This document shows positions 1-64,000 of a stretch of 64,000 nt of DNA, one piece after another. The DNA is from Talaromyces rugulosus (Eukaryota; Ascomycota; Eurotiomycetes; Eurotiales; Trichocomaceae). The translations under genes were made by a program, and so were the position numbers. The stretch lies in NCBI RefSeq assembly GCF_013368755.1, contig NC_049566.1:4836001-4900000 (forward strand), given 5' to 3'. How positions within the stretch are numbered: position 1 is the first letter of the stretch; every line of letters begins with the position of its first letter. The notes beneath the pieces are model-generated. The model saw only the letters and a list, made by a program, of their open reading frames with translations. It had not been told where the DNA came from and ran no database searches.

Positions 1-580
1 ATCCCGTAGACAGTTTTTCTACTTAGCCTCTCTGTCCTAATACCGTAACAGCTACAGTCAACCCTTAACGTTAAGTCGCCAGTTTGACTGCTTTTGGAAT
101 GGCATGATGGCACAGGATTCATGCTCAGCCTGGATTATTTCCGCGGAGAATGGTTAAAGTGGCAGGACTGTGGGGGAACGGCTCGCGCGCACGATTCAGT
201 TGGACTAGTCACTGACGGTACATTCGTTCTCACCATTCGGAAATATGATTCGAGACAAAACCAGCCAGCAATCTACAGCGCTTTTTTAAACTTCACGTTG
301 CATCCCATAAGAGGCCCGAGCATAATTTTGGATTGCCGGGGTCCGCTAGATGAGCTGGGGAGGTCAATTATCGTGGAGTCCGGTGGGGCCTGGAGGGCAC
401 CGAGCGCCGGATTTCGTAATCTGGATCATCTTCTCGGCGTTGTAGACGACTAGAATGGCAGGCAAAACCAGATATAAAAAGGGTCGGAGGCCACACAGTG
501 CACTTTTCTTTGGGTATAATTTATACTGGATCCGGAATACGCAACCATTGCCCTGCGGAAGCAGCATTCTCTATCTAACA
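1..580. other. Upstream region of GH1 gene
   Basis: Non-coding as far as I can tell. A 119-codon open frame at 94-453 (+) resembles no family I know and has no supporting context, so I do not call it a gene. The last part is the probable promoter and 5' leader of the glycosidase, with a TATAAAAA-like stretch near 471-480, about 105 bp before the ATG at 581. Confidence 0.4.
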
Positions 581-2447
581 ATGAACTTCATACTTCTTTC
601 AATTATATTGATGGGCCTTACTAAGGCCCAGCAGGTCTATATGTCAGTGGAAGGCCCTGATGCTCGTCCAACGTGCACATGTATGCACGCTGGAGCTAAG
701 CCCTCTTACCATTTCCACGCTTCTAGCTGGACCATGACAGAGACTGTCAGGACGGCAACCTCGGTACCTGCACCAACCACGACAGTCACCTATGCGCGCC
801 CTTTCGCGTCTCTCGTGACACTGGCGCCAAATGTCACTTTCACCACCTGGGGCAAGTGGGACCCTGGCGACACCGTTACAGCCACGGATGTGGCGAAGCC
901 TTACGGCCAAGCTGCTTGGTCGTCCCTCTGGCTATCTGCAAACCCTCCCAATTTCACTGACTACACAAGCCTGTACAGCACTACTGTCTCTCCAACTCCC
1001 GTTCCCACCGAGGAGCTCGTACTACCACCGCCGGAATACTTCCGTCCCACAGATTGTTACTACTTCCCACCCAACTTTGTTCTTGGCGTCGCTAGCTCAG
1101 CCTGCCAGATCGAAGGCGCTACGGCTGACGAGGGTAAGGGCCCAACTCTCATGGATGTTCTTTTCAAGGACGAGAGCCCAAAGGACTATGTGACCAACGA
1201 GGCATACTACTACTATAAACAAGATATTGAGCGTGTCGCTGCCATGGGAGTCAAGTATTTCTCATTCAGCATCTCCTGGAGCCGGATACTCCCCTTTGCT
1301 CTCCCCGGCAGCCCTGTCAACCAGCAAGGAATCGACCACTATAATGTCGTTATCAACTTTGTGTTAAAGAAGGGCATGGTACCTGTTGTGACTCTACTTC
1401 ACTTCGACACTCCTCTCCCCTTCTATGGCAGCAACCAATCAACAGTTTTTGATTACCCCAGAGATCGGCAAGCGAAACGGGGCCTACCAGAATGAGACGT
1501 TCGTGGACGCTTTCGTGCATTACGCCAAGATTGTCATGACACATTATGCAGATAGGGTCCCCCTCTGGATCACATTCAACGAGCCCCAGCTCTATACAAG
1601 TAATGGCATGTCTGTCTATAACCTCATCATGTCCCATGCGCATGTTGCCCACTTCTACCGAGACGAAATCCAGGGAACTGGCAAAATCGGTTTCAAGTTT
1701 AACAATCACTTTGGTGTTCCCCGTGACCCTCTAAGCAGCGCTGATATTGCCGCTGCGGACCACTACAATAGTTTTATCATGGGACCATTTGCGAACCCAA
1801 TATATCTCGGCAAAGACTATCCTGAGTCCTATAAGAGCACTATACATGACTATGTGCCACTCACCCAAGAAAAGCTTGCATACATTGGGGGCACAGCGGA
1901 TTACTTCTTGGTTGACCCTTACGTTGCTACAGTGATTGCCCCACCTGTCCCTAGCGACGAAGGGAGCATTATGGAATGTGCCACCGACGTCTCTTCACCT
2001 TTCCGACCGAACTGCGTCAACGAGAGTTCCGTCAATATCTATGGGTGGGACCTCGGATACGCATCACAAAGCTATGTGTATATGACTCCGACATATATAA
2101 GAACCTGCCTTAACTGGATCTATAATACGTACCGACATCCTATCATGATTGGTGAATTTGGGTTTCCCGTCTGGGCGGAAGACGAGAAGACCTTGGCAAA
2201 CCAACTTTACGACTCACCTCGCAGCAACTATTACCTCAGCTTTCTTTCGGAGTGTCTCAAAGCCATTTGGGAAGACGGGGTCGATATAGCAGGCGCTTTT
2301 ATGTGGAGTTATGTCGATAATTGGGAGTTTGGCGATTACCGTCCCCATTTTGGCCTCCAAACTGTCAATCGCACGACGCAAGAGAGGCATTATAAAAAAA
2401 GCTTCTTCGACATTGTCGATTATATAAAAGCACGTGGGGTGCAGTAA
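581..2447 (+). pseudogene. GH1 beta-glucosidase, secreted, 1-nt frameshift
   Basis: Secreted family 1 glycoside hydrolase, predicted to release glucose from beta-glucosides outside the cell. The ATG at 581 gives a signal peptide (MNFILLSIILMGLTKAQ). A Thr/Pro-rich segment of about 140 residues follows, then the GH1 barrel starting near DCYYFPPNFVLGVASSACQIEGA. The catalytic acid/base sits in TFNEP (Glu codon near 1581) and the nucleophile in IGEFGF (Glu codon near 2154), so both catalytic Glu are present. The frame breaks at a CCCC run at 1456-1459: reading from 581 stops at 1495, while homology continues without a gap in the +1 frame to 2447. Removing one C restores a continuous barrel. No GT-AG intron fits there. 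Either a young pseudogene or a base-calling error in a homopolymer. Full length would be about 621 aa, normal for fungal GH1 with this N-terminal extension. Confidence 0.85.
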
Positions 2448-3572
2448 AAATTATCGGGTATAAGGACACATCTTTAAAACACTTTCGAGACATGGACTAA
2501 TACGCTAACATTTGACACAGCTATGGACACGGCCCTTTCTATAGATGCGGTGTGGAGATTTTGTTTTGAGGGCTATCTACCATTTAAGGCACAGCTGACT
2601 ACGCCCAAGTCTAAATAAACGAGGAAGAGAGGAAGTCTAGAGCATAGTAGTCAAGTCCATACGGCTATTAGAGGACTTTCTCTTCATAGTTCTGTAATAC
2701 TACTGCTGATCGAAATTGGCAACCTCACTTTCAGTTTCTGTCATATCTATAGGCTACAACGTATTAAGATTTTCTGTCAAAACTCAGTATACAAACTTTT
2801 CCCCAATTCTCGGTTCGATTCGATTGGACTTATACCTGCACCTACTGCCAAGACTTCGCTCGGTTTCTCGTCCTCCAATCATTCAATCTAGGTAGCCTGA
2901 AGGCTTGGGATCAGCCTAGCTATTTTTTAGTACCTGTGTAAGGAAAGCGATAAAGAAGTAAAATTTGGAAGCAACGGAATAATCATCAAAATTTCCGCTC
3001 TTTTCGCTTTTACCGCTGACCTGCACTATCCTTGCGCCTTCTGAGAACATACAGGGTCCAGTAAACTCTGAGTCAATCAAATCACGTCCTTGAAGAAGAG
3101 CGGGTAGGCCACCCTCCAAAAACGTAATCTCTCGACAACATTCAGTATCCAACAACGACCATCATGAAGGACCCCCTTTACGTGAGGGGCAAAGCTTTCG
3201 TGGCACAAGAGCCATCTTTTCTTGACGTGTAGAATGACTTGTGAAATCCGACATCTCAGTGGTATTGTGAAAATTGGTTTTGCTGAGAATGTGAGCAATA
3301 ATCCCCGTTGTCATGCTATTAACTTACAAGAACTCAGCAATACAAAAGAACTCGATAGAAAAGAAAAAGAATCAAACAAGCTATTCCATACGCTCCGAAG
3401 TCCCTCTTTGAATGCTCCCCACTCTGGCTTGTAGGGACTAATAAGATCTTCGGACTAATAGAAATTGGTCCGAGTGGGCCAGGTATTAGAAAAAGGGATC
3501 AACCCTCTACACGTCACTTGTGTTTGTGGGCTGTATTGTCGGTGTTCCCTCTAGCCAGTAAAATATGATACC
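2448..3572. other. Intergenic, no gene seen
   Basis: AT-moderate sequence between the GH1 stop and the 3' end of the convergent esterase. Short open frames at 2916-3434 on both strands overlap each other and resemble nothing known. I see no RNA gene or repeat. Confidence 0.5.
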
Positions 3573-4530
3573 TTACGCAGAGTAATACTGAGCCCATCTA
3601 CTGTGGCCCTTGATGACTTGAACAAAGTTCTTGGCGATCATACGCCATGTTTGCTCTGAAGGATGTAGCTCATCATACCACATAAGCGCGTCCGGATTGC
3701 TATTGTCGATGCGAACACAGTCCGTCCCATTCAGTGTACAATGGTTCATGTATCCTGTGACATTGAGGGGTGTCGTGCCATTGAGGTATTCTGAGAGTTA
3801 TGATATATATCATTCATCTGGTATAAGGATGTAGGTATTAGTCTTATATCTCCATAGTTAATCAAAGGAACTTACCAATGCTTCAAGGTTCACGACGGCA
3901 AAATGGGCTCCAGGATACCTTCTACGGTACTCCACATCCAGCGGCGTTCTGGCTTCGTATATCGAGTTGACAAGGGCCACCTGCTCCAGCATTCGTTCGG
4001 AGGAAGCTGTAATGTTGCTATATTTATCTGGCCAATATTGAGTTGCTTTGAGACCTCCAGCATCTGGAATTCCATATTGTGGAGCAAGGTACATTGCGCC
4101 AAGCATGTTGAGAAGGAAGTAACGAGCGCCGTGTCGATATAGGCGATCGATCTGCTCAAAGACACAATCTACGTAGTTAGAGATAGTGGTTCCTTTAACT
4201 TGTGAGTGAGTCAGAAACGCGTAGGCTCCAACATCATTCCCCCCAATCATGATGGCAAAGATGGTAGACTCGGGGGAAATGCCCGTGGAGTTGGTTTTAT
4301 CATATTGGCTGTCCGCAAAAAAGGCGGGAACCTGATATGTGGCAATGTCCGGAAAAAGCTGATGGGTTGCCTCGCATATCCTCGGTGTAAGGCTATTAGC
4401 ACACACCGCTCCTCCAACAGCGTAATTGTGTACTATCATTCCACATTTTTGGCACATTTCCATCGCCGACCATGACGCTTCAATTGCTGCAAGAGGAGCG
4501 TGTAGCCCCAGAAATATTCGAGCTCTGACC
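3573..4530 (-). pseudogene. SGNH/GDSL-family esterase, broken and 5'-incomplete
   Basis: Fungal SGNH-hydrolase (GDSL esterase/acylhydrolase, CE16-like). Visible on the minus strand are the Gly block HNYAVGGAVC, the Asn block MIGGNDVG, and the C-terminal Asp/His block WYDELHPSEQTW, with the stop at 3573-3575. An intron begins at GTAAGT (donor near 3876) and its acceptor appears to lie near 3816, followed by DIYHNSQ. The family pattern then needs YLNGTTPLNVTG, which lies one base out of frame (about 3787-3793), implying a 1-nt deletion. An alternative is a non-consensus donor (GTTCCT) that bypasses this. Upstream, homology can be followed to about 4530 (RIFLGLHAPL), but the N-terminal block with the nucleophilic Ser (GDSL/GDSY) could not be found in any frame. 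I read it as a decaying esterase gene. It is convergent with the GH1 gene, and both would act on plant polysaccharides. Confidence 0.7.
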
Positions 4531-6417
4531 AGACTCGCTCCCTTTTACTTGTGGCTGACGGCCTTCCTGCTGGCCCTAGCGATAATTTCAGTGAGGTCCT
4601 TCTATAGGAGGCCGAAACCTCTGTTAAAAGCCTGCTGTCAAAATACCCCATTACTGAATTCCCTCATATTGCTGTATGGAGTGAGGCTCTTCAAAAGCAG
4701 ATTGATCTGTTTCCCCCTGGTATCCTGTGCCATAGCCGTGATTTTAATTCCCGTACCAAATAATATTTAGCCATCCCCTCACATCCTCCCATCGGTTTAC
4801 AGTATTACTATTCACCCTAGATTATCACCCACTTAGCCGCCATGGGCCGCACCATGCACGGCTATATTCACTCTTATAGATGAAATTGCGGCGGTCTTAA
4901 TCTTTCAATCGCGATTAGGTAGATTATTTACAGCCGAAGTGCAAAATCTATCTCGACTAGGAGATAATTGATTGGAGTTAATAAAAAGACAGAAATCGGA
5001 TTTTATAAATCGGTTACATAAGAGTCTCAGACGCATCTAGCCTTCTCTATTCAGCATGATGCTGCACTGGGCCATTCTTCTTGATTTCTTAGTTAAAAAT
5101 CATCCCTGGAGTAGCCAATGTCCTTTCCATTCAGCCAATGAACCGTTTCTTGATACAACTCATCGCACTCTTTGCCGAATAACTGAGGTAGGTTTGGTTT
5201 GATCGGGTAACCTAGGTATTTATATCTGTTTAGGTTCGCGTGCTAGAGAGTCATAATCGATGGTTGGAAGTCGGGTAGGGTCAATAGGTACAAGCTTGTC
5301 CTTTTCATAGATTGGATGATTGCAGAGGATTTGCCAGCAATGGGGTTGCTTCTTTAAAAAGAAGACAAATCGACAATTACTATTGAACCTTCAATATAGG
5401 TTCTAAGCTCAGATCTGACCGGTAGGTAGGTTATAATTGATACAGATGATTATAACTATAATGTATCATTTAATATTAAGTGGGCCTGTGTTTCTAGTTG
5501 CTTAAGGCTATGAAATTGATTGGTTTTAGTTTGTCTGATCTAAAATAAGCAATAATGGGCTAGTTATTATTTACTTATACTTAAATTTAAAACACAGCAG
5601 TGCTCGTTCAAGGCAGTAATAATAGAGTGTTAGGCAGGTAAGGATAAAAACTTATAGTCTATAGTACATACTATTCACTATTTATAAAAGACTGCTGCTA
5701 ATATAAGACGTCTGTTTCCAGTTTGCCTTACTGAAACAGGCCCTCTGGAGTCTGAATAATGACTCCCGGCATACTATATAAAGCCTGGCTAGGAATATCT
5801 GTTAGCCATGACAATTAGATCCTATAATTAGCTGAATGTAACGTTAAGCCATTTTTGTATAATGAATTGATAGAAGCATAGGTTAATTAATAATTTAACT
5901 GACTGATTGATTTATTTATTCATATATATAAGCCCTAGTGGTCGGCGGTGTGTATAGTAGGTAATGGCCGATCTATATAGTGCAAATAAGCTTCTGGCGC
6001 TAAGCCAGTTAAGGCGTTAGTGGCGCTATAGGGCAGCTGAAGCTGCCAAGGCAGAGCCTTAGACGGCTTAGTATTCAGCCCCTATGTATGTCAAGTAGGA
6101 AATCTCTGCACAGCCGTATCCCAATATCGCTTCTAAATAACAACACAAGCAATAAACAGAATGCCGAACACTGACAAGGGAATATACATATAAGCCCACT
6201 AATCTAGAGAAGGACTAAAACACTAAAGTAGCTATACAAGTAAAAAAATAGTATATAATAAGTGCACATAAGTGTGAATCGGCCAAGGACCACTCTGGTT
6301 GGTGAAGTTGAAGGATTTCAGATCACATAACAGATTATGGAACACAAAATATCAACTCATAATCTATAACAATGTATATGCCTGCTTGGCCGACAGATAT
6401 GATTCCCAGTCACATCT
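4531..6417. other. AT-rich intergenic, probable RIP-degraded DNA
   Basis: About 1.9 kb with no credible gene. 5,400-5,930 is strongly AT-rich (many TAATTA/TTATAA runs), whereas 5,930-6,080 holds a more GC-rich remnant. This fits an old degraded repeat, but no transposon family could be identified. Confidence 0.45.
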
Positions 6418-7518
6418 CTAGAGTTTGGGCTGGCGCTGCTCATTCAGGATTTTTCGAGCGCCTTCACGCATGGACTTCACAATGTCCCCCGCGGACATTA
6501 TTTCTCTGATAAGTCCGACTCCAGTCCCAGCATATGTGGTAAGCCTCCCCTTAGGACCGTAGCCTGCATCACCCCGATTCAGCTCTTCACGATAGAGCTC
6601 GCGGTTTTTGACCTCACTAAGGCCGCCCAGATCGTCAAGATAGGTACGGTTTATCAAACCACGACCATCATAGCCATCTGGCCAACCATGAATGTCGCGA
6701 ACCTTGTCGTATATCGTTGTTCGTACTGTCGATATACCTCCATCTGAGGCATCTAGAATTGCCTTTTGATAGCCATGAGCGACCATTGATTCAGGACTAG
6801 CGAGAAAACGGGTTCCAAGCACGCACCCCTCAGCACCCAGAGCCATAGCTGCGACGACACCTCGACTGTCGCTGATTCCGCCAGCAGCCAAAACATCGGC
6901 TCGCTTCTGAGGGTAGGGTCGAAGCTGTTGAAGTTTGTCGTTGATTTCTGGCACAAGGGAAACAATGCTGGCTCCTCGAGCTAGTGAATGTCCACCAGCA
7001 TCCAGTCCCTGGACCACAATGACATCCGGGTCGATGGTGTTGACCACCTTGACAGCATCGGACACAGAACCGACTTGAACCCAGATCTTGGTCCTCGATG
7101 CGGTGGCCTCTCTGATCTTGGTTGTCCAGGGAATAAGATCCTGAAAGCCATTTGGTGGAGCAAATAGCCAAACAGCAGCAGGGAAATATCTTGAAAAAGT
7201 GGGGAGAGCCTTTTCCAAAGAGGCACTCCAAGTTATAAACCCCACGCCGACAGGCAAGAACTTTGGGACTCCGTTCTCACTCTCCACTGGAGTGTCTGCT
7301 TGTCCGTCTTGAAGTAGATCTTCGGCTTCCTCTAGTAAATCCTCAAGGTGGTCGCTGTGGTACCCTGCTGCAATAAACCCCAAACCACCTGCCTTGGAAA
7401 CAGCCACGGCGAGTTTGGGCATGGCGACTTTGGCCATGGGCGCCGACACTATGAGTGGAGATGATACCCAAGGGTAGTCGGCAGCAAGTTTGTTCGGTAA
7501 GCTGTCGAGAAGGTACAT
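6418..7518 (-). CDS. Nitronate monooxygenase (NPD family, FMN-dependent)
   Basis: Intact intronless 366-aa protein of the nitronate monooxygenase / 2-nitropropane dioxygenase family, a TIM-barrel flavoenzyme that oxidises alkyl nitronates with O2 to a carbonyl compound plus nitrite. The N-terminal strand PLIVSAPMAKV and the KAGGLGFIAAGY loop bind FMN phosphate. QGLDAGGHS (about 170-178) carries the conserved active-site His177. AAGGISDSRGVVAAMALGAEGCVLGTRFL is the second phosphate-binding segment. Length and both termini match the family. There is no targeting peptide at the start, so it is probably cytosolic. It is divergent from the semialdehyde dehydrogenase at 8,345. Propionate 3-nitronate oxidation would yield malonate semialdehyde, a plausible substrate for that neighbour, so I infer a 3-nitropropionate detoxification or use pair. 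The substrate cannot be read from sequence. Confidence 0.93.
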   Translation of the reverse strand: MYLLDSLPNKLAADYPWVSSPLIVSAPMAKVAMPKLAVAVSKAGGLGFIAAGYHSDHLEDLLEEAEDLLQDGQADTPVESENGVPKFLPVGVGFITWSASLEKALPTFSRYFPAAVWLFAPPNGFQDLIPWTTKIREATASRTKIWVQVGSVSDAVKVVNTIDPDVIVVQGLDAGGHSLARGASIVSLVPEINDKLQQLRPYPQKRADVLAAGGISDSRGVVAAMALGAEGCVLGTRFLASPESMVAHGYQKAILDASDGGISTVRTTIYDKVRDIHGWPDGYDGRGLINRTYLDDLGGLSEVKNRELYREELNRGDAGYGPKGRLTTYAGTGVGLIREIMSAGDIVKSMREGARKILNEQRQPKL

Positions 7519-8344
7519 TTTGGGTATGATGTGAGAGATATTTGCAGATAAGGAAAGTGTTTCAGTCCGTCTGGAAATGAAAGTAGAAGCAGGACTAAGT
7601 GTAGAAGATTTGATGAAAAAGTGGTATCATACGGACTGTAAATAGTTCCAATTGTAAGAATGACCGAATACAAGCCGGGGGGGGGGGGGGGGGGGTTCGA
7701 AACGTTCTTCCCCGCAGATCACTGTTCTCTTAAATCCTAGATTTCATTTGTTGAGTAGCCGCGATAAGGATCACGAAAACAATGTTCGATATCCGCCGCC
7801 CTCCGCAATACCCGTCCAATTTCTACCCCCGGGAAGAGCCGACAAGGAAGAACCGGGGCTGAGGGGTTGTGGAGATAAGGCCGTGGAAGAAATTGCGGGG
7901 GTTGGAATTATTGAGAGTCGCGCAGAACATGGATTTGACAGCAATTTCGCTGTCGAGCTTTCAGTTGCCCTCATTTTGCCCTCTTTGGACGGTCTGGATA
8001 CAACCCAAAGATTATAAGACCTGTTCAACCAAGTCTTCGCTGGAGGCGATCAGCGGATGGGGAGGGTTATCTACGTCTTTGATTAGGTAGAAACCCACCA
8101 GGAACCATCGCCGCTATGCAATCATAGGAGAGGCGCCGGGCCAGAGGAGTTTATCGAAGCGGCCCGCAATACCCGTGTGGATCACACAGCGCAGCAACTT
8201 CATCCTGCTAGGTTCTGTTTTTCTCAAAATATATAGCACTTAAATACTACCTTAAAAAGTGTCGACACATCATTCCTTTTGAACCAAGAGTATCAGCCGT
8301 GTAATCTCGAGGCTTCCTATCTCGTTCAAATCTCCCCAGTCGAA
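7519..8344. promoter_or_regulatory. Divergent promoter region of NMO and dehydrogenase, with G19 tract
   Basis: About 825 bp between two divergent start codons, so it must carry both promoters. It contains an uninterrupted run of 19 G on the + strand at 7677-7695 and, just before the dehydrogenase, an AT box (AATATATAGCACTTAAATA near 8228). Small open frames at 7748-8090 look like chance. Confidence 0.5.
7677..7695 (+). repeat. Poly-G tract (19 bp)
   Basis: Nineteen consecutive G residues, 159 bp upstream of the nitronate monooxygenase start codon. Mononucleotide runs of this length are length-unstable and hard to sequence. On the transcribed-strand side of the promoter it is C-rich. Confidence 0.9.
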
Positions 8345-9979
8345 ATGTCTTCCAACACTGCAGGCACTGCCTCAACAGGCTCAACAGTGCACATGAACCA
8401 TGATCGTATCGAGTCCCCTGCCGATACGCCTAACTTCATTGATAATGAGTTCTGGCCCTCCCAGGCTACCAAGTGGATTCCAGTCCATGATCCCGCAACG
8501 AATAATCTTGTCACGCGTGTCCCCCAGTCCACACTAGAGGAACTCGCTGCAGCAGTTACCTCTGCTCAGAATGCGTTTCCGGCATGGCGGGCAACCAGTA
8601 TTATTGCGCGACAGCAAATAATGTTTCGCTTTACGCATCTTATCAAAGAAAACTGGGACCGCCTTGCTGCATCAATCACCTTGGAGCAAGGAAAAACCTT
8701 CAAGGATGCTCGAGGGGACGTCCTACGTGGACTTCAGGTGGCTGAAACAGCATGTGGTATTACCACTCAGATTCCAGGAGAGGTTCTTGAAGTTGCTCGA
8801 GATATGGAGACCAGAAGTTACCGAGAACCTCTTGGCGTTGTAGCTGCTATCTGTCCATTCAATTTCCCAGCCATGATTCCCCTCTGGTGTATTCCGATTG
8901 CTGTTGTGACCGGAAATACAATGGTTTTAAAACCATCCGAAAGAGATCCTGGTGCTGCTTTAATTATCGCCGAACTTGCTCGAGCGGCAGGTTTCCCCAA
9001 GGGTGTTTTGAACATCATCCATGGGTCTGTCGACACCGTGAACTTCATTCTTGATGAGCCAGCCATCCACGCAATCAGCTTCGTCGGTAGCAATCGCGCT
9101 GGAGAGTATATTTACACCAGAGGCTCAGCCAATGGATAGCGGGTGCAAGCTAATCTTGGTGCGAAAAATCATGCTGTTCTTCTGCCAGATGCAGACAAGA
9201 ACGCTGCTCTAGATGCTATCGTCGGTGCTGCATTTGGGGCAGCAGGACAACGGTGTATGGCACTGAGTGTACTTGTTACAGTCGGCGACGACGGTGATTA
9301 TATCCCTGCTCTGATTGAGAAGGCTCGAGGTCTGGTTGTGTCTGCCGGCTTTGAGAAGAATGCCGACGTCGGTCCGGTGATCAGCCCTGAAAGTAAGGCC
9401 AAGATTGAATCTCTAATCGCCAGTGGTGAACGTGAGGGTGCCACAATTGTTTTGGATGGCCGACGGTACAAATCAGAGAATTACCCCAATGGAAACTTCG
9501 TGCGTGAAAGATCTCTTCAATTTCTCCTTGTGTTTATGTTGCCTTGCGTTGCTAACTCTCTCTAGGTGGCACCTACAATTCTAACTAATGTCACAACGAA
9601 CATGGAATGTTACAGAGAAGAGATATTTGGCCCTGTTTTGGTTTGCCTTTCTGTGAAGACCCTCGAAGAAGCCATCCAACTTGTCAACTCAAATGAATAT
9701 GGCAATGGGGTGAGTATCTTCACCAAGTCAGGTGTGTCTGCTGCATATTTCCAAAAGAATATCCAAGTAGGACAGGTCGGTATCAATGTTCCAATCCCGG
9801 TCCCACTTCCCATGTTCTCCTTCACTGGAAATAAGAAGAGCATCGCGGGTGGAGGAGCAAATACATTCTATGGAAAGTCTGGACTGTCTTTCTACACTCA
9901 GCAAAAAACCGTGACTAGTCTTTGGCGCCAAGGGAACGCCGATACTAGCAAGCAAGTTGTTATGCCGTCTCATCTATAA
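8345..9979 (+). pseudogene. (Methyl)malonate-semialdehyde dehydrogenase (ALDH6-type) with in-frame stop
   Basis: CoA-acylating aldehyde dehydrogenase of the methylmalonate-semialdehyde dehydrogenase family, converting (methyl)malonate semialdehyde to propionyl- or acetyl-CoA with NAD. ATG at 8345 (MSSNTAG) is preferred; the longer open frame upstream lacks an ATG. Visible motifs are CPFNFPAMIPLW, LKPSERDPGAAL, FVGSNRAGEYIY and the catalytic Cys in GQRCMALS (about residue 304). Exon 1 is 8345-9499, the intron is 9500-9565 (GTGCGT...CTAG, branch GCTAAC), and exon 2 is 9566-9979, about 522 aa in all. A TAG at 9137-9139 interrupts the highly conserved run between ANG and RVQANLGAKNHA, where the family has Lys. 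The frame is otherwise open and conserved, so the lesion looks recent. The N-terminus is not Arg-rich or amphipathic like the usual mitochondrial presequence. Divergent partner of the nitronate monooxygenase. Confidence 0.88.
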
Positions 9980-10860
9980 TGCCTCTCATTCAATGCGTTG
10001 TGTCCAAGTCCGTAAAGAGCATACCTCAGCTATCCTGAAGCATATACTTCTTTCAGGTCAGTATAGTATCCAATTTCCTGGGAGAGTTGAATGAATCAAC
10101 ATTTGGTGTTTTATTGTACTGCAACGTTTTGATGCCTGTGATGATTTTGTTCACGTGTTTGTTTTTTGTCTTATGACCATGTTTCTATATATAGTAACAA
10201 AACGAGGCTTCAGGCGTCCATTTCCAATACGTATACTCTAGCTATAGTGATCATTTAAGTCTGCTGGATATTGCTGATCTGCTGCTCTTCGACTATTCGC
10301 GATTTAGTATGCTCCGCACCTGTAAGTGACCAAACGCACAGCCTCGAAATGGCGGGTATTGCGGGAACCAAGACTTGGACGGCCCATTTGACACAAAGTT
10401 AATATATCAACCATGTCATAGACCTCACAAAAGAATACGATTCATTTATCCATACACTGGGGCTTGAGATAAAAAAAAATGCACCTATTGTTGTAAGAAA
10501 GGTCAAACTTTTAGCATAGCATGGCATCGATACCTAATCTTAACACACTGTACCAGCCAAAAGGACTATCCCTCGAAGATACTGCAGAAAGTATATCCAA
10601 TACGACAGCTTTAAGTTTCGTGGCGCTTCCTGAAACCTAAGACAAAAGGATTGATGTCTCCGCGGAGACTATTCACACTCATGAACGGAACCTGGGGTAG
10701 TATGGGGCCCCCAATAAGTTCATTGGCGGGGCAAAGAAGCGGGTTCTCCGCATTATTCTTATAAATTGGTCGCTATCGTCTCAGAAAAAAGAGAAAGAAC
10801 CAGATATCTGGACCAAAATCTATTTTCTCTCTCCTGCTTCTAAGATATCAACTTGACAAC
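9980..10860. other. Intergenic
   Basis: 3' region of the dehydrogenase and promoter of the acetate-transporter gene. I see nothing coding or repetitive. A CT-rich stretch (TTTCTCTCTCCTGC, near 10,825) lies just upstream of the ATG at 10,861. Confidence 0.5.
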
Positions 10861-11936
10861 ATGTCTGCAAAGCCCATGAATACGCAGATAGAAGGGGACA
10901 CGGAGATGCTGTCTCATATGCCCACTAAGGATAGCATCATGATTCCCATTCCCCGGGATACGTTTGAGAAGCTCTACTTGACTCCTAAGATGCCCATTGC
11001 AGGAAACCTGCGGCAGACATTTGGCAACCCAACCCCAATCTCACTAATGGGTTTCTTAGTGTCTGAAACACCCAATGCAATGCTCCACATGGGTTGGAGG
11101 GGCGCTGGTGGGGATGGAGGGGCCATCCTGTAAGATCAAGCCAGGCAGATATCCAGACCTCAATTAATAGTCCAAATTTAGCCCGGCATATATCGCTTTT
11201 GGTGGGATGACCCAGATCATCGGTGCAATTGGAGAGTGGATAATTGGAAATACCTTCTCCTGTGCGATATTTTTCACATACGGTAAGACATCCTATTATG
11301 TGACTTAGAAGTGAGATATTGATGAATATATAATAGGAGCATTCTGGCTGGCGTATGGTGCCTCCTTGATGCCATTCTTCGCTGTGGGTGCCCAATATTC
11401 CTCTACAGGTAACAGCTTTGAGGGTATGGAAACAGCAGGATATCATGCAACGGCAGGTAAATAGTGCACCAAGGTGAAGATGTCTAAGACCTGTTTTAAC
11501 ACATTATTAAAAAGTCTATATTACGTTACTCTGAGTGTGGTTACCTTCGTCTTTCTCATCTGTTCCATTCGCACAAACGTGTGCTTATTCCTCGCGCTAT
11601 TATTCCTGACGGTGGCATATAATCTCTATGCATCAGTTCATTTTATCACTGCCCTCGGGCAAGAGGCGTTGGCAGCCAAGGTGGAAGTGGTATGTGATCG
11701 GAACTCGGATTCGCCGAGTACTTTTCAATCTGTTTGTGCAGAAAATTATGCTAACTTCACGCTTAAAGGCAGCGGGTGCATGTAATTTTATACTTTGCAT
11801 TCCGATATGGTACATATTTGTGGCCCAAATGTTGGAGTCGATTGACTTTCCTTTTGTATTACCTGTTGGAGATTTGAGTGAGGTTGTTTTAGGAAGGAGT
11901 CAAAAGGCGCGGAAAAGAATGGATAGTGAAGGATAG
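10861..11936 (+). pseudogene. Acetate transporter, GPR1/FUN34/SatP family, probably broken
   Basis: Six-helix plasma-membrane acetate/succinate permease of the GPR1/FUN34/YaaH family (relatives: yeast Ady2, Aspergillus AcpA). The family signature appears as NPTPISLMGF, followed by GWRGAGG, GGMTQIIGAIGEW, the SIRTNV loop and DFPFVLPVGDLS near the C-terminus. Exons that join in frame: 10861-11129, 11182-11282 and 11337 onwards. The last two exons, about 11489-11689 and 11769-11936, are separated by a GTATGT...AG intron. Between GYHATAG (about 11455) and CFNTLLKSLYY (about 11490) I find no GT-AG intron that keeps the frame. Reading straight through gives a TAG at 11462-11464. One missing or extra base, or an unusual splice, is therefore required. 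Probably non-functional. Confidence 0.75.
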
Positions 11937-12699
11937 GCCACCTCCCTCTCACTATGCCGAACTTCCGAGCATTTGCCTGGCTGTATGGTATTTCAGTAGA
12001 TTTCGCGATCTTGGTTAACATTCCAATTCAGTTCCCCGGTTTAATGGATTCCAGATGTCTGAACCTACTCTCCTGTGTATGGGAACGATGGTTAGCTTTT
12101 GGCAGCGTTTATCTTGGTGATGTAAGGATAGCTACTTAGCAGGACAGATGTCTGTTGACTAGACAAACTTTGAATGGACACACAAACTAGAACCTAAGAT
12201 AAAAATGAAAATGACTTGTCATCATCCTCGTTAAGTAAATAGAAGCTCGGCTGATTAAGCTGTTTAAAGAACAAAAGAAAAATTTGTTCCATCCTTAGTG
12301 GGTTTGATCAATGTAGATACACGTACGGAGCACGCTAAGAATACTAATCTGCCCTAAGTGATGTATGTGACCAGACGGTGAACAATTGCAGAGAAGGTGC
12401 TTCAGCCACCGGTTTGCCATCTAACATACGCAGAGACCGTGGCACCCGCAGCACCCGCACATGCCGGCCCGTCAAATCGTCTCCGGGGCGGGAAGGCTAT
12501 CCAGAATCCAGGATTCCATAGAGAGCGCTTACCTTCCCATACGAGTAGCATCATAACTCATCGCTCCCTGGATTCTTCTCGGGTATTAATAAAACGCGAC
12601 ATATATAATTAGTCAATCCTTAGAATGTAAAGCACCTCGGAACTTGTTAACATACTGGGGACAGCTATATGAGTCCTTGCTCATGAACATTGGTACTTT
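11937..12699. other. Intergenic, no zinc cluster found
   Basis: Expected to hold the N-terminal Zn2Cys6 coding part of the downstream regulator. No Cys-rich CxxCRxxKxKC-type motif is visible in any forward frame. Short open frames at 11,954-12,139 and 12,397-12,612 match nothing I recognise. Confidence 0.45.
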
Positions 12700-14269
12700 T
12701 TGCCATGGAAGTCCAGGCGCGAGGTCGAATCCCTCGTACAAAATCCCCCAAAACAGATGGATACAGGATTGTTCATCAAAGTAGTACCCAACAAGACTTC
12801 TCATGTACGGATTGTTCCTTTGGTGAGGTTTCGTGTAAATGCTATCAAGGGTGAGTTATGCGTCTTTCACAACTTTATTGTATCCCTATATGCTCACAGA
12901 ATCCGTGTATACTAGATCCCTCGAATACAACCAACTTCCTAGCTATATTGAGTCTGTACCACCTCATATCACCAAGGATGTCCTGCAATTTCTTAATTAT
13001 AAGCATGCCCTCTTGATACCAAATGAGAGTGTTAAGCAAGCTCTATGGACGGCATATTGGAAGTACGCACACCCATGTATGCCTGTGTTGGATCAGATCG
13101 AAATGAACAAATCTATGCAAGGCTATAGAGAAAAGATCAGCTTGTTACTTTACCAATGTGTCATGCTTGTTGGTCAGGTGTTCCTCATTGCCTATGAGGG
13201 TCCACGCTACGAGTTTAACGACCCCCAAGAATTGTTCGCAAAAATTCGAGCTCTCTATGACTTTGGCTGGGAGACCAGACCATTGATCATCCTGCAGTCA
13301 TTGGTACTCATGACCTTTTTTCCACAGAAGGTTAACGAACCGAAGGGACAGGCCTACTTAGTCGGACATGAAGTCTCTATTGCTTACAAAGTGGGACTTC
13401 ATCGTGATCCTACAAACTTCCACAGCAAAGCATCCGTTCGTCACTCCCGAAAACGTTTGTGGTGGAGTCTCTTCATCCGAGAGCGTACTTTGCTCCTTGA
13501 TCAAGGAACTCCATGGGTAATAGACAACACTGATTACGATGTGCCGATGATAAAAATTGATGACTTTTGCCTACCCGATGTCTGCCATGATATAGGAACA
13601 CAAAACCCTCTTGTAGACTTGAATGATATAAGCAGGCAGCGCAAAATTGCCATCATGTGGATCGAAAGAGCCAAGCTAGCGGTGATTATGGGACAACTCT
13701 CACCCATATCAGTCCGCATTTCAGAGAGAAATTCCAGTATCTTTGAGAGGCCATCACTCCAGAGTGGTCTGCCTCATTTTCAAGGATCTTTCAATGATAC
13801 AGCAATAGGTCTCGAGAGATGGAAAAGAGATATCTCCCCCGAGATTAATTTCGCCCAATTGAGTTCCCCTGCTTTATGGGCAGGTGATCGCGAACTATAT
13901 CTACAGTGCGCAACTCTCAAGCTGTTATACTATACTTTGAAGTTTCAGTTGGCTGTCTTACTAGTTCTCCCCAGAACACAAACACAAATAGTCCAATTTC
14001 CCCAGAAGAGAACCCGTCAGGAGGTTAACGAGAGTTGCAACGCCATAATGCAAATCATAAAGGACCTTCAGCTCTATGGGTGCTCGGCCCATGTTCCACT
14101 TTACGGAGTATCTGTCCTACGACCCGTTATTATATGGGCCATACTAAATGGCGTACTTGGTACAGCTATTTACCAAAACTCAAGCTTCGATCCACTACAA
14201 TTTGACATTGGTAGGGTAGATTCCTATCAGTACCTTTTCATGGAATTTCTCCTGTGTGACACAGAATGA
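12700..14269 (+). pseudogene. Fungal-specific transcription factor (Fungal_trans domain), DNA-binding end missing
   Basis: Remnant of a zinc-cluster regulator of the cutinase-transcription-factor (CTF1) type. The middle-homology domain is clear: PSYIESVPPHI, AYWKYAHPCMPVLD, EKISLLLYQCVMLVGQ, ALYDFGWETRPL, GLHRDPTNF and RKRLWWSLFIRER. An intron at 12851-12899 (GTGAGT...CACAG, phase 1) joins an upstream open segment (12,700-12,850) to the main exon (12,900-14,269) in frame. The upstream segment has no ATG and no Zn2Cys6 cluster, so the protein (about 505 residues) lacks its DNA-binding domain. The C-terminus also looks shorter than the family norm. Most likely a 5'-truncated gene copy. It lies beside the damaged transporter and may once have regulated it. 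Confidence 0.7.
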
Positions 14270-16032
14270 GCCTTTGAAATTATATATGTCTCCATCATTC
14301 TCAGATACTCTTGCCCAATAGGGGAGTTTATTTTCTTACACATAGCAAGCGGTTGACCACGCTCCAAGATCTTGAAGGGCAACCGTAAGCGCTTTAGTAC
14401 AGTATTTGAAATACTATTAGTGATTATCGCGTCGATAATCAATATGGCGCAGAAATAAGAAAAATCCAAGCGAATTCATAATGTAGCAATTAGAACTTGG
14501 TTCTTCATTTTTTCTCTTACTACTGTCGCCGTATACCAATGGTATGCCTATGCTTCTCACTCCGCTATTTACGGTTCATCCCCCTTTTTTTCTTCTCTTC
14601 TCCACCTACTAGCACTTGTCCTCCTATCTCGCCTAGCTGGCCCTAGTTGGATTCCACACAGTGAAATTAGCCAAAATTCTCTAATTACACTCTCCTGACA
14701 AGATCTTTCGTACATCTGCGCGCGCCCCACTTCTACAAGCGGCTTCCAAAAATGCAGAGAAACGGCAATAATAAATATTGTTAAATATAAAGGAATTTAA
14801 ATGAGTAACTACATTACAGTACGCTTATTCCCAACAGGGTATGGTGTACACTTGGCCTTTGTGTCTCATGGACGAAAGATCGTGTCCAGAGGGTGTAATT
14901 ACGAAGCAAGTCCACGTCCATTGCCCCGAAATATCACCGGGTCCCCTGTTAAGGAGTCTTGTTCCATGAACTTTATATGTAAGGAAGCTCGCAAAGGCGG
15001 TCTTAGTGGCTAGTTTTACGATTGTAGGACTTCCTGAATGTAACAGCTTTTTCATCATCATTTTTCTGCTATTCCCCCACTATTATATGATAATAATTAT
15101 AATAGCAATAATCTGTTAGGATAGTTTAGTATATTTAGTGAAAATGTGATATATGTCTATGTCAAGGGCCTAATATAATTCTAAACCTAATTAAATTCTG
15201 TTGATAGGCTGATACTCTATGATTGTATAATTAATGGAAAGATTTATCTATGACGATCTGTGCAATAGGACTCTAGGTAATAGTAAAAGAAGCAATATTT
15301 AGAAATAAATATAATTATAGTAGATAATATAGTATCATTTTATTTTGTAACTGGCTAGCTGTTGAGTCTATTTTTACAATTATAGATTAGCTAATAATTA
15401 TTCCTGTGGCGCCTAATATGAGAATTTGGTGCTGTCTAAATCTTTTTGATGGACTATAATGAAATTAGAGTTGCGTATGTATTAATGAGTGTAATAAATA
15501 TAATATGAAATGGGTTAGAAATAGTTCTTAGTAACGTACAGAAGATGTTTTTAAAGTAGGATATAAAGTTGATCCTGGTAAGTTACTATATTATCTGTAT
15601 AAAATTATAAACATACTAAATAGGTTATGCCAAAGGTTTAAAGGGTTATTGAAAATACCGCCCGTAAAGCGGGAACTCTAGATATTGAGATAAGATATCT
15701 GAGAAGTGACTGGCATATTGTGCTTATAATTTGTAATAACCTTAGTTAATTCATTCTGTATATATGTGGATTTGTGAGTGTGTTTAAAACTTTATCTACG
15801 CAGGAATCGCTGTAAGTGGCTTGATGAGCACTCTTTAGTCCCTGCAAGACACTTAGCCCCGTGGCATGCTACTGCAATTTGGAGCAAACGTTCATGGTAA
15901 AGGCAATTTGAGTTCTAGCTAGTGGCTATGGGGATACTTCCATTCTAGTCATCCTGGTGAACGAATAAGGGCTTGGGGTTCTCATCTTACTGCGCTGAGA
16001 TAAAACCATTTTTTGAGTGCGGATTATAATTC
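14270..16032. other. AT-rich non-coding tract
   Basis: Largely AT-rich, especially 14,740-15,780, with no long frame. Small open frames at 14,227-14,469 and 14,801-15,061 look like chance. Compatible with RIP-degraded repeat DNA, but no family can be assigned. Confidence 0.45.
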
Positions 16033-16713
16033 CAAAGATTACTAATAAAGATGGGTTAAAATGAGGTGACCAGGACGCTTCGTTGCGGATGAACTCAATG
16101 AGAGAAACTTCAACATAGACAACAATAGCGTGATACCAACGCCACCAGCAATGAGAACAATTGGTGAGCTTTCACTGATACTATCTAAGTAAAAGTCACC
16201 TTAAGTATGAGAAACTTTTACGATTTGACCAGGTTCCTTAAGTGCGTGAAGAACATTTGAAAGTATACCAGGCGTGAATTGCTGACCCTGTTCTTGCTTA
16301 CACTGATTCCGGTAATACTGAGATGAGGTAACATCACTCATTGAGTATTGCCGTGCCTGCATGTAGCCTAGGTTTGGTACATAGACACGCACCGAGACGT
16401 ACTGGCCGGGTACAAAAGTTGGAATGGGTTTGCCGTCAACAGGAGAAAGATGAAATGAGGAGATCTCATCGGATTCGCGCGAGATCTTGACGATATGAAA
16501 GTCTCCCCAGTCCTTCCATTCCTTATCCTGATCAGAAAGCGAGCTCTCTTTCTGAATCATGATCCCAGCAAGTTGGTCATAAGCAGCAGTCCAAACGTCT
16601 TGAATGCTTGGTGTGCAGTTGTCTCCTAAAACTTCTTGTATCGCCTCGACTAGGTATTTCCCGACGATATCATACTGATCTGGTGTAATTTGCAGCGATT
16701 CATGTTTGTGCAA
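16033..16713 (-). pseudogene. Flavohemoglobin fragment (nitric oxide dioxygenase)
   Basis: Internal piece of a flavohemoglobin, the haem/FAD enzyme that oxidises NO to nitrate using NAD(P)H. It starts mid-globin at HKHESLQITPDQYDIVGKYL (the proximal haem His is in this segment) and has no ATG. The FAD-binding domain follows (FVPGQYVSVRV, RQYSMSD). An in-frame TAA at 16201-16203 replaces the Tyr expected after VKVSHT. Beyond it the same frame continues with GDFYLDS and the NAD-binding segment VLIAGGVGITLLLSMLKFL down to about 16,080. The first about 85 residues and the C-terminal third are missing. Clearly a dead gene. Next to it lies a dead beta-lactamase-like gene on the same strand. Confidence 0.85.
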
Positions 16714-17129
16714 AGTGTAATATGTATATCTTGAAGCCCAAACTGATCTTGGGCTGAAAGGTTAGCCGAGATAAATATATTTTTTATTTTTTTTGAAAAC
16801 TTGAAATACCCTCCATTCTCTGGTCATCGGAACCTGGATCTCCACGTATGTCTGCTGGGGTAGAAACAGTGGTCACCCTTGGCAGCGCTAGGCATATTCT
16901 ATACCATGTCAACAGCGAAAATTGAAAAAGTTTGACTCAATAGCAAAAGAAGCAAACGGTCTGCCTGCCACTGGATAATGTGCTATTTATATTAATCGCT
17001 AAGAAACTTTCGCGAAAGGACTAGAAGTTGCCTCTAGCATCCTAAATCTTGTTTTGGAAGATCTCAATCATCCTTGCCATCTTCCTAATACCAGGTGGGA
17101 GGAATTGGGTTCCCAACACGCCACAAAGA
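16714..17129. other. Spacer between two pseudogenes
   Basis: No recognisable coding sequence. The globin helices that should precede the flavohemoglobin fragment are absent here. Confidence 0.4.
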
Positions 17130-18267
17130 TCAGACTCTCTATCAATAAACTACTGAAATTCTTAGTATAGTCAGAGATGGAAGGACGGGATCCGTTACCC
17201 AGAACAAATTAGGTTTTCCACTCCAAAACAACGTGTTTCCTCGCCGTCCAGATAGCTCATTTTCCATTGCTAGCATGCCACCCAATCCCCAGTCATACAA
17301 ACTGCTTTTGTTAAATATACCAATGAACAAGGACTTAGGGTCAGACTCGTTGACGTACTTTTAGTTTTTGGAGGGATTCCCGACTAGCTGGCGAGAGGTG
17401 GGACTGAAACATCATGACAATCGACTCGCTCGTGAGAAGTTTCTTATCATTAGACAAGATAGAATGAATCACTTTTATAAACTGTTCAATTGGTGTGTAT
17501 AGTCCTTGTCCACCAAAGCAGTTCGTAGCCTGTTCAGTTAGAAACTTTAGTGCCGTGAACCGTCCCGAAGCCTCATCTCAAACTAAAATCATAACCTTTC
17601 TGTTTCCTCTGCTAACACTGGGAGGCTAGAACTCATCTTCTGAATATTAGCGGCTCCCAAATATGCATCTGTATGTAAACTTCTAGAGTTTGCCCTGTTA
17701 AAGCTCAACGAGTTGTCCAATCTAGTCAATCCTTGTACCATACTCCCATGCGGTTTCCGGCTTCAAGGTCAGCGGGTAGCCAAATCGCTCGTCAACGGTA
17801 GTATCAGAATTTATATTTCGTCCGTTATAAGTTTTAAGGCAGGCAAGGTTGGGATTGTTTATATCGTAGCCTGTTTCACTACTATGGGTGAAGAGGTTTC
17901 GAAGGTTGATTGCGTTTTTTCACGGTTGAATACGTGGTCGGCTATACAATATGCCTTAGGAGGCTAATGTTGGTATCAAGGATGACAAATCCGTCTTGAG
18001 ATCTACAAATCGTTTCTCAACTAGCTGAAGAGCAGCAATAGAGGTCAAGAGCTTGCTTATGGATGTAAGCACTATGATAGAGCTTATGGCGAGTGGCCTC
18101 CTATCAGATGTACAATCGTCGTTTCCGAAAGCTTTAGCATAGTGGAAACTCCTAATTTTGTTTGTTGTTGTAGTCACCATACCAGGCCAAGTCTCATCCT
18201 CCAAGGATGTATCAAATGCCTTTTTGAGGTCCTCTAGGGACTTTCGAGAGTCACTGTTGTAAAACAT
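17130..18267 (-). pseudogene. Class C beta-lactamase-like serine hydrolase, multiply broken
   Basis: Relic of a beta-lactamase/transpeptidase-fold hydrolase (EstB/LovD-like family). The 5' part from 18,267 is open for 103 codons and contains SFHYAKAFG, the SxxK nucleophile motif as SISK, and SIAALQLVEKRF. Homology continues past the stop at 17,956 in shifted frames: NLFTHSSETGYD, TVDERFGYPLTLKPETAWEYGT (about 17,740-17,900), GGQGLYTPIEQFIKVIHSILS (about 17,450-17,510) and, near 17,170-17,300, DWGLGGMLAMENELSGRRGN. Total span (about 1.14 kb, about 380 codons) equals a full-length family member, but several stops and shifts interrupt it. Family members hydrolyse esters or beta-lactams or transfer acyl groups; the substrate is unknown. 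Confidence 0.82.
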
Positions 18268-18737
18268 GCTGCCCTGAATCGTGCAATTGCTGGGAAATCC
18301 GAGGGAATTATACGCCTAACATCGAAGAATGCTTTTGAGGAGGTAAATAGCAACTAATAAGTAATCTGAGTATATGTAGAGGGTTTCTAAGGTCAGACAC
18401 CGGGTTTGTGGATCTCTGATCCTTAAGACCCAGCTTCTTTATGCGACATTTTTTGGTCATTATATCAAGAGTTTAAAAAATGGTAGTATTTCGTGGTTGT
18501 TTTTGACATGAGAGTCGGGGTTACGGTCAATACGGCAACTACTCAAGAAAACAAAATGCGGTTGTGAGCCCTGTATGCGATATTGGCCGTGGCGCTCAGG
18601 GCTTTTATCTACACAATTTGAGGTTGACATTTCGGGTGGCTGATTGTCGTCCCACTAGCATAATAGTGTAAATGGTTGTTCAGAGTTTCTGCATTGATTG
18701 AAGAACCTGTATACCTCGATCCGGCATATTATCCAAT
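18268..18737. other. Non-coding gap
   Basis: No open frame of note. It may contain the decayed body of the MFS gene whose 3' end follows, but I cannot align it to specific helices. Confidence 0.35.
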
Positions 18738-18971
18738 TTGTTAATTGCCCGTGGCTCAACATGGCAACGTGACATGTTATTTTTAGCGTTATCGCGGTAT
18801 GCCGCGGTGTTGACCCTAGTGATCATTATTGCTGGGGCAACTGATATAAGGTCTGCGTTGCCGGGGGTGATCGAATCCTATGTTGACGGATTCAGAGATA
18901 CATACCGCCTCAGTATGGCATTGATGATTGTGGGCTTTGTCGCGGCTTGCTTTATGGAATGGTCGAGTTAA
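18738..18971 (+). pseudogene. MFS transporter C-terminal fragment (tentative)
   Basis: A 77-codon frame whose end resembles the last helix and tail of fungal drug-proton MFS permeases: IRSALPGVIESYVDGFRDTY, then a hydrophobic helix LSMALMIVGFVAACF and the terminal FMEW. The rest of the 500-residue transporter is not visible upstream. Likely part of the same decayed gene group as the hydrolase and flavohemoglobin relics. The family assignment is tentative. Confidence 0.45.
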
Positions 18972-20031
18972 GGGTTATCAAGACTGGTAGAAAAAGTGAA
19001 GACCAAGACTCAACAGCGAATTGTTCGTGAGGTTTAGTAACACTCCACCGACATGCATAAAGCAGCGGACTCTATGTATTATCAGGCTATTGAAAGATTT
19101 GTTATGACCAACTAAATAGCCGTATATCTCTTTACTCTTCATAACGTGGCTTGGCGGCGGTACTTGATTGGGGGCATGTAACTATCAATCGATGAGGTTG
19201 AAAATTCTGCTTTTCGAACTGTGTCGAAACTTGAATACTCTAACGCTACGTAATATTACTGAAATTACTAGCATTAGTTATACTTTAGGATTACACTACT
19301 GCACAGTAGACGCCTGAAATTGTGGCATAGATGCAATCCGGTTCGGCTTATTTGTCCAGCCATGAGACCAATTAAAAACTTCATATAAAGCTCTAGATTC
19401 AACTACTAGCGGACTCTTGCTAGGAACGGAGTAGCGTGAGAGCGTTTGAGCATATTTTCCTCGGAATCCGAGCTACGTCTTTGCGCCCTTGCCCTCTTTG
19501 GTACAACTGACAATTGAAACAGTCGCCTAGGTAAATTGAAGTATGTTGACGGGCGATAACAGCCAACAAATACCCGATCAAATCATTTAATTACCAACTA
19601 TTGAGCGAGGGCAAGGCGGTCGGTCCACATACAACACTAGAAATGGCCAGGGAAATAGAGAGAATGAGCACAATTGAACTCGTTTGAGGGGCGAGAATAG
19701 AGAATAGAGAATAGAAGAAGTTTCGCCTACATGTACCAAGCTCTTTGGGTTCCACTCGAACTTGTCTGTTGACACGATTCGGCCCGAAAGCTTTATTGCG
19801 ACTCGGCACCAACATGGGGCGCTGTTTTGTTGCTAGCTAGCTTTCACTTACAAGAAGAATCAGGTCACAGCGTATGTACCAAATCTACATCCCCTTTGTG
19901 CTGTGTTGGGCGAATCTAGCTTTATAACAAGATTTCTCTAGATTGACCCCCTTCCTCTCACAGTTTCTGTTCCTAGCATCATCGATCTGGGATTCTATCC
20001 CAAAATTTTCATCTCTTTCTATTCGGGGATC
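18972..20031. other. Intergenic / promoter of siderophore transporter
   Basis: About 1 kb. Short frames on both strands at 19,587-19,815 match nothing. A CT-rich leader (TTGACCCCCTTCCTCTCACAG, about 19,945) precedes the ATG at 20,032. Confidence 0.45.
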
Positions 20032-21873
20032 ATGGCGACACAAAACGCTAACGGTGGTTCCGATGAGCCAGACAGCATTCAGACGAAAAATGGCAACCAG
20101 CACGAACACGAGAATAGTAACGTTGGTAGTCTGGAAGAGAGATACGCGCGACAGTTGCTGGAAGATCCCAATGGTGTCACCCAAGGAGCGCAGACTGGTA
20201 TTCAAAAGGCTGAAGCTACTGCTTTGGTTTGGACCAGAACGGCTTTGTACGCCACATATGCCTGGTGAGTCTTGTTTGCCTTACAGCCCAAAAGAAAGGT
20301 CGGTCTCTGACATCGTATGGACAGGATTTGGTTATGCTTCTTTGTTCTGTCCATGCAGTCGTCGATCAACGCAAATCTGGTCTACTACGCTTACGCAAAG
20401 TTTGCCTCCGCTCCTCAGATATCCCAGGCCTATGTTATATCGACGATTGTTGGCGGAGTGATTCAATTGCCCATCGCCAAGATCTTGAATGTCTGGGGCC
20501 GTGCAGAAGGTCTCTTGATTGTTCTGGCAATAAATCTTCTTGGTCTAATAGTTATATCTGTATGCAACGGTCCCAATGGATTTGCCGCAGGTTATACTCT
20601 GTATCAAATCGGATATAGCCAATTGAACTTCATTCTGAATGTGTTTGTCGCCGACGCATCGGGGTTAAGAAATCGCGCATTTGTGTACGCGTTCACTGGG
20701 ATTCCTACACTGTGTACGGCCTTTACTGGATCCCTTGTTGCTCAAGCGTTCATAACCCATTCTACCTGGCGTTGGGCATACGGTTGTTTCACAATCATCA
20801 CATTTGCGTTCATCGTGCCGGTCGCTGTGGTGTTCAAATTCTATCAGCGCAAAGCTGAAAAGCTGAATCTTCTGGTCAAGAATCTTAGTGGTAGGACAAT
20901 GGTACAATCCGTCGTTCATTATATCCACGAGTTCGATATCATTGGGGGTTTTATTCTCATGGCAGCATTTGTATTATTCCTTTTGCCGTTTAGCCTTGAA
21001 ACCTATGGCTTCAGCGGATACTCCTCTGCTACTTTCATTACGATGGTAACAATCGGGATCCTTTTATTCCCCGTTTTTGCCCTGTGGGAGTATCACTTTG
21101 CGAGAACCGGCTTTATTCGGTGGGAGTTGCTGAAAAAGCGGACAGTTATTGGGGCATGTATCCTGGCAGCTCTCATCTTTTTCAATTACTATACCTGGGA
21201 TCAGTACTTCTACTACTACGTCCAGGTTGTCTACGACCTCGATGTCACAAAAACAGGATATATGACTCAAATATATGGTGTTGGATCAACTATATGGGCT
21301 GTCCTTTTTGGAGTGTGGATCCGCCAAACCAAACACTTCAAAAAGGTGTGTTTATTCTTTGGAGCGCCATTAATGCTGTTGGGCGCTGGACTTATGATTC
21401 ACTTTCGTGGCTCTCAAAGCGACATTGGATACTTGGTAATGTGCCAGATCTTTATCGCCTTTGGAGGCGGTACTCTGGTCATTGGCGATGAAATGGCCGT
21501 GATGGCTGCCGCAGACCGTGATGGCATTCCGATGATGCTTGCACTGATCAGTCTATCTTCCAGCGTTGGCGGTTCCATTGGCTACGCCGTTGCTTCCGCC
21601 ATATATTCCAATACGTTTCCTCAAGCTCTGCTCAGAGCGCTACCGAATTATGCAAAATCGGACTTTGAGACCATTTACGCCGGCGGACCAGCGGTACAAC
21701 TTACGTACCCTCCCGGAAGTGAGGTTAGGGATGCGATTAATTACGCGTGGGCATACAGTCAGAAGTACGAGTGCATCACGGCAGCGGTGCTTGTTCTTCT
21801 TGCTTTCCCAGCAATTGCCATATGGAAAGACTATAATGTAGACAAGAAGCAAGTTAAAGGCACGGTTATCTGA
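20032..21873 (+). CDS. Siderophore-iron transporter, MFS SIT family
   Basis: Intact proton-coupled importer of ferric siderophores (SIT/ARN family of the major facilitator superfamily), expected in the plasma membrane. Exon 1 is 20032-20264, the intron is 20265-20324 (GTGAGT...ACAG, phase 2), and exon 2 is 20325-21873, giving 593 aa, usual for the family. The polar N-terminus (about 70 residues) is followed by [20 protein letters not shown] (TM1) and about 14 predicted helices. Family-typical segments include WGRAEGLLI after TM3, [50 protein letters not shown] and [24 protein letters not shown]. No siderophore NRPS or acyltransferase lies nearby, so it probably takes up xenosiderophores or a siderophore made elsewhere. 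Such genes are commonly controlled by an iron-responsive GATA factor; I saw no convincing full SreA-type site. Confidence 0.93.
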
Positions 21874-22613
21874 AATAATTCCCCCTTCTTATTTGTTGCC
21901 CTTTCATTCCTCCTTCCCCCGCCTGCTTTCTTACGGTATACACTGTTAGATGTCGATCAGCGTCAAGAGACGCAGACCAATGGCTAGAGGATCACACTTT
22001 CCTCAAACATTCTCCTTGACTGCAACCTAGTTTTTATACGAATATATTTAGAGATACTCAGCCGGATCAGCTGCATGGGCTAGCTTTGCAAAAATCAGCC
22101 TATCTAATCCGACCATCGCCGGACTTCCAGTCCGAGTATTGATCGAAATGAACGAAAAGTCAACAAATAGCAATCTCGTAGTACATAACGTGTGCAATTC
22201 ATTTAATGCCAATAAATGCTTCGTACGATATTTGTCGCTTATGTCGGGTGAGGTAGATATATATTACCTAATAAAATCTTATAGTTAAAAGTTATACTAC
22301 TTAATTATTATTTTAAGATTAGTAAAATAAATTATCTTAAAATATATATATTATAAGAGGACCTTTTCTAATTTATATTATAAGCTATTTAGAGTACTTT
22401 ATACCCACGTCTACAAGCTAATCACGAACAGGACGGATCCAGGTCCGTGACACCCCAGCCGTCACATAGTTGACATGAAACCGGTTATCAACACCAACTG
22501 GTAGCAAGATGGGAGCAACCAACTATAGATCGTGCTAGTTGAGTATGTGCCTAGCTTTTTAAGAAAAGCAAATTGATATAGTAGTACAGTATAAATGTCG
22601 CACTTTCAGCTAT
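21874..22613. other. Intergenic, partly AT-rich
   Basis: 22,240-22,400 is a very AT-rich block (TATATATTATAAG-type). No gene seen. This is followed immediately by the raptor-derived fragment, so the block may mark an insertion junction. Confidence 0.4.
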
Positions 22614-23000
22614 ATGGCGAAACTTCATGATACTGTATCTACTATTGATCAATTGCTCGATCAGTCTCCTAAAAAATTGAGCTCCCACAATTTTCACACC
22701 TTTGTCGAGAAACATGAAAAGGAGAACCTGGAAGCTAAGAAGAGGGATCCCAATGCATTGGTTCAGAACTATTCCGACTGCATCTTATTGGCTGCTTGTC
22801 AGAAGTCTGAAACCCTTCCAACCAATCCAGATCTTCCGGCAGATCTATTCACTTGTTGTCTCACTACACCCATTGATGTTGCGCTTCGATACTTTATTTT
22901 GCAGAATCCACTCAGAGTACGGCTCAAAGTTGGACAAATACGTGCCGTCAACATTGAATGTCTTGAATTCGTGTCGGTTGGTTCCCCTTCAAGTAGTTAG
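22614..23000 (+). pseudogene. Fragment of raptor (TORC1 subunit) N-terminal domain
   Basis: The middle of this 128-codon frame matches the conserved N-terminal (caspase-like, RNC) domain of raptor/Kog1, the scaffold subunit of TOR complex 1. Diagnostic strings are NFHTFVEKHEKENLEAKKRD, NYSDCILLAACQKSETLP, PDLPADLFTCCLTTPIDVAL and RYFILQNPL. Raptor is about 1,300-1,600 aa and single-copy in fungi. Here only about 80 residues survive, and sequence before about 22,690 and after about 22,920 does not resemble raptor. It is therefore a displaced partial copy. The frame has no stop within the homologous stretch, so the copying event may be fairly recent. Whether it is transcribed is unknown. Confidence 0.72.
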
Positions 23001-24781
23001 TATTCGTAGTAGAGGGGGGGTGGGGAGAGTAATCTATCTGCGTGGTTGACTTACACTGAGAAAACAGGGGCATGTTCATGGACGCTCAGGGTTTGAAGGG
23101 TGTCTTCTTCTGCCCGTGTTGGTCCTTCCTTTGTCTACATGCGTTTCATTTGGTATTGCCAGTTTCGTGACGATATCAACCTGAGTCCACATGCTCGGTA
23201 ACAGTCTTTGAGCGTCTGATGAATATGATGTGAAACGGTGTCTGGATCGATGTCTGTTTGAATATCATTTTGCTTGCGATGTTTTGCTACACCAAAAAAA
23301 TGGTTTGTTTTATTTTGCAACATCTTCTCCTTTCTTCTCCTTTCTTCCCTTTTCATCCGTTCGAAGTCAATTCTCGATGATCAAGTGGGGGATTTTTTTT
23401 TTTAAAATTAATTGATGCTGGCATAATATGTCTTTTTTTCCATATTCTTGTTTGTGTTAGAAATCCACCTAGGAATGAAGCGATCAAATGAGGCCATCTA
23501 GCTAGGTGCCGAGTCGGCCTCGGCATAGAACCAATCAGGAGGCAGCTTCCTAATGCGATTAGCGCAGGAGAAGCCTCGCGCGTCTATAAGAACGCGCCCG
23601 TAGATGGAACTCCGAAAAGACAAGTAGCAGATTACTTAGACAGTGTCATACAATATAGCTACTCAGATCTATCTCCAGGCCATCGCTAGCCGCTTCCCCA
23701 CTGACATGCTCTATTCGTACGCTCATAACCGCACCCAATTCAACAGTTTGTTCTATTTCTGACTTATTTTAGTTCTCTTCTCCGCTTCAATACCACCCAT
23801 CCCATCATATAGTTACTATTGAATTGGTACATTTTTGTCACCTGAGGTGGTGTCTATTATCAGCGATGATTCCGTACGTAGGTAGAACAAGGGGATGATA
23901 TTTTAAGTATTCGTGGGTGGTAAGCCAGCCATATGGAAACGTCTTATTACAACTGCAAACTTCGTCTTTCCCGGATAGATTGTTTCCATTCCAATAAGTC
24001 ATTCGGTGGGTGACCTAATCTCAGATTTCTCGCTTTTCACGTAAATATTTGTTGTTATCATATTGTAGAAGGGCCACGTGAACCATACAGCATGTCGGAG
24101 TTGTATAGACCAAAACAGAAAAGGGAGGGGGGGAGAGTCGGTCCTTGCGCTCCATTTTTCGGGAACCATTGCATTGCATTGCTCTAGTAAGGGAGAGGGC
24201 TAGCCGTGCTGCATTTCATGTAATTAATTTTTTTACTGTACGTTGTCTTTATACGTCGTCGCACTCAAAAAGCTCGAGACAACATCTGACGACCGGAGAG
24301 GAAACGTTGCCCATTATACTTTGCACTTCGTGCACAAGACTCAACAGGGGGGGAGGAACTCTCAGCCTTATTTTTTTTTTTTGCAAATGCAAGTCCCTAA
24401 GCAGGAACATGAAAATGGTCACGGGTGACGAGAACGTTCAAATTTACCGTTACCTTCTTCTGGCCAAAGGGGAGGGAGGCCGTGGTTACAGATGAGAGAG
24501 ATTGTTTGGAACTCTTGTTACGATCCGGTTTACAATCAGTGCTGATAATCCTCTTTATTCCACAACAGCTAGGCCGTATGATGTTGCCTTTTATATGTCA
24601 TATTGATGTTCTTGCAACAGTCGATCGGGGTCCGGTTACCAAATCATTTGGGGAGGATCTCTTGGGATTGCGGCATTTGAGAAAAACTTTTGATAGAGGT
24701 TTTCCATCACGTCATGGGGTTTATCAATGGACTTTCATTGCTAGAAAACTGTTATAAATGAATTAAAGAACAGCTGCTTTC
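23001..24781. other. Intergenic, 3' side of TPR-CHAT gene
   Basis: No recognisable gene. Contains homopolymer-rich stretches (T-run near 23,391, T-run near 24,370, G-run near 24,127) and an inverted repeat TGCCGAG...CTCGGCA around 23,508-23,527. Open frames at 24,145-24,757 overlap one another and match no family. Confidence 0.4.
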
Positions 24782-27700
24782 CTAGGCGCCAGAGTGAATA
24801 TGCTGCGCCCACAAGTGCGGTCGCTCCAAGTTCTGTGACCGCACTTCCAGCACGGCAGAATGCAACGCCGCCGCAACAGCCCTGTTTCCCTGTTCGGTTC
24901 CGCCCTTCATCAGAAGATTGCGGTAGAACGAACTCGCGATATTCGCACAGATTCTGTCGTTCGACGGCCACATCGAGGCTACTACATGCCCAAATCCAGC
25001 AACCAGGAAGCTGCTTGCAAGGTGCAGAGCGTCATCCGCCAAATCCGATACCCTGGTTTCCGCTGTCGAGCAGGCTGAGAGGTAAGCAAGCCTTGCCTTT
25101 TCGACATTCGCATCAGATATCGCTTGAACAGTGAGCTTGTCAGGAGCGGAATCGGAGCTTCCCTGGAGGGCAAGGAAGCTGTTGGACGGGTCTGTCAAGT
25201 CTGCTGACCCGTGGCAGGCAAAGTGCACAATGTTGAAACTTTCCAGCATGTCTCCATTTAGCATATCCAGGACGGTACGCGCACTCGGACGCCTCAAGGA
25301 CTGCACAGAATGTGGATCCTGGACGATGCGGATGATAGCACGCTCCTCGTCTTCCACCCCCGGGAGGTCCGTATGGCCCGGAGTCTGTGCCATGGTCACC
25401 AGCAAAATAGAATGCTTGTCAATGTCCATCGTGGCCTTCTCCCGCGCATGCCGCAGTGCCTTGATCATGGGCGTGTAGGAAGATATGGCGCAGCTCAGTG
25501 TGTTGGCAACCGAGCCGACAGAATGATCGCCGGCGGCGTGAAATGGCAGAGAGCCGGCCAAGCCCGTACCCATCCACCAAATTCGGGGGAGTTCTGAGCT
25601 CGTTGGCCGTTCGCTCATGCCTAGCTTTTCAAGCACTAGACAAACGCAGCTTGACCATAGCCGACTCAAAAACCCTCGAAACCGATCCTTGCTCGCCGAC
25701 TTTCGACTAGTGTTTCCATCTCTATTCGCACCTCTCGTTAGGCCCCATTGGCGGTAAATTTCCATTTCCGATTTGTCGAGTTTCGGTAATAGGACGTGGT
25801 CAACCCCTGACGTTGTAACGATCAGGGCGTCGCTACTAATGGTTGTAACATTGACAACAATAATAGGACCGTCTGTGGCATAGCTTTTGAGGTCATCCGC
25901 CGATGGTGGGAGCAAAAACCGGGCATGGTTCGGCAACTCCTGCACGCTGCGAATGTCCGCTAGACAGGCTTCCAAGTCTTTGGCCGCTGCTTCGCGCTCT
26001 CGCAGCATTTGTCGTCGAACCTCGGGCGACTCGTCCGCCGCGATGGGTCTGAAAGCCTTGTACCGGAGGTTCTCAAATTCGTCTGCCTTTTCGGAAGCCA
26101 CCTTTCTCAGCTCCGAGGTATCCCCGCGGCCGTCGATGAGATACCCAATAATGAGGCCCCGGCCGTGCTCCAAGTGCTCCAATGCAGTGTTCGGATCGTT
26201 CTCTGCCCTTATCGAAAGCGAGCAAGCGTCTGCTGCGAGCCCCGCTGTCTGGGAAACGGCATGCTGCTGGTCCTTGCGGCTCAAGTAGCGACTGCACACC
26301 ACGGGAAGGAGCTCGAGTGCCATTTTAGCGACGGAGCTGGCTCTTTGTAGATCGCCCTGATCAACTAACTGTTGAATTGCTTTACGAGCGCCCTGCACAC
26401 GATGAAGAGGTATTGCGGGGGCAGAGGCACAGGCGTTCAAATAATGGTCGAGGGCTGTGTTTCTGTCCTTAGGGTCTCCTGTCCGATTATAGCGGCTTAA
26501 GAGCCAGTCTCCGAATTGATTGAGCGATTTGGCCAGCGCCGGATGGTCTGGAGGTGTCATGTCGATTCCTTTCTGAGCGGTCATTATGGCTGCCTCCAGG
26601 TCCTCAGTCTTTCCGGTACGCTCATACCGCTCTGATAACATAACGCCCATATTGCTTAACATAAGGGCCAGATGTGGACTGTCTGGAGGTGTGATGTCAA
26701 CTGCTCGCTGAGAATAGCTTATAGCTTCATCCTGATCTTTAGGCTTGCCAGTCGAATGATATTTCTCGGAGAACCTGGATCCAAGGTTGGTCAGAAACGT
26801 AGCTAGATTAGGGCGGTCCGGAGAGCTTATGTCGACCGCTCTCTGGGCATTGCTTATAGCTTCCTCCAGATCTTCACTCTTGCCAGTCCGATCATGGCGC
26901 TCTGAGAGCCTGTTTCCAAGGTTGTTCAGACGGGTGGCTAGCCATGGATGGTCTGGAGGCGTCATGTCGACCGCTCTCCGGGTATTGGTTATAGCTTCCT
27001 CTAGATCTTCACTCTTGCCAGTGCGATCATAACGTTTTGAGAGATGGCACCCGAGCTCGCTTAAATAGCCCGCTAGCCATGAATGGTCTGGAGGTGTAAT
27101 GTCGACTGCTCGCTGAGAATTGCTTATGGCTTCCTCCAGATCTCCAGTCTTGCCGGTCAAATGATAGTGCTGTGAGAGATTGACTGCAAGGTTGTTCAGA
27201 CGGGTGGCTAGCCATGGATGGTCTGGAGGCGTCATGTCGACCGCTCTCCGGCCATTGGTTATAGCTTCCTCTAGATCTTCACTTCTGCCACTCCGATCAT
27301 AACGGTCTAAGAGCATGCATGCGAGGTTGCTCAGATACCTGGCTAGCTCCGGATGGTCTGGAGGTGTGACGTCGACCGCTCCCTGGATGTTGCTTATTGC
27401 CTCGTCCAGATCCTCGGCTTGTCCGGTTCGATTAGCTTGGTATATAAGTGTAGCGGCTAGGTTGTTCAGCCTGCCGGCCAGATCTGGATGGTCTGGGGGC
27501 GTGATGTCAACTGCTCTCTGGGCATAACTGATGGCCTGCTCAAGGTCTTTGGTCTCGCCTGTAACATCATCATACCGATGTGCGAGGACCCCCCCAAGGT
27601 CGCTCAGATAGGAGGCCAGGTTTGGATGGTCGGGGGGTGTGATGTCAACTGCTCTCTGGATATAGCTGATGGATTGCTCGAGATCTACGGTCTTGCCTGT

Positions 27701-27991
27701 GGCATGATCGCACCTGTCTGCAAGCCTCATTCCAAGGTAGTCCAGACGGGAGGCCAGATCTGGATGGTCTGGAGGTGTGAGGTCCACTGCTCTCTCGATA
27801 GAGCTGATAGCCTGCTCAAGGTCTTCAATCTTACTGTTCCGACTATACCGTTTGGCTAGTGCAGACCCAAGGTCATTCAGCCGGCTAGCCAGGTCTGGAT
27901 GGTTGGGAGGCGTGATATCGGCCGCTTCCCTCGCGATGTTGACGGCCTCGTCCAAATCTTCATCTTGGAGTGTTCGGCTGGAAGCTACCAT
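24782..27991 (-). CDS. TPR-CHAT protease (caspase-superfamily peptidase with TPR array)
   Basis: Single 1,069-codon frame. Residues about 1-500 form some ten tetratricopeptide-like repeats of about 42-47 residues, with an unusually uniform signature (AVD-I/M-TPPDHP-x-LA, then RLNNL, then RTGKSEDLEEAI). Residues about 780-1069 are a CHAT domain: the catalytic pair is His927 in VHFACHGS and Cys974 in YLSACSTAE, and the domain ends with WAQHIHSGA. CHAT peptidases are separase/caspase relatives; bacterial ones act with gasdermins or in CRISPR-linked defence, and fungal TPR-CHAT proteins occur in NLR-like immune repertoires. The start at 27,991 is uncertain: repeat-like sequence (SLGN) continues just upstream until an in-frame stop at about 28,020, so the 5' end may be shortened or spliced to an exon near 28,035-28,140. 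Facing neighbours are a possible gasdermin-like protein and a C14 protease. Confidence 0.88.
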   Translation of the reverse strand: MVASSRTLQDEDLDEAVNIAREAADITPPNHPDLASRLNDLGSALAKRYSRNSKIEDLEQAISSIERAVDLTPPDHPDLASRLDYLGMRLADRCDHATGKTVDLEQSISYIQRAVDITPPDHPNLASYLSDLGGVLAHRYDDVTGETKDLEQAISYAQRAVDITPPDHPDLAGRLNNLAATLIYQANRTGQAEDLDEAISNIQGAVDVTPPDHPELARYLSNLACMLLDRYDRSGRSEDLEEAITNGRRAVDMTPPDHPWLATRLNNLAVNLSQHYHLTGKTGDLEEAISNSQRAVDITPPDHSWLAGYLSELGCHLSKRYDRTGKSEDLEEAITNTRRAVDMTPPDHPWLATRLNNLGNRLSERHDRTGKSEDLEEAISNAQRAVDISSPDRPNLATFLTNLGSRFSEKYHSTGKPKDQDEAISYSQRAVDITPPDSPHLALMLSNMGVMLSERYERTGKTEDLEAAIMTAQKGIDMTPPDHPALAKSLNQFGDWLLSRYNRTGDPKDRNTALDHYLNACASAPAIPLHRVQGARKAIQQLVDQGDLQRASSVAKMALELLPVVCSRYLSRKDQQHAVSQTAGLAADACSLSIRAENDPNTALEHLEHGRGLIIGYLIDGRGDTSELRKVASEKADEFENLRYKAFRPIAADESPEVRRQMLREREAAAKDLEACLADIRSVQELPNHARFLLPPSADDLKSYATDGPIIVVNVTTISSDALIVTTSGVDHVLLPKLDKSEMEIYRQWGLTRGANRDGNTSRKSASKDRFRGFLSRLWSSCVCLVLEKLGMSERPTSSELPRIWWMGTGLAGSLPFHAAGDHSVGSVANTLSCAISSYTPMIKALRHAREKATMDIDKHSILLVTMAQTPGHTDLPGVEDEERAIIRIVQDPHSVQSLRRPSARTVLDMLNGDMLESFNIVHFACHGSADLTDPSNSFLALQGSSDSAPDKLTVQAISDANVEKARLAYLSACSTAETRVSDLADDALHLASSFLVAGFGHVVASMWPSNDRICANIASSFYRNLLMKGGTEQGNRAVAAALHSAVLEVRSQNLERPHLWAQHIHSGA

Positions 27992-29495
27992 GTTGCCAAG
28001 GCTATGAAGCGCACTATTCTATTCTTTTTCGGGCCCGAAGTTCAATCCGGTCACGAAAATGTCTGTCCGATGGAAAACGCTCTTGAACAATATGAAGGCA
28101 GATATATGCTTTCTCCGCAGCTAGCTGTTCATGATTGTCGATGGCAATCCTACCGGAGACCCCGGCAGCACACGGCAACCATCTTGTTCAAGGCTGCGCT
28201 GAGTCCTCTAGGCAGAATCGCCGTTACTCTCCAGGTCAAAATTGTGGACGCAGGTGGAAACATGCTGACACAGCGCCCTCGCGATGTCTTCTCTTAGCCA
28301 AACGTTGCCGTAAAACGCCCTTGGCTTGCCGGCCTGCAGTCACATCCGAAACCGGATGAATCATCCGCCCCAATGAGTAGCTATTTGTGCGTCAGTGGCA
28401 CCTTCGGTTTCTGCCCAATATATGTCTTGTAATGCGCTCCGTTGGTGGCAGTGGCAGGACGGCTTGTTGCGGCTCGTCAACAGTGGAGTAGTTAACAAGG
28501 CTCGCGCATGACACGGGTGGGGGCGGCATGCTCAGATCACGCTACTGTGGCTAGCCGCAGGCGTCCGACGGATCGAGACCAGCTGCTGCTGCGGCCAGTG
28601 CTCCCCAGAACGCGCACGCAGTAAAGAGCGCAAGGCTCCAGCCCTGAGGCAACCTTCGCAGACGTCAACACCGCCCACCCAGCTGTCCAGGCTATCGACT
28701 TTGTTCCTTGCAACATGCCAAAGATAACCTTTTCTACGGATATAAGAAAGAAGCAGCATCGTTCTTCCATGGTGGAACCCGATTTCGAGTGGCGAGCAGC
28801 GGCCGTTGTCTGGAAAGGATCCTCGACATAGCAGTCAATACTAGGCACCCAGTACTTACTCTGCCCTTCTCATTTTCTCGTCGCCGTCTGTCTGGAACTA
28901 AACCGTCGGGCAGCAATACTCACTCCGGAACTGGCCGTACCAACCTGAGCGGTATTATCGTCGTGCTTCCACCTTCGCGGATGGTCCATTGGTGCGGCGA
29001 GATACTTAATCGGGCGCCGTGCAGGGCCAGGAGGAGAAGGGTGCATCGCCGGCTGTTTTCTCCTCAGTTGTCGGAGGGGCCATGCCTGTCAGCGCTATTT
29101 GCTAATCCCATGTGATATCGTTACACGCTGCTCTGCCCTGCATGCTCCGTCTCTACTAGCTTGCTATATCTAAGCACTGTGCACCCGCCCAATGGTATGC
29201 CCATTGTCACGTACGCTTACTAACAGAGGGAGCATGGGTTTCCAGGATGACTATTCTAAGCGTTAGTTTATCCGGAAAGTGCGTTAGACGCCACGAGCTG
29301 CATGTTTGGTAGGTACTTCTCCAAGCTACGTCAAACAAAAGAATCCACTGGCCTTGTTCGTTGGTGGCGAAGCATGCGTGCGTGGGGAGGGAGAGATCCA
29401 TGCTTCCCAAACAAGTATATCAGTCGGACTAGCCACCCGCAACCCTTGATACGCAATTCCAGAGGTTTTGCGTGCTCGAACTCGCAGTCCCTGCC
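27992..29495. other. Region upstream of TPR-CHAT and of the 287-aa gene
   Basis: GC-richer than the rest of the intergenic DNA. On the minus strand about 28,035-28,140 a stop-free segment (QLAAEKAYICLHIVQERFPS) could be a remnant or an unrecognised upstream exon of the CHAT gene. The remaining short frames (28,135-29,115, both strands) overlap and resemble nothing known. The divergent promoters must lie here. Confidence 0.4.
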
Positions 29496-30359
29496 ATGGC
29501 CCCTTCAACATTCATCCTCACCAGCTCGCCTTTTGTGCCGAGCCAGATTGCGCTGGCGAGCTTCGTTCCAAACATCCGCCATCCGCACCAGGACGCGAAG
29601 AAGCCCTATGCCGTTACCGCAGTGGACTATACCAGCCAACCGGATGATGACTTTGACGGCCTGATCAACACCGGCTCGAAGAGCTTTCTCAGCATATTCG
29701 CAACCAGACTGGCTGGTTTGTCGCTGCAGAGCGATCAGAGCAGCATGCTACACGTCACCGCTAAGAAGGGCAACATCTACTCGCTGAACAGCCCCAACAG
29801 CCTGTTCGAAGATATCGTGTCCGGCCACGACCAAGGGGAAGACATGCAGAAATGGTTCGAGCTATGCAAGCGCCGCGGTATCAAGCCCCGGTTTGTCGTC
29901 GCGTACCGCACCTTCGTAGATGCCCGCGTGTCCCGCGACCACCATCGTGCCACCGACGTGTCAGGGACGGGCACCGTCCCAATTAGCACATTGCAAGGAG
30001 ATATGTCCGCCATGGCAGACATACGCCTCCAAGCAGGTCACCGAACAAACACAGATGCGAAGGGTGATATGAAGACACCAGGCGAACGGGTTTACGCAGT
30101 GTGCTACCGCAAGGTTAGCATTTCGCGTCACCAAGGCAGATTGGCACCTCTACTGGAGCAGACCAACAAATGGGAGCCGTTCGCGGCAGCTCGTGGTGAG
30201 CCCGAGGAAGAGTATTTCCAGGCAGATCTATTTGATGGAGACGATGCAGACGGATGCGATATTCATGAATTTGAGACCCATGAGGGAAGGAAAATATGTT
30301 TCGGCTATCCATCCGAATTAGTATCAGATGAGGAAGACGATGAGGAAGACGACGAGTAG
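29496..30359 (+). CDS. 287-aa intronless protein, candidate gasdermin-like pore former
   Basis: Start chosen at ATG 29,496 (context CTGCCATGG); the frame extends 8 codons upstream only through a GTG. No signal peptide is needed for the reading, though the first 25 residues are hydrophobic and hydroxyl-rich (MAPSTFILTSSPFVPSQIAL). The middle is alpha/beta in character (SPNSLFEDI, DMQKWFELC, RFVVAYRTFVDARVSR, then ERVYAVCYRKVSI). The C-terminus is a strongly acidic tail rich in Asp/Glu (SDEEDDEEDDE). The order of motifs and the length resemble my impression of fungal gasdermin-type cell-death proteins (HET-Q1/RCD-1 class), which are cut by a protease encoded next door to free a membrane-permeabilising N-terminal part. 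I cannot confirm this without a structure or profile search. Position between two caspase-fold proteases supports the idea. Otherwise a hypothetical protein. Confidence 0.55.
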   Translation: MAPSTFILTSSPFVPSQIALASFVPNIRHPHQDAKKPYAVTAVDYTSQPDDDFDGLINTGSKSFLSIFATRLAGLSLQSDQSSMLHVTAKKGNIYSLNSPNSLFEDIVSGHDQGEDMQKWFELCKRRGIKPRFVVAYRTFVDARVSRDHHRATDVSGTGTVPISTLQGDMSAMADIRLQAGHRTNTDAKGDMKTPGERVYAVCYRKVSISRHQGRLAPLLEQTNKWEPFAAARGEPEEEYFQADLFDGDDADGCDIHEFETHEGRKICFGYPSELVSDEEDDEEDDE

Positions 30360-31133
30360 CCTTTGAAGGTCATAATGCCTCCGGGCACATGCTAAAACAA
30401 TGTAACTTGATCGTACATCCGGGTTTGCCGAAAGTTCTTCTGCCAGAATTTGTCCCAATGGCGAGGGACTGCGAGTGATACGAAGCCGAAACCCCGAAAT
30501 GCCATTAGGAGACCAAGTAAAGCTGTAGCATACTTCCTTCGTCTCTGCATGGCAAGGTGCCAAGCAGGGCTGTGCGTGCTGGCCGGAGCCGCCGATTCTG
30601 CAGGCTCGAGTGCCAGCATACTAGCGGGGACAATTCGCTCCATAGACGTGGCCTGGACCGTAGTTGTGGATTACTTGGTCTTCAAATCATGCAGCTCCAC
30701 CCCGTTAGTAATGATGCAGCTTGCCTCACGTCAGGGGTGGTGCAGGGTCGTCAAGCTCCGGCCCGGGGTTAGGGTTAGGGTTAAGGGACCTGATGGTCGG
30801 AGGAAGACGGACCACATTACAGAGTACTTATTTGAAAGGCGTGCATCAATGGGGGCCTGCTGACATGTGTTACAAGCGACATAACCTGGCCAGAGTGGGA
30901 CCTTGGTGGATGTTGCGTGAGCAAGGCCCATGGATTCACTATCACACAAGTTTGCCCTTGATATGAATGCGAGCCCTTGGTAATATATATATTAGTGCCG
31001 TAGCCTAACCAGAGGTCAGGAGCTTTTGTCTTTAGCGTAATGAGCGCAGAAAAGCAATCTGGCACCGCGGCATTCTCCCATTCTGCTACCTAACTCCTAC
31101 TTTACGGACTCGTTTATACCTATACCTCCTGCA
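30360..31133. promoter_or_regulatory. Spacer and promoter of the C14 protease gene, with internal telomere-type repeat
   Basis: Separates the 287-aa gene from the caspase-fold protease. Contains a short TTAGGG run (30,766-30,787) and an AT box (TAATATATATATTAG, 30,980-30,994) about 140 bp before the ATG at 31,134. Minus-strand frames at 30,324-30,643 are overlapping and unsupported. Confidence 0.5.
30766..30787 (+). repeat. Interstitial telomere-like repeat
   Basis: GGG followed by two perfect TTAGGG units and a third with one extra A (TTAAGGG). TTAGGG is the telomere unit of most filamentous ascomycetes. So short a run can arise by chance, by break repair, or serve as a promoter telobox. 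Confidence 0.7.
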
Positions 31134-33086
31134 ATGTCTGCTCTTCCCCCACCGGGTTTTTGGGCAGTGTTGATCGGAATCGACCATTACGACAAATACA
31201 AACCACTGAGGGGGTGCGTTTCGGACATTGAGAATATCGAACGTCTCCTTCATGACACAGTTGACTCGACGCGGCTGCAGGTCTACAAGATCACCGCAGC
31301 AGTAGCAAACGAGCCGCACCCGCCTACGTACAAGAACATCATGGACACTTTTCAAGAAGTCAAAAGGAAAGCAGCACCAGGCGACTTCTTTTACCTTCAC
31401 TATTCCGGGCATGGTGGTCGCCAACAGCGCAAGGAGGACCCCCAGTATCCTCAGCATCATGCAGCCGGTGGGGAGATGTACGAAAGCCTTGTTCTCCACG
31501 GCGACAAACATCTCAAAGATTATGAGCTCGGACAATGCCTGGACGGCTTGGCTGATGCCGGCGTCAAAACTTTCGCTGTGCTCGATTGCTGCCACTCCGG
31601 GGGTGCTGACAGGGTCGCCGACGACACCATCCGCGGACTCGACCACGTTATCCCGCCGGATGAAGATGACAACGATGTTCTCCCGCATTATCCAGAGGAA
31701 GAGTCCGACGCTACTACTCAGGAACCAAGTCGGGATGGCTCAGCCAAGGCGTCATATTGGACCAGGGCACGGAAATATACCCTCCTGGCTGCATGTCAAC
31801 CGCATGAGTACGCGAGGGAGTGTGAAGACCAAAATGGCGAGAGGCACGGTGCCCTGACCTATACGATGCTCAGGTCCATAGCAAAGCTCAGTGTCAGCGG
31901 CGTGATACCGACTTATAAGACGTTGTATTGGGATATCGCCGCCAACATTTTCAGCGTCTCTTCTACCCAACATCCTATGCTCTTTGGAGAACGCGACATT
32001 CACTTGTTCGGAAGCACCAGCCATCAAAGCACTCGACTTGCTGTTGTGAATAGAATCGACGGTGACCGGCGGCTTTATATCAGCAGAGGTGAAGCACACG
32101 GCGTCCGCGTTGGTGAGGAGTACGCTGTGCACCCGCGAGGGGCATTCGATCTATCTCAGATAATTGCGAAGATCCGGATCAACTCAGTCGGGATGACACG
32201 CGCGTCTGCGAAGATTCCGCCGATGGCCAGGGTGGAACAGGGTTGTCCTGTTTCACTGGTCACTCCGGTCATTACCGATCTTCTGCGCGTGAAGGTCCAG
32301 TCCCCGGAGCTACTGCAGGAACTGCAACAGAGAACCGGATCCACGATTCAGTTCAATGCATACGATTCACGGGACGCGACGCACCAAGTGCTCTTTCAGG
32401 ATCAATCCCACCAGATAGTGGATGCCACCGGGACTCCTTTATCGAATTGTCCTTTATTCCCGGCCAACGGAGAAGCCGCCACCAAAATATACACCTTCTT
32501 GCAAAAGTTTGCGCATTACCGGATGGTTGCACAACTTCATAATGAAAAGTCCCACCTGAATGCCTCTTTCGTTTTCCAGGAACGCGACGGAATCGACGAT
32601 GTCTTTCATGAAGAGAGTATCAACCTGGTGTTTAAAAACCTGAAACCGCCTCCACCTATTGGATCCCTCCGCGATGTGTTGTATTTCAGCGTCCTCAATT
32701 TGAGAGACAATTGGGAAGTCGCACTTGTTATCCCGGACCCGGATGACACAGATGATTCCATCGCAGTTGGGCCTGGCGAGACAAGTGATCAGTACGATAT
32801 GGAGATGACGATTCGGACCCCTCAACAATCCGAGCTGGATGACATTTTCATGGTGATTGTGACGACACAGCCAAGTCGATTTGGCATGCTAGACACGACT
32901 GGAGGGGTGACCAGGGGTGGTAACTGGTCCGGCGACATTCCGCAACAGCTCGAGGACATCATCCACAGTTTTGAAGGGCCAGACCGAGCGGGGACTCCGA
33001 AACGCCGAGTGGGAGATTGGCAAACGGCCAACCTCCTCATCAAGACCAGACAAAGACCGCAAGAACCAAAGCACGAGTTGATGTGA
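31134..33086 (+). CDS. Caspase-fold protease (peptidase C14, metacaspase-like), 650 aa
   Basis: Intact intronless gene. The N-terminal about 270 residues form a C14 caspase domain: the strand FWAVLIGIDHYDKYKPLRGC, catalytic His93 in YLHYSGHGGRQ, and catalytic Cys153 in AVLDCCHSGG. A loop rich in Asp/Glu (about 170-200) lies where caspases are processed. TLLAACQPHEYARE and HGALTYTMLRSI follow, then a C-terminal region of about 350 residues (beta-rich, with RRLYISRGEAHGVRVGEEYAV) that resembles the C-terminal part of other stand-alone fungal caspase-like proteins; I cannot give it a function. Unlike yeast-type metacaspases it has no Pro/Gln-rich N-terminal prodomain. Fungal proteins of this class are linked to heterokaryon incompatibility and regulated cell death. 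Same strand as the 287-aa candidate effector, 0.8 kb downstream of it. Confidence 0.9.
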   Translation: MSALPPPGFWAVLIGIDHYDKYKPLRGCVSDIENIERLLHDTVDSTRLQVYKITAAVANEPHPPTYKNIMDTFQEVKRKAAPGDFFYLHYSGHGGRQQRKEDPQYPQHHAAGGEMYESLVLHGDKHLKDYELGQCLDGLADAGVKTFAVLDCCHSGGADRVADDTIRGLDHVIPPDEDDNDVLPHYPEEESDATTQEPSRDGSAKASYWTRARKYTLLAACQPHEYARECEDQNGERHGALTYTMLRSIAKLSVSGVIPTYKTLYWDIAANIFSVSSTQHPMLFGERDIHLFGSTSHQSTRLAVVNRIDGDRRLYISRGEAHGVRVGEEYAVHPRGAFDLSQIIAKIRINSVGMTRASAKIPPMARVEQGCPVSLVTPVITDLLRVKVQSPELLQELQQRTGSTIQFNAYDSRDATHQVLFQDQSHQIVDATGTPLSNCPLFPANGEAATKIYTFLQKFAHYRMVAQLHNEKSHLNASFVFQERDGIDDVFHEESINLVFKNLKPPPPIGSLRDVLYFSVLNLRDNWEVALVIPDPDDTDDSIAVGPGETSDQYDMEMTIRTPQQSELDDIFMVIVTTQPSRFGMLDTTGGVTRGGNWSGDIPQQLEDIIHSFEGPDRAGTPKRRVGDWQTANLLIKTRQRPQEPKHELM

Positions 33087-36000
33087 TCGTCATTTCGGTC
33101 GGGATCCACTAGGGTGCTGGGCTGTCTATGCTCTCAGGTCAGTTGTCGATTGCGTTCTCGTTAGTAAATTTTCAACCAAGAGCTTGTGGAACGGCTTATA
33201 CTGGACGGTGGCGAGGATCGTAGTGATATTGTTGTCGGTTCGATGGATACAGAAATCATCCAGGGCATTTTTATGATTGTCAAACTTGACTGCATCCCCA
33301 GAGGTGAAACCGCTCTCGAGCCTCGGGTATTCTGCACAGTCCCGTAAGTGCAGAGACGATTACATATAACATCAAACCGGCGCAATCTGTATGTTTTGTC
33401 GTACGCTTCATCTACTTGTTATTGCCCAAAACATTTCCAACCTCTGTTTTACCATCGTACTCCTTCTTTCCATGCATGGCCCTTGTTTCGGTTTAATAAA
33501 TGCAGCAGTTATGATGATATTTCTGTCTCCTTCTGGCAAGGTCTTGGCCAGGAACCTCTCTACTCAGGAAGAACAGATTAATTCCCATAGAAAAAAACCT
33601 CTAGCTCAAGGAATCGTTAAGGAATTGGGTGACCGTTGCGTCATTCGATAGGATTGAGTATGAAGAAGGAAATTATGCCGAAGCAGTCAGCAAAAGCCTA
33701 TCACCAATACAAAATCCAGGGTGTTAGGGACCTGGATCCAACTTGATCGTGATTAGCTGAAGCGTCAGAGTGGTTGAACTCTTGGTAGCTCACGATGAAA
33801 GTAGAATCTAATAGGGAACGTCCAAGATATGCAGGTACGTCCACCATCCATATTTTCCCGAAAAACTAAGATTACAGGAAAGTACTCCTTCTAAAAAATG
33901 CCATAGTATGTTTTTTTATATTTTCATACCTTTATCAATTGGTGGAGATACACGCTGTTGAAAAATGGCATCAAGAGGGTTGATATTGGCCCATGTCTTG
34001 GCACTGATATCGCGCTAACCGTTTTAGATTTGTGTAACATCGCCGTTCGACTTTTACATCACCACATAACTCCCACAATTATACTTCAAATAGAAAGCTT
34101 TAAAATATAACTAAGAGGAATATGGTATTAGAACATACCATGGCAATAACCCATTTATATTGAATGAATTTGAGTCCGTGGTTGCGGGTGGAATAGAAGG
34201 GTTATAACCCTCGCGCCAATTACCTTTATTTTCTATTAATGGTCCTGGTTTATAGTGCTCTAATTTTATGCAATGTAACCACTCTATTATTAGAAAGCTA
34301 GATTTTATCAAAGGATTGGCTTGAAAGATAATTATGATAGTATATCATCATAAATAGATCGAAAAGCCTTTAGTATTCAATATTGTCTGATAATCTACAG
34401 GATTAAATGGGGTCTAATAAATGTCATCCGGAGGATGCTGGAATTTCTGCTGGATAATTCTAGCAACACTGATGTAATAATAGGCGATTGAACAGTTAAT
34501 GGTCGTGGGCAAACTGTGATGAAATTGGGCTGTCTTACAGCCGATGTACTATGTATAAAGGCACTTCTGAATCTAGTACCAAGGTCGGGTTCGACGTGGA
34601 AGCACGCAGTCGAATATATACCGAGAAACCCACGAGCAGATCTTGTTAGTCGTTAACGTCGATATTACTGATTTACTGATCTTCTGCTTGCTAAACACCA
34701 CTTACTGCTTATGTCTTCTACTTTTGTTGAGTCAGAACGGGAATTTGCGGGAAGTTTTTTCGACACAATACATTTAGTCTCAGCAGCAAAGCAAGGATGC
34801 CTGAAGATAATGAAAGGAATCATTGATACCCTGTGTTGAAACGGTTAACGACACTCTTATTTGGCAAAAAGAGCGCTCTATTTCATATGTGTGAAACATT
34901 CAATTGGCCATCCGACTGAGAGGGGTGCGATTAATACCTTGCTGGTGCCAAGTTGCTGCTACGACATGGAGCTAATACTATTCGTTATGCCTGTGATGAT
35001 GGCCCAGATGGTACCGCTCTATACTGGAGTAGTTGCCAAGTTCAAGGCTTTCATTATGAGAAATTGGCAAGTCTATGGGAAGGCCCCAACCGAGGCTTTG
35101 AACGTTTCCTGGAATGATGTGTTGGTACCGTTGGTGCGAGAGTACAGCGCCAGCAGCCCTATCTCTAGTCTACGTCGAGTTACGCTATAACTCCCCCACT
35201 CTCCATACAAAGGCTTCCTGGCGCTAAACTATGAACATGCTAGTGCCTACTAAAACTTATATCAAATATTACTGAAACTCTATTATATACTATCATGTAG
35301 ATTTCACTTTTTATTTAATTCTAAAAGAGTATTCTTAATCTTTATATATTTAAATATACTAAATCTTAATACTAGTACTAGACTGTAAAGTGGGTGGTGT
35401 CTGAAAGACTTATATATAAGGGAGTTGGAATCTACTGGGCTCCGAGGGGGTTCCTACTAGGAGTCGAGGCAGTATGTAAAATAAATAGAGATGGATTATA
35501 TTAATATAGAATAAACCACTTAAGCTCTTTCATCCAGGAAGAAAGATTCTCAAGCTTATAAACCTAATCTAAATAAAATCTTACTTCTTAATAAAGTTAT
35601 ATTCTATAAGTATAAGAGATAAATACATCCTTTCTAATATATTATTTCTAAAATGTCTGTCTTGGTGCAAGCGTCGTCGTTTTCGGCTACACTTGACGCC
35701 GTTTTAACCGACGTTTGCACCGCCTGGCCCCCACCCAGCCTCTGGCCGCTTTAAAGCCTCCTCTACCCCAAGAACCACTTTGCATCACCGCTCCCCTCCT
35801 CCCCTTGCACGCCGTCTCTGCCATCACGTCTCGCGTTGTCGTCAAGGTTCTTGATTTGCTAAATGACCAGCGCTGCCCGCGAGGCCGTGTCCTGTGAGAT
35901 GCTGCCTCCCCGCCAGGGTGTCGGCGGTTCGCTGACGGCGCGAAGGTGCCAGAACTGGACACCCAAAATCATGGTGTCAGCAAGACCGTGGACGCAGAAT

Positions 36001-36190
36001 CATGCAAAGCGCAATGGCGCCAAATGCCTTGACAGCGCCGTTTCTTTACAGGCCCCCGTCCTCCATAAATCCCTCCACGTCCGCCCTGTCGATCTCCGGT
36101 GTCAACCATATTGCTATATGCACTCATGGGTTGTTGAAAAGCTCTTTGCACCGTTCCACTGTAGTCCGGAGGTTCTTACGATGGCTGGTT
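33087..36190. other. Intergenic, AT-rich with a GC-rich patch
   Basis: No convincing gene. Small frames at 33,348-33,651 and 34,861-35,190 have no family resemblance. 33,870-34,400 and 35,240-35,640 are AT-rich. From about 35,660 to 36,190 the base composition switches to GC-rich without a long frame; this patch directly precedes the DUF3435 relic and may be its degraded 5' part or leader. Confidence 0.4.
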
Positions 36191-36191
36191 C

Positions 36192-38465
36192 TTGACGGAT
36201 TTTTGCTCGCGCGACTTCTTGCAGCAAAAATATGATCAGGTCTTGTCTGATCCTCGGCTGATCACGCTCTACGCCGACACCACTACCTACCACGTAAAGC
36301 GAATTGAGAGTCTTTTTACTGAGTTTGTACCCGTTTCCTGTCTTTTGAATTCTATTTTTCCCTTTTATAACTAACATGACCTGCTAGGTACTGTTCTCTT
36401 GTTCAGCTTGACCCCCATGAAACACTGCAACAATGCGAGCCTGCTCGTCTGGAAAACTTCCTTCATTGGATGGTGAAGACCTATACTATTAAGAAGATAA
36501 GCTCAGTTATAATGTACTGGCGGTAGTTGAGCTAACTATACATCCTTTGGTGGAAGTTTCAGATAGAGCCATCTATTATGAAGTAAATTTTTGTGGTATG
36601 GTTTCTATCTCTTTACCAGACATCACAGGCGATTGTATACTGATCTAGCCCAGTTCATCAAAGATCAATTAATCAAGGAATATGGCCTGGACACTAGTGA
36701 AAGAGAACCTCAGCTCTTAGAGACAGATGACTTTGTAGTAGTGATTCAATATCATTAGGCCTCTGATATCAACGTCTTTCTCAACGAGCAGCAGCATGTG
36801 TAAGTTATATCTATCCTTCTCCTAGCTGTGTTTACTGGCTCGAGACCTGGCGCGTTACTTCAGATCATGTATCGTGATATCTGTCTTTATGTGGAAAAGC
36901 ATTGTAAGACAGGTAAACACAAGTTGAAGCTAGAAGTGATATTGACTAAAATCAAGTTGGGTCAGAAGCGGAAACAACCGTGAGTTCTTCCATCTATATT
37001 TTGTTTTAATTACCTGCACTGAGATTGATAACACCATTATGTAAATAGAAAGACATATACGTTTAATTTGGACAATAACCCGCTCTTCTGTATAGTTAGC
37101 TATATCAGCAGCCTTGCTTTCGAAGATAAGGCTTTTAGGATTCCTAAGCTGGTTTCCGAACAACTCTTCGCCCTGAAAACGAGAAATGGCTGGAGTCAGT
37201 TAATTTCCTAAAAAAAGGATAAGCTTGATGTTCCTATTTTTCGTTATGTAATTAAAATAAACTAAGGCGTGTACACATCTAAAGAACACTCTCTTCCATA
37301 CTAACAGTATTATGGATAGGTGGTTCGCCTTAGTAAGGCCCTAGACTTCATAGATGCTTTAACAATCTACTGCTTGCAGCAGAACTTGAGCAATGCTATC
37401 AATGGTAAGAACATCCACTCAGCCGGTTGCTACTGTGATAGATTACCTAGACTCGGAGATACTGACAGATTGTTAGATGACCTAAACTCGAATGCAGTGG
37501 TTCGAAACTTAGTGATGGATTACGCAACAGGATTAAGGATCTTTGAAAGGAACTATTTTTTGTGGAGGATCTGTTACAGCACTCAGGATGCTTTCTGGGG
37601 ACGTTCTACGGATTATGAGTCCGCGAAAGCAGCTAGTTGTATTTGTTATCTTCGAGATCCTAATTATCTAAGAAAACTGAACTTTGCGTAGAAATAAAAC
37701 GTCCGATAGAGCCACCAGGTGTTGGAACTAATCACCGTTCGGGATTAGCTTCGTATGTATATTGAGGAGGAATTCGGCGTCGTCAAGATGGCAGAAAAAG
37801 AGCTGATCTATAATGACTACCAGACTATACAGCGACGACTTGATAGTGCCATTCGATCTAAAGAACAAGCCTTATTAAAGCAGGTTCAAGAGGAATATAA
37901 TACCATTATCTCTATTTTAGCTATTCAGCAGCAATTAAACGGCGAGGTTTCCGATAACAAAGACGATCCATCATAGATCGAAATAGTAGAGATTCGAGTA
38001 ACTGAATGATGCCAAATCGCCCAGTTTACGCTTAATGACCTGTCTATGTTCACTGATCACAAAGGCTTCAGTCTTTATGTCCAGTTCACTATTAACATGA
38101 TTGTATTATGTTAATAATGAGAGCGTCTACGGCCTTAAACATATTATCCGCGGGCGGTAACACCTATTAAAACAGACGATAATTCTCCACCTTTAGCCAA
38201 ATCAGAGCTAGAAATTAAGCGCGATAGTTCATTGAAATGTTAAGGGTTTCAATGTCTCTTCTGTTTGGTCTAGGGTCTACCTTTAGAAGATTGTAATATG
38301 GCCTCCAAGTACTTATTATGGAGACACATCCAACAATTTCACTTTTAGGATTACTGTTTAGATGAATTAATACGATGTCCTGATTATATGTGCGCCGATT
38401 TAGTCTTTATAGGTGAGATAGCGTATAAGGCTTATGCAATACTAATCTATCAGTTTTTCTTATAA
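36192..38465 (+). pseudogene. DUF3435 tyrosine-recombinase gene, RIP-degraded
   Basis: Degenerate mobile-element gene of the DUF3435 family (fungal tyrosine recombinases; the family that includes Starship captain proteins and Crypton-like elements). Homologous blocks occur in order: KYDQVLSDPRLITLYADTTT (36,220); LQQCEPARLENFLHWMVKTY (36,425); YGLDTSEREPQLLETDDFVV (36,690); FTGSRPGALLQIMYRDICLY (36,830), with the recombinase Arg in SRPG; LSNAINGK; RNLVMDYATGLRIF (37,510) with a nearby candidate nucleophile Tyr; CYLRDPNYLRKLNF; QRRLDSAIRSKEQALLKQVQEEY (first part at 37,830); and a C-terminal RHIQQFHF plus Cys-rich finger (38,320-38,400). Introns look plausible near 36,329 and 36,980. Stops sit where Gln or Trp is expected (CAG to TAG and CAA to TAA at about 36,525-36,537; TGG to TAG near 36,758), a RIP pattern. 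Not functional. Confidence 0.85.
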
Positions 38466-39150
38466 AGTCTGGCTTTATTAAGTATCTTTAAGATTATCAC
38501 CTAGCCCAGTCGATCTTGGCCCAGATATAAGTTGGAATCACGATAGGAGATCCTAAATTTGCATTGATAACAGCTGGCCTGAAAGCTTTTGATTTTACGA
38601 CAATGTTATTAATGTATAAGATCTGTTCTACTTTTGTATTTCTCTCTCCTTGTTTCCCGGTCACTGGTGGCTTTGTTGACTGCTCCATGTAATATAAATA
38701 ATTTGATTATGGGATAACATGTTTGGGCAACTATGGAGTCCATAATTAGCACCTTCCTACTCCATACGGAATGTCTAGATCTAGCACTTTCACGACCGTG
38801 GCTTGTCCGTGCGGCACCCATGCCATTCCTAATAAAGTTAGTGCTGCCTTCTGATGCGGCGCTTATGCAATTAATTGGATATCCCGATCATAAATAAAAT
38901 CGTGGCTTCTCACATGCTTACGTACAGGGATGTATGATAAAGATATAGCCGCCCACTGGATCACTGTTGGGCAAATCAAGTGGCGTTATATATGCAATGT
39001 CAAAAGTCGCTTTCTGACTAAGGGTCAGTGTGTTTCCCTTATCGGGTTAATTGTGCTCTTCTAGTATAATAGAGCGGTGTTTATGACTGGCTTGCTTCCC
39101 TGAAACACCGTCAATGGTGTCCTTGGATTATATTGATGGTATATTTATAT
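38466..39150. other. Intergenic
   Basis: No gene recognised. A 63-codon minus frame at 38,497-38,688 and one at 38,609-38,821 overlap and have no support. Confidence 0.4.
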
Positions 39151-39179
39151 TCTTCTTCTTCTTCTTCTTCTTCTTCTTC
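39151..39179 (+). repeat. (TTC)n microsatellite
   Basis: About nine and a half perfect TCT/TTC units in a row, purine-rich on the other strand. Confidence 0.95.
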
Positions 39180-39514
39180 AATTCATAGGCTGTCCCAGCC
39201 GCCCTAGTGGCATGGCTATGCAGCGTTCGACTATAAATGGTATATCTATATTTAGATTGTCTTGAGGCAACGTATAAGTACTAGCATCGACCTCTTACCT
39301 ACTTTTGGTCCCAGAGCTTGTAGAACTTGTCATTGACAGTGTACACATGATAGCTAATCTTGAATTGCGCTGGCGTGAACACCCTATGGAATGTGATAGC
39401 TTTGATAACTCTATAGAGGCTCTCGGAAAGACATGCGGCGTCGTTCGCCTGACATTGCCTCTTTATAGCATCACGGGAGCGATTTAGACATGAGCTTTTG
39501 TAAAACACCTTCTG

Positions 39515-39785
39515 CATCTTGCATATTGAAGTTTCATAATGAAACTTCAATGTTGTGCAGATTTCAATGCTGAGAGGCTTCACTATTGTGCAATTCTCAA
39601 TGTTAAAAGAATATCAATATGGAGGCAGCTCAATACTGGAGAACTTCAATGATGAGGATCTCCCATCAATGAGTACGTTCAATATTGAAAATTTTTCAAT
39701 ATTTGGGACTACTAGACATTGAGAAAGTTCAATGTGGAAAGTTCTACAACAGTGGAAAGTCCTGGACATTGAAAAAGCTAAATAT
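39515..39785 (+). repeat. Degenerate 16-17 bp minisatellite (TTCAATG-type)
   Basis: A TTCAAT(G/A)(T/C)TGAG-like unit recurs about every 16-25 bases, with copies at 39,515, 39,547, 39,563, 39,627 and 39,645 and further on to about 39,770. It also contains a perfect local inverted repeat (TTCAATATTGAA at 39,679). Unit length is not a multiple of three and the frames are short, so I do not read it as coding. Confidence 0.6.
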
Positions 39786-40020
39786 CGACAAGGCGGTTTT
39801 TCTAAAAAGCGTTTTCTGCTATTACTGCTAAGATGGTCTTTTAAGTAGTTTAATTGCAAAGTCTCTTTCCTATTAAACAGAATTATATAACAGAATAAGT
39901 TTTCTTATATTCAAAATAACAGAGAGTAGCGTTCTTGTGTTTTTTGCATTAAAGATAAAAAAAAAATAAAAGAGACAGAAACGACACTAATAAGGGAAAA
40001 TATTAATTAAGAAGATATAT

Positions 40021-40204
40021 GAAATGAGTGCCTTCTGCAATACTGATGTCTGTCTTGATATAAAGTTAAAGGATACTGGCAAGATAATGACATTCTGCGC
40101 CGATAAGATAGGGGTCTGGTTATTATTTGTAAGATACTTGGTATTTTATCACCCTATCTCTTCTATGCCAAAAGCTAATTCTAATAGGATTCGTGCTATC
40201 TTAT
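40021..40204 (+). repeat. Dispersed direct repeat, copy A
   Basis: About 184 bp that recurs at 41,471-41,650 in the same orientation. Both copies begin GAAATGAGTG, share the word order TGATGTCTGTCTTG / GATATACTTGGTATTT and end ATAGGATTCGTGCTATC. Similarity extends weakly about 80 bp further upstream (GAGACAGAAACGA / GAGACAGAGACGA). Differences are mostly C/T and G/A. Could be long terminal repeats of a small or internally deleted element, or two relics of one repeat. Confidence 0.75.
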
Positions 40205-41470
40205 ACCGGACAGACATACGCCGGACAATTTCATTGCGTGAATAAGCGAAACTAGCCCAGGGCATTCTATAAATGAAATCCCGGCTCCGGTCAAATCGTC
40301 ATCAGAGGAGTGAGCGGAAACATAATGACTTTCAGATTGTTAGCTTATATATAGGAGCCTATCCTATTCCGAAGGAAATCTAGTTGACGGAAACAGAAGA
40401 CTTGAGATCTCTAGATCCAGTTCCGGCATCAGGATCCTATTCTGAACTCTAGGTGCTTAAATTATGGTCTGTCAGCAAGCTCGAATGCTTTTAAGCAGTT
40501 TTCATTTGCATGTCATCATTGTCATCAAGATTAGTGTTGTTTGAGTCAGCAAGCTCTTCTTTGTACGTCATCATCACCACTGTTAGTCTTTTTTGAGCCA
40601 GCAACCTCAAATGCTATAAAGCATTTTTCTATTTTTACATGACTGATAAGAGGTCTGAGTGATCATCGCCCTTGTCACGTTTATTTTTGAGTCAGCATCG
40701 TGACTGCGAATGCTTTACACTATATTCTATATTATCATCATTTTGTATTCTTAACTGATGACTTTAATTCTATTACAATATATTACTTCCTATATTGTGT
40801 ATAGAGATCGAGTTATAAACTAGCTGCACAAGACTCGAGTGAACCTGCCAAATTGGACTTCTGTTCCTCTGCAAACTGCCAACGGAGTCACTCCATGGTA
40901 CTGGCGCTAGACAGAGTCCTGGTGTAAGCAGCTTTCCATTAGAAGACTCTTTCCGGCATACCTTGCTGGCTCACTCGGTGGATGATTAGCGCCGAATGAA
41001 ATAATTTTACCCAATTGGCCAATCCAGCCTGGCTTACTCATTATGCTTCTCGTGTGGAGACCGATAAACCCAGTTCTAGCCACAGGGTCCTATTCTTACC
41101 ACAAGACCCTGTTACAGTATGAACCATCTCATAAGCGAAAGCTGACATGACTGTTACGGGACGCCAAAAATCCAGTTTTGATTGTCCAGATCTGACAGTA
41201 CCTAACAGTTTACTTCTGGCTTTCGCGATGGATCCATTTCTGGCCTTTGGGTCCTATTCCGAGCTGGAGGAGCCGGTTCTGTATCTAGCTCTCCTTTTTA
41301 AGTGTCCTTACCCTGCATTCATTTAGAAAAAATCATCTTGAACGGTGTCAATAAAACTCGAAATGTTGAAAAACATGGATTCTTATCTATCTCCAGCATC
41401 TAAAGTAGAGAAAAAGCGGAGGAGACAGAGACGAGACCGGCGGGGATAGTCGCTTATAAAAAAGGCATAC
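40205..41470. other. Sequence between the direct repeats
   Basis: About 1.27 kb without an open frame. 40,480-40,720 contains three or four diverged copies of a GAGTCAGCAAGCTC...AATGCTTT...CATCATC motif. No protein homology was recognised. Confidence 0.4.
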
Positions 41471-41650
41471 GAAATGAGTGCTTTTTGCAATGCCGATGTT
41501 TGTCTTGGTATAAGAATCAGAGATACCGGCTGAATTATGACTTTTTGTGCTGATAAAACAGGGATCTGGTCTATATTTGTGATATACTTGGTATTTCGCT
41601 CCAATCTCTTCTATTGAAGCTAATTTTGATAGGATTCGTGCTATCCCATC
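41471..41650 (+). repeat. Dispersed direct repeat, copy B
   Basis: Second copy of the repeat at 40,021-40,204, same orientation, about 1.45 kb away. It is the more GC-rich of the two at several transition differences, suggesting that copy A was mutated more by RIP or that both decayed separately. Confidence 0.75.
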
Positions 41651-42830
41651 CCTGAGAGGAAAACTCCACGTGATTTTACTCCTAGTGTGAGTGAGGCACA
41701 ATCACCAGACTCGCGCCAGATTGGTCTGCTGCCTGATTCAGCTTGACGTTAGAAAGATGACCAGTAAAAATACTCAGAGCTTGCAAAGGCGATGAGTCGA
41801 GTGCTATATGGACAGTAAACTGGTCCTCATAAGGCTAGGTTTCTTGTACGTTCTCTACTCACGCAAAGAATAAGTCTAATTTTCCTCTTCATAGACAGGA
41901 CACTATTCCTCCGTCGCCCATGGGTTTAAGAAAGCTCATGCTTAGAGCAACTAGGCTGCTTATACTTGAGGTCCTGCCTCGGCCAATCTTTAAATGGATC
42001 ATTTGCAAAACCCCGATCAGTACCTGGTGTAGCTGTTTGCTATGCGATGACTTTCTTGATTGCAATCAAAACGCCGCTGCTTTTCGATTTGCCGTTCCAG
42101 TGCTACACTGTTAAACAGTTCGTGAAGCCGACCCAATTCATATCTTCTTCACTCTATACTAGTAGGACCATTTGATACAGTATGTTTTACCAGTCAATTC
42201 CTGAGTTATGTTCGATTTGCGTCTTGAAAGTACCTGCACTAATCGCGGTTCGGTATCTCCAAATAGAGGTTTTGGCGCCTCCCCCGGTGTTATTAACCTC
42301 CTGGTAAAGACTGCGGCGATGCGACTAATGGCCTGCAACCTGCTACAATGCATTATCTCGATTCAGCTCCACTCGCCAATTTATCTCAACTCTTGCTGTT
42401 GGCACCATCAGTCAGGGCGCTGTTGTGAACCATGACCCATAACAGAACCCGTTACAGGCAGCCAAGGTACACCGTAGCGGTTACGGTAGCGCTCGGTGCA
42501 GCTAAGATTTAGCTGTGGTCGATGACATACATATCACGCCATCGTTAGTTGAGTGAAAGTCAGTTAGAGGAAAACTACTCAGATCTTTTGCTGCTATTTT
42601 CTGTGACGGACGGTGATGGTTCCGCCGCCGTTGCTGGCAATAGCACACTCATCAAACCGTGCACTAGGCTTGCTAAAGATGTAAATAATAGATTTCACTA
42701 TGTAAAGGTTTGAGCAATACTCACATGTAGCATTTGCGTACAGCGTATCTTGATATTTTGAATAAATCTTTGTAGGTCATGAAGGACCTAATCGGGGCTT
42801 GCTTTTAGTTGATGTATTTCAGACCCCCCC
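41651..42830. other. Intergenic
   Basis: No gene seen; frames at 41,920-42,435 are overlapping shadows of one another. No RNA gene recognised. Confidence 0.4.
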
Positions 42831-42831
42831 C

Positions 42832-42935
42832 TTCCCTCTCCCTCTCTCCTCTTTAATTCTCGGGGGAGACCCCTAAAACCCCCCCTTCTTCTATCTCTTA
42901 ATTCTTAGGGGAGACCCCTAAGACCCCCCCTTCCA
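42832..42935 (+). repeat. C-rich tandem repeat (about 2.3 copies of 45-55 bp)
   Basis: The unit runs from a CCCCCCC tract through CTCTTAATTCT to GGGGAGACCCCTAAGAC and repeats twice, with a third partial copy ending CCCCCCCTTCCACC. GGGGAGACCCC allows short hairpins. Confidence 0.8.
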
Positions 42936-44039
42936 CCTTACCTAGCTCTAAGAATCGGACTTAGAGTCTTAACCCTAAGTCACATGATTTTAATTCGATT
43001 TCGACTAATTAGGATTGTAGTTCGTTTGGACAACCGGTCCCCTATAGGGATTTATAAGGTGACTGAGCAGGTCTGATTGTAGTAAAGCTTGCTGCGCAAG
43101 CAATAAAAGGTCAAGTTATCCTTGCTGGTTTCAATTAGCTGCGAAGGTTACCGCTTAAGCCCCTCGACTGAAAGTATCACTAACTTCAATATTTCCATTG
43201 CGAAGAACCGACTTGCTCTATATATGTGCTGTTGTAGACGATGATGGAAGCCAAAGTCTTTGATCATGTACCTAGGGTGGTGATGCCAGCGCCTACCTCA
43301 GAAACGGAGAGGTAGTACCGCCACTTTTGGTACAAGACGCGAATATGTTAAGTGGCTACTACAATTGCTTGATCTAACCTTTCAAAACTAAAGATTCTGT
43401 TACACCAATCTGACGGACCGATCGAGGCCTCCATGGAAGTCTTAGAAGCGGATGAGCTCCCAGGAAATTGTTTCAATAGAGATTGAAACTTGCGGAAGCG
43501 GTACTTGTGTAATTCAAGATCAGATAGGAATGAATAGCGCTGAACCCATTGTCAGAATTTCAGTGAGGGATCTAATTTCTATTGAAGTACATCATAAGAG
43601 CAATGATCGCGGTCAACACGGTCGCGTCAGCCCAGAACCGTGTCCTTGAGTAAATCAAGAAGTTCTGCTTTCATCCAAAACGCGAACCCCAGTGGGTTTG
43701 GAGAAGTAGGCTTGTCAGTACGCACATGAGACGCTTTTTCTGTCCGGAAATTACGAGGCATGAACTGCTTCATAAGATTCTCTTTCTCGGGTCGATTGAA
43801 GTAACGGAATACATGAAAAGAAGCTGTAAACTCAGAATAGTCGGTCATCTCTGTGACGTGATGAGATACGTTGGAAGCCCCGATCTAGGATCGAGGCTTT
43901 ATTAGATGCCATTCGCCAGCGAAGACACTAATTGGAACTTGATTGGCATTGCGGGCGCTCGATTCTACTTGTTGTTTGATAGGGGCTGTAGATGGGCGTT
44001 GGATCCAAGCACGCATTTTAGCTAACTAAAGAATCTATA
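42936..44039. other. 3' flank of the RiPP cluster
   Basis: Holds two unrecognised short frames, 43,452-43,649 (+) and 43,627-43,848 (-, 73 codons). Neither shows a family motif. The second lies downstream of the ABCC transporter on the same strand and could be a small or broken gene, but I cannot support it. 43,000-43,150 is a low-complexity stretch. Confidence 0.35.
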
Positions 44040-47000
44040 TCAACCATGTCGGCTCTCCCAGAGCGTCCAGAAAAGCGAGTCAGGCTTGCTCTTCAGCTCA
44101 CGAGGATCGCCTACCTCCACAATCCGTCCCTTATCCATAACAACGACGAGATCCAGATCCGCGATAGTCTCCAGCCTATGCGCCACTACCAAAACCGTTT
44201 TCTCCTTGAAAACCTCCCGTAGCACCTTTTGCGCCTGCTCATCTGAATAGTGGTCGACACTACTAGTGGCTTCGTCAAGGAGCACAACGGGGCTCTTGCT
44301 CAGCAGGGCTCGAGCTAGGCAGAAGAGCTGTTTCTGCCCGTGAGATAGTCCAAGACTCTCGAAGTCTACGTCCAGACCACCGCGGCTGCTGATGGTCTCC
44401 CACATGCCCGCACTAGATAAGGCATCGATCAGGATCTCGTCGGCGGCAACCGTCTCTAGAGGGTCGAGGTTTGTACGGACAGTGCCGGGTAGCGTCACGG
44501 AATCCTGGGGGAGAGCTGTGAGGTGGGTTCGAGGTACTACGCTCGGCACCGACGCCAAATCGAGCCCGTCGATTGTAATTGAACCTGACTGGGTTTCCAA
44601 TAGTTTCAGAAGGCTTAGTAGCAGCGAGCTCTTACCGCTGTATTGTATGATATGTAAGCCGCTGTTCAGAGTGGCGGCGTGAAGGCACGCGTTGGAGAAA
44701 ATACATACCTTCCTGTACGCCCGCAGATTCCCACCTTCTGGCCTGGTTGAATCCGAAGCGATACATCACGTAGTACTGTCTCATCTTCGAGACTGAAACC
44801 TTGTCAGCATCTAGATATACTTCAAGGAAGTGGGGCTTTGTCTTTCAAAACTTACTGGTAGGTAGCAGTAAGTCCATCAACCTGAATGAAGCCAGTTGAG
44901 GGCCACGATACAGGCGCCTCTAGAATTTGTACTCCAGAGTCTTCTCGGGGCGTGTCTCGTATGAAGTTGCGCAATCGAGCGATAGCGCCAAGAGATGTCT
45001 CCATATTCGTCCAAGACATTATTACCCTGGAAAGGCTGTTGTTGAAGCCAATGAGAGTGACCATGGAAAGGCCGATGGCGCCGCGGGATGTTGTGCTCGT
45101 AAACCCAACAGCAAAGCTCACTAGAACGATGGCGATGCCTGTAACAAACAGGTCCATGACGACGTTCAACCATCGTTGGACGCAGAACAGGAGATAGAAA
45201 GGTTTTTGGGACTGGTCGAGGAACCGAAGATTCCCCTCCTGGAAGTCTTGCTGCCAGCCAAAGGCTCGAATTGTCGCCACACCGTGGAGCGTCTCGGTGA
45301 AATGCGTATATAACGGCGACTTGGACTCGAGATCGAGATGTCGGAGCTGACGCGATGTACGAAGATAGTATTTCTGTAGGAAGTATAGCGCTACGATGCA
45401 GAAAGGAATCACGGCAGCAACGTACTGTGCGCCCGACGCAATTACGGCCGCATTGGCAAGAAGGGTGAGCGAATCTATAGTCGTGGCGAAGAAGGCCATT
45501 GGCAATGCCTGGTCGATGAGTGTCATGTCTTGGCTGAAGCGATTGAGGATGGTACCACTGTCAGTTGTAGTGAAGTACCACAGCGGCGCTCCGACAGCTG
45601 CGTCCAGCAGAAGCCAGTGAAGATACTTGGCCGATTTTGGGATGATCAAGAAGGTGACGAACCAACCTACCATACCAGTCAAAATAATGGTGGCTGTTGC
45701 GAAGACAATGTAGCCGCTGAAATATGCACCACGATCTTGGTCGACGCCATGCTCAGTCCAAATGCGTACCCTTTGAGACTTGTGTGATTAATTTATTGTA
45801 TCATCTGAATTATAACTGTGTTCGAAACTGATCTTGGAGGGGGAAAGAAGCTTGCCCCGTAATTGAGAGGAATAGAACATACCAAACAATTGACATCTGT
45901 TTTACGCCGACACAGCAAATGGCGATAAGTAAGAATCCGAGTGATAGAGGTATCCCGGTCGACTTCAGATAGAATTTGTATAATGACCGATCCCCGGTCT
46001 GTCGTGTAAAGTCGCTCTCATCCTCCCCCGCAGCCTTAGCAGCGGCCGGATCAGCGGTTGTTTCAGTGTCGGCGTTTTGTATATCTTCGATTTCATGACT
46101 GGAGCGCGTTTTTAACGCGAGGCTTCTCACATAGCCATCCTGAGCCTGCAGCTCGGCAAAACTGCCACTCTGCGCAATGCGGCCGGATGTTTCAAGCACG
46201 ATGATATTGTCTGCAAAGGGGAGTTGGTGGACTAAGGAAGTTGTTAATAGACAGCTAAAGTATTACAGCATTCGGCTGCGATTCGGCGCATATGGCCCAC
46301 GTACTTGCGTTGGTCGCTAGCAGCACTGTTGCGCCCTGCTTTCGCAGAATTCCGACGACGCAGTTGAAGACTGTTCGGGAGGTAACGCTATCAAGGGCAC
46401 TGAACACGTCGTCGAGCAAGACAATATCTCTTCGTGCGTATAGTGCTCGAGCGATTGCCTGTACACAAGAAGTGATATTGGGTCAGCACATTAAGATATC
46501 AGGCTACTGGCCCCACGCCGTACGTACCACTCTTTGTTTCTGTCCTCCACTAAGACTGATGCCCCCACTCCCAACCAGGCTCTTATCGCCCAGAGGAAAT
46601 TGAGAAATATCGTCGTTGAGGGCACAGGCATGGCACACGGAGGCGTACCACTTCTCATCAAATTGCCCCGGACCAATGATGTTGTCACGAATGGAGATGT
46701 TCCGGAGCCAAGCAGTTTGGTCACAGTAAGCTATCGATGCGCCGACGTCCTCAACCCTAACTGTCCCGCCAGAGAGGCGGATCTCACCCAAGATACCTCT
46801 AAGAAGGGAAGATTTACCGCAGCCTACAGGGCCAGCGAGCATTGTGCAGCTGGACTTTGGAAGAGAAACGGTGATGCCCTGAAGCACAGGCTCTGTCTGG
46901 CTCTTTAGCGTGAAATTGGCATGTTCCAGGACAAGTCGAGTGGCGTGTGGCTTTCGAATCAAGGGAAGCTCGATATCTGAGTGTTCTTGCCTTTGTGCTA

Positions 47001-49066
47001 AGACAAGATGATCGCTCTCGCTCGTAGACGGGGATGGGGTTTCACCAGTGGTACTTGTATCGATCCTTTTATTCTCATGGCTTTCCAAGACCAAGAAGGC
47101 CTGGATACGATCAAAACAAGCAACAGATGCCTTGAAGTTTGGGATCGACCCCATCAGGTTGGCCATGGGTGACACGACAAGCGCCACGATAGACAAACTG
47201 GTGAACGCCTCGGAAGCACCGAATGCATCGGTCCCGGATTTTGTCCAAAATACAGCTGCTGTTATCACAACTACTGGAGTCGCTTGGTCCGAGAAGTTTG
47301 CTAGATTAAATCAGTCTTGGGCTTTTGTGCAATGTATGATACAGCATACCTATCAATACTATCTTTACGATAAACGCTCTAAATATTTTCGACACCTCGA
47401 GCTCGCTGGCCCGAAGGTCTTGAATCGATTTAGCAATATAGTCAGTGAGACCCATCATCTTCAGGCCCTTGATCTGCGTCAGCATCGAAGATGTGCTGGA
47501 AACCCTTTTCTGTATAGCTTGGTTCCATATCGCTCGAGCGGGACCAATGCCATCGGTGACATAGTTTGTGGCAATAACGGACACTGACGCCACACACATA
47601 CGCTTAGTTAACATCTTTGAGATAAAACGTCAAGGTTTACTTACCAACAGTTGGAATAACGACGAGGAAGCATGCAGGTCCTATTTGTCTTTCCAGGAGG
47701 TAGACAGCAACAAACAGCTCTACAACACTTGCCCAGATCTCGTGCATCAGTTGAATACCAGTGGCAATACCGTCCACGTCAGTGCTCATCAAAGTGACTG
47801 CGGCGCCTTCTTTGGCAGAGTTCGTATCAAGACCGATGGTCTTCTTGAAGATCAATGGCACAAGGCTTCCCCGAAGTATTGTGATCAGCTGAAATATGAG
47901 ATGGTTGTAGATGACTCGTGATAGCTTGTTGGCGGAGGATGTTAGTTTGATGGGATCTCTTCATTTGGGGACGAGCCAACTCACTGCAAGCCCCAGATAG
48001 ACCAGACACGTAGCACCAATCAGTCCACCGGCATTACCAACAGCGTTCCGCTGATCAGCACCCCTATCACTCTCCCCAACAAAGCTCACAACTCGATTGA
48101 TCAGAAAAGGCTGGGCGAAGCCGAAGCCAGCGAGACAAAGACGAGGGACGACTGGAGCAAGGAAGGGGACCTTGAAGGCAGAAAAAGCCGACTTGATGAG
48201 AACATGTTTCCCGCTTCTGTCGCTTGCCTGCCAGACGGCATCGAGCTTGGCTAAAAGTCTAGATGAGTCAAACTTGTTGCCAATACTGCCCAAGTCTCTG
48301 ACCTGGAGCAGACTTTTGAAGCCGTTCAAAAACAGCCGATTCAGCCACCAGAAGACCGACCGATTGATAGGGCCACTGGTTGCCTCCAAGGCGAGGTTTT
48401 TGGTCTTGTCGGTCACCAAGGGGCGCTTTTGTAGCTCTTCAAGGCATACAAGCACAAGCTTTGTTGCCAGTGAGGCGGTAAATAAGGCCTGTATTGGGCC
48501 ACTGTCTGGGGATCTTAGGAACAGTGTCCTGGTCTGCGCGAGTTCAAGCAAGACGGAGAGGGCGAGATAGCTGACCAAGAGGGTCGACGGCTTGATAGAC
48601 CGGCGATGCTCTGTGTATGATAGTACGACAATGGCGAATGATCCGATGAGATCCAAGACAGAGCCAGCGAGTGACACCGGCGTCCTAACGGTTCCTGGCA
48701 GCGCCCAGAGCACAACAAGGGCGATTTGGACCCAAATCAACGTTGTAGCCGCCGCCTTTGTGTGGAAGAAAGAGAATTAGCGTTTTCTACAAGTAAGTGG
48801 CAAAACTGAATGTCCTCGTCCGTCCCCAACGACCGACTTACAAGCTTAGCCCACAGGAGCCATCCAGCGCGCACACAGGTCTTCACCTGCCACAGTGATG
48901 TTGCTCGGGCTATAGAAACCAAAATAAACAAGCCAGAAGGGAGGATGCCGAGAATACTCTGCTCGAAGAGGAGCGTGAAGTCGAACACATCGTGCCGCTC
49001 TGGACCGAACGCCATGTCGGCAGTGTCGCGCCTATAGGATATATTCAGACCACGATGCAATTCCAT
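44040..49066 (-). CDS. ABCC-type ABC transporter (MRP family), RiPP cluster
   Basis: Full-length ABC exporter of the ABCC/MRP class: TMD0-TMD1-NBD1-TMD2-NBD2, predicted for plasma or vacuolar membrane. Ten exons join in frame (minus strand): 49066-48842, 48755-47985, 47924-47645, 47583-47350, 47300-46528, 46458-46305, 46231-45883, 45770-44856, 44792-44709 and 44637-44040. Introns are 49-112 bp, all GT-AG, and the product is exactly 1,460 aa. N-terminal TMD0 starts FDFTLLFEQSILGILPSGLF. NBD1: Walker A GPVGCGKSS (about 658), signature LSGGQKQRV, Walker B VLLDDVFSALD. NBD2: Walker A GRTGSGKSS (about 1258), signature LSHGQKQ, Walker B VVLLDEATSSVD. No lesion found. It is divergent from the first UstYa gene, with 675 bp between start codons, so they may be co-regulated. 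Inferred role: export of, or self-protection against, the cross-linked peptide. Confidence 0.95.
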
Positions 49067-49741
49067 GGTGTTCTTTTCAGTAGATCAATGGCAAGAAAGC
49101 TTCAGATTACTAGTTTGTTATCGGCAGTATGATTCGCTATTGAAAGTCAAGTCAGACGAGGTTGGTGATTCATAGACCCGATCTTCGATAAGCGCATTGA
49201 CGTTGCCGATGCACAAGTGACATCCCTTTGCTCTCTTCTCTGTCCACGTTCTCCTTCCCCGCTTCTCCGGTATTCGTTTCGCACGATACTCGACAGGGGC
49301 TTCCATGATGCAATTGTTGTACAAATTGACATCTTAACTGACGTGATTAAAGAATGCAAAACCCTGATCACAAAGCGAAAGCATAATAGACACGTTGTCG
49401 TGATGTTAGAAACCAACAAATGGCGTGCTCCACCAGTACAACATAACTCTATCGCTGATAGGTTTGATTACTGTATAGATAACGCTTTTAAGCATGCATG
49501 CAGAACATATTAGGGCAGCACACCGTTGTTCGGCCCATCCCTCCCATCTCGCTAAAAGTCGGGATAATAACGTACCGGTACTTGCCGCAGGACTAGGCGT
49601 GCGGGGCGAGTAGGATCTATCTTACACAATTATCGGTCTACTAGGGAAAAGCCCATTGAGTACTAGTCAAGTTATATAGCAACAAGCTGAGGTTTATTGT
49701 TTGCTTCTAAGGTACACTTAGAAAATTGTGAGCTCTACACG
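49067..49741. promoter_or_regulatory. Divergent promoter of ABCC transporter and UstYa-1
   Basis: 675 bp between two divergent start codons. Short frames at 49,118-49,513 on both strands look like chance. A CGGGGCGAGTAGG / CCGGTAC-rich segment lies at 49,560-49,612. I could not identify a zinc-cluster binding site with confidence. Confidence 0.5.
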
Positions 49742-50688
49742 ATGAGTAACTACAGTGAACACAAACAAAAGCGTCACGATCGGTCGTCACGATCACCGTC
49801 ACCATCATCATCGGAATTGGAAGGTTTTCTACCTCATAAAGGTTCCAGACATTTGCCAACTCGGAAACATGGAGAACTTCGGTTACTATACTCCAGAGCC
49901 ATTTTCTTCGCCTTGATCTTTCTTCTGGTTGGAACAAACGTTGCATGGTATCGATTCTACCTTTCCAAGGCATCTCAACCCGAGGAACCTTACTGTAGAT
50001 GGCCTCTTCAGATGCAAAATGGGAGATCGACTAACAGCAGCACAGATGGAAGTCCGGCTCAGAAAATGATTGCCTTCGACAATGCCTGGAAAGGTCTTGA
50101 TGTAGACGAAGTGAATGGGCATCATTACGCAGACGACAAGTGGCAGCATATCTTCCCAGGTGAGCTTGAGAGATCAATAGCAATTCTTTTGATATAACGT
50201 TGCTAATACATAACGTGGTGCAGCACACGGAGGTGGAGTTGCGCTGTCCCGTCCCTTCGCCGAAAAGCACGATCTCGCCCCGGGCGATGTTGTAAACGGT
50301 GATCCATCAAGGATGCATTACATACTGGCTGGTTACCATCAGCTCCATTGCCTAGTCTGTACCGGCACCATATAGGAGAAAATCCATGCTAACAAGTACT
50401 AAGGGAATCGTACGCGAGACTATTTATCAACTGAACGGCACTTCTAGCAACACCGACCCCATCTGGTGGGATCATGTCCTCCATTGTATGGAGCTCGTTC
50501 GGCAGGCATTGTTTTGTTTCATGGATGACACACTCCTTCCTGTGGCGGTGGAGCAAGGTATCCCAAATGACCCCAAGCATGTTTGTAGGAACACCGACGC
50601 GATCAGGAAGTGGGTCGATGCAAATGGGTATGCGGTGCCGCCGGCCCCTGACGGACCTCAAGCTCATAAAAATGGCACAAAGTCATAG
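49742..50688 (+). CDS. UstYa-family oxidase 1 (DUF3328), RiPP cluster
   Basis: UstYa-like protein: a type II membrane enzyme that installs oxidative cross-links in dikaritin peptides, bound to the secretory membrane. ATG at 49,742; exons 49742-50159, 50224-50354 and 50404-50688; 277 aa. Residues 49-70 form one membrane helix after a Ser/Arg-rich cytosolic tail. Both family HxxHC motifs are present: HQLHC at 178-182 and HVLHC at 207-211, the presumed metal site. At first sight the gene looks frameshifted after HQLHCL, but a 49-bp intron (GTCTGT donor, GCTAAC branch, AAG acceptor) joins the halves in phase 0. It sits at the same place as the third intron of UstYa-3. The donor is not the commonest form, so splicing should be checked. 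Confidence 0.88.
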
Positions 50689-51785
50689 TACAGAAACCAT
50701 AGCTATATACCAGATATCGAAGACGCGAGCACGCTTATTCTCTACTTGATCTCGGCTTTCTGGCTCTTCTCTAATGCCGTGGGCTGCATAGAATTCAGCC
50801 CTTTCATCTTCTTCTCGTTCCATGCATTTTTAAAGCAAGTTGTCTACAACCCATTTACTTTCTACCTAACCTTAAAGGTCTATACGCCATGTCCAGATAT
50901 GATTTCCTACTTTCCGCTCGCACAAGGCGTAGAGTGCAGGTTCTTTCAAAGGCCCCGGTCCACAGGATTTGGCTGCTGTACAGAGGATCTTGACAAACTC
51001 ATCTTTCTCAGACCTTCCGCCAACCTCCATCGCATGAGCGCAGGTCTTATACGCGTCAACATAATAATAACGGTCAAAGCTATATGAGTGCTTAAAAACT
51101 ATTCATACGCGTGGCGTCGAACGAACGGCAATGAAAACACGCCTGAAATAGCTATGCTAACAGCGGCCTAGAGCATATTTTTAACATAGGAACCTTTAAC
51201 TAAACTTAATTGTAACTTATAGTAAGACCTACTATACTTGATACCGATGCAAAAGGACGCGTACTAGGCCAAATCCGACTCAAAGCAGCTGTCAAGTAAA
51301 CGGCACATTCGATTATAGCAACGATACTAAGCCATCTATAAATAAAACTTATAAACTATTGTAATACGTGGACGCACTCGGAGAATATGTTGGGCCTGCT
51401 ACACACTGAGAGCAAAATCAGATTAATCGAAACTCCTTCACCGGATCGCCTTATCAGCACAGTTCGGCCCTTGGAAATAGTGAGAACTGCGGAACTAATT
51501 ACTAGTATGGAGTGAAAACCAAGTAGATAAAGTGGTGTAGCAATGCAAATACTTCTAAAGTATCGATGGATTGGACGATCAGAGGCATATTTGCGAGCGG
51601 AGAACTTCAGATCACGGGAACTGATATAAGGAAGGGAGATGTTCCATAGGTGGTATTGTAAAAAGGCTAAAATCATGATCCCAAGCTAGTGACATAAGAG
51701 AGTGTGCTGTAACATCAGCCGTGAAATCAATGATTTCAACAGGTACTTTGACATATCATATTCCAATGTTCCCCATCCTGTTATA
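50689..51785. other. Convergent intergenic region between UstYa-1 and UstYa-2
   Basis: About 1.1 kb. Frames at 50,746-51,087 (+) and 51,356-51,676 (-) show no recognised family. No methyltransferase, tyrosinase or peptidase gene of the kind found in other dikaritin clusters is present here. Confidence 0.45.
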
Positions 51786-52855
51786 CTACCTTCCATGATG
51801 ATGCGAACGTCCAGCTTCAAGGTCAAGCTTATTTCCCTCTTCTTCCATATCAGCAACGACAACTCCATTCGTCACAGTTCTCTCCTTTCCCTTAGTGCCA
51901 GCCCTAGCTTTCGGAGTCCTTGCTTCAGACCATTCGACGAGATCGTCCATTACCCTAGGGCAATAGCGGCTGGTCGCAAAGTCGGGACCCCATGAATTAA
52001 TGCCGTCATGCCATTTGTAGCGCACGGGGTTCGTGTCCCCGTGGCACGTAATTGCTTGTCGCAGGTAGTCGACGCAGTGATTTATGTGTAGCTCCCAGTT
52101 GCGAGGCGAGCCCTTGCGGGGATAATAGTCGGGGTATATAAGCCTACGGAGAGAGTCCAAGCAGTGCATCTGATGCATAACATCGAGTCCGGTGACCCAA
52201 TACCCATCTTGCAGAAGTGTTTTGCCCCGGACGTTATCGGCTTCTTCGCCATCAAGCAGCACGACCCAAACTGTGATTCAAATCGTGTTAGTACTGTGTG
52301 TATACATTCATTTTGGTGTGGGTGCGAGGGAGATTAAAAAGAGAGAGGGAGAAATCAAGGAATCGCTCACATTCTTCTAAATCTTCCCAGGCCTCGTCCA
52401 TAGTCGGGGACGGTTTTCCAGACCAGCGTCTTTGACCTGGCACGTACTCCGCAATCAGAGAACCACTCGAGTTATAGGTAAGACCGCCCGTGAACTCCAT
52501 TGAGATGCGTTTATTACCGACACCTTTGCCATCGTCAGCTGCATTCTGCGAAATCTAAAGTGCTAAATAAGGGGTTGTAGATACCAAGTGCGACGGGCAA
52601 CCCTCCAGGATCGTCATCGCACGGCAATCGACCGGCATGGTGTTCCGTGGCAGTCCATGTCCGGAGAAGCAGGAGTGCTGTAGTGCAGGCAAATACCATC
52701 GTAGACAGTACCCACGGCCAGGAGGATGTTCTCAGCAAGATGCATTGTTTTGCCTTGTTCCAGCGTCGATGTGGAAGAGACAGTGAGTCGAACTCTTCCT
52801 CGACTTCATTCTTTAGGAACGCTGCTCGCTGCGATGGTTCCGAATCAAAGGACAT
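51786..52855 (-). CDS. UstYa-family oxidase 2 (DUF3328), RiPP cluster
   Basis: Second intact UstYa-like oxidase. Exons on the minus strand: 52855-52585, 52523-52371, 52270-51786; introns of 61 and 100 bp, both GT-AG and phase 1; 302 aa. Single membrane helix at about 47-65 (WPWVLSTMVFACTTALLLL). Catalytic motifs: HQMHC at 174-178 and HINHC at 202-206, with the family-typical CVDYLRQAITCHGD after the second. The C-terminus is longer than in the two paralogues, with a charged tail ending in three His. It is divergent from UstYa-3, with about 700 bp between start codons. Probable role: one of three tailoring steps on the precursor core. Which residue it joins cannot be predicted. Confidence 0.93.
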
Positions 52856-53555
52856 GGCATGAGTTTTCTTTCCTGTGTACGTTTTCTAACGATGGGGATA
52901 AAATCTATTCAATATTGGAGTTTGAATGTAATGTCAAGGAGGCGATGTCACAATTCTCTTCGACATTCGAAACCCACTTTGTTAGCGACCTGGTTACCCT
53001 TTATCGGGGAATCGTCGAAACCCCCAGGAAAATCAAGTCAACATGTCGTCACCCAAGATCCGAATGTCGAAATATAAGGCCACCATCTTGTGCAGGGGTA
53101 TTAAAGGTACAGTGACATTACCTTTGTAGATCCCAGATAATGCATTAAGCAGATCGCTTGGCGGTTACTTATCAACGTCGCTTAGTTGTATATGCATGCT
53201 TCCTGATCGTCGAGTCGCAACTTGGTCATCTGTCGGTAGTTACTTCAGTGCACGTATAATGGACGTTAGAATATGAAGTATTAGCTTACACTTGCATATC
53301 TTGCCTCATCCTCAGATGCTGCAGACCATTCAAACAACCGAACCGTGAGCTCCCCGCTCCCTTTCCAATTTCCTACATGCGCGCCTTTGTGCGATGTTGG
53401 CTTATGGATCTTTCCTCTAGATAACTTTTTACTCCAAAACTGACGGGACCTTGATCCCCCCTACAACTTCTCGTCTTGTTGCGCTCTCTTTCTTCTCTAC
53501 TCAGGACATTCAACGTATCACCCTCTTCTACCTATCATAACCTCATTTGGCTACG
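52856..53555. promoter_or_regulatory. Divergent promoter of UstYa-2 and UstYa-3
   Basis: 700 bp between start codons, so both promoters lie here. Overlapping frames at 52,859-53,115 are the antisense of nothing and match no family. The CT-rich leader CTCTTTCTTCTCTACTCAGG (53,484) precedes UstYa-3. Confidence 0.5.
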
Positions 53556-54536
53556 ATGGAGTATGCTACATACTCCAAAGTGAACCAGGAGTCAAGCGAC
53601 GCCTCGAAATCAGATTTCTCTGAAGATGAGGGCGGTAGTCTGCTCATGTCCCAGCAGCCCAAAAGTTTCGTGGCTAGACTCTCTTACGCCGTAAAACGCA
53701 GCTGGTGGGTTGCTGGTCCTTTACTCTGGCTTCTCTCGCTCCTCGCCACCTGGATCATCGCATCAGTGGCCTCGAAATCTCCCTACGATATTTCTGTCGG
53801 GCTGGATACCGAGCTAGGTGAGCAATATCCCAATTAACTCCCCGTTTTGAGGGCACTAAGTAACCGTTTGGCAGAACTGTTCAAGCCGCACATTGAAATG
53901 TACAAGACAACCTTCTCCAGTGATCTGGACTGGGATGCAAATGGGACACTATGGCGAATTTCGAGACCCGGGTCTTTGCAGTATGTGGGCGACCCCAGTC
54001 CCGAGATTGATGCGAATTGGGAGGACCTCACCCAGGGTAAGTATCTATCACGCGCGATATCTCGCTGCTGTGGTGCTAATACTATCAACCAGGCGTCGCC
54101 ATAGACATCAAAGGCCCCGAAGCAAAGGGAATCGAAGGAACGACGTATCAAAAGCCCGATGGGTCGTGGTTTCTAGCTATCGAAGCGTTCCACCAGCTAC
54201 ATTGTTTAGTGAGTGTGTCGCTTCTCTTTCAGCAAAGCAAAACTGCTTACAATCTGGCAGAACATGATTCGTAAGGCGCTGGACGTAGAACACTACGGTA
54301 TCAATGAGAAAGACCAGTCAGACACGCACCCCTGGCGCATGCACATCGAACACTGCATAGACGCTTTACGTGAGGCAATCATGTGCAGAGCGGAAGTTGC
54401 CCCTATTCCCATGGAGTTCAACGCAAAATATCGGATGGCGAGGCCTGCCTTCGTCGCCGTGGAGCATACTTGTCGAAATTTTACGCAGATCCGGGACTTC
54501 ATGTCGCAGTACAAGGCAACCCAACCGCTCTTCTAG
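53556..54536 (+). CDS. UstYa-family oxidase 3 (DUF3328), RiPP cluster
   Basis: Third intact UstYa-like oxidase, 271 aa, from ATG 53,556 (MEYATYSKVNQ). Exons 53556-53817, 53875-54036, 54093-54208 and 54261-54536; introns of 57, 56 and 52 bp, all GT-AG. One membrane helix at about 50-70. Motifs HQLHC at 175-179 and HIEHC at 208-212; a GTLWRISRPGSLQYVGDPSP segment lies ahead of them. It is the oxidase nearest to the precursor gene and on the same strand, 1.3 kb upstream. Sequence around the motifs differs clearly from the other two copies, so the three are old paralogues rather than fresh duplicates, which suggests separate cross-linking roles. Confidence 0.94.
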
Positions 54537-55046
54537 ATGGAGAGGGGGTTTGAGACTTGAGCGTGGAGGCAGATTTCTTACTATAATGAGAGTATTTTAG
54601 CCACACAGTAGTAATGATGAATCTCAGAAATGTATATACAAGACGTCTGTAGTACGAGATCTCAAGATACTGTACCAGTACAGTATGATACGGCTGTATA
54701 TTACTACCGTATTTTCTTGGTGAACTGAGGTTCTAATTGTGCCCTTCTCTCAAACTTCACTCTGCTATTACATTTTGAATCAACCACCATTAAACCACTA
54801 AACGCTAGTTTCTTAGCGATCAATATGTCTGCTATACTTCGATCACGGTCGGGAGAGTGCAAGATCATTCTTCCGTTGCATTTTCTGCTTCCAGTAGTCT
54901 TTTCAACCTTTCTAAGCGTTAAAGACGATTCTATCCCTCAAGTGCTTTTCGAAACCTGCACCTCTTACCAGTGCTACTTTCTCTGCCGGGTCTTTGGCAG
55001 AGCGGTGCACAATTCGTAGATCTACAGGATCATGTCCTAGTTCATC
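54537..55046. other. 3' flank of UstYa-3
   Basis: Short frame at 54,825-55,019 (MSAILRSRSG) with a hydrophobic middle but no family match and no spacing to suggest a gene. Otherwise nothing seen. Confidence 0.4.
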
Positions 55047-55356
55047 ATACCTGCTTCCTGCATGGAGGATGCCAGCGTGATAATTTACCTGCTTTCTGCA
55101 TGAATGATGCCATCGTGATAACTTACCTGCTTCCTGCATGAAGGGTGCCAGCGTGTTAATCCACCTGCTTTCTGCATGAATGATGCCATCGTGATAACTT
55201 ACCTGCTTTCTGCATGAAGGGTGCCAGCGTGATAACTTACCTGCTTCCTGCATGAAGGGTGCCAGCGTGATAATTTACCTGCTTTCTGCATGAATGATGC
55301 CATCGTGATAACTTACCTGCTTCCTGCATGAAGGGTGCCAGCGTGTTAATCCACCT
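55047..55356 (+). repeat. 38-bp minisatellite, about 8 copies
   Basis: Tandem units of 38 bp with the frame TTACCTGCTT(T/C)CTGCATGAA followed by GGGTGCCAGCGTG (type A) or TGATGCCATCGTG (type B). The order of types is about A-B-A-B-A-A-B-A, so larger two-unit blocks were duplicated. 38 is not a multiple of three and there are no unique spacers, so it is neither coding nor CRISPR. It lies between UstYa-3 and the RiPP precursor. Confidence 0.92.
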
Positions 55357-55860
55357 GCCGTTCGAAGATTGATCGACCCTTATCTTCAGTCTGTAGTTGA
55401 CAAGCTCGATTTGAATATGCATGCAATTTATCCAAATCCTTTCGAGTGTTGGATTCTCGTCATTCCATATCTTCTGCTCGTGCGGGATCGGCCCGAGTAC
55501 AACCGCTTCTCTGATGAATGCTTGGTAATGACCTGGAACAACGGCACAGAGATAACAGACGGAGTGGTTCTGACTTTGGCAGTTGCCAATCTAGAGTATG
55601 CGGGTGTACATGATCAGATGAGGGTTGATGCCCTGCACGGTGAACTCAACCTCCGATGTATACAAAATTGCCAAGTATTACACCATCGGACGAGGAGAGG
55701 TTGGAGATATAAATGCTGCCAACAACCGGATATCTCGTAGAATCTTTTCAAACACCAACTGTCGTCCTTCACAGTCAATTTCTTCCTCACAGTCAACTTG
55801 TTCCACCCAGTCAACGTCTCCCTCTTCGTCTTCTCAAGCAGAAAACCTTCACTCGCAAAT
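55357..55860 (+). promoter_or_regulatory. Promoter and leader of RiPP precursor gene
   Basis: A TATAAA box at 55,708-55,713 lies 148 bp before the ATG at 55,861. The leader between them is CT/CA-rich and contains three near-repeats of CAGTCAA (about 55,770-55,819), typical of strongly expressed fungal genes. A 123-codon frame at 55,369-55,740 covers this region; it overlaps the TATA box and is probably not a gene. Confidence 0.55.
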
Positions 55861-56405
55861 ATGAAGTCCTCCATCATCCTCCTCGTCGCAAGCTCCGTCC
55901 TTGCTGTTGCGATCCCCGCACCAAAGCAGAACCAGGGTAAGTGTTCAGTTGGCGTGCATCAATCAACGATATTGACGCGGTTTCAGCTCGCAGCATTTAC
56001 ACGTATGGAGTCACAGAGTACGAGGACAAGGAAAAGGAGGAGGCCAAGGTGAATGCCCGCAGCATTTACACGTATGGAGTCACAGAGTACGAGGACAAGG
56101 ATAAGGACGAGGCCAAGGTGGATGCCCGCAGCATTTATACGTATGGCGTCACGGAGTACGAGGACAAGGAAAAGGAGGAGGCCAAGGTGGATGCCCGCAG
56201 CATTTACACGTATGGAGTCACGGAGTACGAGGACAAGGAAAAGGAGGAGGCCAAGGTGAATGCCCGCAGCATTTACACGTATGGAGTCACAGAGTACGAG
56301 GACAAGGATAAGGACGAGGCCAAGGTGGATGCCCGCAGCATTTATACGTATGGCGTCACGGAGTACGAGGACAAGGACAAGGACAAGGCTGAGGCCAAGG
56401 AGTAG
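55861..56405 (+). CDS. Fungal RiPP precursor peptide (dikaritin/UstA-type), six core repeats
   Basis: Secreted precursor of 164 aa. Exon 1 is 55861-55936, the intron is 55937-55986 (GTAAGT...TTTCAG), and exon 2 is 55987-56405. The signal peptide MKSSIILLVASSVLAVAIPA comes from exon 1, and the repeats are entirely in exon 2. Six units of 23 residues (69 bp) start at Arg27, 50, 73, 96, 119 and 142. Each reads R-SIYTYGVTEYEDK and then an acidic/Lys spacer (EKEEAKVNA, DKDEAKVDA and similar); the last ends DKDKAEAKE. The 13-residue core is identical in all six. Architecture (signal, then repeated Tyr-rich cores separated by protease sites) is that of UstA/PhomA-type precursors processed in the secretory pathway and cyclised by UstYa oxidases. 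There is no KR/RR; cleavage would have to be at single Arg (V-N/D-A-R) or Lys. The core is unlike the YAIG, YVIPID and FYYTGY cores known to me. Confidence 0.92.
55989..56402 (+). repeat. Coding tandem repeat, six units of 69 bp (two blocks of three)
   Basis: Units begin with CGCAGCATTTA at 55,989, 56,058, 56,127, 56,196, 56,265 and 56,334. Silent changes show that units 1-2-3 and 4-5-6 correspond (GGAGTC/GGAGTC/GGCGTC; GAAAAG/GATAAG versus GAAAAG/GATAAG), so a block of three (207 bp) was duplicated. Confidence 0.9.
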
Positions 56406-56665
56406 AGATCGGGTGCGGGATTTGCACTGGTTACTTTATAGTCTAACCAGGGGCAGTTGTGGAAGCTGGTTAGTCCCTTGGACGATAAGGGAAGCTTGGC
56501 AATATGGGGGAGGATTTATATAACTTGTTTCAAACCGATGTAGTCGCAATTATAGTACTCTGAATCTAAAATAGAGTTTCGAAAAGCTTACTCACTGGGT
56601 GGTTCGTTGCACTACAATTTTGTGTGATTCCGGGGTTGCCCGTCCTGTGCATGAGGGGCCGAGTT
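56406..56665. other. 3' flank of the precursor gene
   Basis: Unique sequence after the TAG stop; probable 3' UTR and terminator. Nothing coding. Confidence 0.45.
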
Positions 56666-57055
56666 GGGTCCCAAGGCGCTAGCGTTGAGAATGGGCAAAA
56701 TTCGGCTCCCTGACGCTCGCGTATCTATTTGGGAATAGAGCAAGATTCGGCTCCCTAACGCTAGCGCATCTATTGTAATGGCGCTTAAGGAGCGCTGGCG
56801 TTGAAAAGGGAGCAGAAATTAGCTCCCTGACGTTAGCGCATCCGTTTCGCTGGCGCTTGACGAACGCTAGCGTTCAGATTAAAGCAAGATTCGGCCACCC
56901 GACGCTAACGTTAAAAGGGAGCAGAAAGTGGCTCCCTGACATTGGCGCATCCATTTCGCTGGCGCTTGACGAACGCTAGTGCTGGGAATAGAGCAAAATT
57001 CGGTACCCGACCCTGGCGCATCTGCTCGGTGGACGTTGGGAAGCGCTAGCGAAAC
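56666..57055 (+). repeat. Complex tandem repeat with AACGCTAGCGTT palindromes
   Basis: About four diverged copies of a 90-110 bp unit: AGCAAAATTCGGCTCCCTGACGCTAGCGCATC, then TTTCGCTGGCGCTTGACGAACGCTAGCGTT (strings cut here at natural breaks). GCTAGC and near-versions recur on both arms, so each unit can fold into hairpins. No frame. Confidence 0.7.
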
Positions 57056-57265
57056 GAATTCCTAGCCTCAGGCCGAAATATTTTTGGTGTTGATGATCTG
57101 GCCAAAAAGGTCAGAACATCATTAGTTTTATACCTCAGGCCGAAACATTTCAGATGTTTAATAATCTGACCAAAAAGGTCAAAACATAGACGTAAATCCA
57201 TTCCATTAAGGATATTTTTAGCGTTGATAATTGGACCTAAAAGGTCAGAACATCGACTTAGTTCC
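57056..57265 (+). repeat. Tandem repeat, about 3 copies of 65-80 bp
   Basis: The unit contains CCTCAGGCCGAAA, TTTGGTGTTGATGATCTGG and CCAAAAAGGTCAGAACAT; three diverged copies start near 57,064, 57,134 and 57,205. A minus-strand 73-codon frame runs through it and is repetitive itself. Confidence 0.7.
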
Positions 57266-57269
57266 ATTC

Positions 57270-57490
57270 TAATAAGAGAAAAATCCTCAGAGAAATTTCC
57301 TAAGCGATTTCTCCCAAAATTCTAAGGCTTCTACGAGAATTCTCCTACGATATCCACAGACTTAGGAGCATTCTCTTGGGATCTATGAGGTTCCAGGAGA
57401 ATTCTCCTAAGAGAATTATCTTAAGAGAATCCTCTTACAATATCTACAGTCCTAAGATTATTCTCTCAAGATCTATAGGGTCCTACGAGT
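57270..57490 (+). repeat. Repeats and palindromes of GAGAATTCTCCTAAGAG type
   Basis: GAGAATTCTC (a perfect palindrome) and CCTAAGAGAAT-type words recur about eight times with irregular spacing, together with ATATCCACAGACTTAGGAG and ATATCTACAGTCCTAAGAT as two copies of a longer unit. Confidence 0.65.
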
Positions 57491-60400
57491 GTAGAAAGAC
57501 CGGCACTCCAAAAGGCTAACACACGAGGGCGAAGCGAAGGCCAAAAGGATCAAATTCGAAGAGACTAAACTAAGGAAGAAAGAGAAGAGAGAACGCCAGC
57601 TATGGGGGTGCAGCTCTACTAAATAGACTGAACCTCGTCCCATATCTAGTGCCGATCCCCACTATACTAGACTACATGATCCTGCCGGGCGCAGCTCTGT
57701 GATCACAGCCTCTACGATCCTGCATCCTATCATCAATGCATAATGCCCGTACTAGTAGGGGCATTTAATTTTGTTAACAAACGTTAGCGTCGTGCTAGGC
57801 AATCCAGAGTAGAGGCATTTTTGTAATTACCATACTCTCCACATCTATATTTAGATAGGGGTAGTAATTCATATTTAGACCTATTATTATCCACTGTTGT
57901 ATATATCATCCATATGAATTTTAGCACATTTAAACAATCAGTTATATTGTTACAAGTTATTCAAAATTATTAAAGTTATTTTTCGATAGAGTTAAGATAC
58001 AGAAGCATTATCCTTAGTTAGAACGGCAAGTATTTCCTAAACTAGTCAAACATAGTTAGAGTTAATCAACATTCCATTCAGAAAAATTACCATTATAAAC
58101 AACATCCATCTATATACACCACAACCACTATTATAGAGTAGATATTTATGTATATTCCTAACCAAAATACCTGAGTGTAGTGAACTGTACTACAATCACA
58201 AACTCTATTTTAGGGTTATTTTTGCTAGTTAAATCTAGGGTTAGTGTTATAGACTATAATTATGAACTTTTATAGATTACAATTAGGTTTTGTCGCCTGA
58301 TCGTCCTTAAAATTAGACCAGTTATTTTTATACTATTAAATCGCTTGTCACTGGAGAATAAGTAATATTCAAGTTATTGTGCTGCTGTCATGGTTAATTG
58401 AAAAGGATAGGTTTTTTAGGTTGTTTTGGTTAGGGTGTGATGGGCGTTAGTGGTCAGGATATATCGCGTGTGCGCTATGACGGATTATCAGGGGTTCTGA
58501 TATATTAAGGCATAGTTATATATAATTATATATTGTTTATACTACAGATTACTATTACTATTATAGATAGTATTAGTATTTATTATATTTACTAGAGCAA
58601 TTCATTATTATTATCATATATAACATGTTTTTTAAGTAATTAAAGGAGTTTCTTATTATGGTATATCAGGAGTATTGCTATACTATGTAGCTTAGCTAGA
58701 TTGAAATGTATTTGCGTTATGTGTACTGTTATATATCTACTACTATACATATTATATTAGCTAATAATATCTGTATATAGCTTAATATTATATATAACCT
58801 GATCGAGTTAAATATCCCAGCTATTTAGACTATAATAATCCTACAGTTGGTTATACCTGTTGATAGATATCAATATCAATTAAGTTCTTATTTATGCCAA
58901 TATATATACACTACTATGTCTACTATATGGTAGCATTAGATCAAGCATTATCAGTAGTCCTAGACCTGAAAGATTGGACAGCCTATCTACATAGAGTAGA
59001 AATAGATTCAGTACAAATAGGACCACGCATGCCATCTTATTCAATATTAGTAATTGTTTCCTATTAAGGCTAACTTGCAGTATTTTACAATTATTCCTAA
59101 GATAGATAAAGCCGTGGCCTTTAATGGTAATGCATGTAAGATGTTAATCCAGAACATATAGACGTATTGGCGCAGTGTATAAGAGGCAGCAGATTAGAAG
59201 ATCTAGACTAGCTAGGTCGACAAGGTCAACCTGTGGTTATAGCGAACTGAGTGGGTGAAGTATTTAGAGGAATTTGACATTCCCAATTTGATATAGAGTG
59301 TAAGCCTATTCCCCGTGGGAATCAATAGCCAGCTGTCTATTGAGCTAGAAGCCTATGCTATTTAGATAGTTATGACGTGGTTGGCTACAATCAGTCAGTT
59401 GTCTGTAATTCACCAGATTGGGGTATTTATGTGATTAGAAGCTATTCAGACTGAGCAGTATTAGACGCGGTATATCTTGTTAAAGGCGTACTAGGATAAG
59501 GAGTTAATTGTGAAGCAGATACAGCTGTGGCAGGAGATATTGATATTTTTTTAGTGTACACAGCCGCTGCATGAGTAGACTAGTCCTTTATACTGATTTA
59601 TGCGATGACAACGCATGGTATAGAAGCGGTTAGTTGATATGGTGTGGATTCTATCTATCTGTTAGGCGAGCAAGGGTAAGGTGATTATGTGATCTGGGGC
59701 CACGTGGGTACTATAGATAGAGAAAGAAGAAGAGAAGGAGGAGAAGGAGGAGGAGGAGGAGAAAGAGAAGGAAGAGAGAGATACTATATTGATTAATTTA
59801 TTATCTGTAGATAGTAATAAATCTAATTTTTTTAATAATAGGAGTGATGGGATAAAGAAGATGATGGAGGAGATGGCTATAGAGAGAATGGTTGATATGG
59901 ATACTATATTTGATATTAAGCGCCTCCCAGAGAATAAGGAGGAGGTTAGTAATATTACCATGCTGCCATTGAGCTCTGTGGAGCAGGCGTGTTTGGATTT
60001 TTGTATCGAATTATTGAACCAGTGTATTATCTAATAGGAGTATAATAGTGTATTAGTATGTGCCGTAGCCATATTGGTGTCATAAGAATCGTGAACGCTC
60101 AGCCAATCGATAAGTAGCGGACGCTACTTACATAAGCAAGCTGCCTAAAACTTCTATAGAGTAGACTTGCTAATTATAAGAACGAAAATAAAAGCAACTA
60201 CACAGGAACTCACATGATCTAAATAGTGCAGATGCACTGATTTAATGAAGATACACCAAGTAGACATACACCCTAAATGGTGCAGCTACACTATTTCCAT
60301 GCAAATATACTTAGTGCAGAACCACCTATCCTATACAAATACACCCAGTACAGATGCACCCTAACAGTGCGCATGCACTATATCAATGAAAGTATACCAT

Positions 60401-61158
60401 AGTATATGACTATATAGAGAATATAGCTAAATATAGCTAGACTATATTTGGATATATTAATAATATAGCTAACAGAGCATTGACTATATTTATTATATTT
60501 AGGATCAGCTATATAAAGACACTCATTTACTATTATATATCTAGCTTATTATATTTTATTCTCTTAAGCAAATAGTATATTACTATTACTCTTCAATATA
60601 CTTTGTAGTCTATCATTGTGATAGTACTCTACTTATTCTAGAATTACTTTACACATCGTTCTTATCTTACCTTCTATTAACAGAATACCCACTCCAATTC
60701 ATATCTTAGTAATAAGTTGTTAAACTAATTAACAATAAAACACCTTTATAACATAAAAGTTTTAAGAACTAGATAAATAATTAAATCTTATTAACAAGCT
60801 AATTATAATAGAAAATAGCAATATACTAGCAGTAGAACCAGTAATCCTATACCCACCTATAAGATAAGTAAGACCAGTTGATTAAAACAGTAACAATAAA
60901 CCTGATAAATAAATCTAGTAAAGATTTACTATATTAGAAAAAGTTATTAATTAAATAAATAAATATATTCAAAGACTACAAGCTATAGTTATTAAAAAAG
61001 ATAATTATATTAACCAACTCAAAGCTTAAGTTATAGCTATATTATCTAGTAAAATTAGAATAGCTGGCAATAAAATTAAACTACTAAAACCTATAACCTT
61101 TGACAATTAATAATCTAATACCCGCCGGGAAAATCAAAAATCAACCTTTTGAAATTCA
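57491..61158. mobile_element. AT-rich, RIP-degraded transposon sequence
   Basis: 3.7 kb of mostly AT-rich DNA. 57,500-57,780 is still GC-balanced and could be a leader or terminal part of an element. 58,920-59,700 reads as one long plus-strand frame if the many TAG/TAA stops are taken as mutated Gln/Trp codons (for example around FNGNACKMLIQNI and VKYLEEFDIPNLI), which is the RIP signature. 59,710-60,034 continues as an acidic, Glu/Lys-rich open frame. The product looks like a transposon-associated fungal protein; I could not assign the family. 60,180-61,100 is low complexity with repeated GTGCAGATGCAC-type words (60,224-60,380). Confidence 0.6.
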
Positions 61159-63090
61159 ATGCTACTGGAAGGCATCCAGGGCTTCGCTATGGCCCCTGGA
61201 CTCCCCAATATCGACAACCACCCCCTAGACCCAGGGGGGCAGGCGCTAGGTCTGGTGAACCCCGTAGGGGCCTATATAGGCACCCCAGCGGGGACAGCAC
61301 CACCAGCGCCCCCCGAGGCAAGTGCAACAGTCCCTCAGAGCGAGGGCTTCTTGCCTAGCCTGGAAATCAACCCTAGGGAGTTGTTTCCCCCCCTAAGCAG
61401 CGTGCCAGGCTCCCAGGAAGCACCTAAAACTCTAGGGAAGAGACTACAGGAACACAGCCCTGACGGGGCAGAAAGAGCCCCCATGAAGGCCCTAATCGGC
61501 CCAGCCTACAAGGACATGGAACAGGCCTTATTAGGCCACTTTGCAAGCAGCAATAGCGCGCTGCACGCGGAGATGGCCGCTATGAAGGCCTATATGACCT
61601 CTCTGGTAGAGGCTATGGAGCAGCGCCTCACAGGCCAATTGGGCGCTCTGGAGCGCCGTTTCTCAACCCTAGAAGCTCAACAGGCCTCCCCGAACGCCCC
61701 AAACCACCCCCTAAAGCCCCTATCGTCAGGGGGCGACCGCCAGGGCCCACGACAGCCTCTGCCATCCCAGGGGACGACGTTTGCAGAGGTCGCCCATGGC
61801 CCCCAAGCTAACCCGAATAGGGCCGCTAAGCCCATAGAGCCACGCAGAGCCTCACCCCCGATATCAAAACCACCCCCTGGGGTGAAGCCCGCAGCAGGCC
61901 CCCAGTGGGCCGATATAGCGGCCAGCAATGCCCAGGAGTGGCAAATCGTTACAAAAAAACGGGCTTACTCCCCGAACCAGCCCCCAAAAGTCCAAATGGA
62001 CCCAGGGAGCCTGAAGCCTATTCGCGGAAGCAACAAGGGAGACCGCAGGCTTATATTTAGGCGTGAAAATGGCCGCACCGCCCCTAGAAAGTCTAAAGCC
62101 GATGTCATCTTGCAGCTTAACCGCTGCCTAGCCCAGGCAGGCTTCCCGAACTTCGCCAGGGTAATAGACGCCAATTACACCGAATCAGGGGCTATCTCAG
62201 CCCTATTGGACCAAGGAAGCACCGTAGGCTCGCTATTACCAGCCTATAAGGACCTATTAGTGGCTGCCTGCCACCGGGTCGACCCCGCAGTCATCTCAGT
62301 GGAAGCAGACCAACAGTGGCACAAGATTAAGGTGCATGCGGTGCCGGTAGCCCGCTATAGCGCCTCAGGGCTAGGCCTAGCCAGGGAAGAAATTGAATTA
62401 GGGGGCACATGCACCCTAATGAGAAACCCTACCTGGATCAAGCCGATAGCGGCTATCCAGACTAATAAGCAGCGTTTCTCTACTATCGTTATAACAGTAG
62501 GAGGCCTAGATGACGCCCGCAGGCTACTCGCCCGGGGCGTACGCTTCGGGGGCAACAGGCACCCTACCAGCCCCTATCACGAAGTGGGTAAAGACACCGT
62601 TTGCACCCGATGCTGCGGCATTGGCCACCGAACTTATAGAGGCTGCGGCACCCGACCACCACTCTGCACCGTGTGTGCTGGCGCCCATGAAGCCCAAGAG
62701 CACACCTGCAACGTGCTAGACTGCAGGGCCCAAACAGGCCACCCATGCCTGCATGCACCCACTAAATGCGGCAACTGTGGGGGGAAGCACCAGGCTGATT
62801 CCCCGGGGTGCCCCAAGCTTCGGGAGGCCCGCCGGCGACTCCATAAGCGCTTCCCTGGCGTAGAGGTCGTTATGCCCCCTCCCCCCCCTGAATGGACCGA
62901 ATGGGAAGGCGTTGCTGAGGAGGCTTCTCCCCCAACCACTACCCAGGACGCCCCCCAAGCCCCAAAGCTTAGGGAGGTCGATGACGCTATGGAAGATGCC
63001 CCAGGGACATCACCCCTACCGTACTCATCCCCGTGTCCAACACCAACGCCTGGAGCTGCAGCCCCTATTAATGTTGATTATTCAACATAA
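61159..63090 (+). CDS. LINE ORF1 (gag-like nucleic-acid-binding protein)
   Basis: 643-aa ORF1 of a Tad1-like LINE, a nucleic-acid chaperone that coats the element RNA. The N-terminal half is Pro/Ala-rich and low in structure, with a short coiled coil at about 115-175 (EAMEQRLTGQLGALERRFST). The middle (about 300-470) is a globular RNA-binding part. Residues about 480-560 hold three zinc knuckles: CTRCCGIGHRTYRGC, CTVCAGAHEAQEHTC and CGNCGGKHQADSPGC. The tail is Pro-rich. ATG at 61,159 is the first in frame and close to the start of GC-rich sequence. A second overlapping short frame at 61,149 is a shadow. Confidence 0.88.
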   Translation: MLLEGIQGFAMAPGLPNIDNHPLDPGGQALGLVNPVGAYIGTPAGTAPPAPPEASATVPQSEGFLPSLEINPRELFPPLSSVPGSQEAPKTLGKRLQEHSPDGAERAPMKALIGPAYKDMEQALLGHFASSNSALHAEMAAMKAYMTSLVEAMEQRLTGQLGALERRFSTLEAQQASPNAPNHPLKPLSSGGDRQGPRQPLPSQGTTFAEVAHGPQANPNRAAKPIEPRRASPPISKPPPGVKPAAGPQWADIAASNAQEWQIVTKKRAYSPNQPPKVQMDPGSLKPIRGSNKGDRRLIFRRENGRTAPRKSKADVILQLNRCLAQAGFPNFARVIDANYTESGAISALLDQGSTVGSLLPAYKDLLVAACHRVDPAVISVEADQQWHKIKVHAVPVARYSASGLGLAREEIELGGTCTLMRNPTWIKPIAAIQTNKQRFSTIVITVGGLDDARRLLARGVRFGGNRHPTSPYHEVGKDTVCTRCCGIGHRTYRGCGTRPPLCTVCAGAHEAQEHTCNVLDCRAQTGHPCLHAPTKCGNCGGKHQADSPGCPKLREARRRLHKRFPGVEVVMPPPPPEWTEWEGVAEEASPPTTTQDAPQAPKLREVDDAMEDAPGTSPLPYSSPCPTPTPGAAAPINVDYST

Positions 63091-64000
63091 TTGCGGCCGT
63101 ACCTACCCCGCAACCTTAGGGGCTCTAGAAGCGGGGATAGAGCGGCAAATAGGCATTATATGCCTGCAAGAGCCTTATATTGCCTATGACTTCTCCCACC
63201 CAGGCTATCTGCTGTACTGGCCAGGGGGGGAGAAGCGGGATCAACGGGTGCTTATGGCCATCCGTAAAGACCTTATAGGGGCGGTTAGGGTCGAGAACCG
63301 CACTGATTTAGTAGACCACCCCTATTTACAGGCCCTGGACATATGGGAAGCACCAATAATTAGCGGGCATGCCCCCCGACGCACTAGAATAGTCAACTGC
63401 TATGATGTGTGGATTGGGGCCAGTTACCGGTGGCAAGGGGCCTTCCCTAGACGACGCCGGGCCATCGAGGACGCAGACTGGGACCTGCTTATAGTGGGTA
63501 GGTGCCTATTAGTGGGTGATTTCAACGCCCATAGCCCTTCGTGGAACCCACTGGCCAAGGGCCGGGTTAACGCTGAGCCCTTGGAACAGCTTATAGAGCG
63601 GCACTCACTATATGTTAATAACCCACTGGGGGAGGCCACACGCTATAAGAAGACCGAGGGGGTGTCAATTATTGATTTAGCGTTATCCTCGCCAACCCTA
63701 GGGCCTCTGCAAGCCTGGGAGGTGGATAAGGATAAGCCTACAACATCTGACCATGAGCTTATCGTCCTAGCCTGGGAAGCCCTAGAACCCCCCCCAGGAG
63801 GAATCTCCGGGGAGATTACTGGGTGGCAGATAGAAGCTCTGCAGGTAAACGAGGAAGCCCTAAAGCTGGCCACAGCAGCTTGGGCCTCAGAGGCTGTAGG
63901 CCACCCCCCTCTTAGTGATCAATGCACCGAGGAAGACCTTGCTAGAGAGGCCAATTGGGTGCAGGACACCCTAACCAGCGTACTCGATAGGCATGCCAAA
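63071..64000 (+). CDS. LINE ORF2, 5' part (endonuclease domain), truncated by window end
   Basis: Starts at ATG 63,071, 20 bases before the ORF1 stop and in another frame, as expected for coupled translation. It is open for 310 codons to the window edge. This part is the apurinic-like (EEP) endonuclease that nicks the target: IICLQEPYI carries the metal-binding Glu, LLVGDFNAHSPSWNP the Asp/Asn pair, and TTSDHELIVL the catalytic Asp-His. The reverse transcriptase should follow outside the window. Confidence 0.88.
   Translation, partial: MLIIQHNCGRTYPATLGALEAGIERQIGIICLQEPYIAYDFSHPGYLLYWPGGEKRDQRVLMAIRKDLIGAVRVENRTDLVDHPYLQALDIWEAPIISGHAPRRTRIVNCYDVWIGASYRWQGAFPRRRRAIEDADWDLLIVGRCLLVGDFNAHSPSWNPLAKGRVNAEPLEQLIERHSLYVNNPLGEATRYKKTEGVSIIDLALSSPTLGPLQAWEVDKDKPTTSDHELIVLAWEALEPPPGGISGEITGWQIEALQVNEEALKLATAAWASEAVGHPPLSDQCTEEDLAREANWVQDTLTSVLDRHAK

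Follow-up and report, generated by a model that had tools for sequence, protein, structure and literature searches.

A Candidate UstYa-Type Peptide Cluster in Talaromyces rugulosus with a Repeat Precursor Lacking Dibasic Sites

Results

Gene Content of the Locus

The window, a 64,000-nucleotide stretch of the Talaromyces rugulosus genome (C6:4836001-4900000; genome of 35.76 Mb on 6 contigs), contains at positions 44040-56405 a 12.4-kb group of genes made up of a repeat precursor, three UstYa-family genes and an ABCC-type pump. Contig C6 is 4,978,393 bases long, with approximately 86 kb between the cluster and its end. The precursor gene (55861-56405, forward strand) consists of exon 1 (55861-55936), which encodes the signal peptide, an intron of 50 nt (55937-55986, GTAAGT..TTTCAG) and exon 2 (55987-56405), and its stop codon ends at 56405; the product is 164 aa long and carries six repeats. 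All three UstYa-family genes match PF11807 and lie within about 6.1 kb upstream of the precursor, the nearest at a distance of 1.3 kb. UstYa-C (53556-54536, forward strand; 271 aa) has four exons (53556-53817, 53875-54036, 54093-54208 and 54261-54536), UstYa-B (51786-52855, reverse strand; 302 aa) has three (52855-52585, 52523-52371 and 52270-51786), and UstYa-A (49742-50688, forward strand; 277 aa) also has three (49742-50159, 50224-50354 and 50404-50688). The pump (44040-49066, reverse strand) has ten exons. A minisatellite with a 38-bp unit in 7.9 copies (55048-55349, forward strand) separates UstYa-C from the precursor.

Of the 33 ORFs in the window with 130 aa or more, 28 were scanned for domains as such and another 3 in the form of gene models; these scans returned no tyrosinase, S41 peptidase or methyltransferase, nor did those of 11 of the 24 such ORFs in the next 50 kb. 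The window is also without an Rfam match at gathering thresholds.

The first-pass annotation described the surroundings of the cluster as full of broken genes, a picture that was given a cursory check. An aldehyde dehydrogenase frame (8237-9976) is interrupted by at least one in-frame stop, while a second stop may be intronic; no 2-kb step of the window reaches the RIP criterion, and the AT-rich stretch at 58-61 kb, where the composite RIP index is weakly positive, likewise falls short of the full criterion. Downstream of the cluster and past this stretch, long open frames at 61153-64000 and L012:1-3117 match endonuclease, reverse transcriptase and RNase H, and are probably those of a non-LTR retroelement. 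A TPR-CHAT protein and a caspase-like (Peptidase_C14) protein, neighbors at 24785-33083, possibly form a fungal cell-death or incompatibility pair.

The Precursor and Its Relative in Colletotrichum camelliae

The second exon of the precursor encodes six SIYTYGVTEYEDK cores (55992-56375, forward strand; starts at 55992, 56061, 56130, 56199, 56268 and 56337), identical over 13 residues, spaced at 23 aa and each preceded by a single Arg, with splicing placing Ala-Arg before repeat 1 exactly as before the other five. TRF detected a 69-bp unit in 5.7 copies (score 692), and together with the splice model and the 164-aa product this bears out the signal-peptide precursor with six identical cores that had been proposed earlier. 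The leader has a hydrophobic run, IILLVASSVLAV, with a mean hydropathy of 2.9; the C. camelliae relative described below is alike in this respect, as judged by hydropathy only. Three core codons vary among the repeats and all of these changes are synonymous, an outcome with a chance of about 0.007 if changes are random and independent; spacer changes also alter the sense. A genome search gave three matches, corresponding to the two exons and to one weak antisense match in the same repeats, so that the precursor is single-copy. A crude repeat scan of the window picked up the precursor's own frames and, beyond these, the TPR/CHAT protein alone; in the 50 kb downstream of the window it found no repeat precursor. 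Pfam and NCBIfam identities were considered for this precursor and its relative and were set aside, the matches being weak and below cut-off.

The T. rugulosus precursor was absent from the matches listed when 5.8 billion proteins were searched, though UstYa-C of the same species was listed in its own search. Among the 7999 candidates sharing most words, to which scoring was confined so that weaker relatives may have dropped out, the sole relative at E 1 or better was the C. camelliae hypothetical protein CcaCcLH18_06924 (P0001; 93 aa, E 7.8e-15), which has three SIYTYAVKDYE repeats. The two precursors have similar signal peptides, agreeing at 14 of their first 17 positions, and share the R-SIYTY repeats, the V-x-A-R internal sites and the lack of a dibasic pair; they differ in repeat number (six in T. 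rugulosus and three in P0001), in the middle of the core (GVTE vs. AVKD) and in their spacers. The core is thus kept between a Eurotiomycete and a Sordariomycete as SIYTYGVTEYE and SIYTYAVKDYE, giving the shared pattern SIYTY-[G/A]-V-[T/K]-[E/D]-YE in which all three tyrosines (Y3, Y5 and Y10) are retained. The earlier impression of an unfamiliar Tyr-rich core is upheld by this single protein relative and by a text search of the open-access literature for the core sequence, which returned no relevant paper and no title or abstract on fungal peptides. Likewise, nothing on this cluster was found in the portions of the Talaromyces RiPP literature that we consulted.

UstYa-Family Enzymes and the ABCC Pump

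The splice models and the PF11807 matches (76 bits for A, 114 for B and 131 for C, at a cut-off of 25) confirm that all three UstYa-family genes are complete and that each encodes two HxxHC motifs, namely HQLHC and HVLHC in A, HQMHC and HINHC in B, and HQLHC and HIEHC in C. Both motifs are invariant across 20 aligned UstYa proteins, C included; the alignment used 20 of the 25 proteins from the searches with UstYa-C and UstYa-A, leaving out P0006, P0007, P0015, P0019 and P0020, among which are partial or differing models.

Our model of UstYa-C is identical to the public TRUGW13939_11999 at 271 of 271 residues. Its search gave 15 hits including itself, with close relatives in Seiridium cardinale (83%), Colletotrichum sidae (68%), C. 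falcatum (67%, partial) and Torrubiella hemipterigena (66%, with a second, partial model), followed by a drop to about 40% and below. The 83% match to a Sordariomycete makes horizontal transfer of UstYa-C a possibility, though not one that we claim. One N-terminal membrane helix is predicted for UstYa-C, and from its AlphaFold2 model (20 sequences; mean pLDDT 60.7, pTM 0.44) we take no more than an N-terminal helix and the placement of the two HxxHC motifs on helices. Foldseek returned 36 PDB matches for this model with E up to 10, of which none reached 0.001 or better, and sequence comparison gave no relative with a solved structure.

The search with UstYa-A gave 10 hits, the best from Coleophoma (44%) and others including Cadophora, Xylaria and Hypoxylon. 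This search listed no T. rugulosus protein, which leaves the gene model without annotation support, and intron 2 of the model has a weak donor (GTCTGT). The close relatives of UstYa-A and UstYa-C have no species in common, Hypoxylon sp. FL1284 appearing in both lists as a distant hit; UstYa-A may be a separate recruit, judging from these comparisons. UstYa-B is complete, with several possible splices at intron 1 and an uncertain choice among them. By bit score, and among the proteins compared, it is nearer to C and the relatives of C (29-32%) than to A.

The ten-exon ABCC pump reported from the first reading stands as well. Its frame is open (49066-44040), with nine exons modeled by script; reading by eye adds a tenth by placing a ninth intron at 44708-44638 and moving the end of intron eight to 44793, and the full Walker A is thereby restored. 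The second membrane domain of the pump matches ABCC8, YCF1 and MRP1. The membership of both the pump and UstYa-A in the pathway is uncertain.

Arginine Sites of the Two Precursors

Every arginine of the two precursors, 6 of 6 in T. rugulosus and 3 of 3 in P0001, stands directly before SIYTY, and neither protein has a [KR][KR] pair anywhere. The four residues before the T. rugulosus cores are NQAR, VNAR, VDAR, VDAR, VNAR and VDAR, and those before the P0001 cores are KDGR, VAAR and VEAR. V-x-A-R is therefore found at all 7 internal sites (P4 Val in 5 of 5 and 2 of 2), in spacers that have otherwise diverged to the point of not being alignable.

These sites differ from those described for related precursors. 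Dikaritin precursors are reported to have their cores separated by KR, RR or KK (PMC9769878). By its stated rule, the large KEP survey accepted only KR, KK, RK or RR between repeats (PMC7329392). Exceptions are hinted at: according to Le Marquer 2019, KEX2 sites occur in almost all, not all, of the Aspergillus ust-RiPS precursors of Nagano 2016 (PMC6339444), and precursors without KEX2 sites may thus already be known. A single-arginine dikaritin-like precursor was not found in print in the open-access literature searched. Within the same literature, only PMC8528282 and PMC9769878 were retrieved as dealing with both non-canonical kexin sites and RiPPs. The former describes an extended kexin motif with Arg nearly always at P1, a variable P2 and an aliphatic P4, Val included, and V-x-A-R resembles this motif in its aliphatic P4 and its P1 Arg. 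The latter reports that KEPs expressed in P. pastoris gave products apparently cut after a single Arg. Kexin cutting at the single Arg is plausible on this comparison. It is weakened by Ala at P2 in 6 of 6 sites and Asp at P3 in 3 of 6, a poor fit to the preferences of Kex2, for which Ala is absent from the five alternative P2 residues listed and Asp at P3 is given as unfavorable (PMC8528282), and by the lack of an aliphatic P4 at the site before repeat 1 in both precursors (NQAR and KDGR). The genome gives one match to the kexin P-domain, covering 57 of 86 profile positions with one internal stop that is perhaps an intron.

Other UstYa-Linked Precursors in the Genome

For an internal comparison, we applied the crude repeat scan to about 10 kb on either side of 10 of the other 24 UstYa loci (UstYa matches in the genome number 43, distributed over 25 loci). 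A repeat precursor was present in 3 of the 10 loci and absent from 7. Two of these precursors, one with DELDGDLYNY (C6:4394141-4394740) and one with a cysteine-bearing ACAAVGGGSAAAAC unit (C5, about 3,950,000), have KR throughout. The third (C4:1854694-1855212) has eight ELYPAPDLGRIKVDD cores; of its 8 sites, 4 are KR and the remaining 4 QR or ER, which looks like a half-way state. In this precursor, Val or Ile occupies P4 in 4 of 4 monobasic sites, a pattern that is suggestive only as support for kexin acting at a single Arg, because the repeats are not independent, 1 of the 4 KR sites also has an aliphatic P4, and the core contains further arginines (LGRIK).

Discussion

Relation to Known Systems

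The precursor shares with dikaritins and ust-RiPS a signal peptide (by hydropathy), at least three tandem cores, a nearby UstYa (DUF3328) gene and Tyr in the core, and it departs from them in having no dibasic KR, RR or KK between cores. The dikaritin-type label given to the cluster at first reading is apt insofar as a secreted repeat precursor is linked to UstYa genes, but the absence of the dibasic site was then overlooked. We suggest that the pathway would work like a dikaritin pathway, with a proposed product and a proposed cleavage; the printed dibasic rule excludes the precursor from both dikaritins and KEPs. With KEPs it has in common that it is secreted and has at least three tandem repeats of at least 8 aa, whereas the KEP screen as described demanded KR, KK, RK or RR between repeats (PMC7329392), of which this precursor has none. 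Ustiloxin B (UstA, UstYa/Yb, UstQ) is similar in its signal peptide, tandem identical cores and UstYa-family genes. However, the YAIG core of UstA is described as occurring 16 times, between ED and KR, and the ustiloxin pathway as requiring the tyrosinase homologue UstQ (PMC6514808), while the T. rugulosus precursor has no KR and the scanned window ORFs have neither a tyrosinase nor a methyltransferase domain.

A further close parallel is asperipin-2a of Aspergillus flavus (AprA, AprY, AprT, AprR), whose cluster is described as four genes, a precursor, one UstYa homologue, a transporter and an isoflavone reductase (PMC6514808; PMC12048977). In the account given by PMC6514808, asperipin-2a (FYYTGY) is bicyclic, with ether links from Tyr side chains to beta-carbons, and AprY is essential and is proposed to form the rings one after the other. 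The T. rugulosus cluster has likewise a three-Tyr core, UstYa-family genes, a transporter and a small gene set, with no tyrosinase or methyltransferase domain among the window ORFs scanned. It differs in having three UstYa homologues rather than one, a different core, no reductase domain among the ORFs scanned at 44-57 kb, where asperipin-2a has an isoflavone reductase, and single-Arg sites, where Kex2 sites are marked in AprA. The first-pass annotation raised the prospect that the minimal gene set may be new; this does not hold, because asperipin-2a already needs only four genes, none of them a tyrosinase or methyltransferase (PMC6514808; PMC12048977). Asperipin-2a is the best working model for the proposed cross-linking.

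Proposed Pathway and Alternatives

We consider it rather probable, from sequence comparisons, that the locus encodes a RiPP pathway of the UstYa type, similar to those of dikaritins, whose precursor is monobasic and in which a kexin-like cut after a single Arg is followed by UstYa cross-linking. The signal peptide, as read from the sequence, would send the precursor into the secretory pathway, where a kexin-like protease would cut after the Arg of V-x-A-R before each SIYTY, an aliphatic P4 and a P1 Arg taking the place of Lys-Arg. The 23-residue units so freed would then have their charged C-terminal tails trimmed, and membrane-anchored UstYa enzymes (most likely C, probably also B), by analogy with their family, would oxidatively cross-link S-I-Y-T-Y-x-V-x-x-Y-E into a macrocycle. 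The cross-links would presumably lie among Y3, Y5 and Y10, on the model proposed for AprY acting on FYYTGY of asperipin-2a, and the ABCC pump might, more speculatively, export or sequester the product. This pathway is favored because a repeat precursor with the look of a secreted protein lies next to UstYa genes, because the core with its three Tyr is kept between T. rugulosus and C. camelliae and its codon changes are all silent, and because Colletotrichum, to which the sole precursor relative belongs, also has close relatives of UstYa-C, a coincidence that holds at genus level only. The single-Arg kexin cut in particular is proposed because all arginines precede SIYTY, P4 is Val at the internal sites and there is no dibasic pair.

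The identity of the protease is one point at which this scheme could be altered with the rest left unchanged. Yeast has a monobasic-specific yapsin, and another Arg-selective enzyme of this kind (a yapsin-type aspartyl or a secreted trypsin-like protease) would suit the monobasic sites and the P2 and P3 residues that are poor for kexin. The ORFs scanned at 44-57 kb revealed no protease domain, which would fit any housekeeping protease. We regard such a substitution as unlikely, given that the spacers are Lys-rich and yet Arg alone has a constant position ahead of the core in T. rugulosus and C. camelliae, the pattern that a P1-Arg enzyme such as kexin would require, and that an aliphatic P4 suits kexin as characterized in PMC8528282. 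It is more improbable still that the repeat protein yields linear secreted signal or defense peptides and that the nearby UstYa genes serve something else or nothing. Many fungal repeat precursors are reported to yield unmodified peptides (PMC9769878), and DUF3328 genes are stated to lie near only 22% of KEPs (Umemura 2020), but the three intact UstYa genes so close upstream and the conserved tyrosines of the core argue against linear peptides here.

How many of the five genes take part is a separate matter, and the first-pass description of them as one unit was overstated, although they do form one intact stretch of 12.4 kb. Full five-gene membership is unproven because UstYa-A and UstYa-C share no close-relative species. 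There is close to an even chance that the cluster is composite, the peptide being made from the precursor with UstYa-C, perhaps also UstYa-B, while UstYa-A and the ABCC pump have another function. The failure of the UstYa-A hits (from 44%) to coincide in species with the close relatives of UstYa-C points in this direction, as does the position of UstYa-B, nearest to C rather than A among the proteins compared; against it stand the intactness of all five genes within so short a stretch and the nature of the comparisons, since a protein search would miss unannotated relatives and UstYa-B was compared with the collected proteins rather than with the large set.

Implications for UstYa-Linked Peptides

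For the dikaritin-like pathway with kexin-like cleavage that we prefer, the conserved three-tyrosine core predicts a macrocycle. The linear core fragments SIYTYGVTEY and IYTYGVTEY have calculated monoisotopic masses of 1194.5445 and 1107.5124, from which cross-linked forms would differ by 2.016 or 4.031 Da less. Both the T. rugulosus precursor and P0001 would fail the KR/KK/RK/RR filter of the KEP survey, as that filter is given in PMC7329392. We raise tentatively, as an idea that is at present doubtful, that there is a branch of fungal UstYa peptides processed exclusively at single-arginine V-x-A-R sites, overlooked since surveys demand dibasic sites and annotation skips such short genes, in which case hidden clusters may adjoin "orphan" UstYa genes. 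If single-arginine processing is true, precursors may exist for some UstYa genes now deemed to be without one, and a looser search rule, aliphatic-x-x-Arg, should be used.
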